From: Undaria pinnatifida
Taxonomy: Eukaryota > Sar > Phaeophyceae > Laminariales > Alariaceae
Reading direction: 5' to 3'
Assembly: GCA_012845835.1 (NCBI GenBank)
Contig: JABAKD010000017.1
Span: 982,001 to 1,046,000, forward strand
DNA: 64,000 nucleotides
The notes under the pieces: model-generated
Databases searched by the model: none
Told to the model about the DNA's origin: nothing
The model's input: the letters and a program-made list of their open reading frames with translations, nothing else
Shown: piece by piece, positions 1 to 64,000 of the stretch
Position numbering within the stretch: the first letter of the stretch is position 1
Layout: each line of letters starts with the position of its first letter
Position numbers and translations under genes: made by a program

Positions 1-128
1 CCGTAGTGACGGAGTTTTCTCCTTTTAAGGCAAAAAAGGCCTCGATCCCTAAGCCTTGCCTCAGTAAAATAAAAAGGCAACTAACCAAGCGCAAAATCTC
101 AACTTAAAAAAAATATCAAACGCTACAC

Positions 129-798
129 AGCGATAGACAGCATTCGGAACCGACGCGCTTCTTCCCACCTCCGCCCTCCTCGTTCTCCTCGTTCCCTCTT
201 CCTCCTCAGCCCCTCGACCCCCATCTTCACCGGCCTCCAGCTCCAGCCCACTAGCTCCCCACGCGGCTCTCGCCGCCGCACGCGTGGCTTCCTCCGCCCC
301 CGTCATCAGTCCAAGCTCGTCGCTACCTCGAGACAGGTCGATCACAGTCGGCGCTGACGATGATGCCACCCCTGGTGCTAGTGCTGATGTGGACCTTGGT
401 ACCGTCCCTAATGCTAACCCTGAGGGTGACCCTGCTGTTGACGCTGTCACCCCTGACGCTAACTCCGGTGCTAACCCCGATACCACCCCCGATGATAACC
501 CTGATGCTACCCCCGGTGATAACCCCGACGCTACCCCGGGTGATAACCCTGATTCTAACCCAGGTGATAACCCCGATGCTAACCCTGTTGTTTCCCGCGC
601 TGTCAACGCTAACCCCGCTGCTGACGTCGGGGCTAACGTTGATGATGAGGATGACATGGATCCCAAGACAGGCTTGTCGATATTTCCCACCCCTCCCTCA
701 GGCACGCCTCCTCCGAGGATCCCCTTGGACCAGCCGGACAGCACGGTGTGGAAAAGCGCCATGTCCTGGTAGGTCAGCTGACACACCACTTCTTCCAC
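129..798 (-). CDS. VPS13: VPS13 exon 35 (left end uncertain)
   Basis: [16 protein letters not shown] equals the family (L/V)-x-x-(L/V)-S-Y-x-D-(L/M)-x-L-(L/F)-x-x-(I/L) element. A long repeat of Gly-Leu-Ser-Pro-Gly-(Val/Leu) type, about 100 residues, follows, then an Ala/Glu/Arg linker. Acceptor cacccag|GTG. The donor near 129 is a guess; several weak GT sites exist, and the gene continues beyond the window. Confidence 0.75.
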
Positions 799-3700
799 CT
801 GGGTGGCAGCGAAAAATACTGAAGTTGGTTGGCTTCCGTCTCCACCGAACTATAAACAAGCCCGTGAGTCCAGCAAATCCTTCGAATGAAGCTGTAATGA
901 GGCGTTTTTAACCAGGGCTTTTCATGGGTCACGACGCGACCCGTGGGCCGGGTCAGGAGCTTTTCAAAACCCGGCGGGTCGAGTCGGGCCGGGTCGGGAT
1001 GTACCAGGTATTGTAAACATCACGGGTTGGCTTGGGTCGGGCAAGCAGGGTGTCAAAAACGCCGATATATTCCTCAAGATCCACCCCCGCAATTTTCCGA
1101 GGGCTTTCTGGAGCAGTTCTGCGTTTCTCTAGGGTTAACTGTTGTTGGTTAGAACTGGGGCCAAAACAATGCATCTCTCAGAATTTTGGCTAGAAGTCAT
1201 CATGGCCTCAGCACTGGCGGAATTGTTCGAACAGGCAAACTACCACTCTGGAAACACGGAAAAGTGCGACAGAAAGCTGTAGAAAAAAACTGCGGGGAGC
1301 ACCTTGACGACTCTACCCGTGTTTTTTCTCCCGTCGCGCCAGGTAAATCGCGTATTAGCGGCCTAAAAACTCAATTACAAGGGGCCGAAAATAATTTCCC
1401 AAAATAGTTCTCAAAAAAATAAAGGTAACATGAACCATGGGGGAGACCGCGATTCTCAACGTTTTTAGGTCGCATCAGCAGACAGTCACCTGACACTTCA
1501 AGTCCTTCCCCATCGGATGCAGAGGCTTCTCCACTTCGGAGTAGTGCAAGCTCAACGTTACAGGGTCGATCGCCCCTGCGCCAATCCCCAGCCCACCCAG
1601 CGCTGGCGTTGGTGCGCTGCCATCGGTGCTCCCGCCTCCTCTGCTGGAAACCCCCGACATGCGCCCCAGCTGCGATTCCAGCCGAATAATCTACACGATG
1701 AAGATTCAAGCAGAAGGGTGGAGGGGAAAGAAGGACGATGAGGGGGGAAGAGGGGTCACTGCAAGCCACCAGGCCACCCTAGGAGTAAACACACCTACGA
1801 TCGGACTGTCCTACTTAGAACGGGACATAAAAGTTAGTAGTGAGGTGGGGAGGGGGGCGGAGGTAGGGGCCATTGCAGCCCATCCTACAAGTAGGACATA
1901 ATTCGGACTTGGTTAGGAGAGGAAGGGTGAGCATAGGATTGCCAGAGGAGGAGAAGAGGTAGTGGGGGGGGGGGGGGGGGTACTCATTTCATGCATAGCT
2001 GTAGTCGTACGACCATAGACCCTCGCTTGCCTACAACGCCGGGACGGAGCAGGTCGGGTTGTCGCCGACCAGGCGAACGTCGTGTGCACCAAGCGCGACG
2101 CGCCGTGAGGTGTTCGGCGAGTCGCATCAAAAATGAACTGCGTCCTACTACGAACCACTTGTGAGGCGGACTTCCGCACCTTGTGCGTACTTTCTTGCAT
2201 ATGAGTGACAGCCTCGAATGAATGTATTCGTTTTTGGGTGTGGCCACTTCCGGAGACAGCAATGGGGATACTATGCAACTGCCTCGTGGGCGCCGCACCA
2301 TATACACACTACGTGATATCACCCCCGATGCACGGAGGAGGTAAAGTTCTCCACGCCGCACAACATCAGTCAACTCGGCCACCATCTCGGTTACCGCCAA
2401 ACACACAAGACCAGAAACAAAAGACGGCAACCTGGTGGTCTAGCTCACGCAGATAAAGGCGTATTTTACGGCGTCACAGACAACCGACGCCAACCTCAGC
2501 AGCGCAGCAGCAACAGCAGCAGCGTGGCGGGGGGGCGGGTCGCTGCAGGCGCGCCACGCTATCACCGAAAAATGTGAAGATTATATTCGCTGTTACTGAT
2601 GCGTGTTATGATAGAAGTACAGTACCTTTTTTTGGCTACAGTACTGTTACGGGCGGGATTGGAGGCCTATTTTGACCCAAACAGCGGCAGGCTATTCGGA
2701 TATGATAGAGGTACAGTACCTTTTTTTGGCTGCAGTACTGTTAGGGGCGGGATTGGAGGCCTATTTTGACCCAAACAGCGGCAGGCTATTCGGATAGACC
2801 AGCTAAAAAAAAACTCTGAAAAAGCAAAACTACAGCTATACCCCTAACTACTTGGTTTTAGTGTAGGTGCACGGTGAACTTGTATATGTGATATTTCTCG
2901 GAGGTGGAGATGATTTCGATATTGACGTCGTACAGACACCTCACACAGGCACATGCCGTTCGGATGACTTGCTTTTTGTAGCACAGGAGTACAAATTCAC
3001 GTTTATATAGACGGAAAGGTGCGGAGAAACGTGTTTTTCCTGTGATTTCTGCCTCTTGCTCTCAAGGCGTGCTTGACTAGTGCGGAGACACATAGTCATA
3101 CTCTGCATTGGGATGTGCAGCATACAGCGAAACAAACCCCGCTCGAATCGACGTAGTATCTGTAGAGAACGATCTGGCGGAAAATCGCCCCTTCAGTCAC
3201 TTTTTGAGGGACCACGGCAATATCGATTTCGTGATGGGCAATTCGAAAAAACCAGAAGGAATATCGACCAAGGGCAAACGGAAAAAAAAACCCCAAGTGA
3301 ACCGGGAGGCATATCTGCAGCATACAGTGTCGACACGCGGCTCGCTGCTGCTGCTGCTCCTTCCGCGCTCAGGATTGGCAGGAGCAGAAATATGATGATA
3401 ACGAACACAAGTTCCACGACAGCAGCAGCAGGCTTTGGAGCAGGGCTGGTTCATTGATACTTGGCATGAATCTGGACAGGATTGTAACTATCGTTTGTTT
3501 TTCATATTTATATCTCAACGATGCTTACATTTCCGACCAATGTCACGCATATTGCTTTTTTCATCCGATTTCTCGATAGATCATTTATCTTCTGCCGCTC
3601 TGTAACTTCGCACGACAAGCGTGTGTCGACCCGCACTTTGCTGCTGCTGCTGGGGCGGAGCCATACTGATACCGAACACGACAAGATTCGTGACTCGTCG

Positions 3701-6700
3701 GTGGCATTTGCAGCAGCAGCAACAGGAAGCAGGGGCAGTACGGTTTGTAGAAGCGTTGGTTCATTGATACCTGGTATGATACGAGTATGATACGAGTTCA
3801 AGTATTAATTGTGCATATTTTGTCTGGTTTCTCGATAGGTGGTTTTGTGTTTTCCTCAACGCTGTTTTGCACGATGAGAGTGTGTTGACCCGCGCCTTGC
3901 TGCTGCTGCTGCTGGGGCGGAAACATATCGATACCGAACAAGCTTCGCGCTTCGGCGGCCGCAGTTGCCGCAGCAGCAGGCAGTATTAGTAGGATTTGTA
4001 GCAGGGCTCATTGACACCTGGTATGATACGATTATGATACGCGTGTCCACACAGACCCCAGAAGCGCCACCAAGTGGTCCTCCTTCCACTCATGCCAACT
4101 GCCGACACCGAGAGGGCCCATGAAACAAGGAGTTGTTAACCCCGCAGTCACGGAGATGCAGGAGGTGCAACACGCAGCCGAGGCGATGGCTGTGGATGGG
4201 AACATTTTTTACCGCAGCAGCAGGATGAGCAGCAGCAGCCGGGTCAGCAGCAGCAGCAGCAGCCGCACCAAGATCAGCAAATCCACCTTAAACCAGGCCC
4301 GGTAGGGGCTGCACTTGCGGGCTGTCAGCCATCGAGGCCGAGGGTCCACCGGTGAACCCCCCTCACGCTCACGCGCTCGTTTGTTCGCTGCTGCTCAGGC
4401 ACTCGTCGTGGTGTTCCGGGCGAGAACAACACCAGATTCACGTACTAAATATCAGCAATATGCCCCCAAAAACGGTTTTCCAGTTGTAGCGGCGTTAACC
4501 CGAAGTCATCAAACGCCATGGTTGTTTTGCAGTAAAGCGTTTTTGAACACCCAGGTCATGGTTTTCTTCATCGGATCGAACCTTCAGTTTTCTTGCTTTC
4601 AACATTCGGCGGATGTGCGACAACAAAAAGCACTAAGCTCACCACACCACACTCCCACGAAATTTCATGCGCACATCGTGTGTCAGTTTTTAACTCAATC
4701 ATATTCGTAATCCACAGCGCTGTCATAGCTGGCGTATCCTTCAGTTCCCGTGGTAGCGACAGTGCGAGATTTTCTGACCTCAAATCGCTTTTGGGTGATA
4801 CGATGTTTGTGGAGTATTTTATCAAGCCACCACCCTCAGAAGGCAAAAAAACAATGGTTGAAGAACCGTGTGTCTGCTGCCGAAAAAAATATCCCACGCC
4901 AGTTCCAGCAATTTGACGCCAAGCGTGCGTGCGGCTTCAACGGGGACACGGGGAGGAAAGCGTGGAGGGGTCAGCGGGGAAGGGATTGAAGATGGCGTGG
5001 GGTGGAGCACAGGTTGCCGCAAGCTACCCTACGGTGAAATTGCCACCAAACCGATAACATGCGCCAGTCTCGTGTCTCACATCTACAAGCATACAAAAAA
5101 AACACACACATGCATTACCTTACCATGCAAAACCAAACCAAACCAAACCACAAACACCACAAACCAAAACCATGTCAATCCAAACCGACCGGACCAAAAC
5201 AAAACGTACCAAATCACCCCAAATATCGTGTCTCACCTCTAGTTGAATACTCCTCGCCTCCGCCCCCCCCCCCCCCCCCCCCGCTACCCCCGCCACCAGC
5301 CTTGGGGGGCTCATCATGCGGACGGATCCTTACCAAAACATGCCATCACCAAGCCCTGCAAAACCAGAGCGACTAAACAAAGAAGCCAAAAAGAAGTCAA
5401 ACCAAACCACATGACACACACCACACCACACCACACCGAAGCAACCCAAAAACGCATGTACCATATCTCACCTCTAGAGAGGTATCCCTCGCTTCCGCCG
5501 TAGCACCCCTCCCCACACACCCCCTGCCACCGCCAACAGCCTGGGAGGCCTTATCGAACCGGGGGGACCTGACATAATGGGCCATTATCAATCCCTGCAA
5601 AAACAGAGCGTTGCTGTCCGGATCCCTCTCGTCTTCGGGCAGCATTACCACCGGATTGAGAAGCGTAACCTTCACCGTCAAGGGGCGTTTTGGAGGGCCA
5701 TCTTCCTCCCTGCTTCATCATCATTGTTGTCGTTGTCGTCGTCATCGTCAGATTATCGTCAGATTGCGAGATGCATAGCAGTCTACAAAAAACGACAATG
5801 TAACGATCAGTAAACATGCAAACGCTAAAGTGTAACTGGTACAGTACGTATAAGGGGGCATATACTGCACTGGAACAACGACAAGAAAAACAGGCAGACA
5901 TCCATCTTGCTCCATGGCATTCAGCTACCCCCTCCCCCTGGCAATAGAGAGCGTCAAAACGCCCACACATCGCACAGAGTGTATCCCCTTGTAATGTGTG
6001 TGTTATTCACATAAAACTGATGTTTCCACCCATCTACATTCAGCACGAGCAGTGCCCGTGCCGACGCCTCCTCTTTGACGAGCTCTGCTACTGCTGTGGT
6101 CACAAACTACGAGACAGAGATGCGCATTGCAAGAGCAGCAAGGTGATTTGGCCATGCCATGCCAACCGCAACAAACACGCGGGAAAAGTGGAGTCGCCCC
6201 CGCAAGTACTTCCCCACACTAACTTTAAGACTGAAACAATCCACACACATTTCAATATAAAATCCCGGTTTACTACCGTACGTCCTGCTGCACTGCTGTA
6301 CTGCTGGTGTAGTAGTAGTGGGCTGGTCGGTGGGTGGTGGGTGGGTGGCGGGTGCACTACGTGGGTTAACTGTTTCGCGCTGTGGGGGGGTGGGTGGGTG
6401 GGTCGTCCTTACAAGAACTTCCCCTCACTAAGTTCAAGACTAACACATGAACACTAAATTCAATACAAAAATGCCCACACCAATTTCAAGAAGGGTTGGT
6501 TCGTCGGTGGATGGCTTGGTCGGTGGGTGGGTGGGTGGAACGCTCTGCTGCACTGCTGTACTGCTGTTATGTCTTCGTGCGCGTGGGGGATGGGTCGCCC
6601 CAACAAGAACCTCCTTACAACAAACTAACTTTTAAGACTAACACAATCCACACAAATTTCAATCAATATTAGAATCCCGATTTACTACCGGACGTACTGC

Positions 6701-9700
6701 TGCACTGCCGCACTGCTGATGTAGCAGTGCCTTGATCGGTGGGTGTTGGGTGAGTGGTGGATGCACTACGTGGGCTAACTGTTTCGTGCTGTGCGGGGTG
6801 GGTCGCCCCTACAAGAACTTCCCCTCCCTCATATTTCAATATAAAAATCCTTACAAGTACACCAATTTCAAGACGGGTTTGATAAAAAAACAAAAAATAC
6901 TCCAGCTGTGAGATCGAAGATTTGGTCGAAACTCATCGATGTGAGATATTAAGCTCCTCATGATAGGAGCTCCGAAGTTTCTTAGAATCTGCTGCACCCC
7001 TAACGCGGGAGGATTCAGGGCAGAGACATACATCCCTGACGAATATCATCTACACGATCTAGATCCTTTTGCCGGATGAGATCTGCACGTTAACACTTTT
7101 TACAACTGGAAACCTGTTTTGGGCGGAAAACTACTTGAAATTAGTATAGGAAGGGGTTTTGGGGCCCTAAAGGGGCTGAGCCGTCAGGTTCAGAGGGAAA
7201 AATGAACGAATAAAACTACTGACGACTGCAGCATCCTTAACACGGAGCAACCCGGGCTACTCGTTTCGCTGACGGCCATTTTACTGTCGAAACCCAACGC
7301 AAGTAGCTGTAAGACAAGCGCACCGCTTGCACTGCTGCCGCGTGCTGAACGCTCGCACCGTGATAAGAAACGCGCTCATGCTTTGCTTTGACGCTGCACT
7401 ATAATCAAGTCCCAAAAGGGCTGATAAACCAACGGGCCCAGTAGAGTTACAACCAATAGAGTAGTCCAAGAACATTAATCGATCAGTTGGTTTGTCTAAC
7501 AAGCAAAACAACCCATTGGTCCGATAGAGTTAACCAACCAATCGATCCAATAGACGGCGTCCAACACAATACTAGCGTCCAACACAATAGTAGCGTCCAA
7601 CACAATAATAGCGTCCAACACAATGATAGCGGTACATAAAATAGACCACTCACCCCTCTTGCGCCAGCTGGAGAGCCGCAAGATCGTGCAAACTCGTCGG
7701 CGCCGAGACAACGCCTCCCTAAAGCGGATGGACCACGGGCATGATGACACAACGCCATCAGGGCGGAGGGCGTCAGTAAAGAGCTTTCACAAGTAAAAGC
7801 AGTGCGTAGGCAAGATAGTACATACGTAAGTGAAACGACATCGATCACTGCCAACACACAGTGGGGAATGGGTAAACAAAACCGGCGAATGGTGCTAATC
7901 TGGTGGACAAAACGGTGCAAGGACCAGGCGGCAGGGGAAACAGGGGAGGTGCGCTGGGGGGTCATTTCCAAACTTCTCATGTTAGGCATTGGCTGAAGCC
8001 GACGGAATCCAAGGCTCTTCCAGCATATTCGTTTATGGTTGTGGAAGCAAGCGCCCATACTAGTCTCCCCGAACGGTGGGCTGCCTCGCCCGGGAGTTGC
8101 ACATTCGCGTACCTTAACAGCGGATGCGCTATTCGTGTCCCGGGGTCCAAACGCCGCCGCCAGCGGGGGTGGCGGCGGTGGCGGCGGGGGTTTAGCAAGA
8201 GCCTTCAGCTTGTGGATCGCGGCCGAGACCACGATCGCCTCAAGGTGGTTCACCATGGCCTGTGTTCATGTGGTGGGATGTTCAGAGGAGCGGCGCGGGG
8301 TGTGCGATGGTTTCGAGGGCTTGCGATGTTTTTGAGGCGTTTGTTTCAGGAGACGCGCTGTTTGGGAGCTTCAGCGGGGATGACGAAAAAGTGACCACAG
8401 CAAAATGACAGTTCCGACGGCCAAACGCCCAATGGATAGGGCGGAACGCGTAAGGGGGCGCAGGTGGGTTTGTTGGTTTAAATTCGGTACAATTCGATCC
8501 CTGTGTACACACGCGGGCTTGATGCCTGCACTCTAAGCGCGACTACCACTCCGGGTGGGGGTACGTGAGCCTTAAAACGGGGGGCGAAAGTTACGCTGTG
8601 TTATAACCGTGGGCAGGGGTTCTTCCCAGATGTCCTCTGCCAGTCGAAAGAAACAAAATGACAATCGCAGCGTCGATCACATGCAGCGGGGCGGCCTCTC
8701 TCTTGGGTTTCGTTCAAGCGCCGACCCAATAAAAACGTAAGGAGTTGTGCCACGAGTACGCAGGCAGCATGCGAACTCGGGGTATTGCGGCGAGATCGCA
8801 ACATAAAGAACGTCTTCCAAGAGCGCGCTCTACATGGATCTAGGCCCTAAATCTGGGGCCAAAAAGGTTGACCCTGCTCAGACGGAATAGCGGGAGGGGG
8901 AGAGGAAGGGAGGGAGGGAGACTTGCCGGTCGACACCGTTCTCACGAAACAGCGTCCAAAAAAAAAAAAAAATCGTGACGCACCTGAACCTGAGCCTCCG
9001 TGTTGGGAGCAAAGTGGTAGCTCAAAACCGCCTGGGGAGGAAGGGTTTCTCCCGGGGCCAATACCGGGGCTGGTTCCACAACATCCCCGTACCAGATCAA
9101 AGCAGAAACCACCACGATAACAAAGGGGGCAAGGGTGGGATGGTCGGTGTTACACGACACGGGCGGCGACGGGCGGGGAGGGGCGGGTGCTGGCAAACAA
9201 TGAGAGCTTTCGGGGTGTGAATGTGGGAACAAAATCCAACCCAACCCAACCCAACCCAACCCAACCCAACCCAACTCAACCCAACCCAACCCAACCCAAC
9301 CCAACCCAACCCAACCCAACCCAACCCAACCCAACCCAACCCAACCCAACCCAACCCAACCCAACCCAACCCAACCCAACCCAACCCGACCCCACCCAAC
9401 CCAACCCAACCCAACCCAACCCAACCCAACCCAACCCAACCCAACCCAACCCAACCCAACCCAACCCAACCCAACCCAACCCAACCCAACCCAACCCAAC
9501 CCAACCCAACCCAACCCAACCCAACCCAACCCAACCCAACCCAACCCAACCCTGAACCAATCTAATTTAACCCAGCCAAACCCAACTCAACCCAATCCGC
9601 CCCACGAGAGGGCGGGTGCTGGCAAAAAATTAGAGCATTCGTGACGCGAGGGAGCGAGTGAAATCCAATCCAACCAAATCCAACCCAATCAACCCCACCC

Positions 9701-12700
9701 AACCCCAACCCCTAAATCCCAATACAGGAAAGGAAACCGAATGACAGAAATACTCATACAGGCTGGGTTTCCTATATAAAAGAGGGTGCGTTCTACTCTA
9801 TTGAATTCGGTACAACCATTCCCGGATGTCTTACATAACCGCAGCCTCTTTTTTTTGTTAGCCTGTCTTTCGTTAGATGTGTGTCATCCCATCGAAGGGA
9901 TGCAGCGGATGTTTCTAACCTCCCAACACGGGAAACTCAACACCTCACCCGAAACATGACTTCGAAAGCATCCGCTATCAATAGCACAATCCGACCAATA
10001 TTGCTATGAGCTAGTCCTAAAACATAATATTCCAAGTACCAGGTATGCTCGCGAAAACTATCAGACTAACCAGTAACCCCTCACTCGAAGAGGTCAACCG
10101 GCGAGAAACGTTTGCCCCGAGCACTGCAACACCTGCCGTGACATGACTCGGGCCCTGTACCGTGCCTGCCTTTCTTGTCGCCTTGTTTCTCACTCATGTC
10201 CGCTACGCTAGAGGTAGCGCCTAAGGCCAACAGATTTCCTGAATGACGGAGCTCCTTAACCCACAACCACCGGAAACGACAATTTGTGTTGCACCCCTAA
10301 GCCATGGATTCGTTGATAGGCTTGCAATTTCATTCTTACTCAAAACCACCAGGGCTTTTTACGGGTCATGACCCGACCCGCGGACCATATTGGGAGGTTA
10401 TCAAAGTCTCGCGGGCGGAGTCGGGTCGGGTCAGGAGGTGTTTGGAATATCATGGGACGGATCGGGTCAGGTAAGGGTCAGGAGGTTTTCAAAACTCGCG
10501 GGTCGGGACGGGTTACCCTGGCTCCACCTGCCTGACCATGAAAAACCTCGAAAATAACTTTTACGATAAGGAATAGAGCTCCACAAGCGACGAGCCTCGG
10601 CAACAAAAAAGCACACCTCTACCGTGGTATGAGTCCATGGTTGAAAAAAATGTACCTGGCGAGACGATGGTTGGAAAAATTGTTCCCGGCGCCAGGTCCA
10701 CGACAGTTACGCTTCCCACCGACGCCTCCAGCCCTCCCCTCCGCCTCGTCGATCTCGAGTATCTCAGCTCCAAAGTGTCGGCCTCCACCGCCAAGCTTCC
10801 CGATTGGCCACCTACCGTAACGCGTTGGGGGAAAGCCGGGGGTAAGGGATGGGCAAGGGGGTCGGGTGGGATGTGAACACACCGGGTTTACATTTTAAAA
10901 GTCGTGCCGGAAATTCTTGAACAGTTTGTGTGTGGATTGTGTAGTTTGATTGCTTTTCGTTTCGGTTTTACCTGGTATTCCGATGCTATTCATTCCTGCA
11001 TGCCTTGCGACCCAGGCTATTCATCATTGGACATGCACCGCAAGGAGTAAACTCGACCACCAACACCACCGCCACCACCACCACCACCATCGACATCAAT
11101 AGCACAGACAACAACACCATCACCACCAACACCAAGACCACCAACACCAAGACACACCAACACCAAGGCCACCAAGACCAAGACCACCAACACCAAGACC
11201 ACCAACACCAACACCACCAACACCAAGACCGCCAACACCAAGACCACCAACAAGACCACCAACACCAAGACCAACACCAAGACCACCAACACCAAGACCA
11301 CCAACACCAAGACCACCAACATCAACACCACCGACACCAACACCACACACATGCTACGGGAAAGGTGCACCATTTTTTCATCTAATACTACCCCTCATTT
11401 GAGGAGCTCTGTACTATTTATAATATACCTCACCCAAAACTGACTTTGAAAAAAACTCAAAGCGCGATCCGATGACAAACATCATGTCGTAAGTTTTACA
11501 ACGCAAAAAAAACGTCAGAAAAAAAAAATCTTCCACTATATTTGGGTTTATGTGTCCCGAAAATCGGAAAATAGTTTTGCCAAAACGTGCAGACGTCACC
11601 ACCAACACCACCGCATCAATTCCTACACCACCATCACCACGACCACCAACACCAACGTGACCACCACCACAATACCAACACCAGCCCCAACACTGCCACC
11701 AACACCAACACCCCAGACACAAAACACCACCGACATCACAACCACCCCAACCACCATCAATCCCCTCCCCCCCACTTCAATTCCAAAAAAACTCACCTGA
11801 AAGCAACGTAGCCCCTTCCTCTCTCTTCTCCTCTCCTCCCCCCCCCGGAGAAGCAAACGCCCCTTGAAACGGCAAAAACACCATCTCCAGCGCGGGGAGT
11901 TCCATCTCCACCTCGATGGCTGTCACAGGACCGTCATCTCCATACCTAAACCTGACCTCACCCGCGGGCCGCACGGAAGTTTCCGAGAAACTTCTGGCGG
12001 CACAGGGGTCGCAGATGAGTACCGATACAGCGTCACCCGCGCCCGCGCCTGCGCCCCCGTGTGTATCCGCAGCGGGGGTGTCGTTAGCGTTGTCGTTGGC
12101 GTCGTCGTTCGTTGCGGAGACCTGTTGCGCAGCCGGTATATCGTAAGGCCTGGAGTTGGCTGACTATCACAAACCGTACGCTATACTATAAGCCGTCGAC
12201 TAGTTGTTAGTTGCCTCGGCATTACAATACCACTCTGTCCGAAATATAAGCAACATTATACTTCAACATGAATGTCCAAGGTTGCTTATATTTCCCTCCA
12301 GAGTGGTACATTACAGTTGTACATTATATTACAGGTAGGCTTAGTGCGGGTTAAAGCGGAGTTACTGAATACCACTCTGTCCAAAATATAAGCAACATTT
12401 TACTTAACACGATTGTCCAAAGGCTGCTTATATTTCCGGAGAGAGTGGTACACTAAAGTTTTACTATATTATATTACAGTGTTTTCATCCTACTGGCGCG
12501 TTTGTAGCTCTATGTTTTTCCGTGTTTACACTTTTGCACTCTGATCTCGTACGATCTGTACGCATATCCACGTGCTGATCTGTAGAGTATGCGCGATTCA
12601 CAGACGCGTCCCAAACCACCTGTATAATCTATGGAGGCCATGATTTGTCGAACGTCATGTGTTGTAATATGCCGCGCGCGGCGGCAAAAATATGTTATCA

Positions 12701-14471
12701 ATAAAACTATTTTCAAGTTCGTTGGTAGGCTTTACGTTTTACTCGCCAATCCCAGCAAAAAAAAAGCCGAGAAGTCCCATGCTACTACTTACGCCTGGCC
12801 CCTTTCGAACTCCACCGACGAACTACTGGGAAGTAGTGTCGGATAGTTTTCCCAGTAGTGAAAGGTGTTAAATGATTACTAAGTCAGTTAATAGTATTCC
12901 GCCACCCAACAAGTCCAGCCAACTTAGCCGTCACGCCCCGCCGACTTAGCCGTCAAGCCCAGACAACTTAGCCGTCAAGCCCTGCCGACTTAGCCGCCAA
13001 GCCCCGCCGACTTAGCCGTCGAGCCCAGCCAACTTAGACGTCAACCCCAGACAACTTAGTCATCAAGTCCAAACAGCTCACGATCCTATCAATAGCTACT
13101 ACCGTTGTATACACCAGATACAACACCTGATTGTGCATGCATTTCCGACAGACCGAGAGGGAGCACCACGCGCACTGATGCCTCGCGACCAGCTCATCAA
13201 ACGAGGAATCGCACGCCGCGCACGTCGTCGCCGCAGCCACACTCTCCTCCTCCTCTCCCCGAGACCCAAACACCGTCCCCGACGAAGACGGCGGCGGAGA
13301 AGGCGGACGAGGACCGCCGACACTTGTCGGACTCTCCTCCCCCTCATCCAATCCACTACCAGGAGAAAGCCGCGGCGATGGAGCACTTCTCCCAAGCCCC
13401 TCACCACCGCCACCACCATCATCTCCATAATCTAGATCGTTGTTGTTGTCGTTCTCAAGGTCGTCGTCGCCCTCGTTCCCTGCGCCGCGGCCAACGCCCA
13501 CGAGAGGAAAATTCTCGGAATTTTCTCCGTGGAAACCCGCGGCGAGGATGTTTTCGCCGATACACCCGGCCAGGGCGGCCCTCGCGTCAGGTGTGAGCGA
13601 CAGCGACATTCGCGGTAGTTCCACCTTCACCCGCATGACCTTCTCCTCCCTCTGCTTGCTGCTGTCAGATTTTTCGCCGGGGCTGTCGCCGCCTCCCGCT
13701 GGTTCTTCGTGTACCGCGTTCAATCCTCCCGGCCCTCCAAGCGGCCCTGCGCTACTGCTTACCTCTCGGCTGCGAGTGTCAGTACCGCTACCGCCTCCGC
13801 TGCTACCACTGCCGCCACCACTGCCGCTACCGCTGCTGTCACCAGTACCGGTGGGACGATAACCTTCGCCCTGCGGCTTCGCATCATTTCCATCACCAAC
13901 ACCATCACCGTCACCACCATCATCACCACCAGCTGCGACAAGCAGAGCACTCTCGAGCGCTTCAAGCGGCAGGGACGCGGCATCAACGCCACCACCACCA
14001 CCACCATCACTCCCTTCACCAGAGGGAGAAACCGTCGTCACGATAACCCTCAAGTCCGCCGGATCTCTGAGAATGGGACGCCATCGGTCCACCCCCCCCC
14101 ACCCCACTGCCTCCTTAGCTTCCGCTCGGGCTCCCTCTTTTCCTTCGCAATTTCCGATGGCATGATCTCCCGTGGTGTGGTCGCTCGAAAATCCGTCGGT
14201 AGTGACCGGAAAGAGCGGTCGGGAGGCTCGACCGCAATCCAAGGAAAACTCTTCCCCAAAGGAAACTTCTGTCCCCGGGGCGTGGAGCACCATGTGGCGA
14301 GACGTGGGGCCTGTCGGGGAGCAGTCCTCGAGTTGTGGAGGGGCGCTCCTGTACGGAGAGGTAACCCAAAGCACGTTGGCGACCGGAATGGGTGGAGGGG
14401 GGGGTCTGCAATTGTGCGAAGGGTTTCTGGGGTCTCGGGAGAGATGCTGTTGGTTCTGCTACTGTTGGTGG

Positions 14472-14511
<40 letters not shown>

Positions 14512-17500
14512 ATCAATAGCGCAGTGGGATACCCGATTTAGGAGCCCCTTGGACCAGGCAAGTGTCACCTACTATCTCCGTACCGCTCTTATCTCATATT
14601 GGGTATTGTATAAGTTCTGGTACAGGCGCAACAGTCATGAAGGATTTCTTGTAGGCGTGGCAAGGTGTGACAAGACGATTACCGCTCTTAAATCAGTTTC
14701 CTCTTATCATGGACGCTCTTAAAATCGGGTAACTCACTGCAGTTGAAAATGTTTGCGGGTTGTTTGGCTGTCACTGCTGTTGGTAGTTGCTGGTGGTTGC
14801 AGGTGTTACTGTTGTAGGTTTCAGCCATTACGTCTGATTTTCAACTTAGCCATCGCCATCACCAACTAAGCAGCCCTTACTCGTACATAGCCTTCCTGCC
14901 TATATCTCGTTAAGTTTCCATCGTCACCCGAACCCGATTGTGCACTTGTAGCCTCCCCGCACATATCTGGTAGAGCATCCGCAGACAATCATACCGTCCG
15001 TACCCGCAGCCTTCCTGCATCTATCTTCGGTCCTGGGTCCCTCGGCAGGTAGCCCCCCAGCCATAGTAGTCTCAATTTAATACCAGGGTACTATGCTCGT
15101 ACGCTCACGGGATCAATCTAGTCCAGCACAACACGAAAAACTCAAAAAGTCTACCGCTCACCCGTCACTTTCTCCGCCTGTCCAAGTGCTGAACCGCAGG
15201 TATTGCGGTCTTACCACCAAGTGTCGCGGATCCGTGAGACACCCTGGTAGCACCACCGTAGGCGCCGGGAGCGTTACGTGAATTTCCGACGAGCTTCGCA
15301 ACCCGGTCTTCATCCTTCCGTCCCAACCAGCAGGCGTGTCGGTGTGTGCGGCGCAATCATCCCCGGTTTGTCCGTCGGTAGCGGTTACGTCTGTAAAAAA
15401 TATTTTCGAATCGCGAAACCAACGGCCAACGTGCGGCAAGATCAAGCAATAAGGGGCCTTGTTCTGGTCAGGTGAGGGCAAGAAGTCATCGTACCGCATA
15501 AGGTCTCCGCTAGAAGGATGCGAAGAGTCGTCGCCAGATCGCACATCGGCAAATGACCGTTTTTGTTTATTATCTCGTGATGTGGCACAATTCGTTCGGT
15601 TGGCGTCGCAACCTCACCGAGCACGCAGTAACATACCATACCATACCGTACCATATCATACCATACCACACCATGCCATACATATTACATACCATACCAT
15701 GCATACCACACTACACCACAGCACAGCACACCACACCACACACCACACCATACGCTAAAGGAAAACAAAAACTGCCCTCGCGAGCTCTCACCGGTATCAG
15801 ACCAGCCCCCCTCGGGCCCCACCCCTGCCTCCGCCTCTCCCTCCGCTTCCGAGGATCCTCCCCACACGGCCGCGCCCAAAACTCCCTCCCACAAGAAATC
15901 AATCCCCTCCAGCCACAGCGGCTGCACATACGCCAAGCTCAACCGCGAAAAGTCTACCGTCAGCACCGAAGACTCCCACGAACATCGCCCACCCGGTGCA
16001 GCCGAGGACGGATCCCGGGCCAACGCTGGTGAACTCCCGGGGATGCCTGTAATATGTCCCCCGGGGACGCTAGCAATGCTTCCCCCGGAGACGCCAGCAA
16101 CGCGTCCCCCCCTCCCTTTCTCCTTGACGTAGCGGAAGGCCAAGGCCACGGGGGAGGGATGGGGGGTCGAGTCGTCATCTGGTGTGCTTCGGGGGGGGGG
16201 TCCAATCAGCGCCGAGTACAGGAGGTTGGATTGCCGTGGGTCGGTGGCCTTGAGGTCATCCAATCGGCCTTGCCAAACTACCGCAGAACCTGGAGAATGA
16301 AGCAAGCAAACGGTGGAAAAAAAAAAAATCAGGCGCGGTTCGTTGTGCGAGAGAGAGGGAGGGGGGGGTTGCGATATATTGTGCTGGTTGAAATGAAACT
16401 TGAAGCAAAATACAGACAACGCCAAACGTCTTCATGGAAGGAAGGAAAGTCGCAACACATCGTCATCACTAACACATCAATACCAGGTACCCAGGCATAG
16501 TTTTTCTTCCCTTATCGACATCACTATTGCTGTCGTCACCGCTATCGCTATCATTTGTATCTTCATCCGATATCCTTACCGGCACCGCCTAACGATGACA
16601 CCTCCTAAAACTCTATAATACCTTTTATCATCATCGATATCGCCATTCGATATCCAAGCCGTTACCCTTACTGTTACCGCCTAACGATTACCCCCCCTAT
16701 GACCCTAAATTAGTATTAATCATCGATATCGTCATCCGATATCTATGCCGCTACCCTTACCAATACCGCCGAACGATTACCCCAATTATAACTCTACATT
16801 ACCATTTATCATCTTCGATATCGTCATTCGATATCTATACCGCTACCCTTACCGATACCGCCTACCAGATAATTACTCCCACTATGACCATATTGCTATT
16901 AATTACCATCGATATCGGCATTCGATATCTACGCCGCTACACTTACCGTTGTCGCCGAACGAATACCCCGCCTGTGACTCAATACTACTATTTACCGTCG
17001 TCGATATCGCCATTCGATATCTATGCCACTACCCATACCGTTACCGCCGTACGATTATGCCTATACTACTATGTATCATAATCGATATCGTTCTTCGATA
17101 TCCGTACCCCTACCCTTACCGTTACCGCCCGACGACGCTTCCACCGTGAGGTCGAGACTCGCCGCGGACATCACCATAAGCTGGCGGCCCTCCCTCTCCT
17201 TGTTGAACGCGATCTGCCAACGGCACATCAAGAGAAAGACATCGAGAAAGTTACAGTGCTTCGAAAACAGCCAACTGCAGAGCGAGCGAGACACACGTCC
17301 AGAACATAAGCTATGTGTGTCTGTTGGTGTCTTCATATCAATAAATACATATATATATGTATATATATTTCTACCCAACGCCATCATCAGCAATCCATTA
17401 TCCGTCCTGATCACTCAACCTAGAGAGATACCTGGCACAAGGTATGTGGTCGCAGGACTGTGAGACAGAGAATCACCACTCTTTTCAAAATAGCCAAAAT

Positions 17501-20500
17501 AATCCCGACTTTCAACCCCGATAACCCGGACCGCGCCCTCCCGGCAAACTTTCGCAGCGCGAAGCTGTAACGAGTAGGCCTGCGAGCCGGCTCACTATAA
17601 CAATAAGAGATTTGAACTCGTCCGGGCCGGTCGGTGTTACTTGCCGGATTACATGCCGGCGCGGTGGCTTCGTTTTGTTTTCATTTAGTTTTCAAGAGAG
17701 TTTCGCTCTCTTTTCAACTTGCGACACTCCCGAGGTTTCAAGCCAACCACCTCCCGAAGGGGAACCTTGTGGCACACTACTAATAACTGTATGTCGGACT
17801 CAGCCCACGGTAGGGGTGCAGGGGAAGGTTCTAAGAAATTTCTGAGCTCCTAACGTGAAGAGCTCCATATATCTCACCCCAAACATGACTTCGAAGACAT
17901 TCGTGACGAAAACAAAATCTACAGGGCTAGTCCTGAAAAATCGTACTCGTAGAGTTTGATCTCCCACCCCACGCATGACTTCCGAGACTTTCGTGGCCAA
18001 AACAAATCTACAGGACTAGTCCTAAAAAATCATACTCGTAAAGTTGTGATGCTAACCGAGAGCTCCTCACATGAGGAGCTCAATATCTCACCCGATACTA
18101 CATGACTTTGAAGGCATTCGTTCGCACAAACCGACCAAGCTTCTGTGCCTTAGTAGTCCTAAAACAATAGGTACTCGTGAAATTACTTGGATCAATGACT
18201 AACCGGTGGTTCCTCACGTAAGGAGCTCAATCGGACACAAACATTATAAGTTAATCCAACAACCGCAACCCCTACCGTGGAGTGACTCGTTGGCGACGTA
18301 TTACTGTACATTACAGTTACTTCCTAAACGGAAAGGGTTGCAGAATTCAGTGTTGTTATACCGGAACTGGCGCCTTTGTAGCTCGCGACGTGCTTCACAC
18401 TGAAAAAGACCAAAGCCAATTGGCTGACTTTACCACCAAACAAAATAAAAACACATCAATCCCGGCCAGCCTCCCACCCCCCTTACACACAGGCATGCAT
18501 ACCTCCAGCCCTTGTCGAGCCCCAACCCGGATTTCTGTCCAAGCAGACAGCAGCGGTTTCTTCATCGGGCGATCGACTCTCCGCGCTTCCTGCGCGGCTT
18601 GCGTGTCCTCCGCCCCGTCGTCTAGCCCCCCCCACCTGGGAGAACTACCGCTGCCTCTAGCCCCCCCAACACAATCGGCATTTGCATCCGATTTGCTCCT
18701 TGTCGCTGCCATCACTGCCGCCGCTGCCGCCGCCTCGCCCGTCTCTCCTCCCGAGGCGGCCGTAAGCGCGGCGTGGATTCTCCAGAGTGCCACCACGGTG
18801 CGGGGGTTCCAGTTGACAGCGACGGGGGCCTCGATTCCGACGGAGACGGCGGCGTTGTTTTCAGCAAAGTTGGCGCCGCCACCGGAAGTTGCGGAAGAAC
18901 CAGGACCACCGCCAGTAGCACGACCACCAGCGCCGCACGCAGAAGCAGCTGCATCAGAGGCAGCAGAACCAGAAGCAACAGTACCACCACCACCACCACC
19001 ACCAGAAGCTGCAGAAGCAGACGCATGAGCAGACGCAGCACCCGTACAAGTAGAAACATCAGCAGCTGCACAAGTAGAAACATCAGACGCAGCGCCAGCA
19101 CCAGAATATGTCACCTTCCGGTACGACACCAGGACCAAAGGAACGGAAGAGGAAGGTAAACCCTGGGCGGCACCATCAATGCCGTCGTCGTTGGTCGCTT
19201 GCTCAGGCGGTCGTCGTTGTCGCCGCGCCGTGGCGTCGTCATTTCCATCACTACCACCACTAGAAGTAGCAGCAGCGTTATCGGAAGGCGAGCAGGGATC
19301 GTCTCCACCAGCGGAGGCAATTTCATTCCGACCTTTCCGGCCTTCCCCTTCTTCCCCTTCCTCCTCCTCCTCATCTTCCAGCCATTTTCGGCATATGGAG
19401 GCGTCATCCTCGGAGGGCCACCGGGAGACGTGCGGGGGGTGCCGCGCGGGTCGCGATGGCAGTGGCGGTTGCGCGTCGATGACAAGAAGGTCCCGGAAAG
19501 CCGCACGGCAAGGGTCTCGCTGCAGAATATCGATCACCCTTACGGCCGATATCGATGCCGTCGCAGTCTCCACCTTCTCCCCGCCGCTGACATCGTTTTC
19601 TTCCAAAACACCCTCGTCATTACGGCGGCCACCGTTACCACTGCCGCCAACGCTTCCGCTATTACTTTTGCAATCACCGCCGCTGCTGTCACCACCACCA
19701 CCACCACTACCATTCAACCCGCCACTGCCGCTAACTCGAGAGTAGCCCAAATCCCACGCGCCGACAACAACCTTAACTACGGGCTGAGCCGGGGAGCCGA
19801 AGGCTGGATTAACACAAGCCGACGGTCCTGCCACGTGCGTGTTCGCCGCCACTCCTTCCCACTCCCCCCTAGCCGCGCTCGAACCTCCAGGTGCGCGCGG
19901 TGACGACGCTCGTTGCGAGGAACGTTCTGATAACCGTTCCGGGACACGTTCAGATATACGTTCCCGGTCTTCGTCTCCCATTACACGCTCACGCCCGAAA
20001 CCGACACCACCTCCACCACCGCTTCCTTCTGAAGGAAGAAAAGATGGCGGCGCAAGCACGAGTGCGTCGCGGAAGTACTGCTGAGGCGAGACAAAGTGCG
20101 TCCCAGAGTCGTCCTCCAACCGCACGCTCAGCCCCGCGCCTGACGCCCGCAAGTCCAGGTCTACAATGGCAGGCGGAGAAATACCCTCGGAAGCTTTCTG
20201 AGAAGAACGCAGAGTTGGCGGCGGCGATCGCGGCTGCTGAGGCGGGGCCGGCGGCCCTTCATGAGACCGCCCTTGTCCTTCCCCCGACACTTTCGCGTGC
20301 CCTCGCCCACGGCTTTGCCCCCACCCTCCCGCTGCCCCCGCGCCGCCTAGTGTCGCAGTTGCCGTGGGAGCGGACAGAAGCACCCGCGCCACCGTGGCAA
20401 CGTCGGAGGGCCGTAGCACCCCCCTTAGGGTCGAGCAACTGTCCACAAACACCCGTCGACGCCCGCGAACACCACCAACACCGCTAACGCCGCACGGCGC

Positions 20501-23500
20501 CAGGTTTCCAGTGGGCAAAGCAGAGGCGTCGTCCGCAGCAGGGACAGGCGGCGGTGGGGTGAAAGCGTAACTGACCGACCCGGCGATCGGTTCCACCACC
20601 GTGCGCCAGCCCGCGTTCCCTGGCGGGTCGCGTTCACCACGGTGGCGCGAAGATACATAGGAAACCGCGCTCTTGTCCCCTTCTCGGGGCGCCAGTGGTG
20701 GCGGCTGCAGCGATTGCAACGGATGCGATGGGGGCGACTTGACCGAAGTCACCGTGGCCATCGATTCTGCCACCGCAGCTTTTACAGCAGCCGCCTCCGA
20801 GTCTTCTCCATCACTGCGACAGCGCCACCGCCGCCGCTCCTGCTCCCGCTCACAATCCCGCCCCCGTGACCGCTCCCACGATGCAGCCGGTGCGCGTCCG
20901 GGGTACGGCCGCCGCGAAAAGGCCTCCATTTTCGAAACCCTGCAGAAGACGAGGGACGTCATTGGAGACTCGCCATCTTCTTCTAGCCGCATTTCTTCCG
21001 CAGCTGGAGGGCTAACGCTGCGGTAGAGGCCCCTCCTGCTTTACCGACAATCGACGCCGTGGTGGCGGCGGCGGCGGCGGCGGCGGCAGCGCGGCATACG
21101 GCAACGTTGGTTGAGGTGCGACATCGACACATCCTACGCTAGGGGCAGCACGTTTCGGACAAAAGTATTTCTGGCGGACAGGGCTCCCTAAATAATTGAG
21201 GGGCCGCCCGATATCGTTAGAGCCACTTTTTACAGAGTGCCATAGTAACCAGGACCCACGATACACACAAAAACCTATATCCCACAGCTTCTACCAATCA
21301 TATTTGGTCCTGATTATGGTCCTGGTTACTATGTTCCCCCGAAATATCGTGTGGCATAATCGTGTTCGCTACGTACGCAGTACCGACGCAGGCGCAGACC
21401 ATTGGCTTGTTAATCGGGTTACACTTTTCACTTTTCTCAAAAGTCAGTGATTAAGTGGTGAGAGACAGAGAACCCCTGAAGAGCGGGGCGTCAAAAACTT
21501 CAAACCAAGGCTAGGGGGGGGGGGGGGGGGGGCATGCTAAGGGAGGCATGTTAAGGGGGGCGTACTCATTTGTTTCTCGCCTTAGTCATTTGACCATTGA
21601 ACACGCATCCCTTTCGAGACGGAGCATCGTTCCTACTCCTAATTGAGACACCTCTAACATGTGGGCGCTCATTGCGCTTCTTCCATATACTACATAGAAA
21701 CTGTTTGCTTATCCTATCCCCGTCCTGTTTCGCCCTCTACAGCAGTGGGGGGGTGGGTGGGGATACCCCCATTTGTACCATCGGGTTTTCACCACTCGCA
21801 CGAATGACTTATTCCTATTAATACTTCTCGGGCGAAAATATCTCCGTGGAATTATTTTTGGCGCAGCGCAGCTTACCATTCCAGCGAAAATAATGAAGGA
21901 ACTACTTTTGGCGCAGCGTAGCTTATCATTCCATTGCGGATTCACACCGCAAAATTAGAGCGGCACGAATGACCAAGGCTGAGATAGGGGGGGGGGGGGG
22001 GGGGGGAAGGGTACCCGTTTCTTCACAACCGGGTTCGAGCCACTCACCCGAGTGACTCTGTACCTCACTGAAAAAAACATTTTGGATATTAGTTTGGCGC
22101 AGCGTACCTAACCATTCCATCAAGGTTTCATGCCGCTACAAAGACGGCACGAAATCTTGAGACGACAAAGAAACACGTGGGTCACTCGCGAGAGTGGCCC
22201 CTAGCCATTACAAGAAGGGGAACTACAAAGTGATGCCCCAACCGCACCCTTGGCCGAAAGCTCAAGGTCGCAAAAGGAATAGGGCCGTCACTCGCGCGAG
22301 TGACCTCGAGCCACTGCAAAACGAAGGTCCCAAATGTGACCCTAGCCTTCATGTTCAGGTGCATGCCATCCGTAACACGCGGCTGTTGTTGGGGTGCGGC
22401 ATGCAGTGCTGTTGGCGGACGGCATGCGGTGCCGTTCGTCGAGCCATGGCACAAAGTATCGCTGGGGTGAGGCATACGGTATTGTATGGGGTGCGTCATG
22501 CGGTGTTGTCGAGGGGAAGACACACGGCACTGTTGGGGTGTACCACATAGTGCTATTGAACCGCGCCATTCAGTGTTGTTCGGGTGCGTCAGAGGGTTTC
22601 ATTGGTGGGACCATACCATACTGTGTTCTTGGGTGCCCCGTACCGTGTTGTTGGGGGGAGACGCACGGCGTTGGGGTATGCCACACAGCAGTTTCGTGGG
22701 GATAGGAGATACAGCTGTGTCGGGGTGTGCCTTCCGGTCGAGTTGGTTGGACCACGCAATACGGTGCTGTTGGAGTGCCCGCCATACAGTGTTGATGGGG
22801 GGGGGGGGGGGCACACGATGCCGCTAGTCACACGTGGCACAACGTATCGCTGAAATGCACGCACACGCACAAGTGCTTCAAGCGCGCGCAGGCCGATACA
22901 ATGTAAGGCGACACGATACAAGGCGACACAGCAAACAGCAGCAGTGCTACGTTCCTGCTGTCGCGTGCATATGGGGCGTGGCTCTGAGAGCCAAGCAACT
23001 GCAGGTCCACCAGGCAGCACCGTGGCGGGGTATACCGTGTCGTCCGGAAGAAGATAGCTAACGTTATCGTATACGGGCCATGTGCAACGTATGGCTGTCT
23101 TTGGGGCGCGACCTGCGGCCACACACTAGAAAACGGCGATACGCTCACCCTCACAGTATGAGAAATAGCAACAAAACCAAACCGGCACCGCTGTAGTGCA
23201 GGAAACAGCAGTGGCTCACGAGAACCACCTCGACCAGACGCAACAAACCTCAACCCATCGAAAACCTTACGTGAAATCCAACAACAAAACCTTGCTCACG
23301 TGGATGAAAAAGCACCCGCGCCAAGCTCCACCATCCAATGGCCGTCCAGGAACAAGCCGCTCGTCATCCTCATTGACAGGTCCGCCCGCACCACCACCGC
23401 TTCGCCATCCCCTCCGCCCCCTCCGCCACCGCCTCCCTCAAACCCCTCCCTCCCGATCCTCCTAACCCTAGCTCCCCCAAAATCCTCGCTTCTTCCCCTC

Positions 23501-26500
23501 CTAACGCTAGCGTCTTCAAAGTCCTGGTTCCTACCCCTCCTTAACTCAGCGCCCTTAGCACAGTGGGCGCCTTCGTAGTCCCACGGCTCCAGCACGAGAG
23601 AGGTTCCGGATAAGTGCAAGTCCAGCGCCGAGGCTAGCTTGGCTATCAGAGCAGCCTCAACCGCGGAGCTGTCGCCGTCGGTAGCGGCCAAATTTCCCCC
23701 CTCACGCTGGCTGAGATGGGCTTCTGTATTATTGTCCACCGGCTTGGCCCCCTCCGAACGTTTTCCTACCAAGCTCTTGTCACCTTCTCTCTTGCTTCCG
23801 CCTTCAGAGCTGCCACTGTCGCCGCTACCGCCGCCGCCCCTGCCACCGGCCCCACCGCCACCAGCATCATCACCACCTACATCGTTACCACCACCGCCGC
23901 CGCTGCCACCGCCACCGCCGTCGCCGCTGGCTCCCCCGGCCCAGGCCCGCCACCGCTCCCACCCGACCTTAGACAGCAAGACGCTGCCCCCGCCGAAAGC
24001 GAGCGAGTTCGAGCGGCCGCCGTCAAGCCAGCTCGTCCTACTCCAGCGGAAAGACGAAGCGGGCGAGGTAGCAGTAGCAGTAGCAGTAGCAGTAGCAGCA
24101 GTAGTATCAGCAGCAGTACGAGGAGGTGTGCCGCCCAGAGAAGAGCAACAAGCAAACAGGGACGCGGTGCCATCATCCCCCGTCCTGCGCGCCCCTTTAA
24201 ATGTCTTGTCCGCGCAGTTTTCAAACGGAGGAAGTGCGTCACCGGCGGGAGGACCACAATGAAACGGGGACGTTTTTTTAGCGCCCCCTACGTCGCAGGC
24301 TTCCTTTCCTGCCTTGTCTGCGCCATCCTCCAAGGTGTCCGTATAAGAAGCACTCTTTGGGTCGTCATTTAGGCCGTCATTTTGGTCACCAGCGGAGGCG
24401 TCGGCATGAACTGGAGCTGAATTACCAGCAACATTGGGGACATCAGGGGAAACCCCCCGCTGAATAATCTGCTGGTGGAAAGAAAGAGGGATGTCTGGTG
24501 CGGGACCCAAGAGCTCTCTGGCCCCGACCCCCCGAGGCAAGCTCTCCGTGAGCAAAGGCTCTTCCATGACCACCTCGTTTCGCGATCGGAAGTCTGAAAA
24601 TCTGCCACACGCGTGGGAGAGAGGCGGTTGTTTGATGAAAAAGGGAGAAAAGGCGGGGAGGAGGAGGAGGGGTGGGACAGAGAAGGGGGGGGGTCGCGCG
24701 GGTGGTCGTGCCTTAGCGTTTCACATATATCGGAAGTATGATAAACCTGCAGCACGCATGAGGGGCATGGGGAGGAGGGCGGGGGGGGGGGGGTGCACAT
24801 GCGTGGCGTTTTGCATGTCCAAGCTTTGGCCTTTGAAGGTTCGCTGCCGTGGGTTTCCTACCCCAACAGACGGGGAGGTCCAACCGGGGTGCTGATATTT
24901 GGTTAGCCCTTCGTGCATTTATACAAAACACTTTTCAACCAATGAGACAAATACAACAAAAACGAGGAACATACGAACAAGAGAAAGATAGAGACCGAAA
25001 ACGAATACCAAGAAGTAAAAACGAGGACCACAAAAGAAAACGATACAAAACCTGAACAAACCTGAGCATCCTCCACGTCAGCAGCGGGCTCCGAATCCTG
25101 CCGACCTCGACAAGCTCGCCGCCATTGACCCCGGCGAGGCCACTAGCACTCGCCTCCTCCCCAACACCGGCGCCAACACCGGCGCCAACACCGCCACCAG
25201 CACCGACACCAACCTCACCCACTTCCGCCGCCGCCCCCACCACCGCCTCCGTCCGGCAAGCTACAAGGCTAGCATCTAATAGATGAAAAGTAACGTCAAA
25301 GGTAGTGGCGACAGCAGAGGGGTGCTCGAACGGAAATACCGCCAACTGCCTCCTCGCCGCCCCCGCTGCCGCACCTCCACCCCCCCCCAGGCCCCCGCCG
25401 TCGGCGTTCCCGCCGTCTCGTCCGCCCCCTACTTCCGGCTCAGGGTTGGCGTTCAGCGATGGAAAAAGCGAATCCGCGGCCTCGGGAACGGGCGCGGAGA
25501 TATTCCGTCCCAGGACCTTGATAATTCGAACCAAAGAAGTCAACGGTGTGTTACGGAGGCGATACGTTAAGGCGGGGGGGGGGAGTGTACTCATTTCATG
25601 CATAGCCGTGGTCTCAAGACCGCAAACCCCCGCATCCCCACATTGCCGGGAAGGAGCATGTCAGGCTTTCACCCTCCAGGAAGACATTGCGTGCGCCAAG
25701 CGCGAAGCGCGGTGACGTGTTCTGCGCCTCGCGTGAAGGGCGAGCAGCATCCTATGAACAACAACTGGCGGGGCGGACTTCTACACCTTGCGCGTACATT
25801 CTTGCATAATATGGATGACAACTTCGAAACAACTTGTTTGTGTTCTGGCGTGGCAAGTTCCGGAGACAGCAATGGGGATATCATGTAACTGCCTCGTGGA
25901 TGCCTCACCATATGCACACTACGTGATATCATCCCCCTCGCGCGGAGTTGAGGAGGGGCGAACTCATTTGTCGCTTGCCTTAGACCTTCAACCATTGACC
26001 ACGTATCTATCCCGTTCAAGACGGAGCACCGTCCCTACGCCCAATAGAGACACCTCCAGCTGTGGGGCGATCGCTACAAGCTTCTTCCACATATTACAGG
26101 CAACCGTCTTGCTTATCTTATCTCCTCCCTGTTGGCCATAATCTATCTCCTAAGATGTCGACCGTAGTCTCTCTTCTATCCAGTGTACCAATTTTTCCCA
26201 GGTCGGGGGGGGGGTAAAGTTCACATAATAGGGCCCAGACACCTCAAGGGGATAAGGTTAACCATGGTTCGGCCGAATATGGTATCCATTAACAGGTTCA
26301 GCGACCAAATAAAAGGGCAAAGTGCACCGTCTGGTGCGAGCGCGCATCCGTCCAAGCCGCGTTATACTGCGGACAAGGCCGTATCACAATAACCCACTGC
26401 ATCGTGCTTCGGACACTGAAACGATGGCTGACGCTGTACCGTCCGTCATCTTTGTTTTTCGTCGAGTTTTTCTTCTGAACCCTGATAGAACTGCACCAAC

Positions 26501-29500
26501 GTTTGTGGGGACAAACGTCTTGAACTTAGTGTAGGAAAAACATTTTCCGCAGCTCTTAAGTCACCTACCTCCCGGAGCAGAGAGAAGTCGCCGTCATCAA
26601 GAGTCAGGTCCAGCCGTACGAAATCATGACTAAACAAAAAATCTACAGCTGTCGTTGGGGCTCGCACAGCCGCAGCCGGACATTGGTAACCGTGGTTATC
26701 TTGCGCGCCGACAAACTTGCGCGCCTTGGTTGGAAAATTGGGAAAGGTAACTCTCTCGAGCCTTCAGTCGGCACCACTTAAGTCACCAACTACAGTATTT
26801 ATAAGTCGGACTAATAGTCGTTTCCGGGAGGTGCCGACTATCCGACTTACTGGGTTTCCATACTTGTAGGAAGGATGCTTAATGCGGGATGCATTTTTAT
26901 TTTGTTGGGCCGCGGGGGCCTCGGCCGAGGGGGAACTAATTTAGCCCGCTTTGCTCGCCCGACTCAAGTCGGCAAGTCGGCGGGCCATCCGGCTTCGCCT
27001 GCAGACTTGCAGGCTAAAGTCAGCTAGTAATAGTTGGCGAACGCCATCTACCGACTAGTCAGTAGTCGTGAAACTCTGCCGACTCACAGCTTCATAAATC
27101 TCCGTCGGCGGTCGTACACTCGGGTTCAGACGTCTCGAGGGGGGTCCCTACTTACTGGCGCGGTAAAAAATAAGAAAAATTAAAACCTCACCTCCCAGAG
27201 AAGAGAGAAGTCGGCGTCGTGAAGGGTGAGGTCCAGCCCCGGCGCGCGTCCCACCACAACGTAGTTGCTCTCCACGCCGTCCCTGTCTGTCGCTCCGATA
27301 CGCGGGTCCACGGGCCACCACGCCTAGAGGGTCGCCCGCCAAATCGTAGATGGGGTGTTCCCAGAGGGGGAACGCAAGCGAGGGTAAGACATTATTTCCT
27401 CTGTGCCACAAGTAAAGGAGATGATTGCGGGACGATTATAGCACATAACAGGAAACCATAATCGATGGTTATTGGAGTTGGGGAAGTGAAAAAGGTCGTG
27501 AATCTATGATTACGATTAACGAGAACGATAGCACGATGAGCTCGAGCGGCAGGATCACTATGATTTACACGCACAAACCCGTCTGCGATTATTTTCCCGT
27601 TATTATTGCTGAAGTTCTTCATGTTTTTGAGGTTGAACCTCCGCCTGGCATTGACCAATCAGAAGCGGCGAATGGGTATTATGACCGGATCAACGAGAGG
27701 AAACTGCAACAGGAGCTATGGACCAATACAAGCAAACTAGCACGCGAATATTGACCAATGGGAGCACACCGTCACACGGAAAATCGAACAACGGGAGTCA
27801 AAACCGCCACATGAAAGATCGACCAATGGGAGCAGACCGCCATACGAAATACGGACCAATGGGACCAAACCGCCACACAACAAATGGACCATTGGTGAAG
27901 CAAACGGCCGAACGAAAGATGGAGCAATGCGACCAAACGGCCGCACGACAGATGGACCGATGGGAGCAAACTACCACACGAAATAACGAGCAGTGGGAGC
28001 AAAAACCGCCTCACAAAAAACAGACCAATGGCGACAAAACCGTCGCCCGATCATATGGACAAACCGCCGCACGAAACATGGACCAGCTGGAGCAAACCGT
28101 CACACCGACGATAAACCAACGGGAGCACACCGTCACGTGAATTGTAGACCAGTGGGAGCAAACTACAAAAAAAAAAAAAATCAATGAGAACAAGGTTACT
28201 AAGGCACGCTCACCTCCACCGTCAAATCATCAGGCGACGAATAAGAAACTTGTGACGCATTCCGTAGCAGGCTCGATCCCATGGTCACACTGGACGCCAC
28301 CGCTGCGCTCGGAACGGTTCCAGGAACGGTACCTCGACCGTGTTGGGTGGCAGCGTGGCGAGAGCGGGACGAGCGGATGTCCAATCCCTCAAGCCCTACG
28401 GACCACACCTGACACAGGTCTGGCTTGAGGGTTGAGGCGTCGCCCATTTTGCGCTCTTCGTACCTGCTCGGGTATGTCCAAGACGTATAAAAAGGAGATT
28501 AAGAGGGTTTGCGGGCGAGCACGCACGGGGGCACGCGCATGGCAAGGGGGGGGGGGGGGGAGAGGGGTCAGTTGTTTTTGGGGACTTTGACGAAAAAAGG
28601 ATACCGACCACGCGCGAGTGTTATGTTACAGCCAATGGTCAAGTTCGTGTTTTGTATACCAGGTAGCATGTACTTCAATTTGCTACCAGGTAAAAAATAA
28701 TTATAACCTGGAAGAACGTACACAAAACCAAATATATTTACACACGCGTTCCATTTTCACACGAAACGAAGCCGTCGCCACACCGAGTTGCATGGCATCG
28801 AGTCGTGCCGCATCAGGCTTTACCGCATCAAGCTTCACCGCATCAGGCTTCACAGCATCGAGTTTCACCGCACTGGGTTGCACCGCATCAAGATTCACCG
28901 CATCGAGTTGCACAGCATCAAGGTGCACCGCATCGAGTTACACCGCACCTCGTCTTGACGATGAGGCGTTTTCCATCGAGGGCAATCCACCCCTCCCCGT
29001 CGTGGCCAGCTGGCAGCTTGACCTCCGGATGGGTAGCCTCGATAGAAATGTGCTTCTTTCTCAAAACCTGGGATTGGCTAAAAACATCCCCATCCGCATT
29101 GGGCCCATTCTGGTACACAAAGCAGGCAGAGCACAAAAACTGGGTGTCAGCTCGAAACACCAAATGTAGGAGTGATTTTATAGTCAATTCAGGGGGGAAA
29201 ACAAAGCAAAAAAAAGTGGCCCTGCCCACATAACGAATCCAGCCTGAGGCAGCATCCCAGTTTCAAATTACCAGAGCACCAGGAAAAATATAGCAGCAGG
29301 TGCACCACGTACGGTACTGCACTACCATATCCAGTAGCAGACAGGAGCTTACACAAAACAAGCATCGGCCGTACTGTGCCGTATTAGTTTGTCATATCCA
29401 GTGGCAGACAGGAGCAAACACGAAACGCATCGGTCGTTTCAGCCCCAAGCGCCAAATAACACGCCGCAAACCTTCCGCGGCGAAACGATCACCCACGGAC

Positions 29501-32500
29501 ACCAAGGCCCGGCGCCGAGCGCAAGCGTGTTTGTGATTTTCAACCTCTGTTGGGTTGGAAAAAACGAAAAAAAAATTGAAACCGACGAATATCATAACTG
29601 CAGTATTGAAACCGACGATATCTTAACCCGAGGCCAAGTAACCCACGAAAAACATAGGTTCCAAAACAAAAAAAATGGTAGAAAAACATTCTTAAACCAT
29701 TTTTTTCTGTTTTTTTCTTCTGTTTTTTTGCGGGTTGCGTTGGCCTTGGATGACGTTCGACAATTTCAATGCTATTATTAAGTGTTTTCCTACCCGACTC
29801 CTACCCAACCAGAGTTGGAAAATAAATCGCGAAACCCTAATACATCAAGCGCACTACTATATTGATTGTAAAATATGTATAGCATGCCTGGTATGCTACA
29901 ACAAACAGGAGCAAGCAACTCGGCCGTTACTGGCCCAAGCGACACATAACACGCCGCACACCTTCGGCGACGAAACGAGCACCCACGGACACCAAGGCCC
30001 GTCGCCGAGCACACCGTTCATGACATAGTCCAGCGCTTCCAGCCACGTCTGGTTCAGGTAATTCAACACGCAGGATTGGAGCACTAGGCTCACGCTCAGA
30101 GGGAACTCCACCTCTCGCGAGTCCTGCGTGGCAGGCGATACGGAGGGGCAGGGGGGGAAGGGACGGAGGGAGGGACGGGCGGAGGGGGTGAGTGGGCGGT
30201 CAGCCTTGCGTTAAAGGTGGCATGATGAGCTTAGCAAAGATTTCTTGTATTCGCGTGTACAAAATATCATACGATTAATTGTACATGTAGTATGGCACCA
30301 GAAACCTCGTATATTATACAAGGTAGGTTGAAAAAATATATATATATAAATAATACCGGCCGCGAGTATTCGGTCGGACGTAAACACAGCAAGACGCGCC
30401 TGGCAGGCTAGACCCGCGCATACACCTGGGGGCGTAGCTGGATTCAAAAATATATACATCCTTGCAAACGTTGGGAGGGGCACGACAAAAAGTACGACGC
30501 ACCTGCACGAGGGTAAGGCGCACTTCCTGGGCGGGTAATGAGGCGTTACTGCTCGGAGCCACGAGGGAGCGCCATCGCGAGGTCTTGGTGCCGAGGTCTG
30601 TGAGGGAGGCAAACGTCAGAGATGCCTTGTAGGTCGACACGGTACCGGTGGATCGATAGCTCTTGGAGATGGACACCTGCTCGTTCATTCGCGCGGTAGC
30701 GGGAGGGTGGATGTGGTCGACCGGATTGTTGGTTGGTTGGTTTGTTGGTAGGTTGGTAGGTTGATTGATACGTTGATTGGTTGATTGGTTGGTTGGTTGG
30801 TTGGTTTGGTTGGTTGGTTGGCAGGCTGGTTGGTGGTAGGCTTGTGGGTTACAAACTCGCAACGAAGGTTCGTCTACTGGCTGGTTGGTTAGTTTTGATT
30901 TGTCGATCGAGGAATCGACGGGTGGAATGGTTGGCTGGTTGGTTGATAAATCTTGATACAACAAAAAGATCGGTGGGAGGGAGGGTGGGTGGGTGGGTGG
31001 GCTATTTGGGTGGTTGGATGGTTGGTTTTTGAATGCGAGAGTCGAGCGTCTCGAGACGCTTCGAGGGTTGGGTTTTAATGTCATATCCATTGACCATTGG
31101 CGCGTGGATTAAACACGTTACCGCCACTTTCCATGCCCTCGCGCGGCACGGCATAGCAAGAAACTTAGCATCCCCCCTCTCTCTCCCTCTCCCTTTCCCG
31201 GCCCCCCACCAACAATAACAAAAACAACACACACAATGTTCGCACAGCCTCACCGAAGACTCGCCGGCCTCCAGCAATAGAAGCCTCCTCCCGTGAACTT
31301 CCTTGTTGAGCCACAGCGACAGCCGTTTCACTTCTACCACCACGACACCGCTCTCCCGCGCCACATCGTCTTCTACCACACACCCTTCCGCCGTTTCGGG
31401 GGGCGCACAAGGCCCACCCCCGACCACATAAAACCCACCCACAGCAGAATCACCAGGACCTACTCTTGCAGGAGGCGACCCCTCCACGCCACCCCCCCCA
31501 CCTCCCCCATTCCCCCGTCCATCCCCACCCCCAATTCCACCGCTGTCGTGAGTGCGCCCGTCTGAGCCTCTCCCAGAGATCCGACCGTTACCATACATGC
31601 CGTACGCAAAAATGGACAGCGCCGCTACGGTTTCCGGGTTCCAGTTAGCCCACACGCCTCCCACGGTAATAGTAGTCCTCGATCTTAACCCGTCGCCGCC
31701 GCCACCACCACCATCACCACCATCCCCGCCGCCGCCTCCGGCACCATTCTCCGAAAAAGCACGCGTTATATTCAAGGCGTTCTCCGCTAACGGTGTCCAC
31801 CCCGCTAAGGGCGTTGGCACTTCCGACACCGCGGTAGCTCCTGGTAGACATGCCCCGCCCCGGCCGGGGAGGTTTCCTGTCCCACTCGGCCGCAATAAAG
31901 AAGGAGGGGCGGTGGAAGATAGGAGGTAGGAAAACGGGTCTCCGCCTTGCTGGAACATGTCCTTAACTCGGAAAGAGACGGCCGTCAGGGAAAACCTAGA
32001 GGACATGGTGGTTGGCTGCTGACTACCACCACCCCCACCACCAACACGCGTCCTACGAGTAGCGCGTGCAGCAGCAGAGGCAGCTTTTTGCATATTTTGG
32101 GTGTCTAGCTCTATTCGATCAGTGTCACCGCCACCACCGCCGCCGATATCGCGGTATTCCATTCCCAGTCCATACACCTCAACAAGCACCAGGGCACCCT
32201 CGCCTAGGTCCCCTTCGTTTCCGGTAGGAATGTCTGCGGCACACTTTCCGTCGGTAATGTCACCGGCAGGTACCGGAGGGGTCCCACCGGGGACACGATC
32301 ATCCCCATCCGCGACAAAATCCGGCGTATATCCAGCAAGGAGTTCCGCGGGAAGCACGGCGTTTTTATCCGGAGATACAGCCCCTTCCGCTTCCGCCGCC
32401 GCTTCTGCCGCCGAAACAGACCCCTCACTGTTATCGCCGCTCCTATCGTGCACCAACAAAACGCAGATGACGGGTGCCGATACCCTCACCTCCACCGCCA

Positions 32501-35500
32501 ACCCTACCGGCTGTTCCACGTAGTAACTATCCTCGTCCTCTTCCTCGTCCTCCCCCCTCTCTTCTCCGTTGCAGCCCTCCTCTCTCCCCCCCCGGGCGCC
32601 CCCTCCTTCCACCTCCTCCTCCACAACACAGACGCGGTGCGAACTAGACCCTGAGCTAGACCGCCTTCTCCGATGGGAACGCCCCCCTGGGCAACCGTTG
32701 CCACCGCCACTATTTCGGCGAACCGGTCGGGGAGAACCTCGGCCCCCCTCCCAGTCGTCGTCAGAGTCGCAGAGGCCTTCTCCTGGAATTTCGGTTACCG
32801 GCTCCAATTCGGAGGAGAGGACGGTTGGGATGCTGCGGCGCCCGCGCACCGGGCATGTTTGCGGCGCGTCTGTGTCCTCCCACCCGGCGCTACCGGCGTA
32901 GCTCCTGAGGCTGGCGGCATGCGGGTGCGGTGAGTGAGTAAAGTCTCCGTAAAGAAGGAAGGTACCATCTGCTGCTGCTGTAGTAGGTGCTGCTGCTTCT
33001 GTTGTTGTGGATGTTGCTGCGGCTTGTGTTCCTGCTGCTACTGCTGTGCTGCTGGTGTCGCTCTTTATACCCGATGGCATCGGCGGTTTGGACGTGGACG
33101 AGGCGTTCTCGTCTGGCGAAACTGACGAGCGCGACATCTCTGCGAAGTTAAACAAACAGTGTGAAGGCGGCGCGACGACGAGGTTGGGTAGGGAGGCGTG
33201 AGCTGAGTTAGTACAACTTCAAGAAATAATTGGACGTTAACGGTTGAGTGAAAGGGGTGAGCACAATCGACTTGACCCTATTGGGGAACCACCTTCTCCA
33301 CATTAATTTACAAACATACAAGGGCTCCACATGGGTGCCGGCACCTTCTCCACTGTATCATATAAGCATACAAGGGCTTCACATGGGTGCCGGCACCTCC
33401 ACTTTATTATACAAACATACAAGGGTTCCACATGGGTGTCGGCACCTTCTCCACTTTAGTATACAAACATACAAGGGCTCCACATGGGTGCCGGCACCCA
33501 TGCTTCGGATAGCCTAAGTTATCATATTTTTGTTTCATGTGTTGATAAATGTTGTTTACCCGCTTTCAGGATTGAGTATATGCCAAACGTGTGTAAGTTC
33601 TTTGCATGGCAAGTGTTGAGGCAAGACTAACGCGAAGACAACGTCATGTGTTGCGGGATGACTGGCCTAGGCATACGGCAAGGGGGGGGGCTTTTAGGGC
33701 AACCCTGTATATTGTTATTTCATGTGCCACACGACAACGGTGCAGCGTTACAATAGTGTCAACAAGAAAAAAAAATGCAACCTTTTGGACCTTTCGGGCT
33801 TTTCGGTTTCAGAATGAATACAGATCGCCTGCATGGGATTAATTGTATGTTGTTTGCTACCCAAAACCAAGAAAATATGTGAAAGTTCGTTTGTTGATAA
33901 AGGTACGGAGCCAGTGGCGCCAGCGGCCTGTACACGGCGGAGTCGTTCTACGGTCGACCCCTCAACTTTTTTTCCACAAAATCGCCGGTCTTGAAAAAAC
34001 AGCGCCCGACCGTATATCCTGAAATACGGTGCCCCTTTTCGCCCCGACGTCATCGTCCGATAGACCTTTGCAAACAAGAAAATTTCTGAGGATACTTTGG
34101 TCATAGCACCCTTCCTCGTGTAGGGCAGCCATAACACGTTCGCTAAAGAAAATCACCGGTTTTCGGGGTGGGCTAGTGTAAAATCAGTCGTCGGTGAAAG
34201 GAGAGGGGTGCCCCCCCTGCCGCAGCCGTGGTCGAATGCAATATTACCAAGGCTCAAACTACGCACTACTGTGTAAACGTTCCACCAAGAGTTACACGTG
34301 TGTGCTTGCAACGCCCGACTTAAGTAATTGGAATCGGACTCATGCAAGCATTTTTCCGGGGCTCTTTTCTGCCAAATCAGTTTATTTTGTCAGTTTCTTG
34401 CATATTGATCAGTTCAATTGCAGCCGTACGAACGAGCATGATTTACTAGTACCGTTCACAGCTGATAAGAAACCGAAACACCCACCATCCAGGGTGGGTT
34501 TCTTGTGTGAAGAGAGGGTGCGTTCTACACTCAACTTCAGTGTAACGGCTCCCGGACAACAAAGAAACATAGTTCTACCGAGTTTTTGGCAAGCGCATGT
34601 CTACTGCTGCGCAGCGACGCGCGCGAATGCGGGCGCGTGTGAAGAACGTCCGGCTCGTCCTAGCCTACTCGGCACAACTTGGCACCACCCAAATGGCACG
34701 TAGTACCGCAGTAGTCAGCATAACCTAGTCGATGCTTAGTGCCAAAGAGATAAGTCATCCCGTATAGGGTAGCTCGGACTGCGCTCGGATTCAACGGGAA
34801 CATCAACCAAAAAGTACCGTTTCGGTCTTCTAGTGTCGATCCAACGTTGGCATAATTAGAATAACGGGACTGCCAAACAAAATGTGCCGTTTCGGTCTTC
34901 TAAATGTCCGCCCGACGCCGGCGCAGTCAAGAAGGACGGACGCACGCACCAAGGACGCCACTAAATAACCTACACTCACTACATTGTGCCCCCTTCCTAT
35001 CTCTGAGGTTGCACCTACGAGTCACGCTTTCCCAGCTACCTTTCGCGTCCTCGTGCTTCCAAGAATGGGTTGTGCCTACTGCTGCCAAGCACAGCGATGA
35101 GCAGTGCCTGCTGTGTGCTGCTGTGCGGGCTGTGTGCCCGCCAGCCCTCTATGGCTTTTGTGTCGTCGTGCCTGGAGAGCGTCGAGGTAAAGCTCGGTAC
35201 AACATGTAGACCAACGGACAGGCCGCTGGAGATCGATGTAAGTGTTTCGGCAGACATTCGGCCCATATCGTTCGCTAACTTCGCATTTTCTGCGCGGTTT
35301 TGGGCCAATCCTTCGACGTTCGGCAACATTCAACTACAAAAAAAAACGACTCTTGTGTTATGCGTATTTCCCGCGATCCCGACAGATGTTTCCTCATGGT
35401 TCAGAATTCCTTGAAACAGAGACATCTCCACAAGACCCACTCAAACGAGCGAAAGCTCAGTTTGGGGTCGCGGCACTCGGCGGCGGCCAGTGACCTCGAG

Positions 35501-38500
35501 ACTGCGCGCGCGTACAGGCCTGGCAAAGGTCTAGAAACTCGGTCGGGGAGAGAGCGGCCGAGAGAGCGACTTTTCGGTCTAGAAACTCGGCCGCGGAGAG
35601 AGCGGCCGAGAGAGCGACTTTTCGGCTCGAGATCGGAATGGAACGGATGCCCAGGACTGTCTAGGGGCAAAAACTCCGCCAGCACCAGCACCAGCACCAG
35701 CACCAGCACCAACACCATCAACAACACGCACCACCAGCAACAAAAACAACATCGCCGAAAGGAATGCAGAACGCGCCCCACCGAGGTATCACACAGCTTC
35801 AAGAACTGAGTATGTAGCCCATATCATAATAGCCTGGTCGTCACTACAGCTGACGTCTGTGCGACGTTAGCACGGAAAAAAAACAAAAGCGGCCTCGAGA
35901 ATGTACCCACCGTTCTTGAGCAGCCTAGAAAGCAGCAGATACGCCGAGCTGTGCACGTTGCAGCTGAGGCGCGGGAGGGTTGCGTCCAGACGAATGCCGA
36001 CCAGACTGTTCGTCGATCGGTCTGTCGCTGTCCGGATCTGCAGCGGAAAGGACGACGGAGGCAAGAGAATGCACGTAAGAGGAGGATGCACGAAATAATG
36101 ACCACATTCAACACCAATACGACTTGTCAACATGCTCGTCTCCATCTTTCGGTACCAATACCAACCAACACTACCTCCAACACCACCAGCATCAACAACA
36201 CCACAAACCATGCCAATCTTGCCAACCAGCATCAACGTCACCAACATCAACATCACCATCAGCACCACCAACACCACCAACACTAACATCAACACCAACA
36301 CGCGCTACCAACACAAACCAACATCACCAAACTTAAAATTAACGCCAACAAAACCACCAACAACACCACCAACATCAACGCCAGTGCACAGAGCAAACAA
36401 AAAAAACGCCTAACCAAAGCGAACCTATCAATAGCAATCAACTCTAACCCAACCAAACCCAAACATGCAACCCCAAACGTACCTTGACATGGAGATCGAA
36501 GACTTCAACGATCGCGGTGTCGGCCACCTTTGATACTTCTCCCGCCTCCTCAACGGCAACTCCCTCTCCGAAGAAGGAACATGCATCCGCCACCACCACC
36601 TTAAAAAAAAACCAGGAGGGGGGGGGCGTAGGGGGCACGGGTTAAGGGATAGAGAGAGTGGGATGAGCCTACCGTCGCAGCAAAAACGCCACGGTTACAA
36701 TTCTTACACGGAACGAAAAGCAAACACTTCGTATATATAAACGAACACACCCATCGCTGCTGCTGCTGTTCCCACCGCTGACGCTGCTGCATGTGCTGCT
36801 ACTGGTGGTGCTCGACTGCTGCCACGTTGCCTTCGTTGCAGCGCGAACGCACACCGTACCAGAGCCGCCCCGGCTGCCTCGTCTGGCCCATGCTGTCTGT
36901 GATCATGACCTTTTTTTTTTAAGGTTTTTCCCTCTAGAAGGAGTCGGAGGTGACATGGGCAGCATGCCATCGGGGTTCTGGGATTCCTGGCATAGTTCGT
37001 GATATATGCCAGGCTTAGTGTGGGAGAAATCCCGTTCTAGGTCTGAACCAGAACCAGTATTTCGACAGCTTCTGACTCCGTTTTGGCCTCTTTTGACACG
37101 TTCCCTGCAAAGCCACCAAAGGGTTAATTACTATAAGTACGTCATTTCCACACCTGCACCCCCGTGATGTCCAACGTCCAGTCGTTATCGGCGATCAGCC
37201 CCGGTCCGTTCGCACCCAAAGGACCACCGACAACAGAAAATTCTGACCCGATATTGGTTTCCGAGTCCATTTCGCCGAACCCTCCTCCAGACAAAGCACC
37301 TTCCTCGAGGGCGTCCGCGAGAGACACGCCTCCGTTTAAAACAGGGGACGCTGACAGGCTCTCCCCTGGGGGGGAGGGGACATCGGTGGCGTGTCCTCTG
37401 GTGGTGTCGTCTCTCCGGAAGGCGATGTGACCTAGGTCTACCACAAGCAAGCTGGATCGGTACCGGTCCTGTCACGAGGAGTGCGGGTTGGGTTGGGTTG
37501 GGTTGGGTTGGGTTGGGTTGGGTTGGGTTGGGTTGGGTTGGGTTGGGTTGGGTTGGATTTGATTGGAACGGGTTGCATGGCATTTGAGCGTGTAAGGGCA
37601 CGATAGAGCAGAATGTCGGCGGGATTGCACAAATCCAAAAATAGCAAAAGTAGTCATATCAGCTGAAAGAAAAGCTTGGTATTGCACCGCCAACATTGGG
37701 GGATGAGCACTCGACAACATGACGCCGGCACTTAAAGGAGCAGTTTCTGCAGCACTGCACAATCTACGCCCAAACAGAATATACCATCTGAAGGACATAG
37801 CTTTACTGCGTTGTGCAACAACAAAGCACCACGAGCATGAAACAAATACAACATGAGCAACTCCACGTAAAAAACCACCTACAAAATACACCATCTGAAA
37901 CCAACACGGCACGCGAAGATGACGTATCGTGTTTACAACTCCTTGCTTTGGACCAGGCATAGTTCGGACACTAAAATCGCCCTCCCCATATCACTTAAAA
38001 TTCTGGCGTAGACGGATAACGCGCGTGACTTCCGCACCCTACGAGCTGGGCAGGCCAATACCAGCTTTTTAATGAGAACGCACATTCTCAGATCATTTTT
38101 TCGAATGTTGAGCTGAGAAGTTGACACGTGCTTCGCAATAGCCTTCCCCAAAGGGATTGCTTACTGCACCACTTTTTTATTCCTGTCTTTTCGGGAACTC
38201 AAAATATACTAAAAAAGAAAGACGAAAACTGTTGTATTACCAAAACTGACGAAAAAACTAAAATAATAGGTGGTCCAGCAAAGGATTCGCGTAGTAAATT
38301 TGAGCCTCGGGGACGGGAGGAAGTGCTAAAAGGCTATACCGCTCACCTTGAGATCGTCCGGCAGAACCAAGAGGGGTGCGTAAATGTCTGCCGTCACCTG
38401 CGCTCGCGAGCGGGGGGGCAGAAGAAGGGGAACAGGCGGGGGGGGGGGGGGGGGGACTCGATATTCATGTATGGCTGTAGTCGTATGGCCATAGCTATTA

Positions 38501-41500
38501 GACCCTACCATGCCGGGAAGGAGCACGTCGGGTTTTCACCGACCAGGCAGACATTGCATGCACCACGCGCGAAGCGCCGTGCGTTGTACGGCGAGTTGCA
38601 TGAAGGGTGAGCTGCATCCTACTAAGAACCGCTTGTGAGGCGGACAGCCATATGAATGACAGCTTCAATGAGTTAGTATAATTTCCGGTATGGTCATTTC
38701 CAGAGACAGCAATGGGAGGACTATGTAACTGCCTCGTGGGTACCTTACCATATCCACACTACGTGATACGACCATTCCCCTTGTGCAGAGTGAGCGTTTT
38801 CCACCCCGCGCAAATGATCTAACTCGACCGCCAGCTGTGATTAACCGTCAAAAAAACAAAACAAAAACGGTACCCTCGTGGTCTAGTTCATGTAGTGAGC
38901 GGCATGTTTTACAGCGTCGTTGCCAACCGACGCCAACCCAACCCATATATGATGTAGGGGGGGGGTACTCATTGTTGCTTACCTTAATCATTTGATCATT
39001 GCCCATGCATCCCTTTCTAGACAGAGTACGGGGGGGGGGGGCAATGCGGCATGCAGGAAGAGAGAGAAAAATATTTAGCAACCAACCCAAGCTGAAACAC
39101 AAAAATTGAACACGCCATCAAATCACAAAAACGTCAAAACACCACAACATTCCAACAACAAAATATCAAGACACCAAAACACTAAATCATGGCACCACCA
39201 AAAATCTCACAAGCCAAAAAAACAAAGTGTGAAAAATGGTTTCAGTTCACCCACCTCGAATCTCTGGCTTCTACCCAGGGCGGTCAAGAAAGACGACCTC
39301 GTGGCCTTTTGGAGGCGGCTTATCTTAGATTGCGCAGCCGACGTGAGCAGGCGCATGTCTCGAGTGGCCAGCATACTCGCCACCTAAATTCCGCGACGTG
39401 TGATACAGCATGGCGAACCGGGGACAGCAACATAGGTTCGGCACAAGACATACTTGTGAAGCGAATGGGTACAATAGTTGTGGGTGTGCATCTAACGGCG
39501 AGGACACGCATGTCCCAAGCGCCCAGCATGCTCATCACCTTTTCACCCGCGACGTGTAACGCAGCATGGCGAGACAGGGGACAGAGAACGTACCGATTCG
39601 GTGGGAGAATATACAACCTTGAGTGGGCGTGCAGTTGTGTAGTCGCGAGGTGGTGTACCTATTACTAGTGACCAGCACACTCGTTACTTTACCCTTTCTC
39701 TCCCTCTCTCTCCCCCTCACTTTCTCTTGATATACACCTCTATGCCTCTTCCTTTTCCTCGCTTTCTACCTCCCCCGTGCGTCCGCCCGTCCGTCCGTCA
39801 CTCCCTCCCTTCCTCCCTCCCCCCGTCCCTTCCGCCCGCCCTTACCTGGTCCACGCAATCGCGGTTATGCACGAGCTCGTGCGGCGCGAGCACGACCTTA
39901 ACGGTCACCACAGGCCCATCTCCCCCGACAGCGTTATCAGCAGCCGCCACCGCAGCTGCCGACGCTGCTGCTACCGCGACACCGTCAATAGCAAGGAGTC
40001 CCCCAGAGGATGAAAGGGGGGAGCGGGGAGAGCGTGGCGAGTTGCGGCTGCGGCGGGAGATTGTGCTGCCGGCAGTGTCGGGGTCTTCGCTCCGGTAGTC
40101 GATGACTACACCTCCACTTTTCCACACCTGGAAATCGCCTGCGGGGTGGGCGGATAGGGTTGGAAGGGAAAACCATAATCATCGTCATCATCGTCATCAT
40201 CATCATCATCCTCATCATCACCATCACCATCATCATCATCATCATCACCATCACCATCATCATCATCACAATCAACATCATCATCATAATCATCATCATC
40301 GTCATCATCATCGTCACCACCATCGTCATCGTCACCATCATCATCATCATCATCATCGTCATCATCATCATCGTAACCATCATCATCATCATCATCATCA
40401 TGATCATGGTCATCATCGTCATCGTTATCGTCATCGTCATTGTTGTTGCCGTCATCGTCATCGTCACCATCATCGTCGTCATCAGCGTCGCTGTTATCAT
40501 CATACTTACCATCATCAGCAGCAAACACTAACACAACACCAACAACAACACCAACCACAGCAAAAAATCAACACCAACACCAACACCAGCACCATATCAC
40601 CACCACGAACATGAACACGAACACGAACACGAACACGAACATGAACAGCAAAAACAACAACAACAACCAACAACAACCAACAACAAGTACAACAACCCGC
40701 CCCACCACCTCACCTATCTGAATCATAGTGCCCGCTCCTCCAGCACCCGCAATAGGCTTCCAAGTTCTTCGCGTTAACAGGGTCGTCGCGCGCACCCCCT
40801 CCCTCCCGAGGCCAAATGCCTGTAGCGCACCAAGGTCCAGCTCAAGTCGCCAGTCGGTCTTCTTTTTCTTCAGCTCGGCCTTAAGGTCGAAGATTATCCG
40901 AAGACACGGTTGGCCCGCGTTAACTAACGTAAGCGTCCCCTCGTTTAAAGCCATCTCCACATCAAGCAAAACCCTGGGAAAACGGGGGGGAAAGGAGGGG
41001 GCATTGCCGTTATTGCACGATTTTTCAGCTCGGGTTCATGATACAGTTTTTCTCGAACATGGAAACTAGAGGCGGTACCCGTTTGCCAATTACCCGGGTA
41101 CTCGCGAGTATTTCCTGGCTTGCTAATACCCGTCATACGTACGAGAAATACTTCATACTCGTCGAGTACATGGGCCCCTGGTACCCGGGTAAAACAGGTA
41201 CCACGGGACCCGGAAACCCATTGGGTTACCTTAGAAACTCTGAGAATGGCAACGGACAATCCCCTAAATCACGTGCCATGGCTAACATTTCGTCCATACT
41301 CTCCAGAAAACCCTTTCCACATTGAAAATTATGTCTCACCCCTCGCACCATACAGGCCACCACACACTATACCCCCCGGCTAGCTTCGGGGTACGCAATG
41401 CCGCACCGACAGCGCAATGGGAACACAACAACAGTAGTTCAGCAGCAGTGGCAGTAACAGTAGCAGTAATGGCTATTTTGAGGAAGGGAAACGGAAGGGA

Positions 41501-44500
41501 ATGGGATGGGGGGCAATTACAGAGCAGTGTCCCTGCTTGGTGTGTTCAACAAAAGTGCGGCATTTCTGCACGTTCGGAGGTCCGGGCTGGGTTGAGGGAG
41601 GGGGGGGGGTCGTATGTTTTTCGTGAGTTCAAAGCACATACGGGTCGGCCGCAACACCAAAACAAACAAGAGAGCGGAAAAGACGAGCGCCGCGCGCCCG
41701 ACACATAGTCGGGTCTTTCCTGAACCACTTACCTGGCATGCATATTAATACGCAGCCGCGATTGGAGCACAAGCAATCGTATTTTATGTACGATGATGAT
41801 GATGATGCAGATTCGTCCAAAAACAACCTTGAAAAAAAAAAATGATAAGGATCCCTGTGGGAGAAACCATACAAGAAGAGCAAAATTGTAAACAACCACT
41901 CTGTAGCCCCACTAAAATAACCAATTGAAAACTACCATTACCATTATTTACTTGTACGTTGTACGTAGCCGTGAAAAAAAAGTTCCAGCACCAGCGTAGA
42001 CAGAAAGGGCGGAAAGTCCTGCTTCTGGAGGAATATTCCGAGAAGGATACACATCAAGCATGCAGAAAACAAAGGGAAACCCAGGGGGAAACCCGCAGAT
42101 TAAGAATAGGACGATACAACCGCCGGAATTTGATTAAACACTTGAAAACAATAAACAACACCTGCACAACTGCAAAAACCCAAAACATGCAGAGGGAAAC
42201 CCCAGTGGGAAAACCTCAAAATAATAACCGAACGCGACAGCCGTTGGTTAAAACCCGCGAAAGCCTAAAGAACGCAAACCAACAGAAGAAAAAAACCCAG
42301 CGGGAAAACCCCGAAAACAACAAACGAATGCGACAGCTGCTATAACTTACAGCAGTCCATATATCACACCATGCTCTTGTAGCGCATAGTCTGCTGTGCT
42401 AGTGTGATGTGTGGAAATCATTGCTGCAGGGTTGTCATGCCCAATGTTGTAGCCGTTGCGGTATACCCTCTCCCTTAGAACATACCCGTTGCAACATCAA
42501 GGGCCAAACACGACCAACACAAAAATTTCCCGGGTACCCGACTTTTAAGCGGGTACCCGGGTTCTCGCCCAAAATAGCAGTACAAATACTCTCGGGTAGC
42601 CAGGTGTTTTTTCCCCAAATTATAGCGGGTACCCCCTTAAGACGTATGCTGGTCCGGTAACACCTCTAATGCAAACCAATGCATTGTTTCACCCCTACAC
42701 AACAGCAGTGGTCCCTCTATAGTGCCGGTTGAGTAGTGCCGGTGACCCACTATAGTGCCTGCGAAACCGCCTGGCACAGTAGTGTCAGTAGGCGGAGTAG
42801 TGCCGGTGGCTGTTATAGTGCCTGTTTTTCCCCCTGGCACATGACATTTTTCCCTTTCCCTTTTTATTTTATTTTATAATTTGGTCATCGCGTTTGCTCT
42901 CTAGCTCAACTCGGAAGAGCTTTCACACTCAGCGACCTTCTAGACACGCCGTGGTCACAGGTGTCTTCCCTCCCCCCCCCCCCCGGTACTTGCCTTCCTT
43001 TTTATCGCGCACAGGGCTCAGCATTGCCACTTTTCAGCTTTATATGCTCGTCTTTTTGGTCCAATTTTAACTACTACTAGTGCTCCGTTCGTAGGGCCGG
43101 TGTGTGCCAGCCGTAATACACCGGCACTACAGCGGCAACCCGCCCTACTCCACATCCCGCCACTACTGGCAGTTCCCCTCTGTGCCTCACGATTTCACAG
43201 GCACTGCAGCGGGCAATCAGCACTATATAGGCAAACCGGCACAAAAGAGGGACCACTACGGTATATTCCCAAATATATACTATTTAAACAGGTGTATACG
43301 AAGTATGCTAAAAAAAAAGAAAAATACAGTCCAGCTATGAGGTAGAACATTTCGTCGAAACTCATCTTTGCGAGCTGTGTGATACTCCGATCGCGCGTAT
43401 TACTGGGTGTGTGTCCTCATTAAGGATGTAGGTCGGCGACTCCCCTTGGGACTACAGTCTAGCTTGTACCAGGGTCAATATATTTTGCGAAGACACGATT
43501 GGCCCGCCTTGACTTAGACCTTTTGAGGCCCGTGTATTTCGACCAAAAACAAGCGATTCTCGATACTACCGCCATCTGTGAAGAGTCTGCAACAGCACAT
43601 ATTATACTATCAATATTACGGGGGACCCTAGTAAATAGGACCTACGGTGGATACAAAAACCTACATATTCATCTATTTTTACTAACAATATTTGGTCCTA
43701 TTTACAATCGTCCTCCGTAATATCAATATTAATAGCATCAGAATGCGGTGCGTGCGTCTTATAGCTCCTACCATACGCTTTCACCACGACTTAGTTTTGT
43801 TTTAGTTTTGTTTTAGTTTTTCTTGTTTAGGCTTTGTTTTTAGTGTTCTTTTAGGGTTTGTTTTTAAGTTTTGTTTTTAGGCTTTGTTTTTAGGTTTGGT
43901 ACGGGCCCTGAAAAAATGGCTGATATAAGTGAAGCTGAAAAGACTGCGCCGCCGCACCCCGCGAAAGAGGGGGGACGGAGGGGGTGGCGATACAGCCTTA
44001 GTTTTGAAGCGAATGAAGCGAAATACATTGTGCCGCCGACGTTCGACAAATGGGCAACTGAGGGAGCAGTTATACCTTTAAATGTGAAGTGGAATAGATC
44101 GCGCCGCTCCGTTTCACCCATCCTTACATCCCACAACACACCCACAGAAACACAAACCCACACCTGTTTCTATTCTCGTCCGTCCCATCCTCCTCCCCGT
44201 CCCCATCACCGCTCGGTGCAAAAGCGCGCAAAAACTCCGCCTGCGCGGCAGCGTCCTCCCGTTGCCTCGCCGCTACCAAGTCCTCCGCCCCACCACCGCC
44301 GCTCCCACCACGCTCACTCCCCGCATTCTCGCCAGCAGCATCCGCAGCGCTAGCCGGCACGGGGTCCCTCCTCAGCAGCCACTGCCCCCATGTCTGTCGT
44401 GGCGGGTCCTGCTGCGCGGGGTCCGACTCAGCAAGGTTACGCGAACCCGCGTCCTCCTCATCCTCCTCCTCGTCAGACCCTTCCTCCTCAAGCTGGGCGA

Positions 44501-47500
44501 TCGCCTTAAGCCTGAACGCGACGATTTCGTTTGCGGTAAGCTGCTCGTCCAGTCTCGTGAACTCCTTGTACTCCTCTGGGGTAGCCCGATGCCTGGCCCT
44601 CGCGGTATACAGGCGGACGTAAGTCTTGCGGAGCGCGAGGAGCCGTATCACATCGGGCCAGCCGAGCTTAGCGCGCTTGTCCGCCTTCCCCGGCCTAGAC
44701 ACGCACTTTACAAGGAAAACCCACCAGGCTTTGGGTCCGTCCTTGATGCTGTGCTTCGGGCGATGGCGATACAACGCCTCCCATCTCTCTAGGTCTCGGA
44801 GCGTGGAGCGCATCTTGTTGATGTTGGCGATCTGTGAGTTGTTCAGCACCACACCGACCTGGCGATGATAAAAAAAAAAGCAAAATCGAGAGGATTTACG
44901 TATTAGACCTGGGGAAAAAAAAACCACCAAAGAATCATCAAGAGGTCAAGAGGTGTATATTGGCCCCCGGATAAAAACATGAAAAAATAACTTCAAAGCA
45001 GTAATGGGAGGTAGCAGACTTGGGAAAATAACATAAAACGCGACCAAAGCAGCATTGCGAGGTGTTCGGTCGCTGGTAATCGAGGGCACAGCATTCTGTA
45101 GATACCGGCAATCTGCGAAATGCCGCCCTTGGATAAAAGAAACACACATACTAAAGCAACATGAGAGATACTAAACCCAGGAAAAACGGGGGGGGAAAAC
45201 ACCACCAAAGCAGTATTAAGAGGTACTAGGCCGCAAATATTCCGTTGGGACAATTTAACACAGGAGCGGTATATTTCAGTACATTAGGGTGCTTCCTCTA
45301 CACCGCGGTGGGGGTCTACTCTACGCCTGTATTCTTCAGTACGTGGGTATGTTTCCTGTTCGTGGGGCCGTTTCTGTACCCATGGAAAGTTCTTCTAATC
45401 TCGTATCGTATGTACACCACATGGGTATTCGTATCATTTCGTTCTTGGTATTTCCCTAAAGTCGAGACCCCCCCCTCCCCCGCAAGGAAGGAGAAAAGAA
45501 ACGGAAAGTTTTCATGGTATATCACATATACGGAACAAGCGTACTGAGCGCCCAAAATAGGGAGGTGCCTCTAATAGGAGTAGGGACGGTGTTCCGTCTC
45601 GAAAGGGATGCGTGGTCAATGGTCAAACGACTAAGGCCAGCAACAAATGAGTACGCCCTCCCCCCCCCCCGCCGCGCGCCTCGGCTCACACGCTAACCGA
45701 GCGAAATAAGGATTCCACCTCGCGGGTGCGGCACTAACCTTGGGCAACCCCGAGCATAATCTATACCAGCTATCTGGTATGAACTACCAGGTAGGACATA
45801 CTGCAGCACTCGCCGGCTGCGCTCGATATCGTATTCGAAATTTCTCAGCATCAACCCAAAAGTGTTACATTCTAGCAGTAGCATCACCACCACCACCACC
45901 ACCACCACCACCACCACCACCACCACCACCACCACCATAACCACCGCCGCCGACTACCGACGACGTTTCTTACCCGTGGCCCTTCTTCAACGTACGATAA
46001 CTAATGCATTTCGAAAAAAGACACAGACACAGATTTCCCGTTTGCTCACTCACATCGTGGAAGAAAGCCTCCACCTTGTACTTCGAACTCCCGCCGTCGC
46101 TGCTGCCACCCCCGCCATCACCGCCCCTCTGCACCCTCAAGCGAAACGAAGGAGACGCGGGAACAACAACATACGAGTGTCCATTCTCCCCCCCCGCCAA
46201 CGACTTCCGAAACATGCCTACCAGGTCTTCGTCGGAAAGACGCGTCGCGAGGAACGACCGACAGGCAGCGGTCCCGCCGCATGTTTTTCTTGCTCTGGTT
46301 TTGTCTCCGACGGCGTCATCTGCGGCGGAATCGTTTCCGACGGTTTCATCACCGACGGTTTCAGGAAAACCGGGTACACCGGTCGCGGTCATACCAGCGG
46401 CGGAATAATCGACAGCCGGAACAGAACGCGGAGGGGTTTCCAATCTTCCGGTGGCCTTTTCTGTTGGCGGGGAGGCGGGTGGACGTCGGGGAGGAGCTGA
46501 CGGCGGGGGCTCGTCGCAGTACGCCGCCAGGCTATCCACTGTGACGAGCTTGTACACGAACCCTCTCCCACTGTTTCGGCCGAACCGCACACGGAGGACA
46601 ACAGAGCGAGGGGGGGTGGAGGGTTGGGGCGAAGGGTAAGTGGGGTTGCTTGCAACAACGCCCCCGGCATACTTAATCTCCGCCACGCTCCCCCTACCCC
46701 TCGGCCTCCCAAGTAGAGAGCCGTCACGACATGGTGCATTCCCTTACACTCCATCCGCCCACCCCTCCCCCATCTCCGTTCCTGCCCTCGGCCTCTTCAA
46801 AAAAATCCTTCCTGCTCTGTCGTTTTCCATTCTTCACCCGCCCCCGCCCCCACCCCCCTCCTTCATGCCTTCCCCCCGACCCTCGGCCTCCAAAATGACA
46901 TGCCTTCCCGGCCTGACACTTTTTATGCCCGCCTGCCCCCCCCCCCTCTCAGCATCTCTTCTCCCTCCCACCCCCCTCATCATCTCCCTCCCTACCCCCC
47001 TCCCCCCTACTCCCAGGCCCAAAATCAAAACGCCTTTCTGACCTGTTGTCGCCGCTGCTGGTCTCCTGGACGTACGTGGGGGTCCAGTTCTCGTCGACCG
47101 TCTGCACCACAAGTTTCTTCAGGGTAACGCCTGCAGACAGGGGACGGGGGACGGCCGTCCCTCCCTCCCCCACGCCGACGTCTCCTTCGTCCAGGCTCAA
47201 CTCGTCTTCGTATCGAATGTGAATATTCTTTACAGTAATCTTTGAGATGCCGGTGGGTGGGGAAGCGGGTTTCAAGAGATATCACAGGGAAGAAGCGCGG
47301 GGGACGGGGTTGGGAAGGGGTGAGCGTGGAGGTGTGGGGGGAATTGGGCGGAGGGAGATGATACTTCGTTTGATAATGTCTGAATGTGAAGGGGTTTCAG
47401 AAGATGAATTAGTGGAGAAAGGGAGGGGGGCGGGGGCGGGGGAGGGTGTGGAGGGGGGACGAGGAGAGCGCAAAAATCGATCGATACTATTTGGACGCGG

Positions 47501-50500
47501 CTGGGCTGTTAGGAGACCCTTATGGGGGGCGGAAGGGGGTGAGAACAATTCACGTGGCACCCAATGAAGTGGTCAGTGCACTTTTTACATAGCATTTTAT
47601 ACATACTGTATATTTTAAGTACGTCAGCTGTGAGAGTGCGATATAAATAAGGGTCGACTCTCACCTTTGCAAGCTACGCGATACACCGGCCGCACCTTTT
47701 TTACAGACGTAGTATTCTTTGAGGATGCATGACTCCCACGAGTGTTGGCCAGGGGGAACACCACCAACAAAATACCTGGTATTACGTTAAATTCCACCCA
47801 AAGGCGTCCCCAAAACCGCGGGCGCACCTAAAAAAAAAGCCTGTTAATCCCACGTAATTTCTCAAGCGCTTTATTTCCCCCCTCAAAACAAGAAGGGGAA
47901 ATATTCGTTTACAAAACGAGCCCAGGTGTAAACCGATACCCCCCCTTTCCCCCCATCGTCACCTGAATATTGTCAAGAATCTTGGCCAGCAGCCTGCCCC
48001 ATACGCCCTTCCCGCCTGCAGCTGTTTCCTCTTTAGAACCCCCCGCCATGAGCACCGCCTTTCTCTCCAGGTGCTTCCGTAACCGCCACTCCACACCTTG
48101 GGATGGCGAAAGGGGGGGGGGGGGGGAGGGGAGGGGAGGGGGGGGATATTCAGGGCTATTCACGGGTCACGACCAGGCCCGCGGGTCGGGTCAGGATGCT
48201 CAGAGATAATCGCGGGCGTCGAGTCGGGTCAGATCAGGACTTGTTCGAAAACATCACACGTCGGATTTGGGCCAAGCCAAAAGGTTTTCGAATCTCACGG
48301 TTCGGGTCGGGCAGGGGAATCTTGACCCGATCCGACCCGTGAGACGGTTTCCGATCCGTGAAACGCCATGGAAATATGGACTAATCTATAAACTCGGTTC
48401 TAGCTATAAATAGACGGTGCAACTTGAGCCGTTACTTGCGCGGTGACTGGGTGACAGAGTGCATATTCACTTCACTGTTCAAGCGCTTGTTCTAAGTTAA
48501 AACCTGGTATATATCGTAGGCCCATACCTGGTACTCAAGAACGCCTGCGGAGTCATCCCACAGAAAGGGGTTGCACTTTTTGGGCCATACTTTCTGACCG
48601 GCTGAGGTACTCAAGTGCTTAGTATCATAATTTCACGAGTACGTACAACGGTTGTTTTTAGGACTAGCGCATAGAAATTGTGGTCGGGCTGCGCGATCGA
48701 ACGTGTTCGAAGTCAATTTTCGGGTGAGACAGTGAGCTCCTCATCTTAGGAGCTTAGAAACTTCTTAGAAACTTCTGCTGCACGCGTAGCGTGGGATTAC
48801 TCTGTGCTCCCCCTTTGTCAACTTGCGACACCCCCCGGGATTTCGAGCCGACCGGGTCCCGAAGGGGAACCTTGTACACCTCGGACAGATCACGATCTAG
48901 ATCATATAGACCATGAAGATCATACAGATCATATAAATCATATAGATCATACAGATCATCTATATCATACATATAATCAAGATCATACATATCATATAGA
49001 TCATACATATCAACTAGAACAAACAGATCATCTAGATCATCGAGATCATCTGGATCATACAGACCATCTAGATCATCTAGATTATACAGATCATCTAGAT
49101 CATCTAGATTATACAGATCATATGTCATAAAAAATGAAAGTACACTCCAGCTGTGAGATCGAATATTTTGTCGAAACTCATCTTTGCAAGCTGTGTGTGA
49201 TACTCCGATCGCGCGTATTACGAGTTGTGTGTCCTCATTAAGGATATAGGTCGGCGACTCCCCTTGCAACTACAGTGTAGCTATCAGGGTCAACAGGATG
49301 ATTTTAGTCAGTCTGTGCGCGGAAACTATAAAACCCGTTTCTGAGGGGGACAAAATCTGACAGCTGTGGAAGGAAATGCATCAGTTTATCGAGTGAATCT
49401 TGTAAGTCGAATAACCGGTGAGGGGAGGGCGGAGTTTTGAAGGACGTGGGGGCCTGGTTTTGATCAAAAGGGGGCGGGGTTTGAGGGGGGGGGAGGGGGG
49501 GGGCAGCTCAATCTGTGCGTGGAAACTATACATTCTTTCAAGGGGATAAATGTGACGGTTTTGGAAAGAACGCACCAGTTTATCATGTATATCCTGTAAG
49601 TCGTACAACCAGTGAGAAGAGGGCGGAGTGTTCGAGGGGGTGGGGGTAGGGTGGGGTGGAGGGGTGGGGAGGTGGGGGGTGGGGGAGGGGGATGGGGGGG
49701 GGGGGGGGAAGGGAAGGGCTTCAGGTGGCATAGATGTAGGGGTTTGGTATACGTGTGGTGCTAGGTCTAGGCGATGGTGCGGGTGGTGGGGAAGGAGGGG
49801 GCGTTCGGGGCGGGGGGGAGGAAGCAGCGGCATGGATGGCTCTAGAAAGATAATGAGGTGATATCCAGTGCGTGGAAGTGTTTATTACTCTGGCGGATTT
49901 CGATATTCGGTGGGGCGTTTGAGCAAGGGAGAAAAAAAAAGGGGGGGGGGGGGGGGAGTTTTTTTTTAGGAGGTTAAGGTCACATATAATATTCAAATAC
50001 ACTCCGGCTGTGAGATCAAATATATGTAGAGGCTTGTTATACGCGTGGTGCTAGGTCTAGGCGATCGTGCGGGTGGTGGGAAAGGAGGAGGCGTTGGAAG
50101 GGGGGGGGGGGAGAATGAAAACTACGTCATGGATGGTTAGAAAGATAATGATGTGATATCAACTGCGTAGAGGTGTTTATTACTCTGGCCGATTTTGATT
50201 GTAAGTGGGGCGTTTGAACAAACTGGGCGGAGAAAAAAAAAAAAAGGGGGGGGGGGGTGGGGGGGGGTGGGGAGGGATCGGGGGAGGGGGGGGGAAGGGG
50301 TGGGACGTTTGAACAAGAGGGATCGGGGGAGGGGGGCGGGACATTTCAATATGTGCGCGGAAACTATTAATCCTTAAAGGGGACAACTCTGACGGTTGTA
50401 GCAAGAAGACATCCCTTTATATCATCTGCCTGGTAATGTTCACTATTCTAGAAGGTTTGATGTTAGATGCAGTATGCATCATATATCTGTCGCCATGGTA

Positions 50501-53500
50501 TGTTGCGCAGGACATGTGTAGCAAAAATCTAACCGAGGAAACACTTGCTACTTAATAGCTCATCTACTGTAGATCACCTGGCTCTCACCCGACAGCATCA
50601 TCTATAGGCCATGTAGATAATCTAAATCAGGGGTCTGTCTTCCCTCAAAGACACAAATCATGTACAAGTCATCTATAGATACATGATCTGTTCGAGGTGT
50701 GGAACCTTGTACTACTGTAAGAACTCGCCAGGCGAGAAAAATTAGACTTGCCTCCAAATTTTGTGCGTCTGTTAAGTTGATACTTCGTGTATCCAACTTT
50801 CGATACGATATCCAACACTATTCAGCAGCACCCAACCATTGTTGTGCTCACCCCGAGATTTCTGGTAGCGGGCACGCCGTTGTCGCTCCATGTCGTCCAT
50901 GCTCCACGTGTCCAAAGGCGCCACCAGGACATACACATCTTCCAAGGTCACGCAGACCTGCGTGTGTGGGAGACAGCAGCACGGTGGTGTATAACGTTCC
51001 GGGGGGAAAATTTTTGCCGAATGAAAGGAAGACCCATATCTATATACAAGGGCTCCGCATGGGCGCCGGCATTTGCCGGCGCCCATGCTTCGGGTAGGGC
51101 AGGGCGGCACTCGGACGAGGAAAAAAAGGGGATAAATCTATATAAGAGCGTCACATAAACAAACAAAACAGATCCAGTAAGGTGGACTACGAAAAAAAAA
51201 ACCGTGAGATGCCCTACCTTACGTACGCCATACTTCGTTGCAAACCAAAAAAAATGTGCACATGCGCGCGTACCAGGAAGCATTTGATCTGTTTTTTTGC
51301 CCTCGCATGAACGTAGCCGTGAGCACAGCCAACACGCAGAAAAGCACAACGCCAAAAAACTGCCGCCCAGCAGCACCAGCAGCCAACACGGTGCGCGTGT
51401 GGCACATCCATCTGCACCGTACTGCTTTGGCCAGTCGATATTTTCGAGGCCTGCGATCTGTGCTTCACAACCCCTCGTTTGCTGCTATGGGCGGCATCAT
51501 ACTACCATAAACAAAAACAAGGGAGCAGGGCCACCTCCCACTGGCACGAAAGCACTCACCCACATACGAACCCACCCTCGTGTCCACCCATCCACCCACC
51601 GACCAACTCGTCCCCCCACCAACCAACCCACCGACCATGCACTACAGCAGTACAGCAGTACGTACAGCAGCAAACAGATGCGCATGGTTCGGCTCCGACC
51701 CCATACCTGGGGAACATTTTGTTTAGGCATCAAATTATAGGCATGTTTTTCTGGGGGACAGTTCGTTATAACTTGGTTTTTAGAACGGGTTTTCATATTT
51801 TCACGTTAACCGCAGCTATGTGGCTTCGATTGGACTCGGCCCACAGGGGTTGTCCGCTACCGGAGCAGGCGCACAGGCCCGAGACCACGGATAATAATCT
51901 GTCGCTTGCTGGTGTTGCAGTCTCGTGGTGGTGGTGGCGGTGGTGGTGGCGGTCGTGCTTCAGTGGAGTGGGTTTATACTAAGTACGCAAGCAAACACAC
52001 AACCTGCTGTGTCCCTCGTGGACCAGGTGAGGGTTCGGAATATTACTTGCTTTCAGAATGGGTTTTGGGCTTTTCACGTACGCACACGGAGGAGTGCTGC
52101 TACTGTAGCAGCCACTGCTTTGTAACCTTGAATGAACTCCGCCAGTCCACTGCTGCTGGCAGCCGCGAGGGCACGATGCCACGGAAGGTAACCTGCTACT
52201 TGCTGGTGTTGTAGTCTGGTGGTGCTGCTGCTGCTGCTGTGGCGTAGCCACACGCAAGTACACGACCTGTGTCGAAAGACGGACGTTTGCGAAACTACGT
52301 CGGCCCTGACCTACCCGCCACCTCGTCACATTGCCAGACCACAGGCGCCGAGAAACTCAACTACGATAGCCACACTACAGCCGGGAGGCATCACTACGTC
52401 AGCATGGAGTTCGGCCGCCGGCTGCGGCGCCAATTGCCTAAGCGTCTGAGCTGCGCTCGTCTCCATCTCTCGCGTGTGCGCCGTGTACGTGGGCCACCTT
52501 TCGGCAAGTCCCAAAGCAGCAGCGCCGTAATCGCAGCGCCTAGCTCGGGGAAATCACCGCCAAAACTAGTTATCTATCGTTATAAAAATCTTGCAAAACT
52601 CGTGTTTCATTTGCCGAAATTACCAAAGCTTCCTGCCAATAAGCCAATCAGATTGCTGAAACCTTCCAACAAAAACCCTCATCGTACTCGCGCTGGACTC
52701 GTACTGGGATTACCACTGTTTTTACGATTCTCCGCCACGACGGGGAGAGAACGAACCGTCCTCGGGAGGGCGCCTTCTCCTCCCCCCCCCCCCCCCCCCC
52801 CCGCTTCTTGAGCTGCGAACAAGGGCATAACTTAACTACCACCAGGAACATATTATTTGCTAAGGCAGTCAGATGTTGGATATTTGGATTTCGTTCTTGC
52901 GCCACTCCTCTAGGCACTTCCCGGAGGGGAACGTTGTGACTACGTGTAAATGTTGATTAGGTTTTACTACTGCTGTATACATTTAATACTGCCTTGGACA
53001 ATGATCATTCATGGCAACTAAGAACGGCCGGCCGGCGTATCACATAGCTTGCAAAGATGAGTAACTGCCCAAAATTTGTCGAACTCACAGCTGACATTAT
53101 AATAATTTCATGAATAGGGTAGTCGCGACAAACACAAAAAAATCAATAGTACAGCACGTACCGCGTTGGAGCCTACCCCCCCCCAATATATAGTCTGTGG
53201 GATGAACTACGGACACGGGAATGGCCAGCGCGCTGTTCGTTTTTGCACTATGACCAGGGTAGGTCGGAAAAGTTAAAAAAGAAAAAATCCGGCCATCCGG
53301 TAAGGGGAGTATGGAAAGTTCGAAGTAGCACTACATGCATCGGCTTCGGAGCCCAGCTTGCTTCAGGGCACGTTGAGACATATCACGGCCGCTCGTGGCA
53401 TTGCAGTCTACAAGGGGGGGAAGCGGAATGGGTGGATCGGAATTTGGCTAGCGTGCTGTTTTCCTGATTCACAATGAAGGCAAAACCCGACAAATTCGAT

Positions 53501-54248
53501 GAAAACAAAACAGTTACACAGCAACGCACCGGCTTGGAACCCAGCTTGTTCCACGGCACGCTGAGATGGAACAGACCCACGTGGCCCCACTTCACGTCGA
53601 CAGGGATGTCCAGGCCCTCTGATAACGCCTCGGGAACCAGCTGGAGACCCCGAAGCAGAATCTGCGAGCACGGGCACGAAAGCAGAAGGCGACCCCGACC
53701 TTTCAAACGGCCGTTGCCGATCACACCCTCTCGCTGGTTGCGGCATATAAATGAAGTAATTCGATGATGCCATCCACATGCAAGAAAGTGCGAACAAGGC
53801 GCTAAAGTCCGCCTCACAAGCGGGTTCTTGGTAGGATACAGCACTAAACCTTCACGCGACTCGCCGAACACCTCACGGCGCTTCACGCCTGCTGCAAGCA
53901 ACGTTCGCCTGGTTGGTGAAAGCTTGACGTGGTCCATCCCGGCATTTTAGGGATGCGAGGGTCTATACCATATGACTACGGCCATGTGCAATATGAGTAC
54001 CCCCCCCCTCCCGCCTGCCCTCTCTCGTCGCTCCCCCTCCTGTCTCCCCTCCTCTGGCCTCTCCCCCCCCCCCCCCCCCGCCCCCCCCCCCCTCCCCCTC
54101 CCCCGCCCCCCCCCTCCCCAAAAATAAGTGTGTTAATAGTCACCTCTCCCTTCCATGCCGACAGCCTTAGGTTGTCAGCGTCCAAGCCTTTCACGTATCG
54201 GCCGAAGCGGTCCACCAGCATGCGAGATAAGTACCCCTTCAACACCAT
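129..54248 (-). CDS. VPS13: VPS13-family bridge-like lipid-transfer protein, N-terminal ~4,690 residues (35 exons; continues past left edge)
   Basis: Spliced gene read from 54248 leftwards. VPS13 proteins form a long hydrophobic groove that moves phospholipids between organelles at membrane contact sites. Seen here: a chorein N-terminus with a true ATG (residues 1-80), the conserved NIHIRYED motif (about 162), KLVT (about 230), the HRP-x-S...KAWW signature (about 435), then repeated units with the family pattern of strand pairs, a short helix and a P-x-x-x-L-P strand. Exon phases match across almost every junction, which supports the joins. Inserted loops are rich in Gly/Ser/Ala/Asp. An FYVE-type zinc finger sits near residues 4054-4125. 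The C-terminal part (VAB, ATG2_C and PH-like regions in the family) lies outside the window. The junctions of exons 8/9, 17/18 and 33/34 and the left end of exon 35 are the least certain. Confidence 0.88.
799..1489 (-). other. Intron 34
   Basis: Non-coding between exons 34 and 35. Holds a GGGTC-rich dispersed repeat at 913-1050; nothing else recognised. Confidence 0.6.
913..1050. repeat. GGGTC-rich dispersed repeat, copy 1
   Basis: CAGGGCTTTTCATGGGTCAC followed by repeated GGGTCGGGTC blocks separated by CTTTTCAAAACCCG. Same order at 10348 and 48152. Confidence 0.65.
1490..1690 (-). CDS. VPS13: VPS13 exon 34
   Basis: [16 protein letters not shown], a Gly/Ser loop, then [15 protein letters not shown] and KDLKCQ, matching the W-x-(L/I)-x-(L/V)...M and (I/L)-D-P-(V/I)-x-L-x-(L/V) strands. 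Acceptor gtgtag|ATT at 1690, or cgcag|CTG at 1669 in the same phase. Donor TGTCAG|GTGACT. Confidence 0.8.
1981..2456 (-). mobile_element. Poly-C-ended interspersed repeat, family A, copy 1
   Basis: Read on the minus strand it ends ATGCATGAAATGAGTAC followed by C16. Related copies lie at 25587, 38456 and 53795. They share internal segments such as CGGAGACAGCAATGGGGATA, GCACACTACGTGATATCA and CTTGTGAGGCGGAC (plus strand). No coding capacity; SINE-like length of ~430-480 bp. Confidence 0.7.
2607..2796. repeat. 94-bp perfect-register tandem duplication
   Basis: Two copies of TATGATAGA(A/G)GTACAGTACC...GGCAGGCTATTCGGA, differing at only a few positions, so recent. Confidence 0.9.
3300..4060. repeat. 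Three-copy ~300-bp tandem repeat
   Basis: Each copy has GTGTCGACCCGC-like, (GCT)n GGGGCGGA, ATACCGAACA, (GCA)n, and TTCATTGATACCTGGTATGA (3300-3470, 3625-3790, 3880-4050). Diverged. Confidence 0.75.
5574..5709 (-). CDS. VPS13: VPS13 exon 33
   Basis: [18 protein letters not shown] then [17 protein letters not shown]: a very clear A/N-P-x-V-(M/V)-L-P-E-D strand plus partner. Acceptor gaagcag|G (phase 2). The donor TAT|GTCAGG gives phase 0 with exon 34; CAG|GTCCCC at 5569 is an alternative if another exon lies between. Confidence 0.82.
6230..6850. repeat. ~400-bp tandem repeat with GGTGGGTGGG tracts
   Basis: AATCCACACA(C/A)ATTTCAAT, TTACTACCG(T/G)ACGT and CTGCTGCACTGC occur at about 6240-6300 and 6650-6710; an intermediate partial copy lies between. 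Confidence 0.7.
7089..7180. mobile_element. MITE with GTTAACCCCTT / AAGGGGTTAAC ends, copy 1
   Basis: About 92 bp; shares ACAACTGGAAACC, GTTTTGGG, ATTAGTATAGG and CTAAAGGGG with 59111-59201. Ends partly decayed. Confidence 0.65.
7557..7630. repeat. 18-bp tandem repeat GCGTCCAACACAATANTA (four units)
   Basis: Four units with one variable base pair each, 30 bp downstream (transcript sense) of exon 32. Confidence 0.9.
7654..7718 (-). CDS. VPS13: VPS13 exon 32 (65-bp helix exon)
   Basis: [12 protein letters not shown], a short amphipathic helix at the position of exon 10 in the earlier module. Acceptor ccgctttag|GGA; donor GAGGG|GTGAGT, phase 2, completed by exon 33. The call rests on phase agreement and module order. 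Confidence 0.6.
8113..8259 (-). CDS. VPS13: VPS13 exon 31
   Basis: [19 protein letters not shown] equals the family L-x-x-(L/I)-x-(V/I)-x-x-x-x-x-(L/I)-x-x-(L/I) strand/turn (compare exons 9, 17, 25), followed by poly-Pro/Ala. Acceptor gaacacag|GCC; donor GTTAAG|GTACGC, phase 0. Confidence 0.8.
8260..8983 (-). other. Intron 30
   Basis: 724 bp between exons 30 and 31 with no repeat or coding signal recognised. Confidence 0.5.
8984..9069 (-). CDS. VPS13: VPS13 exon 30 (86 bp)
   Basis: [18 protein letters not shown] is the family P-L-L-x-(F/V)-x-Y strand. Donor CAG|GTGCGT is strong and in phase 0 with exon 31. The acceptor gaaccag|CC is inferred from phase and has a weak pyrimidine tract, so the 5' end could differ. 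Confidence 0.7.
9236..9552. repeat. (CCCAA)n pentamer array, ~63 copies
   Basis: Almost pure CCCAA with one internal variant (CCCGACCCCA near 9385). Degenerate units continue to about 9720. Not the TTAGGG-type telomere repeat. Confidence 0.97.
10348..10535. repeat. GGGTC-rich dispersed repeat, copy 2
   Basis: CAGGGCTTTTTACGGGTCAT, GACCCGACCCGCGG, then GTCGGGTCGGGTCAGGAGG and TTTTCAAAACTCGCGGGTCG blocks. Confidence 0.65.
10617..10811 (-). CDS. VPS13: VPS13 exon 29
   Basis: [17 protein letters not shown] and IFPTIVSPG match the family (V/L)-x-A-x-(L/V)-G-S-(L/V)-x-(V/L)-x-D-L...F-P-x-(L/I)-(L/V)-S-P strand. Acceptor acggtag|GT (phase 1). Donor AGAG|GTGTGC or CACG|GTAGAG six bases earlier, both phase 1. 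Confidence 0.83.
10812..11796 (-). repeat. Intron 28 with CACCAACACCAAGAC-type arrays
   Basis: Plus-strand minisatellites of CAC/CAA/GAC triplets at 11050-11350 and 11590-11770. They give long His/Gln-type or Val/Leu/Gly-type frames on either strand with no family match, so they are not genes. Confidence 0.7.
11797..12121 (-). CDS. VPS13: VPS13 exon 28 (last FYVE cysteine pair, then new module)
   Basis: Acceptor cgcaacag|GTC. An Asn/Asp/Ala/Gly loop precedes [14 protein letters not shown], the C-terminal C-x2-C of an FYVE finger. Then [18 protein letters not shown] starts the next beta-groove module. Donor TCAG|GTGAGT, phase 1. Confidence 0.83.
12230..12306. mobile_element. Stowaway-like MITE copy 1 (77 bp)
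   Basis: Terminal inverted repeats CCACTCTGTCCGAAATATAA / TTATATTTCCCTCCAGAGTGG, flanked by TA on both sides (12228-12229, 12307-12308) as expected for Tc1/mariner-type insertion. Confidence 0.8.
12372..12448. mobile_element. Stowaway-like MITE copy 2 (77 bp)
   Basis: Same TIRs and TA flanks as the copy 66 bp away. The flanking TATTATATTACAG after each copy is also shared, so the pair probably arose by local duplication of a ~140-bp unit. Confidence 0.78.
13127..14405 (-). CDS. VPS13: VPS13 exon 27 (module end plus first six FYVE cysteines)
   Basis: Acceptor caattgcag|A restores frame. Gly/Ser loops, then [17 protein letters not shown] (module-closing element), an acidic/Pro linker and, at the end, CAAC, RHQC-AWC and C-RKC separated by 12 and 4 residues. 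Donor AATCAG|GTGTTG, phase 0; the last cysteine pair is in exon 28. Confidence 0.85.
14406..15161 (-). other. Intron 26
   Basis: A (GTT)n run at 14467-14512 lies about 60 bp before the exon 27 acceptor. The rest is unremarkable. Confidence 0.55.
15162..15390 (-). CDS. VPS13: VPS13 exon 26
   Basis: [17 protein letters not shown], then [17 protein letters not shown]: the A-P-x-(I/V)-V-L-P strand and its partner, equivalent to exons 11/18/33. Acceptor tttttacag|AC; donor GACGG|GTGAGC, phase 2. Confidence 0.84.
15391..15791 (-). other. Intron 25
   Basis: Holds an ACCAT/ACC-type low-complexity run at 15630-15760. Nothing else seen. Confidence 0.5.
15792..16289 (-). CDS. VPS13: VPS13 exon 25
   Basis: [19 protein letters not shown] is the family (L/V)-x-D-L-x-x-x-x-x strand. 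A loop and PVALAFRYV follow, then [18 protein letters not shown] and [11 protein letters not shown], equivalent to exon 17. Acceptor attctccag|GT (phase 1); donor ACCG|GTGAGA, phase 1. Confidence 0.85.
16505..17140. repeat. ~88-bp degenerate minisatellite with internal GATATCG palindromes
   Basis: About seven diverged copies of a unit containing TCGATATCG, CATTCGATATC, then TACCCTTACCG and ACCGCCTAACGATTAC. It fills intron 24 and runs to the exon 24 donor at about 17120. Each unit can form a small stem. Confidence 0.75.
17120..17213 (-). CDS. VPS13: VPS13 exon 24
   Basis: [17 protein letters not shown], then SLDLTVEA: the family L-N-K-E-x-(G/R)-R-x-L strand, in frame with [15 protein letters not shown] of exon 23. 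Acceptor gttggcag|ATC; donor AACG|GTAAGG (GGCG|GTAACG six bases earlier is an alternative in the same phase). Confidence 0.8.
17214..18502 (-). other. Intron 23
   Basis: Contains a short TA-rich run (17340-17370), a dispersed segment CTTGCGACACTCCC... (17700-17780, also near 48820) and a three-copy AGCTCCTCA repeat (17840-18240). Confidence 0.5.
17840..18240. repeat. Palindromic AGCTCCTCA family (three ~110-bp units)
   Basis: Units contain AGCTCCTCACATGAGGAGCT or a variant, ATCTCACCC, ACATGACTT, GACATTCG and GGACTAGTCCTAAAA. Single copies at 6950-7030, 9945-10100, 11400-11475 and (reverse) 48600-48775. Confidence 0.7.
18503..21017 (-). CDS. VPS13: VPS13 exon 23 (839 codons, largest exon)
   Basis: Acceptor ctaccgcag|C fits exon 22. 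Contains an Arg/Glu-rich start, Pro/Ala loops, [51 protein letters not shown], a Ser/Ala/Gly loop and [17 protein letters not shown] (family V-N-(F/W)-N-P-x-T-(V/I)-x-x-L). Ends [15 protein letters not shown]. Donor CTGGAG|GTATGC, phase 0. 2515 bp without a stop in this frame supports coding. Confidence 0.85.
21241..21333. mobile_element. MITE with 16-bp perfect inverted ends CATAGTAACCAGGACC
   Basis: 93 bp; ends CATAGTAACCAGGACC and GGTCCTGGTTACTATG. The internal ACAAAAACCTA is shared with 43605-43732. Confidence 0.75.
21558..21740 (-). mobile_element. Poly-C-ended interspersed repeat, family B, copy 1
   Basis: Minus strand ends ACAAATGAGTACGCCCCCC. The body has GAGACGGAGCATCGTTCCTA and TTGAGACACCTCTAACATGT on the plus strand, shared with 25958-26150 and 45556-45672. 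Confidence 0.65.
22380..22820. repeat. ~30-bp degenerate minisatellite GGGTGCGCCATACGGTGTTGTT
   Basis: About 14 diverged units of the type (G)GGTG(C/T)GNCAT(G/A)CGGTGTTGTT across intron 22. Gives long but meaningless frames. Confidence 0.75.
23300..24601 (-). CDS. VPS13: VPS13 exon 22 (434 codons)
   Basis: Acceptor gtgtggcag|A restores frame after exon 21. Long disordered stretch with Ala/Thr and Gly/Asp repeats, then [19 protein letters not shown], three near-identical Arg-Arg-x-Arg-x-x-(D/E)-F-x-x-A units, and [17 protein letters not shown], the family V-x-A-x-L-x-x-(L/M) strand. Donor CCAC|GTGAGC, phase 2. Confidence 0.8.
24602..25061 (-). other. Intron 21
   Basis: Purine-rich on the plus strand (24650-24700), i.e. 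pyrimidine-rich before the exon 22 acceptor. An A-rich stretch at 24940-25050. No other feature. Confidence 0.5.
25062..25516 (-). CDS. VPS13: VPS13 exon 21
   Basis: [13 protein letters not shown] follows LLWE as in other modules (L-L-x-x-N-(L/I)-x-x-P). Then a Gly/Ala loop, [16 protein letters not shown], another Gly/Ala/Val loop and SPLLTWRML. Acceptor attatcaag|GTC; donor CTCAG|GTTTGT, phase 2, agreeing with exon 22. Confidence 0.8.
25587..25955 (-). mobile_element. Poly-C-ended interspersed repeat, family A, copy 2
   Basis: Same family as 1981-2456, with the same end (plus: GTACTCATTTCATGCATAGC after a G tract). It is immediately followed by a family B copy. Confidence 0.7.
25958..26150 (-). 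mobile_element. Poly-C-ended interspersed repeat, family B, copy 2
   Basis: Contains CAAGACGGAGCACCGTCCCT and AATAGAGACACCTCCAGCTG; directly next to a family A copy. Confidence 0.65.
26569..26640 (-). pseudogene. Partial duplicate of VPS13 exon 20 in intron 20
   Basis: Encodes [18 protein letters not shown] followed by a donor GAG|GTAGGT, closely matching the last ~16 codons of exon 20 ([15 protein letters not shown]) and its donor in both protein and DNA. The upstream part differs, and the nearest acceptor (tttgtttag) is out of phase for exon 19. A relic or a rarely used alternative exon. Confidence 0.6.
27192..27323 (-). CDS. VPS13: VPS13 exon 20
   Basis: 44 codons ending [25 protein letters not shown], the module-closing element (compare L-P-x-L-x-L-x-L-S-x-x-x-x-x-L-L). 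Acceptor accctctag|GCG; donor TGGGAG|GTGAGG, phase 0. A diverged partial copy sits in the next intron near 26.6 kb. Confidence 0.83.
27717..28165. repeat. ~36-bp minisatellite carrying ACCAATGGGAGCA
   Basis: Roughly a dozen imperfect copies of GACCAATGGGAGCAAACCGC followed by CACACGAAAGATG. It occupies half of intron 19 (27324-28213). Many units carry a CCAAT pentamer. Confidence 0.85.
28214..28463 (-). CDS. VPS13: VPS13 exon 19
   Basis: Acceptor cgagcag|G completes an Arg codon. [14 protein letters not shown] is the family W-x-(V/L)-x-(L/V)-x-G-(L/M)-x-(L/I) strand. DDLTVE starts the P-(I/F)-D-L strand. Donor GTGGAG|GTGAGC, phase 0. Confidence 0.85.
28464..28948. repeat. Intron 18 with a 15-bp minisatellite (28795-28970)
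   Basis: CACCGCATCAAGCTT-type units (sense: GATGCGGTG...) repeat about 11 times and abut the exon 18 donor, whose sequence ACGAG|GTGCGGTG resembles the unit. The rest of the intron has a G-run at 28547-28560. Confidence 0.75.
28949..29067 (-). CDS. VPS13: VPS13 exon 18
   Basis: [16 protein letters not shown] followed by [12 protein letters not shown]: the A-P-x-(V/I)-x-(L/V)-P strand and the (L/I)-x-L-x-L-G-x-L strand. Acceptor ccaatcccag|GTT; donor ACGAG|GTGCGG, phase 2. A 15-bp minisatellite begins at this donor. Confidence 0.8.
29068..29961 (-). other. Intron 17 with duplicated segment
   Basis: 29360-29520 resembles 29900-30013, including ACCCACGGACACCAAGGCCC; the second copy covers the end of exon 17. 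No helix exon like exon 10 could be found here. Confidence 0.55.
29962..30111 (-). CDS. VPS13: VPS13 exon 17 (3' end uncertain)
   Basis: [20 protein letters not shown] and [12 protein letters not shown] match the family strand L-x-x-L-x-(V/I)-x-Y-x-x-x-(F/W)-L-x-x-(L/I)-x-(D/E)-(F/Y). The phase-0 donor AAG|GTGTGC at 29961 fits exon 18. An alternative donor AACG|GTGTGC at 30015 lies just at the edge of a repeat that recurs at about 29430-29520. Confidence 0.72.
30503..30676 (-). CDS. VPS13: VPS13 exon 16
   Basis: [16 protein letters not shown] equals the family V-x-A-x-L-x-(S/D)-L-x-(L/V)-x-D-L-T strand after [11 protein letters not shown] is the following strand. Acceptor cgagcag|GTG; donor GTGCAG|GTGCGT; phase 0 both sides. 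Confidence 0.83.
30720..31030. repeat. TTGGTTGG / GGTGGGTGGG low-complexity tract
   Basis: Imperfect TGGT and GGTG repeats that occupy most of intron 15 (30677-31253) and end about 45 bp before the exon 16 acceptor. Confidence 0.75.
31254..33139 (-). CDS. VPS13: VPS13 exon 15 (629-codon exon, mostly low-complexity loops)
   Basis: Very long exon. Ser/Thr/Ala-rich N-terminal part, a His/Arg/Ser and Glu-rich stretch, [48 protein letters not shown] (family N-P-E-T-(V/I)-x-x-L strand) and [16 protein letters not shown] (family (V/L)-x-x-(L/V)-x-L-x-L-N-K-E strand). Gly-rich loops lie between. Acceptor ttcgcag|AG; donor TCG|GTGAGG. The length of 1886 bp keeps frame on both sides. Confidence 0.85.
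33140..35910 (-). other. Intron 14 (2.8 kb)
   Basis: Holds a hairpin minisatellite (33305-33515), a solo TIR-family end (34485-34565), an ~85-93-bp tandem pair (34770-34935), a 51-bp tandem duplication GAGAGAGCGGCCGAGAGAGC (35540-35635) and a CAGCAC run (35680-35720). No exon found. Confidence 0.55.
33305..33515. repeat. ~55-bp minisatellite with CATGGGTGCCGGCACC hairpin
   Basis: Four units ACATACAAGGGCTCCACATG+GGTGCCGGCACC; the last ends in the palindrome CATGGGTGCCGGCACCCATG followed by CTTCGGATAG. A related hairpin with CCCATGCTTCGGGTAG is at 51045-51100. Confidence 0.85.
35911..36037 (-). CDS. VPS13: VPS13 exon 14
   Basis: [18 protein letters not shown] is the family L-P-x-L-x-x-x-(L/V)-S-x-x-x-(Y/L)-x-x-(L/I) element that closes a module. 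Acceptor ccgctgcag|ATC; donor AACG|GTGGGT, phase 1, completed by AG of exon 15. Confidence 0.83.
36130..36400. repeat. CACCAACACCAACATCA low-complexity array in intron 13
   Basis: Plus-strand CAC/CAA/CAT triplet array within intron 13 (36038-36482). Not coding. Confidence 0.65.
36483..36599 (-). CDS. VPS13: VPS13 exon 13
   Basis: 39 codons; [18 protein letters not shown] corresponds to the family (I/L)-(L/V)-E-P-x-D-(L/I)-x-(L/V) strand. Acceptor follows a run of T (tttttttaag|GTG). Donor GTCAAG|GTACGT is near-perfect. Phase 0 on both sides. Confidence 0.82.
36600..37153 (-). other. Intron 12
   Basis: A GCTGCTGCT-rich stretch at 36755-36830. Nothing else recognised. Confidence 0.45.
37154..37468 (-). 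CDS. VPS13: VPS13 exon 12
   Basis: [15 protein letters not shown] is the family L-x-L-D-L-G-x-(L/I) strand. A 70-residue Gly/Ser loop follows, then [10 protein letters not shown], the next strand. Acceptor gtgacag|GAC chosen because it restores phase 0 with exon 11; a CCCAA array ends about 16 bp upstream of it. Donor GTGCAG|GTGTGG. Confidence 0.87.
37469..38346 (-). other. Intron 11
   Basis: Starts (in genomic order) with the GGGTT array at 37485-37557. The remaining ~790 bp shows no repeat or exon signal. Confidence 0.5.
37485..37557. repeat. (GGGTT)n array, ~14 copies
   Basis: Same pentamer as 9236-9552 on the other strand. In the transcript it reads (AACCC)n and ends 16 bp before the exon 12 acceptor. 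Confidence 0.95.
38347..38397 (-). CDS. VPS13: VPS13 exon 11 (51-bp exon)
   Basis: Only 17 codons: [17 protein letters not shown], the family (D/N)-(I/V)-x-A-P-x-(I/L)-x-(V/I)-P strand. Acceptor gagcgcag|GTG; donor CTCAAG|GTGAGC, phase 0. It is short enough that gene finders would probably skip it. Confidence 0.8.
38456..38930 (-). mobile_element. Poly-C-ended interspersed repeat, family A, copy 3
   Basis: Lies in intron 10 (38398-39254), just upstream of exon 11 in transcript order. Same internal blocks as the other copies; the terminal motif is altered to GACTCGATATTCATG. A truncated family B end follows at 38958-39035. Confidence 0.7.
39255..39383 (-). CDS. VPS13: VPS13 exon 10 (helix between strands)
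   Basis: 43-residue helix exon containing [20 protein letters not shown]13 modules have a helix here, between the Y-N strand and the P-x-x-x-x-P strand. Acceptor ggaatttag|GTG; donor TTCGAG|GTGGGT, phase 0 on both sides. Confidence 0.78.
39384..39845 (-). other. Intron 9
   Basis: Pyrimidine-rich on the plus strand near 39690-39840. A short imperfect duplication (CACGCATGTCCCAAG-like and CCAGCATACTCGCCACC-like motifs at 39355-39390 and 39505-39560). No exon. Confidence 0.45.
39846..40127 (-). CDS. VPS13: VPS13 exon 9
   Basis: Acceptor tttccag|[15 protein letters not shown], then an Ala/Ser-rich loop, then [17 protein letters not shown]. The last segment equals the family V-x-L-x-P-L-x-(I/V)-V-Y-N strand. 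Donor GACCAG|GTAAGG, phase 0. Confidence 0.85.
40173..40510. repeat. (CAT)n trinucleotide tract in intron 8
   Basis: About 330 bp of CAT/CAC/CGT triplets on the plus strand, ending some 45 bp upstream of the exon 9 acceptor. All long frames through it are artefacts. Confidence 0.9.
40709..40973 (-). CDS. VPS13: VPS13 exon 8 (first strands of second module)
   Basis: Acceptor tttcccag|G completes an Arg codon. [17 protein letters not shown] and [16 protein letters not shown] match the family strand pair after the acidic linker. The donor choice is uncertain: ATAG|GTGAGG is the stronger site, but GAG|GTGGTG (used here) keeps phase 0 with exon 9. Confidence 0.8.
42707..43256. mobile_element. ~550-bp element with GTGGTCCCTCT...GTGCCGG inverted ends
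   Basis: Left AGTGGTCCCTCTATAGTGCC; right (reverse complement) AGTGGTCCCTCTTTTGTGCC. Subterminal TAGTGCCGGT-type motifs recur in both halves. The centre (42930-43050) carries a SINE-body fragment. No coding region. Confidence 0.65.
43605..43732. mobile_element. Related MITE with inverted ends (AATATTACGGGGGACC...)
   Basis: Inverted blocks TATTACGGGGGACC...AATAGGACC and GGTCCTATT...GTCCTCCGTAATA around a core with ACAAAAACCTACATATT. Confidence 0.7.
44164..44858 (-). CDS. VPS13: VPS13 exon 7 (KAWW signature and helical linker)
   Basis: [16 protein letters not shown] closes the first sheet. [17 protein letters not shown] is the family R-P-x-x-x-(V/I)-x-x-x-P-x-x-W-W signature. Long helices follow (about 110 residues, with [17 protein letters not shown]), then an acidic/Gly linker. 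Acceptor catcgccag|GTC; donor AACAG|GTGTGG, phase 2. Confidence 0.92.
44859..46053 (-). other. Intron 6
   Basis: Contains a poly-C-ended repeat in minus orientation relative to the others (45556-45672) and a (CAC)n run (45888-45940) about 115 bp before the exon 6 donor. Nothing else recognised. Confidence 0.5.
45556..45672 (+). mobile_element. Poly-C-ended interspersed repeat, family B, copy 3
   Basis: Plus-strand orientation; ends AACAAATGAGTACGCCCTCC followed by a C run at 45661-45670. Confidence 0.65.
46054..46570 (-). CDS. VPS13: VPS13 exon 6
   Basis: First base completes AG|T (phase 2). [17 protein letters not shown] is the family K-L-V-x-L-x-x-L-x-x-Y-W strand. A Pro/Ala/Asp-rich loop of about 90 residues precedes [16 protein letters not shown] and [10 protein letters not shown], the following strands. 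Donor GAT|GTGAGT, phase 0. Confidence 0.87.
46571..47042 (-). other. Intron 5
   Basis: C/T-rich on the plus strand, hence purine-rich in the transcript. No feature. Confidence 0.4.
47043..47239 (-). CDS. VPS13: VPS13 exon 5 (NIHIRYED motif)
   Basis: Begins [15 protein letters not shown], the most diagnostic VPS13 motif. After an acidic/Gly loop come [18 protein letters not shown], the next strand pair. Acceptor tcaaag|ATT; donor AACAG|GTCAGA, phase 2, completed by the first base of exon 6. Confidence 0.92.
47240..47962 (-). other. Intron 4
   Basis: G/A-rich 47280-47470; a short AGCTGTGAGAGTGCGATA repeat fragment near 47626-47690. No exon. Confidence 0.45.
47963..48096 (-). CDS. VPS13: VPS13 exon 4
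   Basis: Acceptor cccaag|GT completes a Gly codon with exon 3 (phase 1). Encodes a basic helix and [14 protein letters not shown], equivalent to the F-x-x-K-L-x-x-K-I-x-D-N-L-Q helix/strand that precedes NIHIRYED in all VPS13 proteins. Donor CAG|GTGACG, phase 0. Confidence 0.88.
48152..48370. repeat. GGGTC-rich dispersed repeat, copy 3
   Basis: CAGGGCTATTCACGGGTCAC to GACCCGATCCGACCCGTGAG. The start and end segments are roughly inverted, suggesting a foldback element. Confidence 0.65.
49137..50430. repeat. Composite repeat block (CAGCTGTGAGATCGA family plus tandem ~180- and ~292-bp units)
   Basis: Starts ACACTCCAGCTGTGAGATCG, then CATCTTTGCAAGCTGTGTGTG and GGTCGGCGACTCCCCTTG. Then units with GCGGAAACTAT...CTGACAGCTGTGG and GGTGAGGGGAGGGCGGAG repeat with variation, followed by two copies of a GTGGTGCTAGGTCTAGGCGA unit (49756, 50047). 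Confidence 0.7.
50852..50957 (-). CDS. VPS13: VPS13 exon 3
   Basis: Acceptor cacgcag|GTC; reads [18 protein letters not shown], then a charged helix [14 protein letters not shown]. In the family the strand after P-V is followed by exactly such a basic/acidic helix. Donor CGGG|GTGAGC, phase 1, which fits exon 4. Confidence 0.85.
50958..53529 (-). other. Intron 2 (2.6 kb)
   Basis: Contains a GC hairpin CATGGGCGCCGGCATTTGCC (51058-51095), GTGGTGGTGG and GCTGCTGCT runs (51925-51955, 52217-52240), a C-run (52782-52802) and repeat fragments near 53030-53110. No exon found. Confidence 0.5.
53530..53661 (-). CDS. VPS13: VPS13 exon 2 (chorein N domain)
   Basis: Acceptor tgctcgcag|ATT; begins [20 protein letters not shown] and continues through [10 protein letters not shown]. 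The join to exon 1 gives [12 protein letters not shown], the expected G(Q/E)-V-x-L-x-N-L-x-L strand of the family, followed by the glycine turn, the W-NLG motif and the P-V strand. Donor CCG|GTGCGT, phase 0. Confidence 0.88.
53662..54143 (-). other. Intron 1
   Basis: Almost filled by one poly-C-ended interspersed repeat (about 53795-54000) and its flanking C/G tract (54000-54120). Confidence 0.6.
53795..54000 (+). mobile_element. Poly-C-ended interspersed repeat, family A, copy 4 (truncated, opposite orientation)
   Basis: Plus-strand copy ending AATATGAGTACCCCCCCC at 53990-54008, carrying the CGCCTCACAAGCGGGTTC and GACTCGCCGAACACCTCACG blocks. Inside intron 1. Confidence 0.7.
54144..54248 (-). 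CDS. VPS13: VPS13 exon 1 (start codon, chorein N-terminus)
   Basis: Starts at a real ATG and reads [19 protein letters not shown], matching the family pattern of a hydrophobic start, then L..F...YV..L....L.L..W.GE. This amphipathic cap lies at the membrane-facing end of the bridge. The donor follows WKGE as GAG|GTGACT, phase 0. Continuing the frame past the donor runs into a poly-Gly artefact of the C/G tract, so the exon stops here. Confidence 0.85.
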
Positions 54249-56759
54249 ACTAAGGGCAGGGGTACCTTACGGTGTACCAGCGAATAAAATAGTGTCACCA
54301 CCTTCCGCGACCTCTGCTGAGGGCGAGGAAAAGTGTCGCAAGGGGGAAGGTGGAGGGGGGGTGAGCAGTAGTAGCAGCAGAAGTAGTTGGTGTAGTATAA
54401 TAAGCTGTGGTGGTACGAACAACATACACGAGCCCTCGAAACAGTAGCAGTAGCAGTAGCAGTAGCAGCAGTACGAGCAGTAGAACGATCAGTAGTAGCA
54501 GTCAAAACAAGAAGTGGGCGCAACCACAAGCAGCAAACCCCTATAGGGGAACGCACACTGTCTACGCAAAGTACACGCTCAAGGAAAAGCAGGTTCAGAA
54601 GCGCCTTCAAACGAAAGCAACCCCAGAATCACCCTCAGATGTGGGCAGCAGCATCAGCAGCAGCAGCAGCAGCAGCAGAAAAAATCATCTCTCGGGAGTG
54701 TTTACGATGTATCATAAGCCAGCTCTGACAAAATGGTTGATAGTCCGGGGCGGTCGGATGTACCCATCCACCGCAACATTGAAAAAAACAGGACAAAGAG
54801 TTACCTTCCAAGGCTCGAAGGCTTCGCTCGTGCCGCAGTAGGTCCTGTTCCGTCAAAAACGGGCTGCAGCTACATCGAAACGACCCCTCCTCCCTGCCCA
54901 GCCGTGAAGCGAAAACGCCTCAATCGGATTTCCAGCCGAAGCACCCGCTGGGTAGATAGGGGCCAGCAAAAAGGGACGACGCCGGAAGAAGCAGCGAAGT
55001 ACACATATTCACGAATTCAAGGTGCTGCAGTGTACATCGTATTGATCATATATATATACGACACACAAGCCGTCATCACATGTGCAGGCACTTGAAGGCA
55101 CATGGAAATCTCTTAATATGTCCCTCGCTGTGCGTGTGCGTGTTATACAGCTCAACAGGGGAATAACGATGTAAACAACAGCACGAAAATCGCGCCGATA
55201 AGTCTTTGTTTACACGTTTTACTCCATTTAGTGTGCGTGCTTTTACCGAGTGCATACGTTTGGCTGCTGTCGGTGAACGTGTGACGAGCGAAGTAAGCCG
55301 CGCATTTCGCTTCGTGCGACAGCAGAACAATGACGCACGTATCCTGGTGCCAATTATTTGATACCAGGTACATACCTGGTACAGCACAATATGTGCCATT
55401 GGGTAGCTATAATTAGCGCAAGGCAAACGTGGCACACGACGCATTATATCATGTCATGTCCCTCGGCAACTGACTTCTGATGGCGTTGCATCCAGTACGT
55501 GCAGCACTACTGCTGTAATTTCTCGTTTGCTCATTTACTTTTCATCTACAACGTTCATGTTTCAGCACAGTACGGGACATAAAAAAATAAACAACCAGAA
55601 AGGCAGGCTGACGCTAACGGGAAACAAGAAATCGAGATTCACGATACTGAATTTAGCGTACCACGATGCCTCTCCAAAATAATAAACAATGCCTGGGTCA
55701 GTAGGTCTGTTTCACACTGGGTGTCTAGTACTATTCCTCGTATGCTTTCCGTCTTGCTTTTATTAATAGTGACCATGTATCAGGTAACTTTAATGTTTGC
55801 ATCCGTCATATAAGGGTCATTCCTATCGAAGCAAGCCAGAGCATGGGCCAAAAAGTCCAAAATTTCCAATTTTTCGAAAACAAAATCACAGGTATCTCGA
55901 TTTCCACGTATAAGTAACAGAAACCACAAAAACTTGAAACTTTCAGTATTGCCATGTTATAGGGCGTTCTGCAAAAAAATCCAAGTTAAGCTTGACAACA
56001 GCACGCCTCAGCATTTCGACATTTCGACACAATTGTAAGCTTCCAAAACATTTTCAAAAATGCGATTCTGTAAAAGAATGAGGCTTCGACAAGAACTGCC
56101 CTCAAATTGGGATAAGAAAGAATCAACACCGACAGACTGAATCCTCGGGGCTGAGGGTGCTGCAGGGTGCAGCTGCGTAAAAGGCAACGACAACGCCAAC
56201 ATCCAACAATGGCAACAACACCGTCAACAACACCGCCAGCAATACAACAACTGCACTAACAACAGCAACAACAACTGCACCACCACCACCACCGCCACCA
56301 CCACCGCCAAGGTTTTGGCCTAAAATGAGCAAAAAAATATCAGCGCTCAGTGCACAGCAGAGAGGAGGCATACAGCGTGGAACGGCAGTAGCTACATAAT
56401 GAACTGCTACTGTAGGTTTGCTCTACTCAAAGAGCCATTCAAAGCTAACTTTTGATTGTGTCGATCCTGAAATTGCAGCGTTCAGAGCTATGGTCCGCAG
56501 CACTAAACGACGCAACACTAGTTCGTGATGAGCCATTCTGTATTATTACCAGCTGATATATTACGATGCTGAACTTTCAGCATTTAGCCATATGGTGCGC
56601 AACATTGCGTCGTCGGATGGAAAATACACTAAAAACACCAGCTGTAGAATAAGTGACATCGCATTCTGTTTAGTTTCGTGTTCCGCGTCAGCCCTGTTAC
56701 GTACGTACGTAGGTACCAGGTACCACAGGTACCGTGGTACCAGGTATTAATTTAGGCAA
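54249..56759. other. Upstream flank of VPS13 (5' UTR/promoter region presumed)
   Basis: CAG/AGT trinucleotide runs (54365-54500, 54650-54680), a TATATATA stretch at 55050-55058 and otherwise ordinary sequence. CAACAACACC-type runs at 56190-56300. No coding region or recognised promoter element. Confidence 0.4.
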
Positions 56760-57232
56760 AACATCACCCCCACCCCCTCGAACGCTCCGCCCTCTCCTCA
56801 CTGGTTGTACGACTTACAGGATAGGATTTCTAGTTTCCACGCACAGATTGAGCTGCCCCGCCCGTATCCCCCCCCCCCCCCCCCCCCGCTCCCTCTTGAT
56901 CAAACCCAGGCCCCCACGTGCTTCAAAACTCCGCCCTCCCCTAACCGGTTATTCGACTTCCAGGATTCACTTGATAAACTGATGCATTTCCTTCCACAGC
57001 TGTCAGATTTGTCCCCCTCGAAAACGGGTTTATAGTTTCCGCGCACAGACTGACTAGCATTACCCTGTTGACCCTGATAGCTACACTGTATAATAGTTGC
57101 AAGGGGAGTCGCCGACCTATATCCTTAACGAGGGCACACAACCCGCAATACGCCAGATCGGAGTATCACACAAAGTTTGCAAAGATGAGTCTCGACAAAA
57201 TCTTCGATCTCACAGCTGGAGTGTATTTCTAT
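56760..57232. repeat. Inverted copy of the 49.1-49.7 kb composite repeat
   Basis: Reverse complement of the same modules in the same order: CTCCGCCCTCCCCTAACCGG, AGTTTCCGCGCACAGACTGA, AAGGGGAGTCGCCGACCTAT and CGATCTCACAGCTGGAGTGT. Other partial copies at 43327-43475, 53030-53110, 58490-58570 and 62480-62530. Confidence 0.75.
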
Positions 57233-57944
57233 TTTTATAATAAAATATCATATCAGAGCAACAACTTCGCTTCGATCAACCCTTCCGTTGACCGATGGAC
57301 TCGGAATCGCGTTGGCTTAGTGTTGCGTGTCAGCGCAGGAACCTTGTACGATATACGTGATAGAATAAAATTCTCCAAACTATTTCGCCTCCAGTCTCCA
57401 ATCTCACAATAGCAGCAGATAGTAGTTGCCGATCAGACACCCACCAGTTTCCTGTACTCTGTCGGATATGCTTTGCGTGTCGCTGTGTCATTATCTATCT
57501 CCTGAACGTCAAGTCTCATCTCCACCAAACTCGCCCTCTCATACTCCTATGTATTCCCTTATCAAAAATGCCTCCCAAAAAATATTAAGGTCCATTCCCG
57601 CTCCACAAACCACAAACAAACCCCAGATTCCCTATTACGCTCAATCGTTTATGAACGAAGTTGCTGAGCAAAACAGCAGCGGATCAGCACCGGTCCTCCG
57701 ATAAGAAATACCACGAATACAATAGTTTAAGGTCGGATTTCCTAATCGAGTACAGGCGTGTCCTAAACTAACCTCAGTGTGCATAACAGCTCTAGAATTT
57801 ACAGTTCCCACGCGATTTGTAGGCTGTTCCTTGTGGGGTTGCTTCTTCTTTCTTATGAAACGGCCGGTAGTGTACGATAAAAGCTGCCTGAACTACAAGT
57901 GCATGCCGTATACATTTTTTTTTTCGTTTGCTCACACTTCTACT

Positions 57945-58218
57945 TTCCAGCTTGGACAAGCCGTGATCAAAGGTGTTGTCCCTTCTCCCCCCCGGTTCTT
58001 GCCTTCAATTTTTATCGCGCATAGGGTTCAGCAATCCCACTGCTCGTCGATTTTCCATCGAGTGTTGCTAACTCACGCTCTCGCGCTTTCCGCAAGTCAA
58101 TTTGTGCACAAGAAAAAGTCCCGACGAATTTATACGAATATGCACTCGGCGGGGCTCGAACTCTCGAAACTGACCTATACCAGGCTCGGGCATAACCTGA
58201 TACGCCACCGGGGCGACC
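57945..58218 (-). mobile_element. tRNA-derived SINE (minus strand)
   Basis: Minus-strand head GGTCGCCCCGGTGGCGTATC with an A-box-like block (58193-58206) and the B-box-like GAGTTCGAGCCCC (58151-58163), spaced as in a tRNA. The body is shared with 62130-62470. No intact tRNA fold is apparent, so this is a retroposon and not a functional tRNA. Confidence 0.75.
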
Positions 58219-58261
58219 GGTACTCATACCAGGTACCAGGTACGAGGACACACACCCGGTG

Positions 58262-58375
58262 ACACGCGCGATCGGAGTATCAAACAGCGCGATCGGAGTA
58301 TCACACAGCGCGATCGGAGTATCACACAGCGCGATCGGAGTATCACACAGCACGATCGGAGTATCACACAGATTG
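58262..58375. repeat. 20-bp tandem array GCGATCGGAGTATCACACAG
   Basis: About five nearly identical 20-bp units next to the minus-strand SINE; the unit comes from the CAGCTGTGAGATCGA repeat family. Confidence 0.85.
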
Positions 58376-58593
58376 CAACCTAAGACGAGTTTCGATTAAA
58401 TCTTAACCTTCCGTCTCACATCTGTACTACTAGAAGTGTTTTTTCATTTTATTGTGATAATACAACGTCATACTTGTAGTGCATCTGAAAAAACGAGCGG
58501 CCGGCAAATCATGCAGTTCGCAAATATGAGTGTTGACCCTAAATTTGTCAAACTCACAGCTGACGTAATATTTTCATGAAACAACGTACCTCG

Positions 58594-58742
58594 TACGAGT
58601 GCAATGCTTGATCTTGTCTGCCGCAGCAATGACCCATGACGACGAACTCAAGAAAGCTCTTACAGCAGAACAGGACACCCAGTACAATGAAAAACAAGGC
58701 GGCAAGAAAATACAGGAATTTAACAAGTCCGGGAGCCTTCAC
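58594..58742 (-). CDS. Candidate exon with a membrane segment (unrecognised)
   Basis: Open frame containing LVKFLYFLAALFFIVLGVLF, then a Cys-rich stretch and a strong donor TACGAG|GTACGT. No start or acceptor is evident, and its right end coincides with the terminus of a TIR element, so it may be chance or part of that element's flank. Confidence 0.25.
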
Positions 58743-59583
58743 TCCGGAGTAAGTGTAAACTAGAATGCACGATTTCTCGAATAAGAAACCCAGATCGGGT
58801 CAGTATTTCTGTTTCTTCGAAGTACGATTAACTCTCCGGCGGCTGGGGATAAAAAAAAAAGCTCAAGCTCACGACACTTCAACCTACATTCATACATGTG
58901 TCAATTTAACTCACTTGCATTCGCAATCCAGCTGGTTTTCTGTCGTATCCTTCAGTGCCCGTGGCAGCGACAGCGCGAGCTGTCCCTACCGGCGGTCACC
59001 GTTACATTTCCAGCAGCACAAGCTGCTGTTGTATACGGATGCGTGAGTATGTCGACCCGACTCGATCCCTGGGGATCATTGATCCCCGGGGATCAGGTGC
59101 CGTAGTGCGATTAACCCCTTCACAACTGGAAACCCGTTTTGGGGGCCAAAATTACTTGGATTTAGTATAGGGAGGGGTTCGGGGGCTCTAAAGGGGTTAA
59201 CGACAAAAAGAAACAGGTGTCCTTGCACATCGGCAACTAAGTATAAAACGCTGAAAAATGGGAATGCTGAACCCATATGCGCGCGAAAAATGAAGGCAGG
59301 TACTACCGGTACCAGCGGAGAGAAGGGAAGACTACGAGTACTGCTTGTGACCACGCTGCACGGCTTGTCCAGAAGGTCGCTGCGCGTAAAACCTTTTACG
59401 AGTTGAGCTGGAGAGCAAAAAAAGCGATTATTTGCAAATAAAACGGTGCCCTGTTGTACAGCTGTGCAGGAGACCTATGATACCAGGTATCACAATCAGA
59501 AACAGGACTAATGGACCAATGCTGGGTTTCTTATTTGGGAGAGGGTGCCATCTACACTGAATTCAGTATAACGGCTCCCGGAG
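58742..59583. mobile_element. ~840-bp TIR-bounded non-autonomous DNA element
   Basis: The left end CTCCGG...AATAAGAAACCCAG (58742-58795) is inverted against the right end CTGGGTTTCTTATTTGGGAG...GGCTCCCGGAG (59521-59583). The core has no transposase, contains the MITE 59111-59201 and a SINE fragment (59250-59395). Solo relatives of the right end lie at 9763-9832 and 34485-34565. Confidence 0.6.
59111..59201. mobile_element. MITE with TTAACCCCTT / AAGGGGTTAA ends, copy 2
   Basis: 91 bp with near-perfect 10-bp inverted ends. A fragment in the other orientation is at 4441-4500. It is nested inside the TIR element 58742-59583. Confidence 0.75.
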
Positions 59584-59595
59584 TTCTTATATTTC

Positions 59596-62129
59596 TGTAT
59601 TTATCAGCCTGCCGTTCTTACTATTAAAATATTAGTCTAATACAGCAGTAGCCTGTTTACGCTTCTTACAGCTAGATATCCCGTGCTGCTGTGTGATTTT
59701 CTGCATTTGAACTCCTTGAAGTTCTACGCAAAGCGAGGGCAGGGCATAGTGCGTAGGGTGCCTAACATAACACCAACAGGACGTCTTGTGCCCCCGGTGC
59801 CTCATGTCTAGCGCGTGATGCCATATCATGCAGCGAAAACGAATCCAAGTTCCATTTCCAGCAACAGCAAGAAGTGTTCCGCGGCTGCCTCGAGAGCGAT
59901 CCGAGGAGAGGAAGGATGACATTACTACCACCGTATGTAGTACCATCGGCTTGTCGCGTGCACAACAGCAGCAGTGTCTTAGCAAAGGCGATACACCGGT
60001 CTGCTTTAGCCGGAAACAAGGCGAGATTGAAGTACCATACAGCAACAACTCGACTTCGAACAACAAAACACGCACGAAGATGCTGGTACTGTTGCTGTAC
60101 CGGGTGTGGTACGTGCCATTGCCGTGCTGGGAGTAGGGGTAGGATACCAGTAAAGAGGGATGATCAAAACATATCAAAAGTTTATTGATGTTGGAATACG
60201 TCAGTCAGTCAGCGGTGCCCACACGGCTACTTGTTCTTCTTAGCCTACTGCAGTTCCTGCCCATACATGCACCCATCGCTTTATCACATGTCAGGAAAAG
60301 TCGCACCTGTTTACGTTGAACCAGGCTGTCTGCACCGAGCACGAGAGAGGGCCAAACAACGTACTCGTACCTCCAACGAGCAGCGCGGCGAAAATGTGGT
60401 GAGATGGGTTTCTCTAGCTTTTAGTGAGGACAACTTGGTTTCATTCAGAGTTAGTATCATAAACAAGCGGGTTTTATCTGTAAGTATTGGGATGTTAGTC
60501 TAGGGTGAAGGGGAGTTATGGTACTAGCTCAGGAGTGCGTTATCTGTAAAGGCGGTTTAAATTCGGGGTACGGGGATGGGTAACGCTCGTTTGAATTGTT
60601 AAGCCGACGCGAGCACCGCGGCGGCCAGTCTAGCCTACGGCCCCAGCGGCACGCGAGAGATAGGACGCCCACGCGTACGCTGGACTAGAAGAGAGCGAGC
60701 CGGGAGTTGGCTGTCGGGAGTTACCTCAGGGGTTGCTGGCGGAGGATTTCTGGTACAGCAGCAACTCAGCAGTAGTTTTTGACTTCACGTCAACTGCTGC
60801 TGTACTCGATCGACTTTCTTTTCCTGGCAGTAAAACATCGAAATAAATCCGGCAAGAATTTCGCAGAGCAGTATCAATTTGTAAACATATTAATAATTAA
60901 AAGGAACGTTGGGTCATTAATAATAGTAGAACAACAACGGTTCATATGATTTCGGGCGTAGAAGTGAGATGGCACAAGGGCGGTTTTCATGTGAATGTTA
61001 ACAATACCCAAACGGCGATTTTATTTTCAGACCGAGTGGGATGAAAAAGGAGGCGCTCAAGCAAGACGCCACGAACCCGGCATGATGACTAGACCCCTCC
61101 TCGACGAAGCTGTAAGCGCTGCGAGGCGTCAGGCCAACGAATCCCTGGCTGCGCTAAGTGAACCACGACAGACACGCGCTACGTAATTGTCTGGCCTGCA
61201 TGCAGGTGTGCCGCAGAAAAGAGTAGACTATAGCACGCCTATTACTTTCGGTAGCCTCTCTACGTCCGCACTGATATTGCGACAACTCGAACAACTGCAA
61301 CAACGCAACATTTCAAGCCGTATCTACGAGGTACGAGGTTTGCCTCTCAGGATCTGGTTTACTTGAAAACACCGGCATTGCTGCTCGTGGGAAAGGAGGG
61401 GGCACCGGCGTTTCCTTTGCCCCGAGTACTCTATGTGTGGCCCTATGTGAGGTTCGACGTTGTGGATTAGAATTTTGCGTTTGGGCGTGAAAATTTGGTC
61501 GTGTTTTCTTTGACGGCTGAGAGAGGCAACTACTACTACTACAACACTGTTTCTGCTACCCCGATGTACACAAAATTCGCCTCCTTGTACAGCAGTAAGA
61601 TCTGTGTAGTCTACACTGCATGTATGTGGAGACGAATGTTGGTCGGACAATTTCGAAGATCGAATCCACCGAAAAGGGGCGTTTCGTCCCGATCTCACAG
61701 CCTGAGATCGGGACAAGGTATTTCTCCTCCAGACAGATGCTGTCTCGAGGTTAGGCCGCAGAAGCCCCCGCGCGCACACACGCACAGAATAGCAGTAATT
61801 CGCGAAGATGCGGCAGCCTCCCTGGCCATTTGCCGAGCAGCTGCCGCTTGACCCTCGCGCACCTCGATCGCCATGGTCTGTGTGGCGTGTTGTGACGCTG
61901 CGGCGTGCTTGTGTGCGTTTCGGCTTTTCGAAATCGTATAACCACCCCTCTGAAAGGAGATGCCAACGAACATATTGAACATTGCTGTTAGCTTCGGCAT
62001 CTAGACTCGTTTTTACCATAGACTACACACTGTTTGGAAATCTTACGTCGGCATCTTGATTTTTGAGCGGCGAAACGAATGTCAGGAACATCTGTGACCC
62101 GGATCGGGGTACCATAAACATATATAGCC
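59596..62129. other. Flank with unrecognised sequence
   Basis: Two overlapping open frames of 181 and 231 codons on the minus strand (59632-60177, 61324-62019) show no family motif and no codon pattern I trust. A helix-like minus-strand stretch AIEVREGQAAAARQMAREAA (about 61800-61880) is noted but unsupported. The candidate terminal exon at 61031 lies here. Confidence 0.4.
61031..61186 (+). CDS. Candidate terminal exon (52 codons, unrecognised)
   Basis: Good acceptor ttttattttcag|ACC, then a charged frame ending RPLLDEAVSAARRQANESLA...RAT and TAA. Composition resembles a soluble helical C-terminus. No upstream exon could be joined with confidence. Confidence 0.35.
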   Translation, partial: TEWDEKGGAQARRHEPGMMTRPLLDEAVSAARRQANESLAALSEPRQTRAT

Positions 62130-62470
62130 GGTCGCCCCTGTGGCGTATATGTTATCCTCGAGCCTGGTATAGGTCAGTTTCGTGAGTTCAAATCTCTCCG
62201 AGTGCATCTTGATAGACTACTCGTATAAATTCGTGGGGACCTTTTCTTGCGCACAAATTGACTTGCGGAAAACGCGAGAGCGTGAGTTAACAACAACACT
62301 CGATGAAAAATCGACGAGCAGTGGGATTGCTGAACCCTATGCGCGATGAAAAATGAAAGCAAGAACCGGGGGGAAGAAGGGACGACACCTGTGACCACGG
62401 CTTGTCCAGAAGCTGGAACGTAGAAGTGTGCGAAAAAAAAACGAAAACAGAACAAAACAAAACAAAACAA
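62130..62470 (+). mobile_element. tRNA-derived SINE (plus strand)
   Basis: Head GGTCGCCCCTGTGGCGTATA, decayed B box GAGTTCAAATCTC (62184-62196), the same body as the 58-kb copy (CAAATTGACTTGCGGAAAAC, GGGATTGCTGAACCCTATGC) and an A-rich tail (ACAAAACAAAACAAAAC). Confidence 0.8.
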
Positions 62471-62919
62471 AATGGCCTGAACGACCGATAGATTGAGTGA
62501 TTGAAACTCAACTTTGCAAGCTGCGTGGTACATCTATATTTCATTTATGATATGGTGTCTGAGAACTAAACCTACGATAAGTTGCACAAGCTTTACGGAA
62601 GGTCGTTCGCGCGTGTTCCATATTTTATCCTCAGAAAATATATTTAAAAGTATTGTGGAACTTTGAAAGATATTGTGGAAGTGGTCCAGGTAGAGTCCTT
62701 CGGAATGCTGCACACACGCACGCACGCACGCATACACGACACGCATACAGAAGCGGCTGCTTTGAAGTGCGGATGCTGGTGTACCATGGCGGCCACAACG
62801 TAGAGCTTGATGAACTATGTGTGATTCAGGAACACAACAGCAGGCGACGAACGATTTATTATGTTAGAGCTGAAACAGTGGACCATCTCGCCGACTCCGG
62901 GGGGGGGGGGAGGGCATCC

Positions 62920-63001
62920 ATGGCTTTCGCGGACCCCATGACCTCCGTGGGTCTTCACAGCCCCCCCGCACTCGCTTTGGTCTCGCAGACCCTGTTCAAC
63001 G
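62920..63001 (+). CDS. Candidate first exon (unrecognised)
   Basis: ATGGCTTTCGCGGACCCC in a fair start context, 27 codons, then AACG|GTGAGT, a strong donor of the same style as those in the VPS13 gene. A G-run lies just upstream. No downstream exon is recognisable within the last kilobase. Confidence 0.3.
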
Positions 63002-63351
63002 GTGAGTGTGGCCCGGCTGGCAGTCAGACAAACAACCATATTGACAGGCAACCTCGAACGCGCGAAACACGGTTCGAGCAAACAGATGCACAATAGTTTC
63101 CCACAGACCCACAGGCACACAGATAGACACGTTGGTCGTTAGGCCAATACGCTGGCAAACGGGAGACGTGCTGACAGATCGAAAAAACAGAACCACCCCG
63201 TGTACAGGACCGCCGTGACGGCAACGCTAGGCGCCCTGTGATAGACAGGAAGGGTGCCAATGGCCCTGTTTCACCTTCCCGCGCGGAAGGAAACCCGTGC
63301 ACCACGGGGCGCGCGTATGGTAACTCAGCCGTCCCAGTTCCTCGAAACAAT

Positions 63352-63690
63352 AAAGAAAGACAGGAGGCGAGGCGTAGCGGAAAGGCCCGGTTATCCTTCC
63401 GAGTGGTGCGCTACCAGCGCATCCACGGTTGCACACCTCGCACGTAGCTGTTGCAGTTCCGTGAAAAGTCAGAAAGGAGACGGGCGTGGGTAAAGGTACG
63501 GTATATCTCCCGAGTGGTGCGAAACGCGCGCATCAACGGTTGCACGCCCCGTACACAGCGCGTAGCTGTCGCAGTTCACGGAAATTCAGAAAAGAGGCGG
63601 GCGTGGGCAAAGGAGCGGTATACCTCCCGAGTGGTGCGAAACGCGCGCACCAACGGTTCCTCGCCTCGCCCACGCAGCGAATATAGGCCT
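63352..63690. repeat. ~115-bp tandem repeat (three copies)
   Basis: Units share GGCGTGGGNAAAGGNNCGGT, CTCCCGAGTGGTGCGAAACG, CAACGGTT(G/C) and CGTAGCTGT(C/T)GCAGTT. The last two are the most alike. Confidence 0.85.
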
Positions 63691-64000
63691 CATGTTGAGG
63701 AGGGGGCAGAGCTTGGAGGCTCGTTTTGGAGGCCAGAGCCCTGGACCCAACGAAAGGTGTCACGCGATAGGCGGAGTTCGGGCACAGGCCCGGCTAACAA
63801 CGCACATCGCCCCCCCCCCTTACCCCCTTGGTCTCTGTTATGTTGTCGTTTGCGTTTCGGTTGTGCGTTTTGGTTTCTTCGTGTACTTGCAGCTGGTGTC
63901 GTTCTTTCTCGTCGTTGTTTTCCGGCGACCACGACGCGATAAAACAAACGAAGAAAAACACAGACACACAGACGCCAGAACCTCGGGTGTTAACCATAGA

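Follow-up and report, generated by a model that had tools for sequence, protein, structure and literature searches.

A degenerate FYVE-type finger motif on the strand of a VPS13 gene in the brown alga Undaria pinnatifida, and its possible role as an internal docking module

Proteins of the VPS13 type serve as long conduits for lipids, and their choice of membrane pairs has been explained so far mostly by adaptor binding at the C-terminal part. A locus in Undaria pinnatifida raises the question of whether such a conduit may also carry a zinc finger of the FYVE class within its rod, and what a finger in that place would do. The window analyzed here is a 64,000-nt stretch of this one genome, whose sequence forms the evidence base; the finger and the VPS13 frames all lie on its minus strand. 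The finger and its immediate surroundings are made up as follows.

13139..13222, minus strand: first six predicted zinc-ligand cysteines, C-x2-C-x12-C-x2-C-x4-C-x2-C, in a single exon.
12002..12013, minus strand: fourth cysteine pair, C-D-P-C, in the next exon, adding about 2 bits.
13127..14458, minus strand: open frame with the upstream exon, containing groove-like segments (by eye), a low-complexity linker and the finger; the 5' end of the exon is approximate within this frame.
12122..13126, minus strand: GT-AG intron, phase 0, of 1005 bases, with a minisatellite and two inverted-repeat elements.
11797..12121, minus strand: downstream exon, with an Asn/Asp/Gly/Ala loop, the cysteine pair and then a beta-strand-like stretch (by eye).

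The codons of cysteines 1 to 6 begin at 13222, 13213, 13174, 13165, 13150 and 13141 in the upstream exon, within a frame that is open from 14458 to 13034, and those of cysteines 7 and 8 begin at 12013 and 12004 in the downstream exon. The full spacing is C-x2-C-x12-C-x2-C-x4-C-x2-C-x40-C-x2-C, so that 40 residues separate cysteine 6 from cysteine 7; the six-cysteine part is contained in one frame, and the last pair is reached by way of the intron join.

Profile searches identify the finger as a member of the FYVE class, as the sequence-only reading had proposed. The joined 142-aa peptide matches Pfam FYVE (PF01363) with 32.8 bits and an E value of 7.4e-8, over the cut-off of 27.8 bits, and peptides with a common left end exceed the cut-off both unspliced (88 aa, 31.3 bits) and joined (33.3 bits); the whole 474-aa read-through frame falls slightly under it, at 27.6 bits. 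The natural joined peptide stays below the cut-offs of the related families, with 19.9 bits for FYVE_2 (PF02318; cut-off 27.2), 18.8 for C1 and 12.4 for a RING-like family. Trimming the peptide and shortening its loop brings FYVE_2 to 29.4 bits, over its cut-off, and FYVE to 24.7 bits, under its own. An HMM that we built from six PDB FYVE sequences places the finger frame first of 1636 six-frame ORFs with 16.5 bits, the next scoring 12.0, and the best score across 10 simulated windows is 11.9 bits. A comparison with PDB sequences gives the FYVE finger of FGD5 as the best match (E 0.081), followed by TRIM32 (0.21), melanophilin (0.36) and EEA1 (0.4), none of them significant alone. A relaxed six-cysteine pattern (C-x2-C-x8..20-C-x2-C-x3..6-C-x2-C) occurs twice in the six frames of the window and in none of 60 windows simulated by a second-order Markov model. 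Taken as a sequence motif, the FYVE-like finger is real.

Several further searches were run on the same material. The second match to the relaxed pattern is a low-complexity poly-Cys stretch on the plus strand. An AlphaFold single-sequence model of the upstream frame contains no strands, and at a mean pLDDT of 38.5 it is uninformative. A scan of viral contigs yielded no relative, and seven actinobacterial loci (L001-L007) from a scan of genome contigs were rejected as chance matches, covering query residues 73-126 only and missing the first six cysteines. A self-trained, splice-aware dynamic-programming gene model returned 271 fragments with the finger exon broken, and was discarded; no RNA family reached its gathering threshold in the window.

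The eight-cysteine pattern that had been claimed for this finger is borne out for its first six positions, which lie in one frame at the coordinates and on the strand originally given. The fourth pair contributes about 2 bits: with the common left end, replacing the last two cysteines of the joined peptide leaves a FYVE score of 31.5 bits, a different in-frame junction that keeps the pair gives 30.9, and an improbable junction without the pair gives 34.7. The Pfam match is carried by six cysteines, with the last pair weakly supported. At the proposed join the donor at 13127 is CAG/GTGTTG and reading resumes at 12121 after CAACAG in phase 0; both sites look weak by eye, and the join rests chiefly on reading frame and cysteine spacing. 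The earlier proposal that this junction supplies the last cysteines fares unevenly, since the join is an in-phase GT-AG intron that gains those 2 bits in Pfam, whereas our own HMM disfavors it, giving 18.2 bits joined against 21.1 unspliced and ranking the junction 246th of 333 variants, probably because of the long loop. Of 644 phase-0 open acceptors, 57 have a C-x2-C no more than 50 residues away, and cysteine frequency alone predicts such a pair in 0.5 to 4% of cases. The fourth pair is plausible as part of the finger, with a probability of chance occurrence between 0.5 and 9% depending on the choice of null.

A FYVE finger would ordinarily suggest PI3P binding and a role in locating endosomes, and excerpts of two papers (PMC7431699, PMC5368057) give the signature motifs of PI3P binding as WxxD, R(R/K)HHCR (also written R+HHC+xCG) and RVC. 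WxxD is absent from the 60 residues preceding the finger, and the RVC position reads LIC. The basic motif is ARHQCA, in agreement with the A-R-H-Q-C reading made before, so that one arginine and one histidine remain. The membrane-inserting loop is acidic, with DELV compared to SVTV in EEA1. The suggestion that the finger senses PI3P or anchors the protein at endosomes is therefore not supported, with three signature motifs absent or degenerate, and because of these motifs and the acidic insertion loop endosomal lipid binding by the finger is unlikely. Loss of the motifs does not exclude it, given that RUFY4, which lacks the histidine pair, still associates with PI3P-rich membranes according to the excerpt of PMC7431699; the same excerpt reports the FYVE-like domain of Rubicon as not binding PI3P.

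The strongest of the alternative explanations is built on this activity. The PX domain of the yeast protein Ypt35 is its PI3P-binding part, and a working FYVE finger might serve as an in-chain counterpart of Ypt35, anchoring to or sensing endosomes from the flank of the bridge. Of the Pfam families, FYVE scores best with the natural peptide, part of the basic motif is retained as described, yeast Vps13 itself binds PI3P (excerpt of PMC5393151), and Ypt35 serves Vps13 as an adaptor on the vacuole (excerpt of PMC8689521). Set against the missing WxxD, the altered basic and RVC motifs and the acidic loop, we regard this explanation as unlikely.

The frames to the right of the finger in the window encode the N-terminal part of the VPS13 gene.

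54144..54248, minus strand: VPS13 gene start, with an approximate 3' boundary.
53527..53661, minus strand: VPS13_N exon.
47060..47242, minus strand: VPS13_N exon.
44127..44945, minus strand: open frame with a VPS13_N exon matching profile positions 284-428 (E 9.9e-14, 50.5 bits, under the cut-off of 80).

Single frames at 53.9-53.4, 47.3-47.0 and 44.9-44.1 kb match VPS13_N with E values of 9.9e-9, 2.4e-9 and 9.9e-14 respectively, scoring 34 to 50.5 bits and each alone under the cut-off. Exon cores from 54.2 to 36 kb, hand-picked by eye and concatenated, reach 231 bits (E 3e-68; cut-off 80), and the cores at 41-36 kb alone match VPS13_N positions 623-723 with 28.9 bits (E 3.4e-7). The finger motif and a VPS13 N-terminus are on the same strand, and the earlier identification of a VPS13 gene there is upheld. 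Human VPS13A, used in an unverified copy of its sequence, finds the N-terminal exons only, and a collinear VPS13A chain beyond the N-terminus scores 11, within the range of 0-51 given by 30 shuffles. The VAB, ATG_C and PH domains of the VPS13 C-terminus were not found in the frames scanned within the window, and the gene apparently continues beyond the left end of the window, which would cut away its C-terminal part and with it any measure of where the finger lies relative to the midpoint of the protein.

Between the N-terminal exons and the finger, and again beyond it, are frames carrying motifs that resemble the beta-groove segments of VPS13 proteins.

37145..38535, minus strand: two adjoining frames with a groove motif (APLLVLPDD ...), supported by the VPS13_N match of the 41-36 kb cores, by repeats and by held-out profiles.
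28921..33218, minus strand: first groove-motif repeat, supported by blastp, shuffle-tested pairs and held-out profiles.
15161..21040, minus strand: second groove-motif repeat, upstream of the finger exon, with the same three kinds of support.
5400..5714, minus strand: groove motif downstream of the finger, supported by repeat scores and held-out profiles.

Three motifs recur in the same order and on the same strand at 33-29 kb and at 21-15 kb: WNPxTVxAL at ~31 and 18.7 kb, a second motif at 30 and 16 kb whose copies are also matched by blastp (E 0.005), and a P-x2-LP strand pair at 29 and 15 kb. Among the matched pairs, one scores 48, a value reached by 2 of 5000 shuffles, another scores 66, reached by none of 5000, and the third is weak at 24 (371 of 5000); mismatched pairs between the two sets score 13 to 20. 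The copy at 5.7 kb, on the far side of the finger, scores 37 with the 15-kb copy (15 of 5000 shuffles). The 37-kb copy is less clear, scoring 28 with its 15-kb counterpart, yet 24 and 26 with two unrelated motifs. Compared with the P-x2-LP copies of VPS13A, the 37-kb, 5.7-kb and 15-kb copies score 46, 37 and 33 (0, 3 and 5 of 2000 shuffles respectively), and the 29-kb copy shows no match, its best score being 19 (303 of 2000). Three pieces at 12-8 kb, directly downstream of the finger, have no clear match to the expected stretches of VPS13A, and two of the exons there match a different stretch of that protein.

Since the groove segments were first picked by eye, a fairer test is a ranking of 1397 six-frame ORFs by motif profiles with one exon left out of training. 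Trained on the 37, 29 and 15 kb copies, the profile places the 5.7-kb frame first among untrained ORFs with E 0.46, which becomes 0.024 when two copies from VPS13A are added; trained on the 37, 29 and 5.7 kb copies plus VPS13A, it places the 15.6-kb frame first among them with E 0.17. The 30- and 16-kb copies retrieve each other first (E 0.0017 and 0.0004), as do, weakly, those at 31 and 18 kb (E 0.28 and 0.24). The VPS13A copies alone place the 37-kb frame first with E 0.12, an unrelated frame following closely at 0.14.

The claim that a module-closing element and the first strand of the next module flank the finger is not confirmed. Both elements were seen by eye, the upstream neighbor being the low-complexity linker and the downstream one the next strands. 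Pfam searches of flank frames and exon cores on both sides of the finger gave no match beyond ~37 kb in the scanned pieces, and a PDB sequence search around the finger gave none for the flanks. What stands is the presence of groove motifs on both sides according to repeats and held-out profiles, a result that is supported but not proven. The finger at 13.2-12.0 kb most likely sits between groove-type exons on both sides.

These same data bear on the possibility that a shorter VPS13 gene has to its left another minus-strand gene, or an incompletely spliced frame, of which the finger is part. Pfam support for VPS13 ends at ~37 kb, leaving a gap of some 24 kb to the finger, and this, together with the unmatched flank pieces and the negative VPS13A chain test, speaks for such an arrangement; against it, repeat order and held-out profiles link the frames at 37, 30, 29, 16, 15 and 5.7 kb, and none of ten plus-strand frames scanned at 15.5 to 36.3 kb reached a Pfam cut-off. 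We consider a separate gene slightly less probable than a PI3P-binding finger.

The explanation that we favor, at a probability of about 0.5, is that a degenerate FYVE finger in the VPS13 rod acts as an internal protein-docking module. The finger would sit within a flexible linker that joins two beta-groove segments of the lipid-transfer bridge, with four cysteine pairs holding two zinc ions, the last pair being contributed by the next exon across a long acidic and Gly-Ala loop. It would stand on the side of the lipid-conducting rod, in the manner of the UBA, lectin and PH modules of other VPS13 proteins, and offer a docking site that helps choose which organelles are bridged. Rab-effector FYVE_2 fingers and Rubicon have a small GTPase or a tether as partner, and the partner here may be of either kind, a small GTPase being a guess. 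A protein partner is the most likely one because the PI3P pocket is largely lost; likeness to melanophilin and the passing of the FYVE_2 cut-off by the trimmed peptide also favor docking. We infer one continuous transcript, zinc binding and protein docking from these observations.

A broader proposal, which we hold to be doubtful, is that throughout a stramenopile VPS13 lineage a finger derived from FYVE lies inside the protein and has exchanged PI3P for a protein partner such as a Rab; if true, side-docking between groove repeats would let the bridge choose its target organelle without recourse to the C-terminal part that binds adaptors. Least probable of all is a partnerless finger that survives in a disordered linker as a remnant, whether decaying or kept for structure alone. 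Its motif is degenerate, its surroundings are of low complexity, its loop spans 40 residues and its last pair is weakly supported; against this reading, cysteines are kept at all eight positions and number only five in the remaining 480 residues of the two finger frames, which suggests selection on zinc ligands.

Among known systems, the docking module proposed here closely parallels the accessory domains inserted in VPS13 proteins, being likewise a folded non-groove module in a loop between groove segments. According to a survey (Levine 2022, PMC7613979), such insertions include UBA and lectin domains in VPS13D, WWE in VPS13A/C, PH, C2, beta-tripods and a beta-helix in plant VPS13M, and discoidin-like domains, and single protist VPS13 proteins range from 7192 to 13455 residues; the present case differs in that the text of the survey contains neither FYVE nor zinc. 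In the abstracts and excerpts examined from open-licence PubMed Central, including those of PMC7613979, PMC5393151, PMC5466422 and PMC10341546, no description of a FYVE finger in VPS13 was found, and the excerpt of PMC10993292 names no FYVE.

The finger resembles classical FYVE domains (PF01363; EEA1, Vps27, Hrs, FGD5) in its cysteine ladder and spacing through cysteine 6 and in its Pfam score, and departs from them in its lost or degenerate PI3P motifs, its long loop between cysteines 6 and 7, and its place inside a lipid-transfer rod. With FYVE_2 fingers (PF02318; melanophilin, Slp4), a Rab-effector family with flanking Rab-binding helices, it shares a 12-residue segment that resembles melanophilin (CLECSLFVCKSC), the cut-off of that family being passed by the trimmed, loop-shortened peptide only. 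The FYVE-like domain of Rubicon is comparable as a FYVE-related domain with a reported lack of PI3P binding (excerpt of PMC7431699), and differs in belonging to another protein; it is likened by description only. Modules set between groove segments form a known pattern, to which a FYVE finger would seem to be a new addition; public gene databases may already annotate it. Set within the rod, a zinc finger would give the protein an address label of a different kind, with a partner open to direct testing.

The multi-exon groove repeat, comprising the recurring motifs of the beta-groove segments that form the lipid-conducting rod of VPS13, seems to be present in at least two copies in the VPS13 gene (33-29 kb and 21-15 kb, minus strand), and this apparent repetition suggests that the VPS13 bridge has been lengthened through internal duplication.

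Other repeated sequences in the window are as follows.

12228-12450, minus strand: inverted-repeat elements, ends TACCACTCT...AGAGTGGTA
38.8-38.5 kb, 26.0-25.7 kb and 2.4-1.9 kb, minus strand: open frames of a dispersed repeat family
9236-9595: pentamer array, CCAAC x72
37485-37556: pentamer array, GGGTT x14

The inverted-repeat elements are two in number, MITE-like and ~80 bp each, and lie within the intron separating the exons of the degenerate FYVE-like zinc finger; window-wide, their 26-base end sequence is found at those two sites only (three or fewer mismatches allowed). The same intron also holds a minisatellite with 22/66-bp units (12910-13071), the first base of which is ~55 bases past the donor.

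A CAT-repeat stretch (40174-40440) falls within the span of the VPS13 gene, as either intron or coding sequence, and has open minus-strand frames, one being Met-rich and another Asp-rich. The open frames of the dispersed family are similar to one another (blastp E-values down to 4e-29 within the window), and the family is perhaps a transposable-element remnant.
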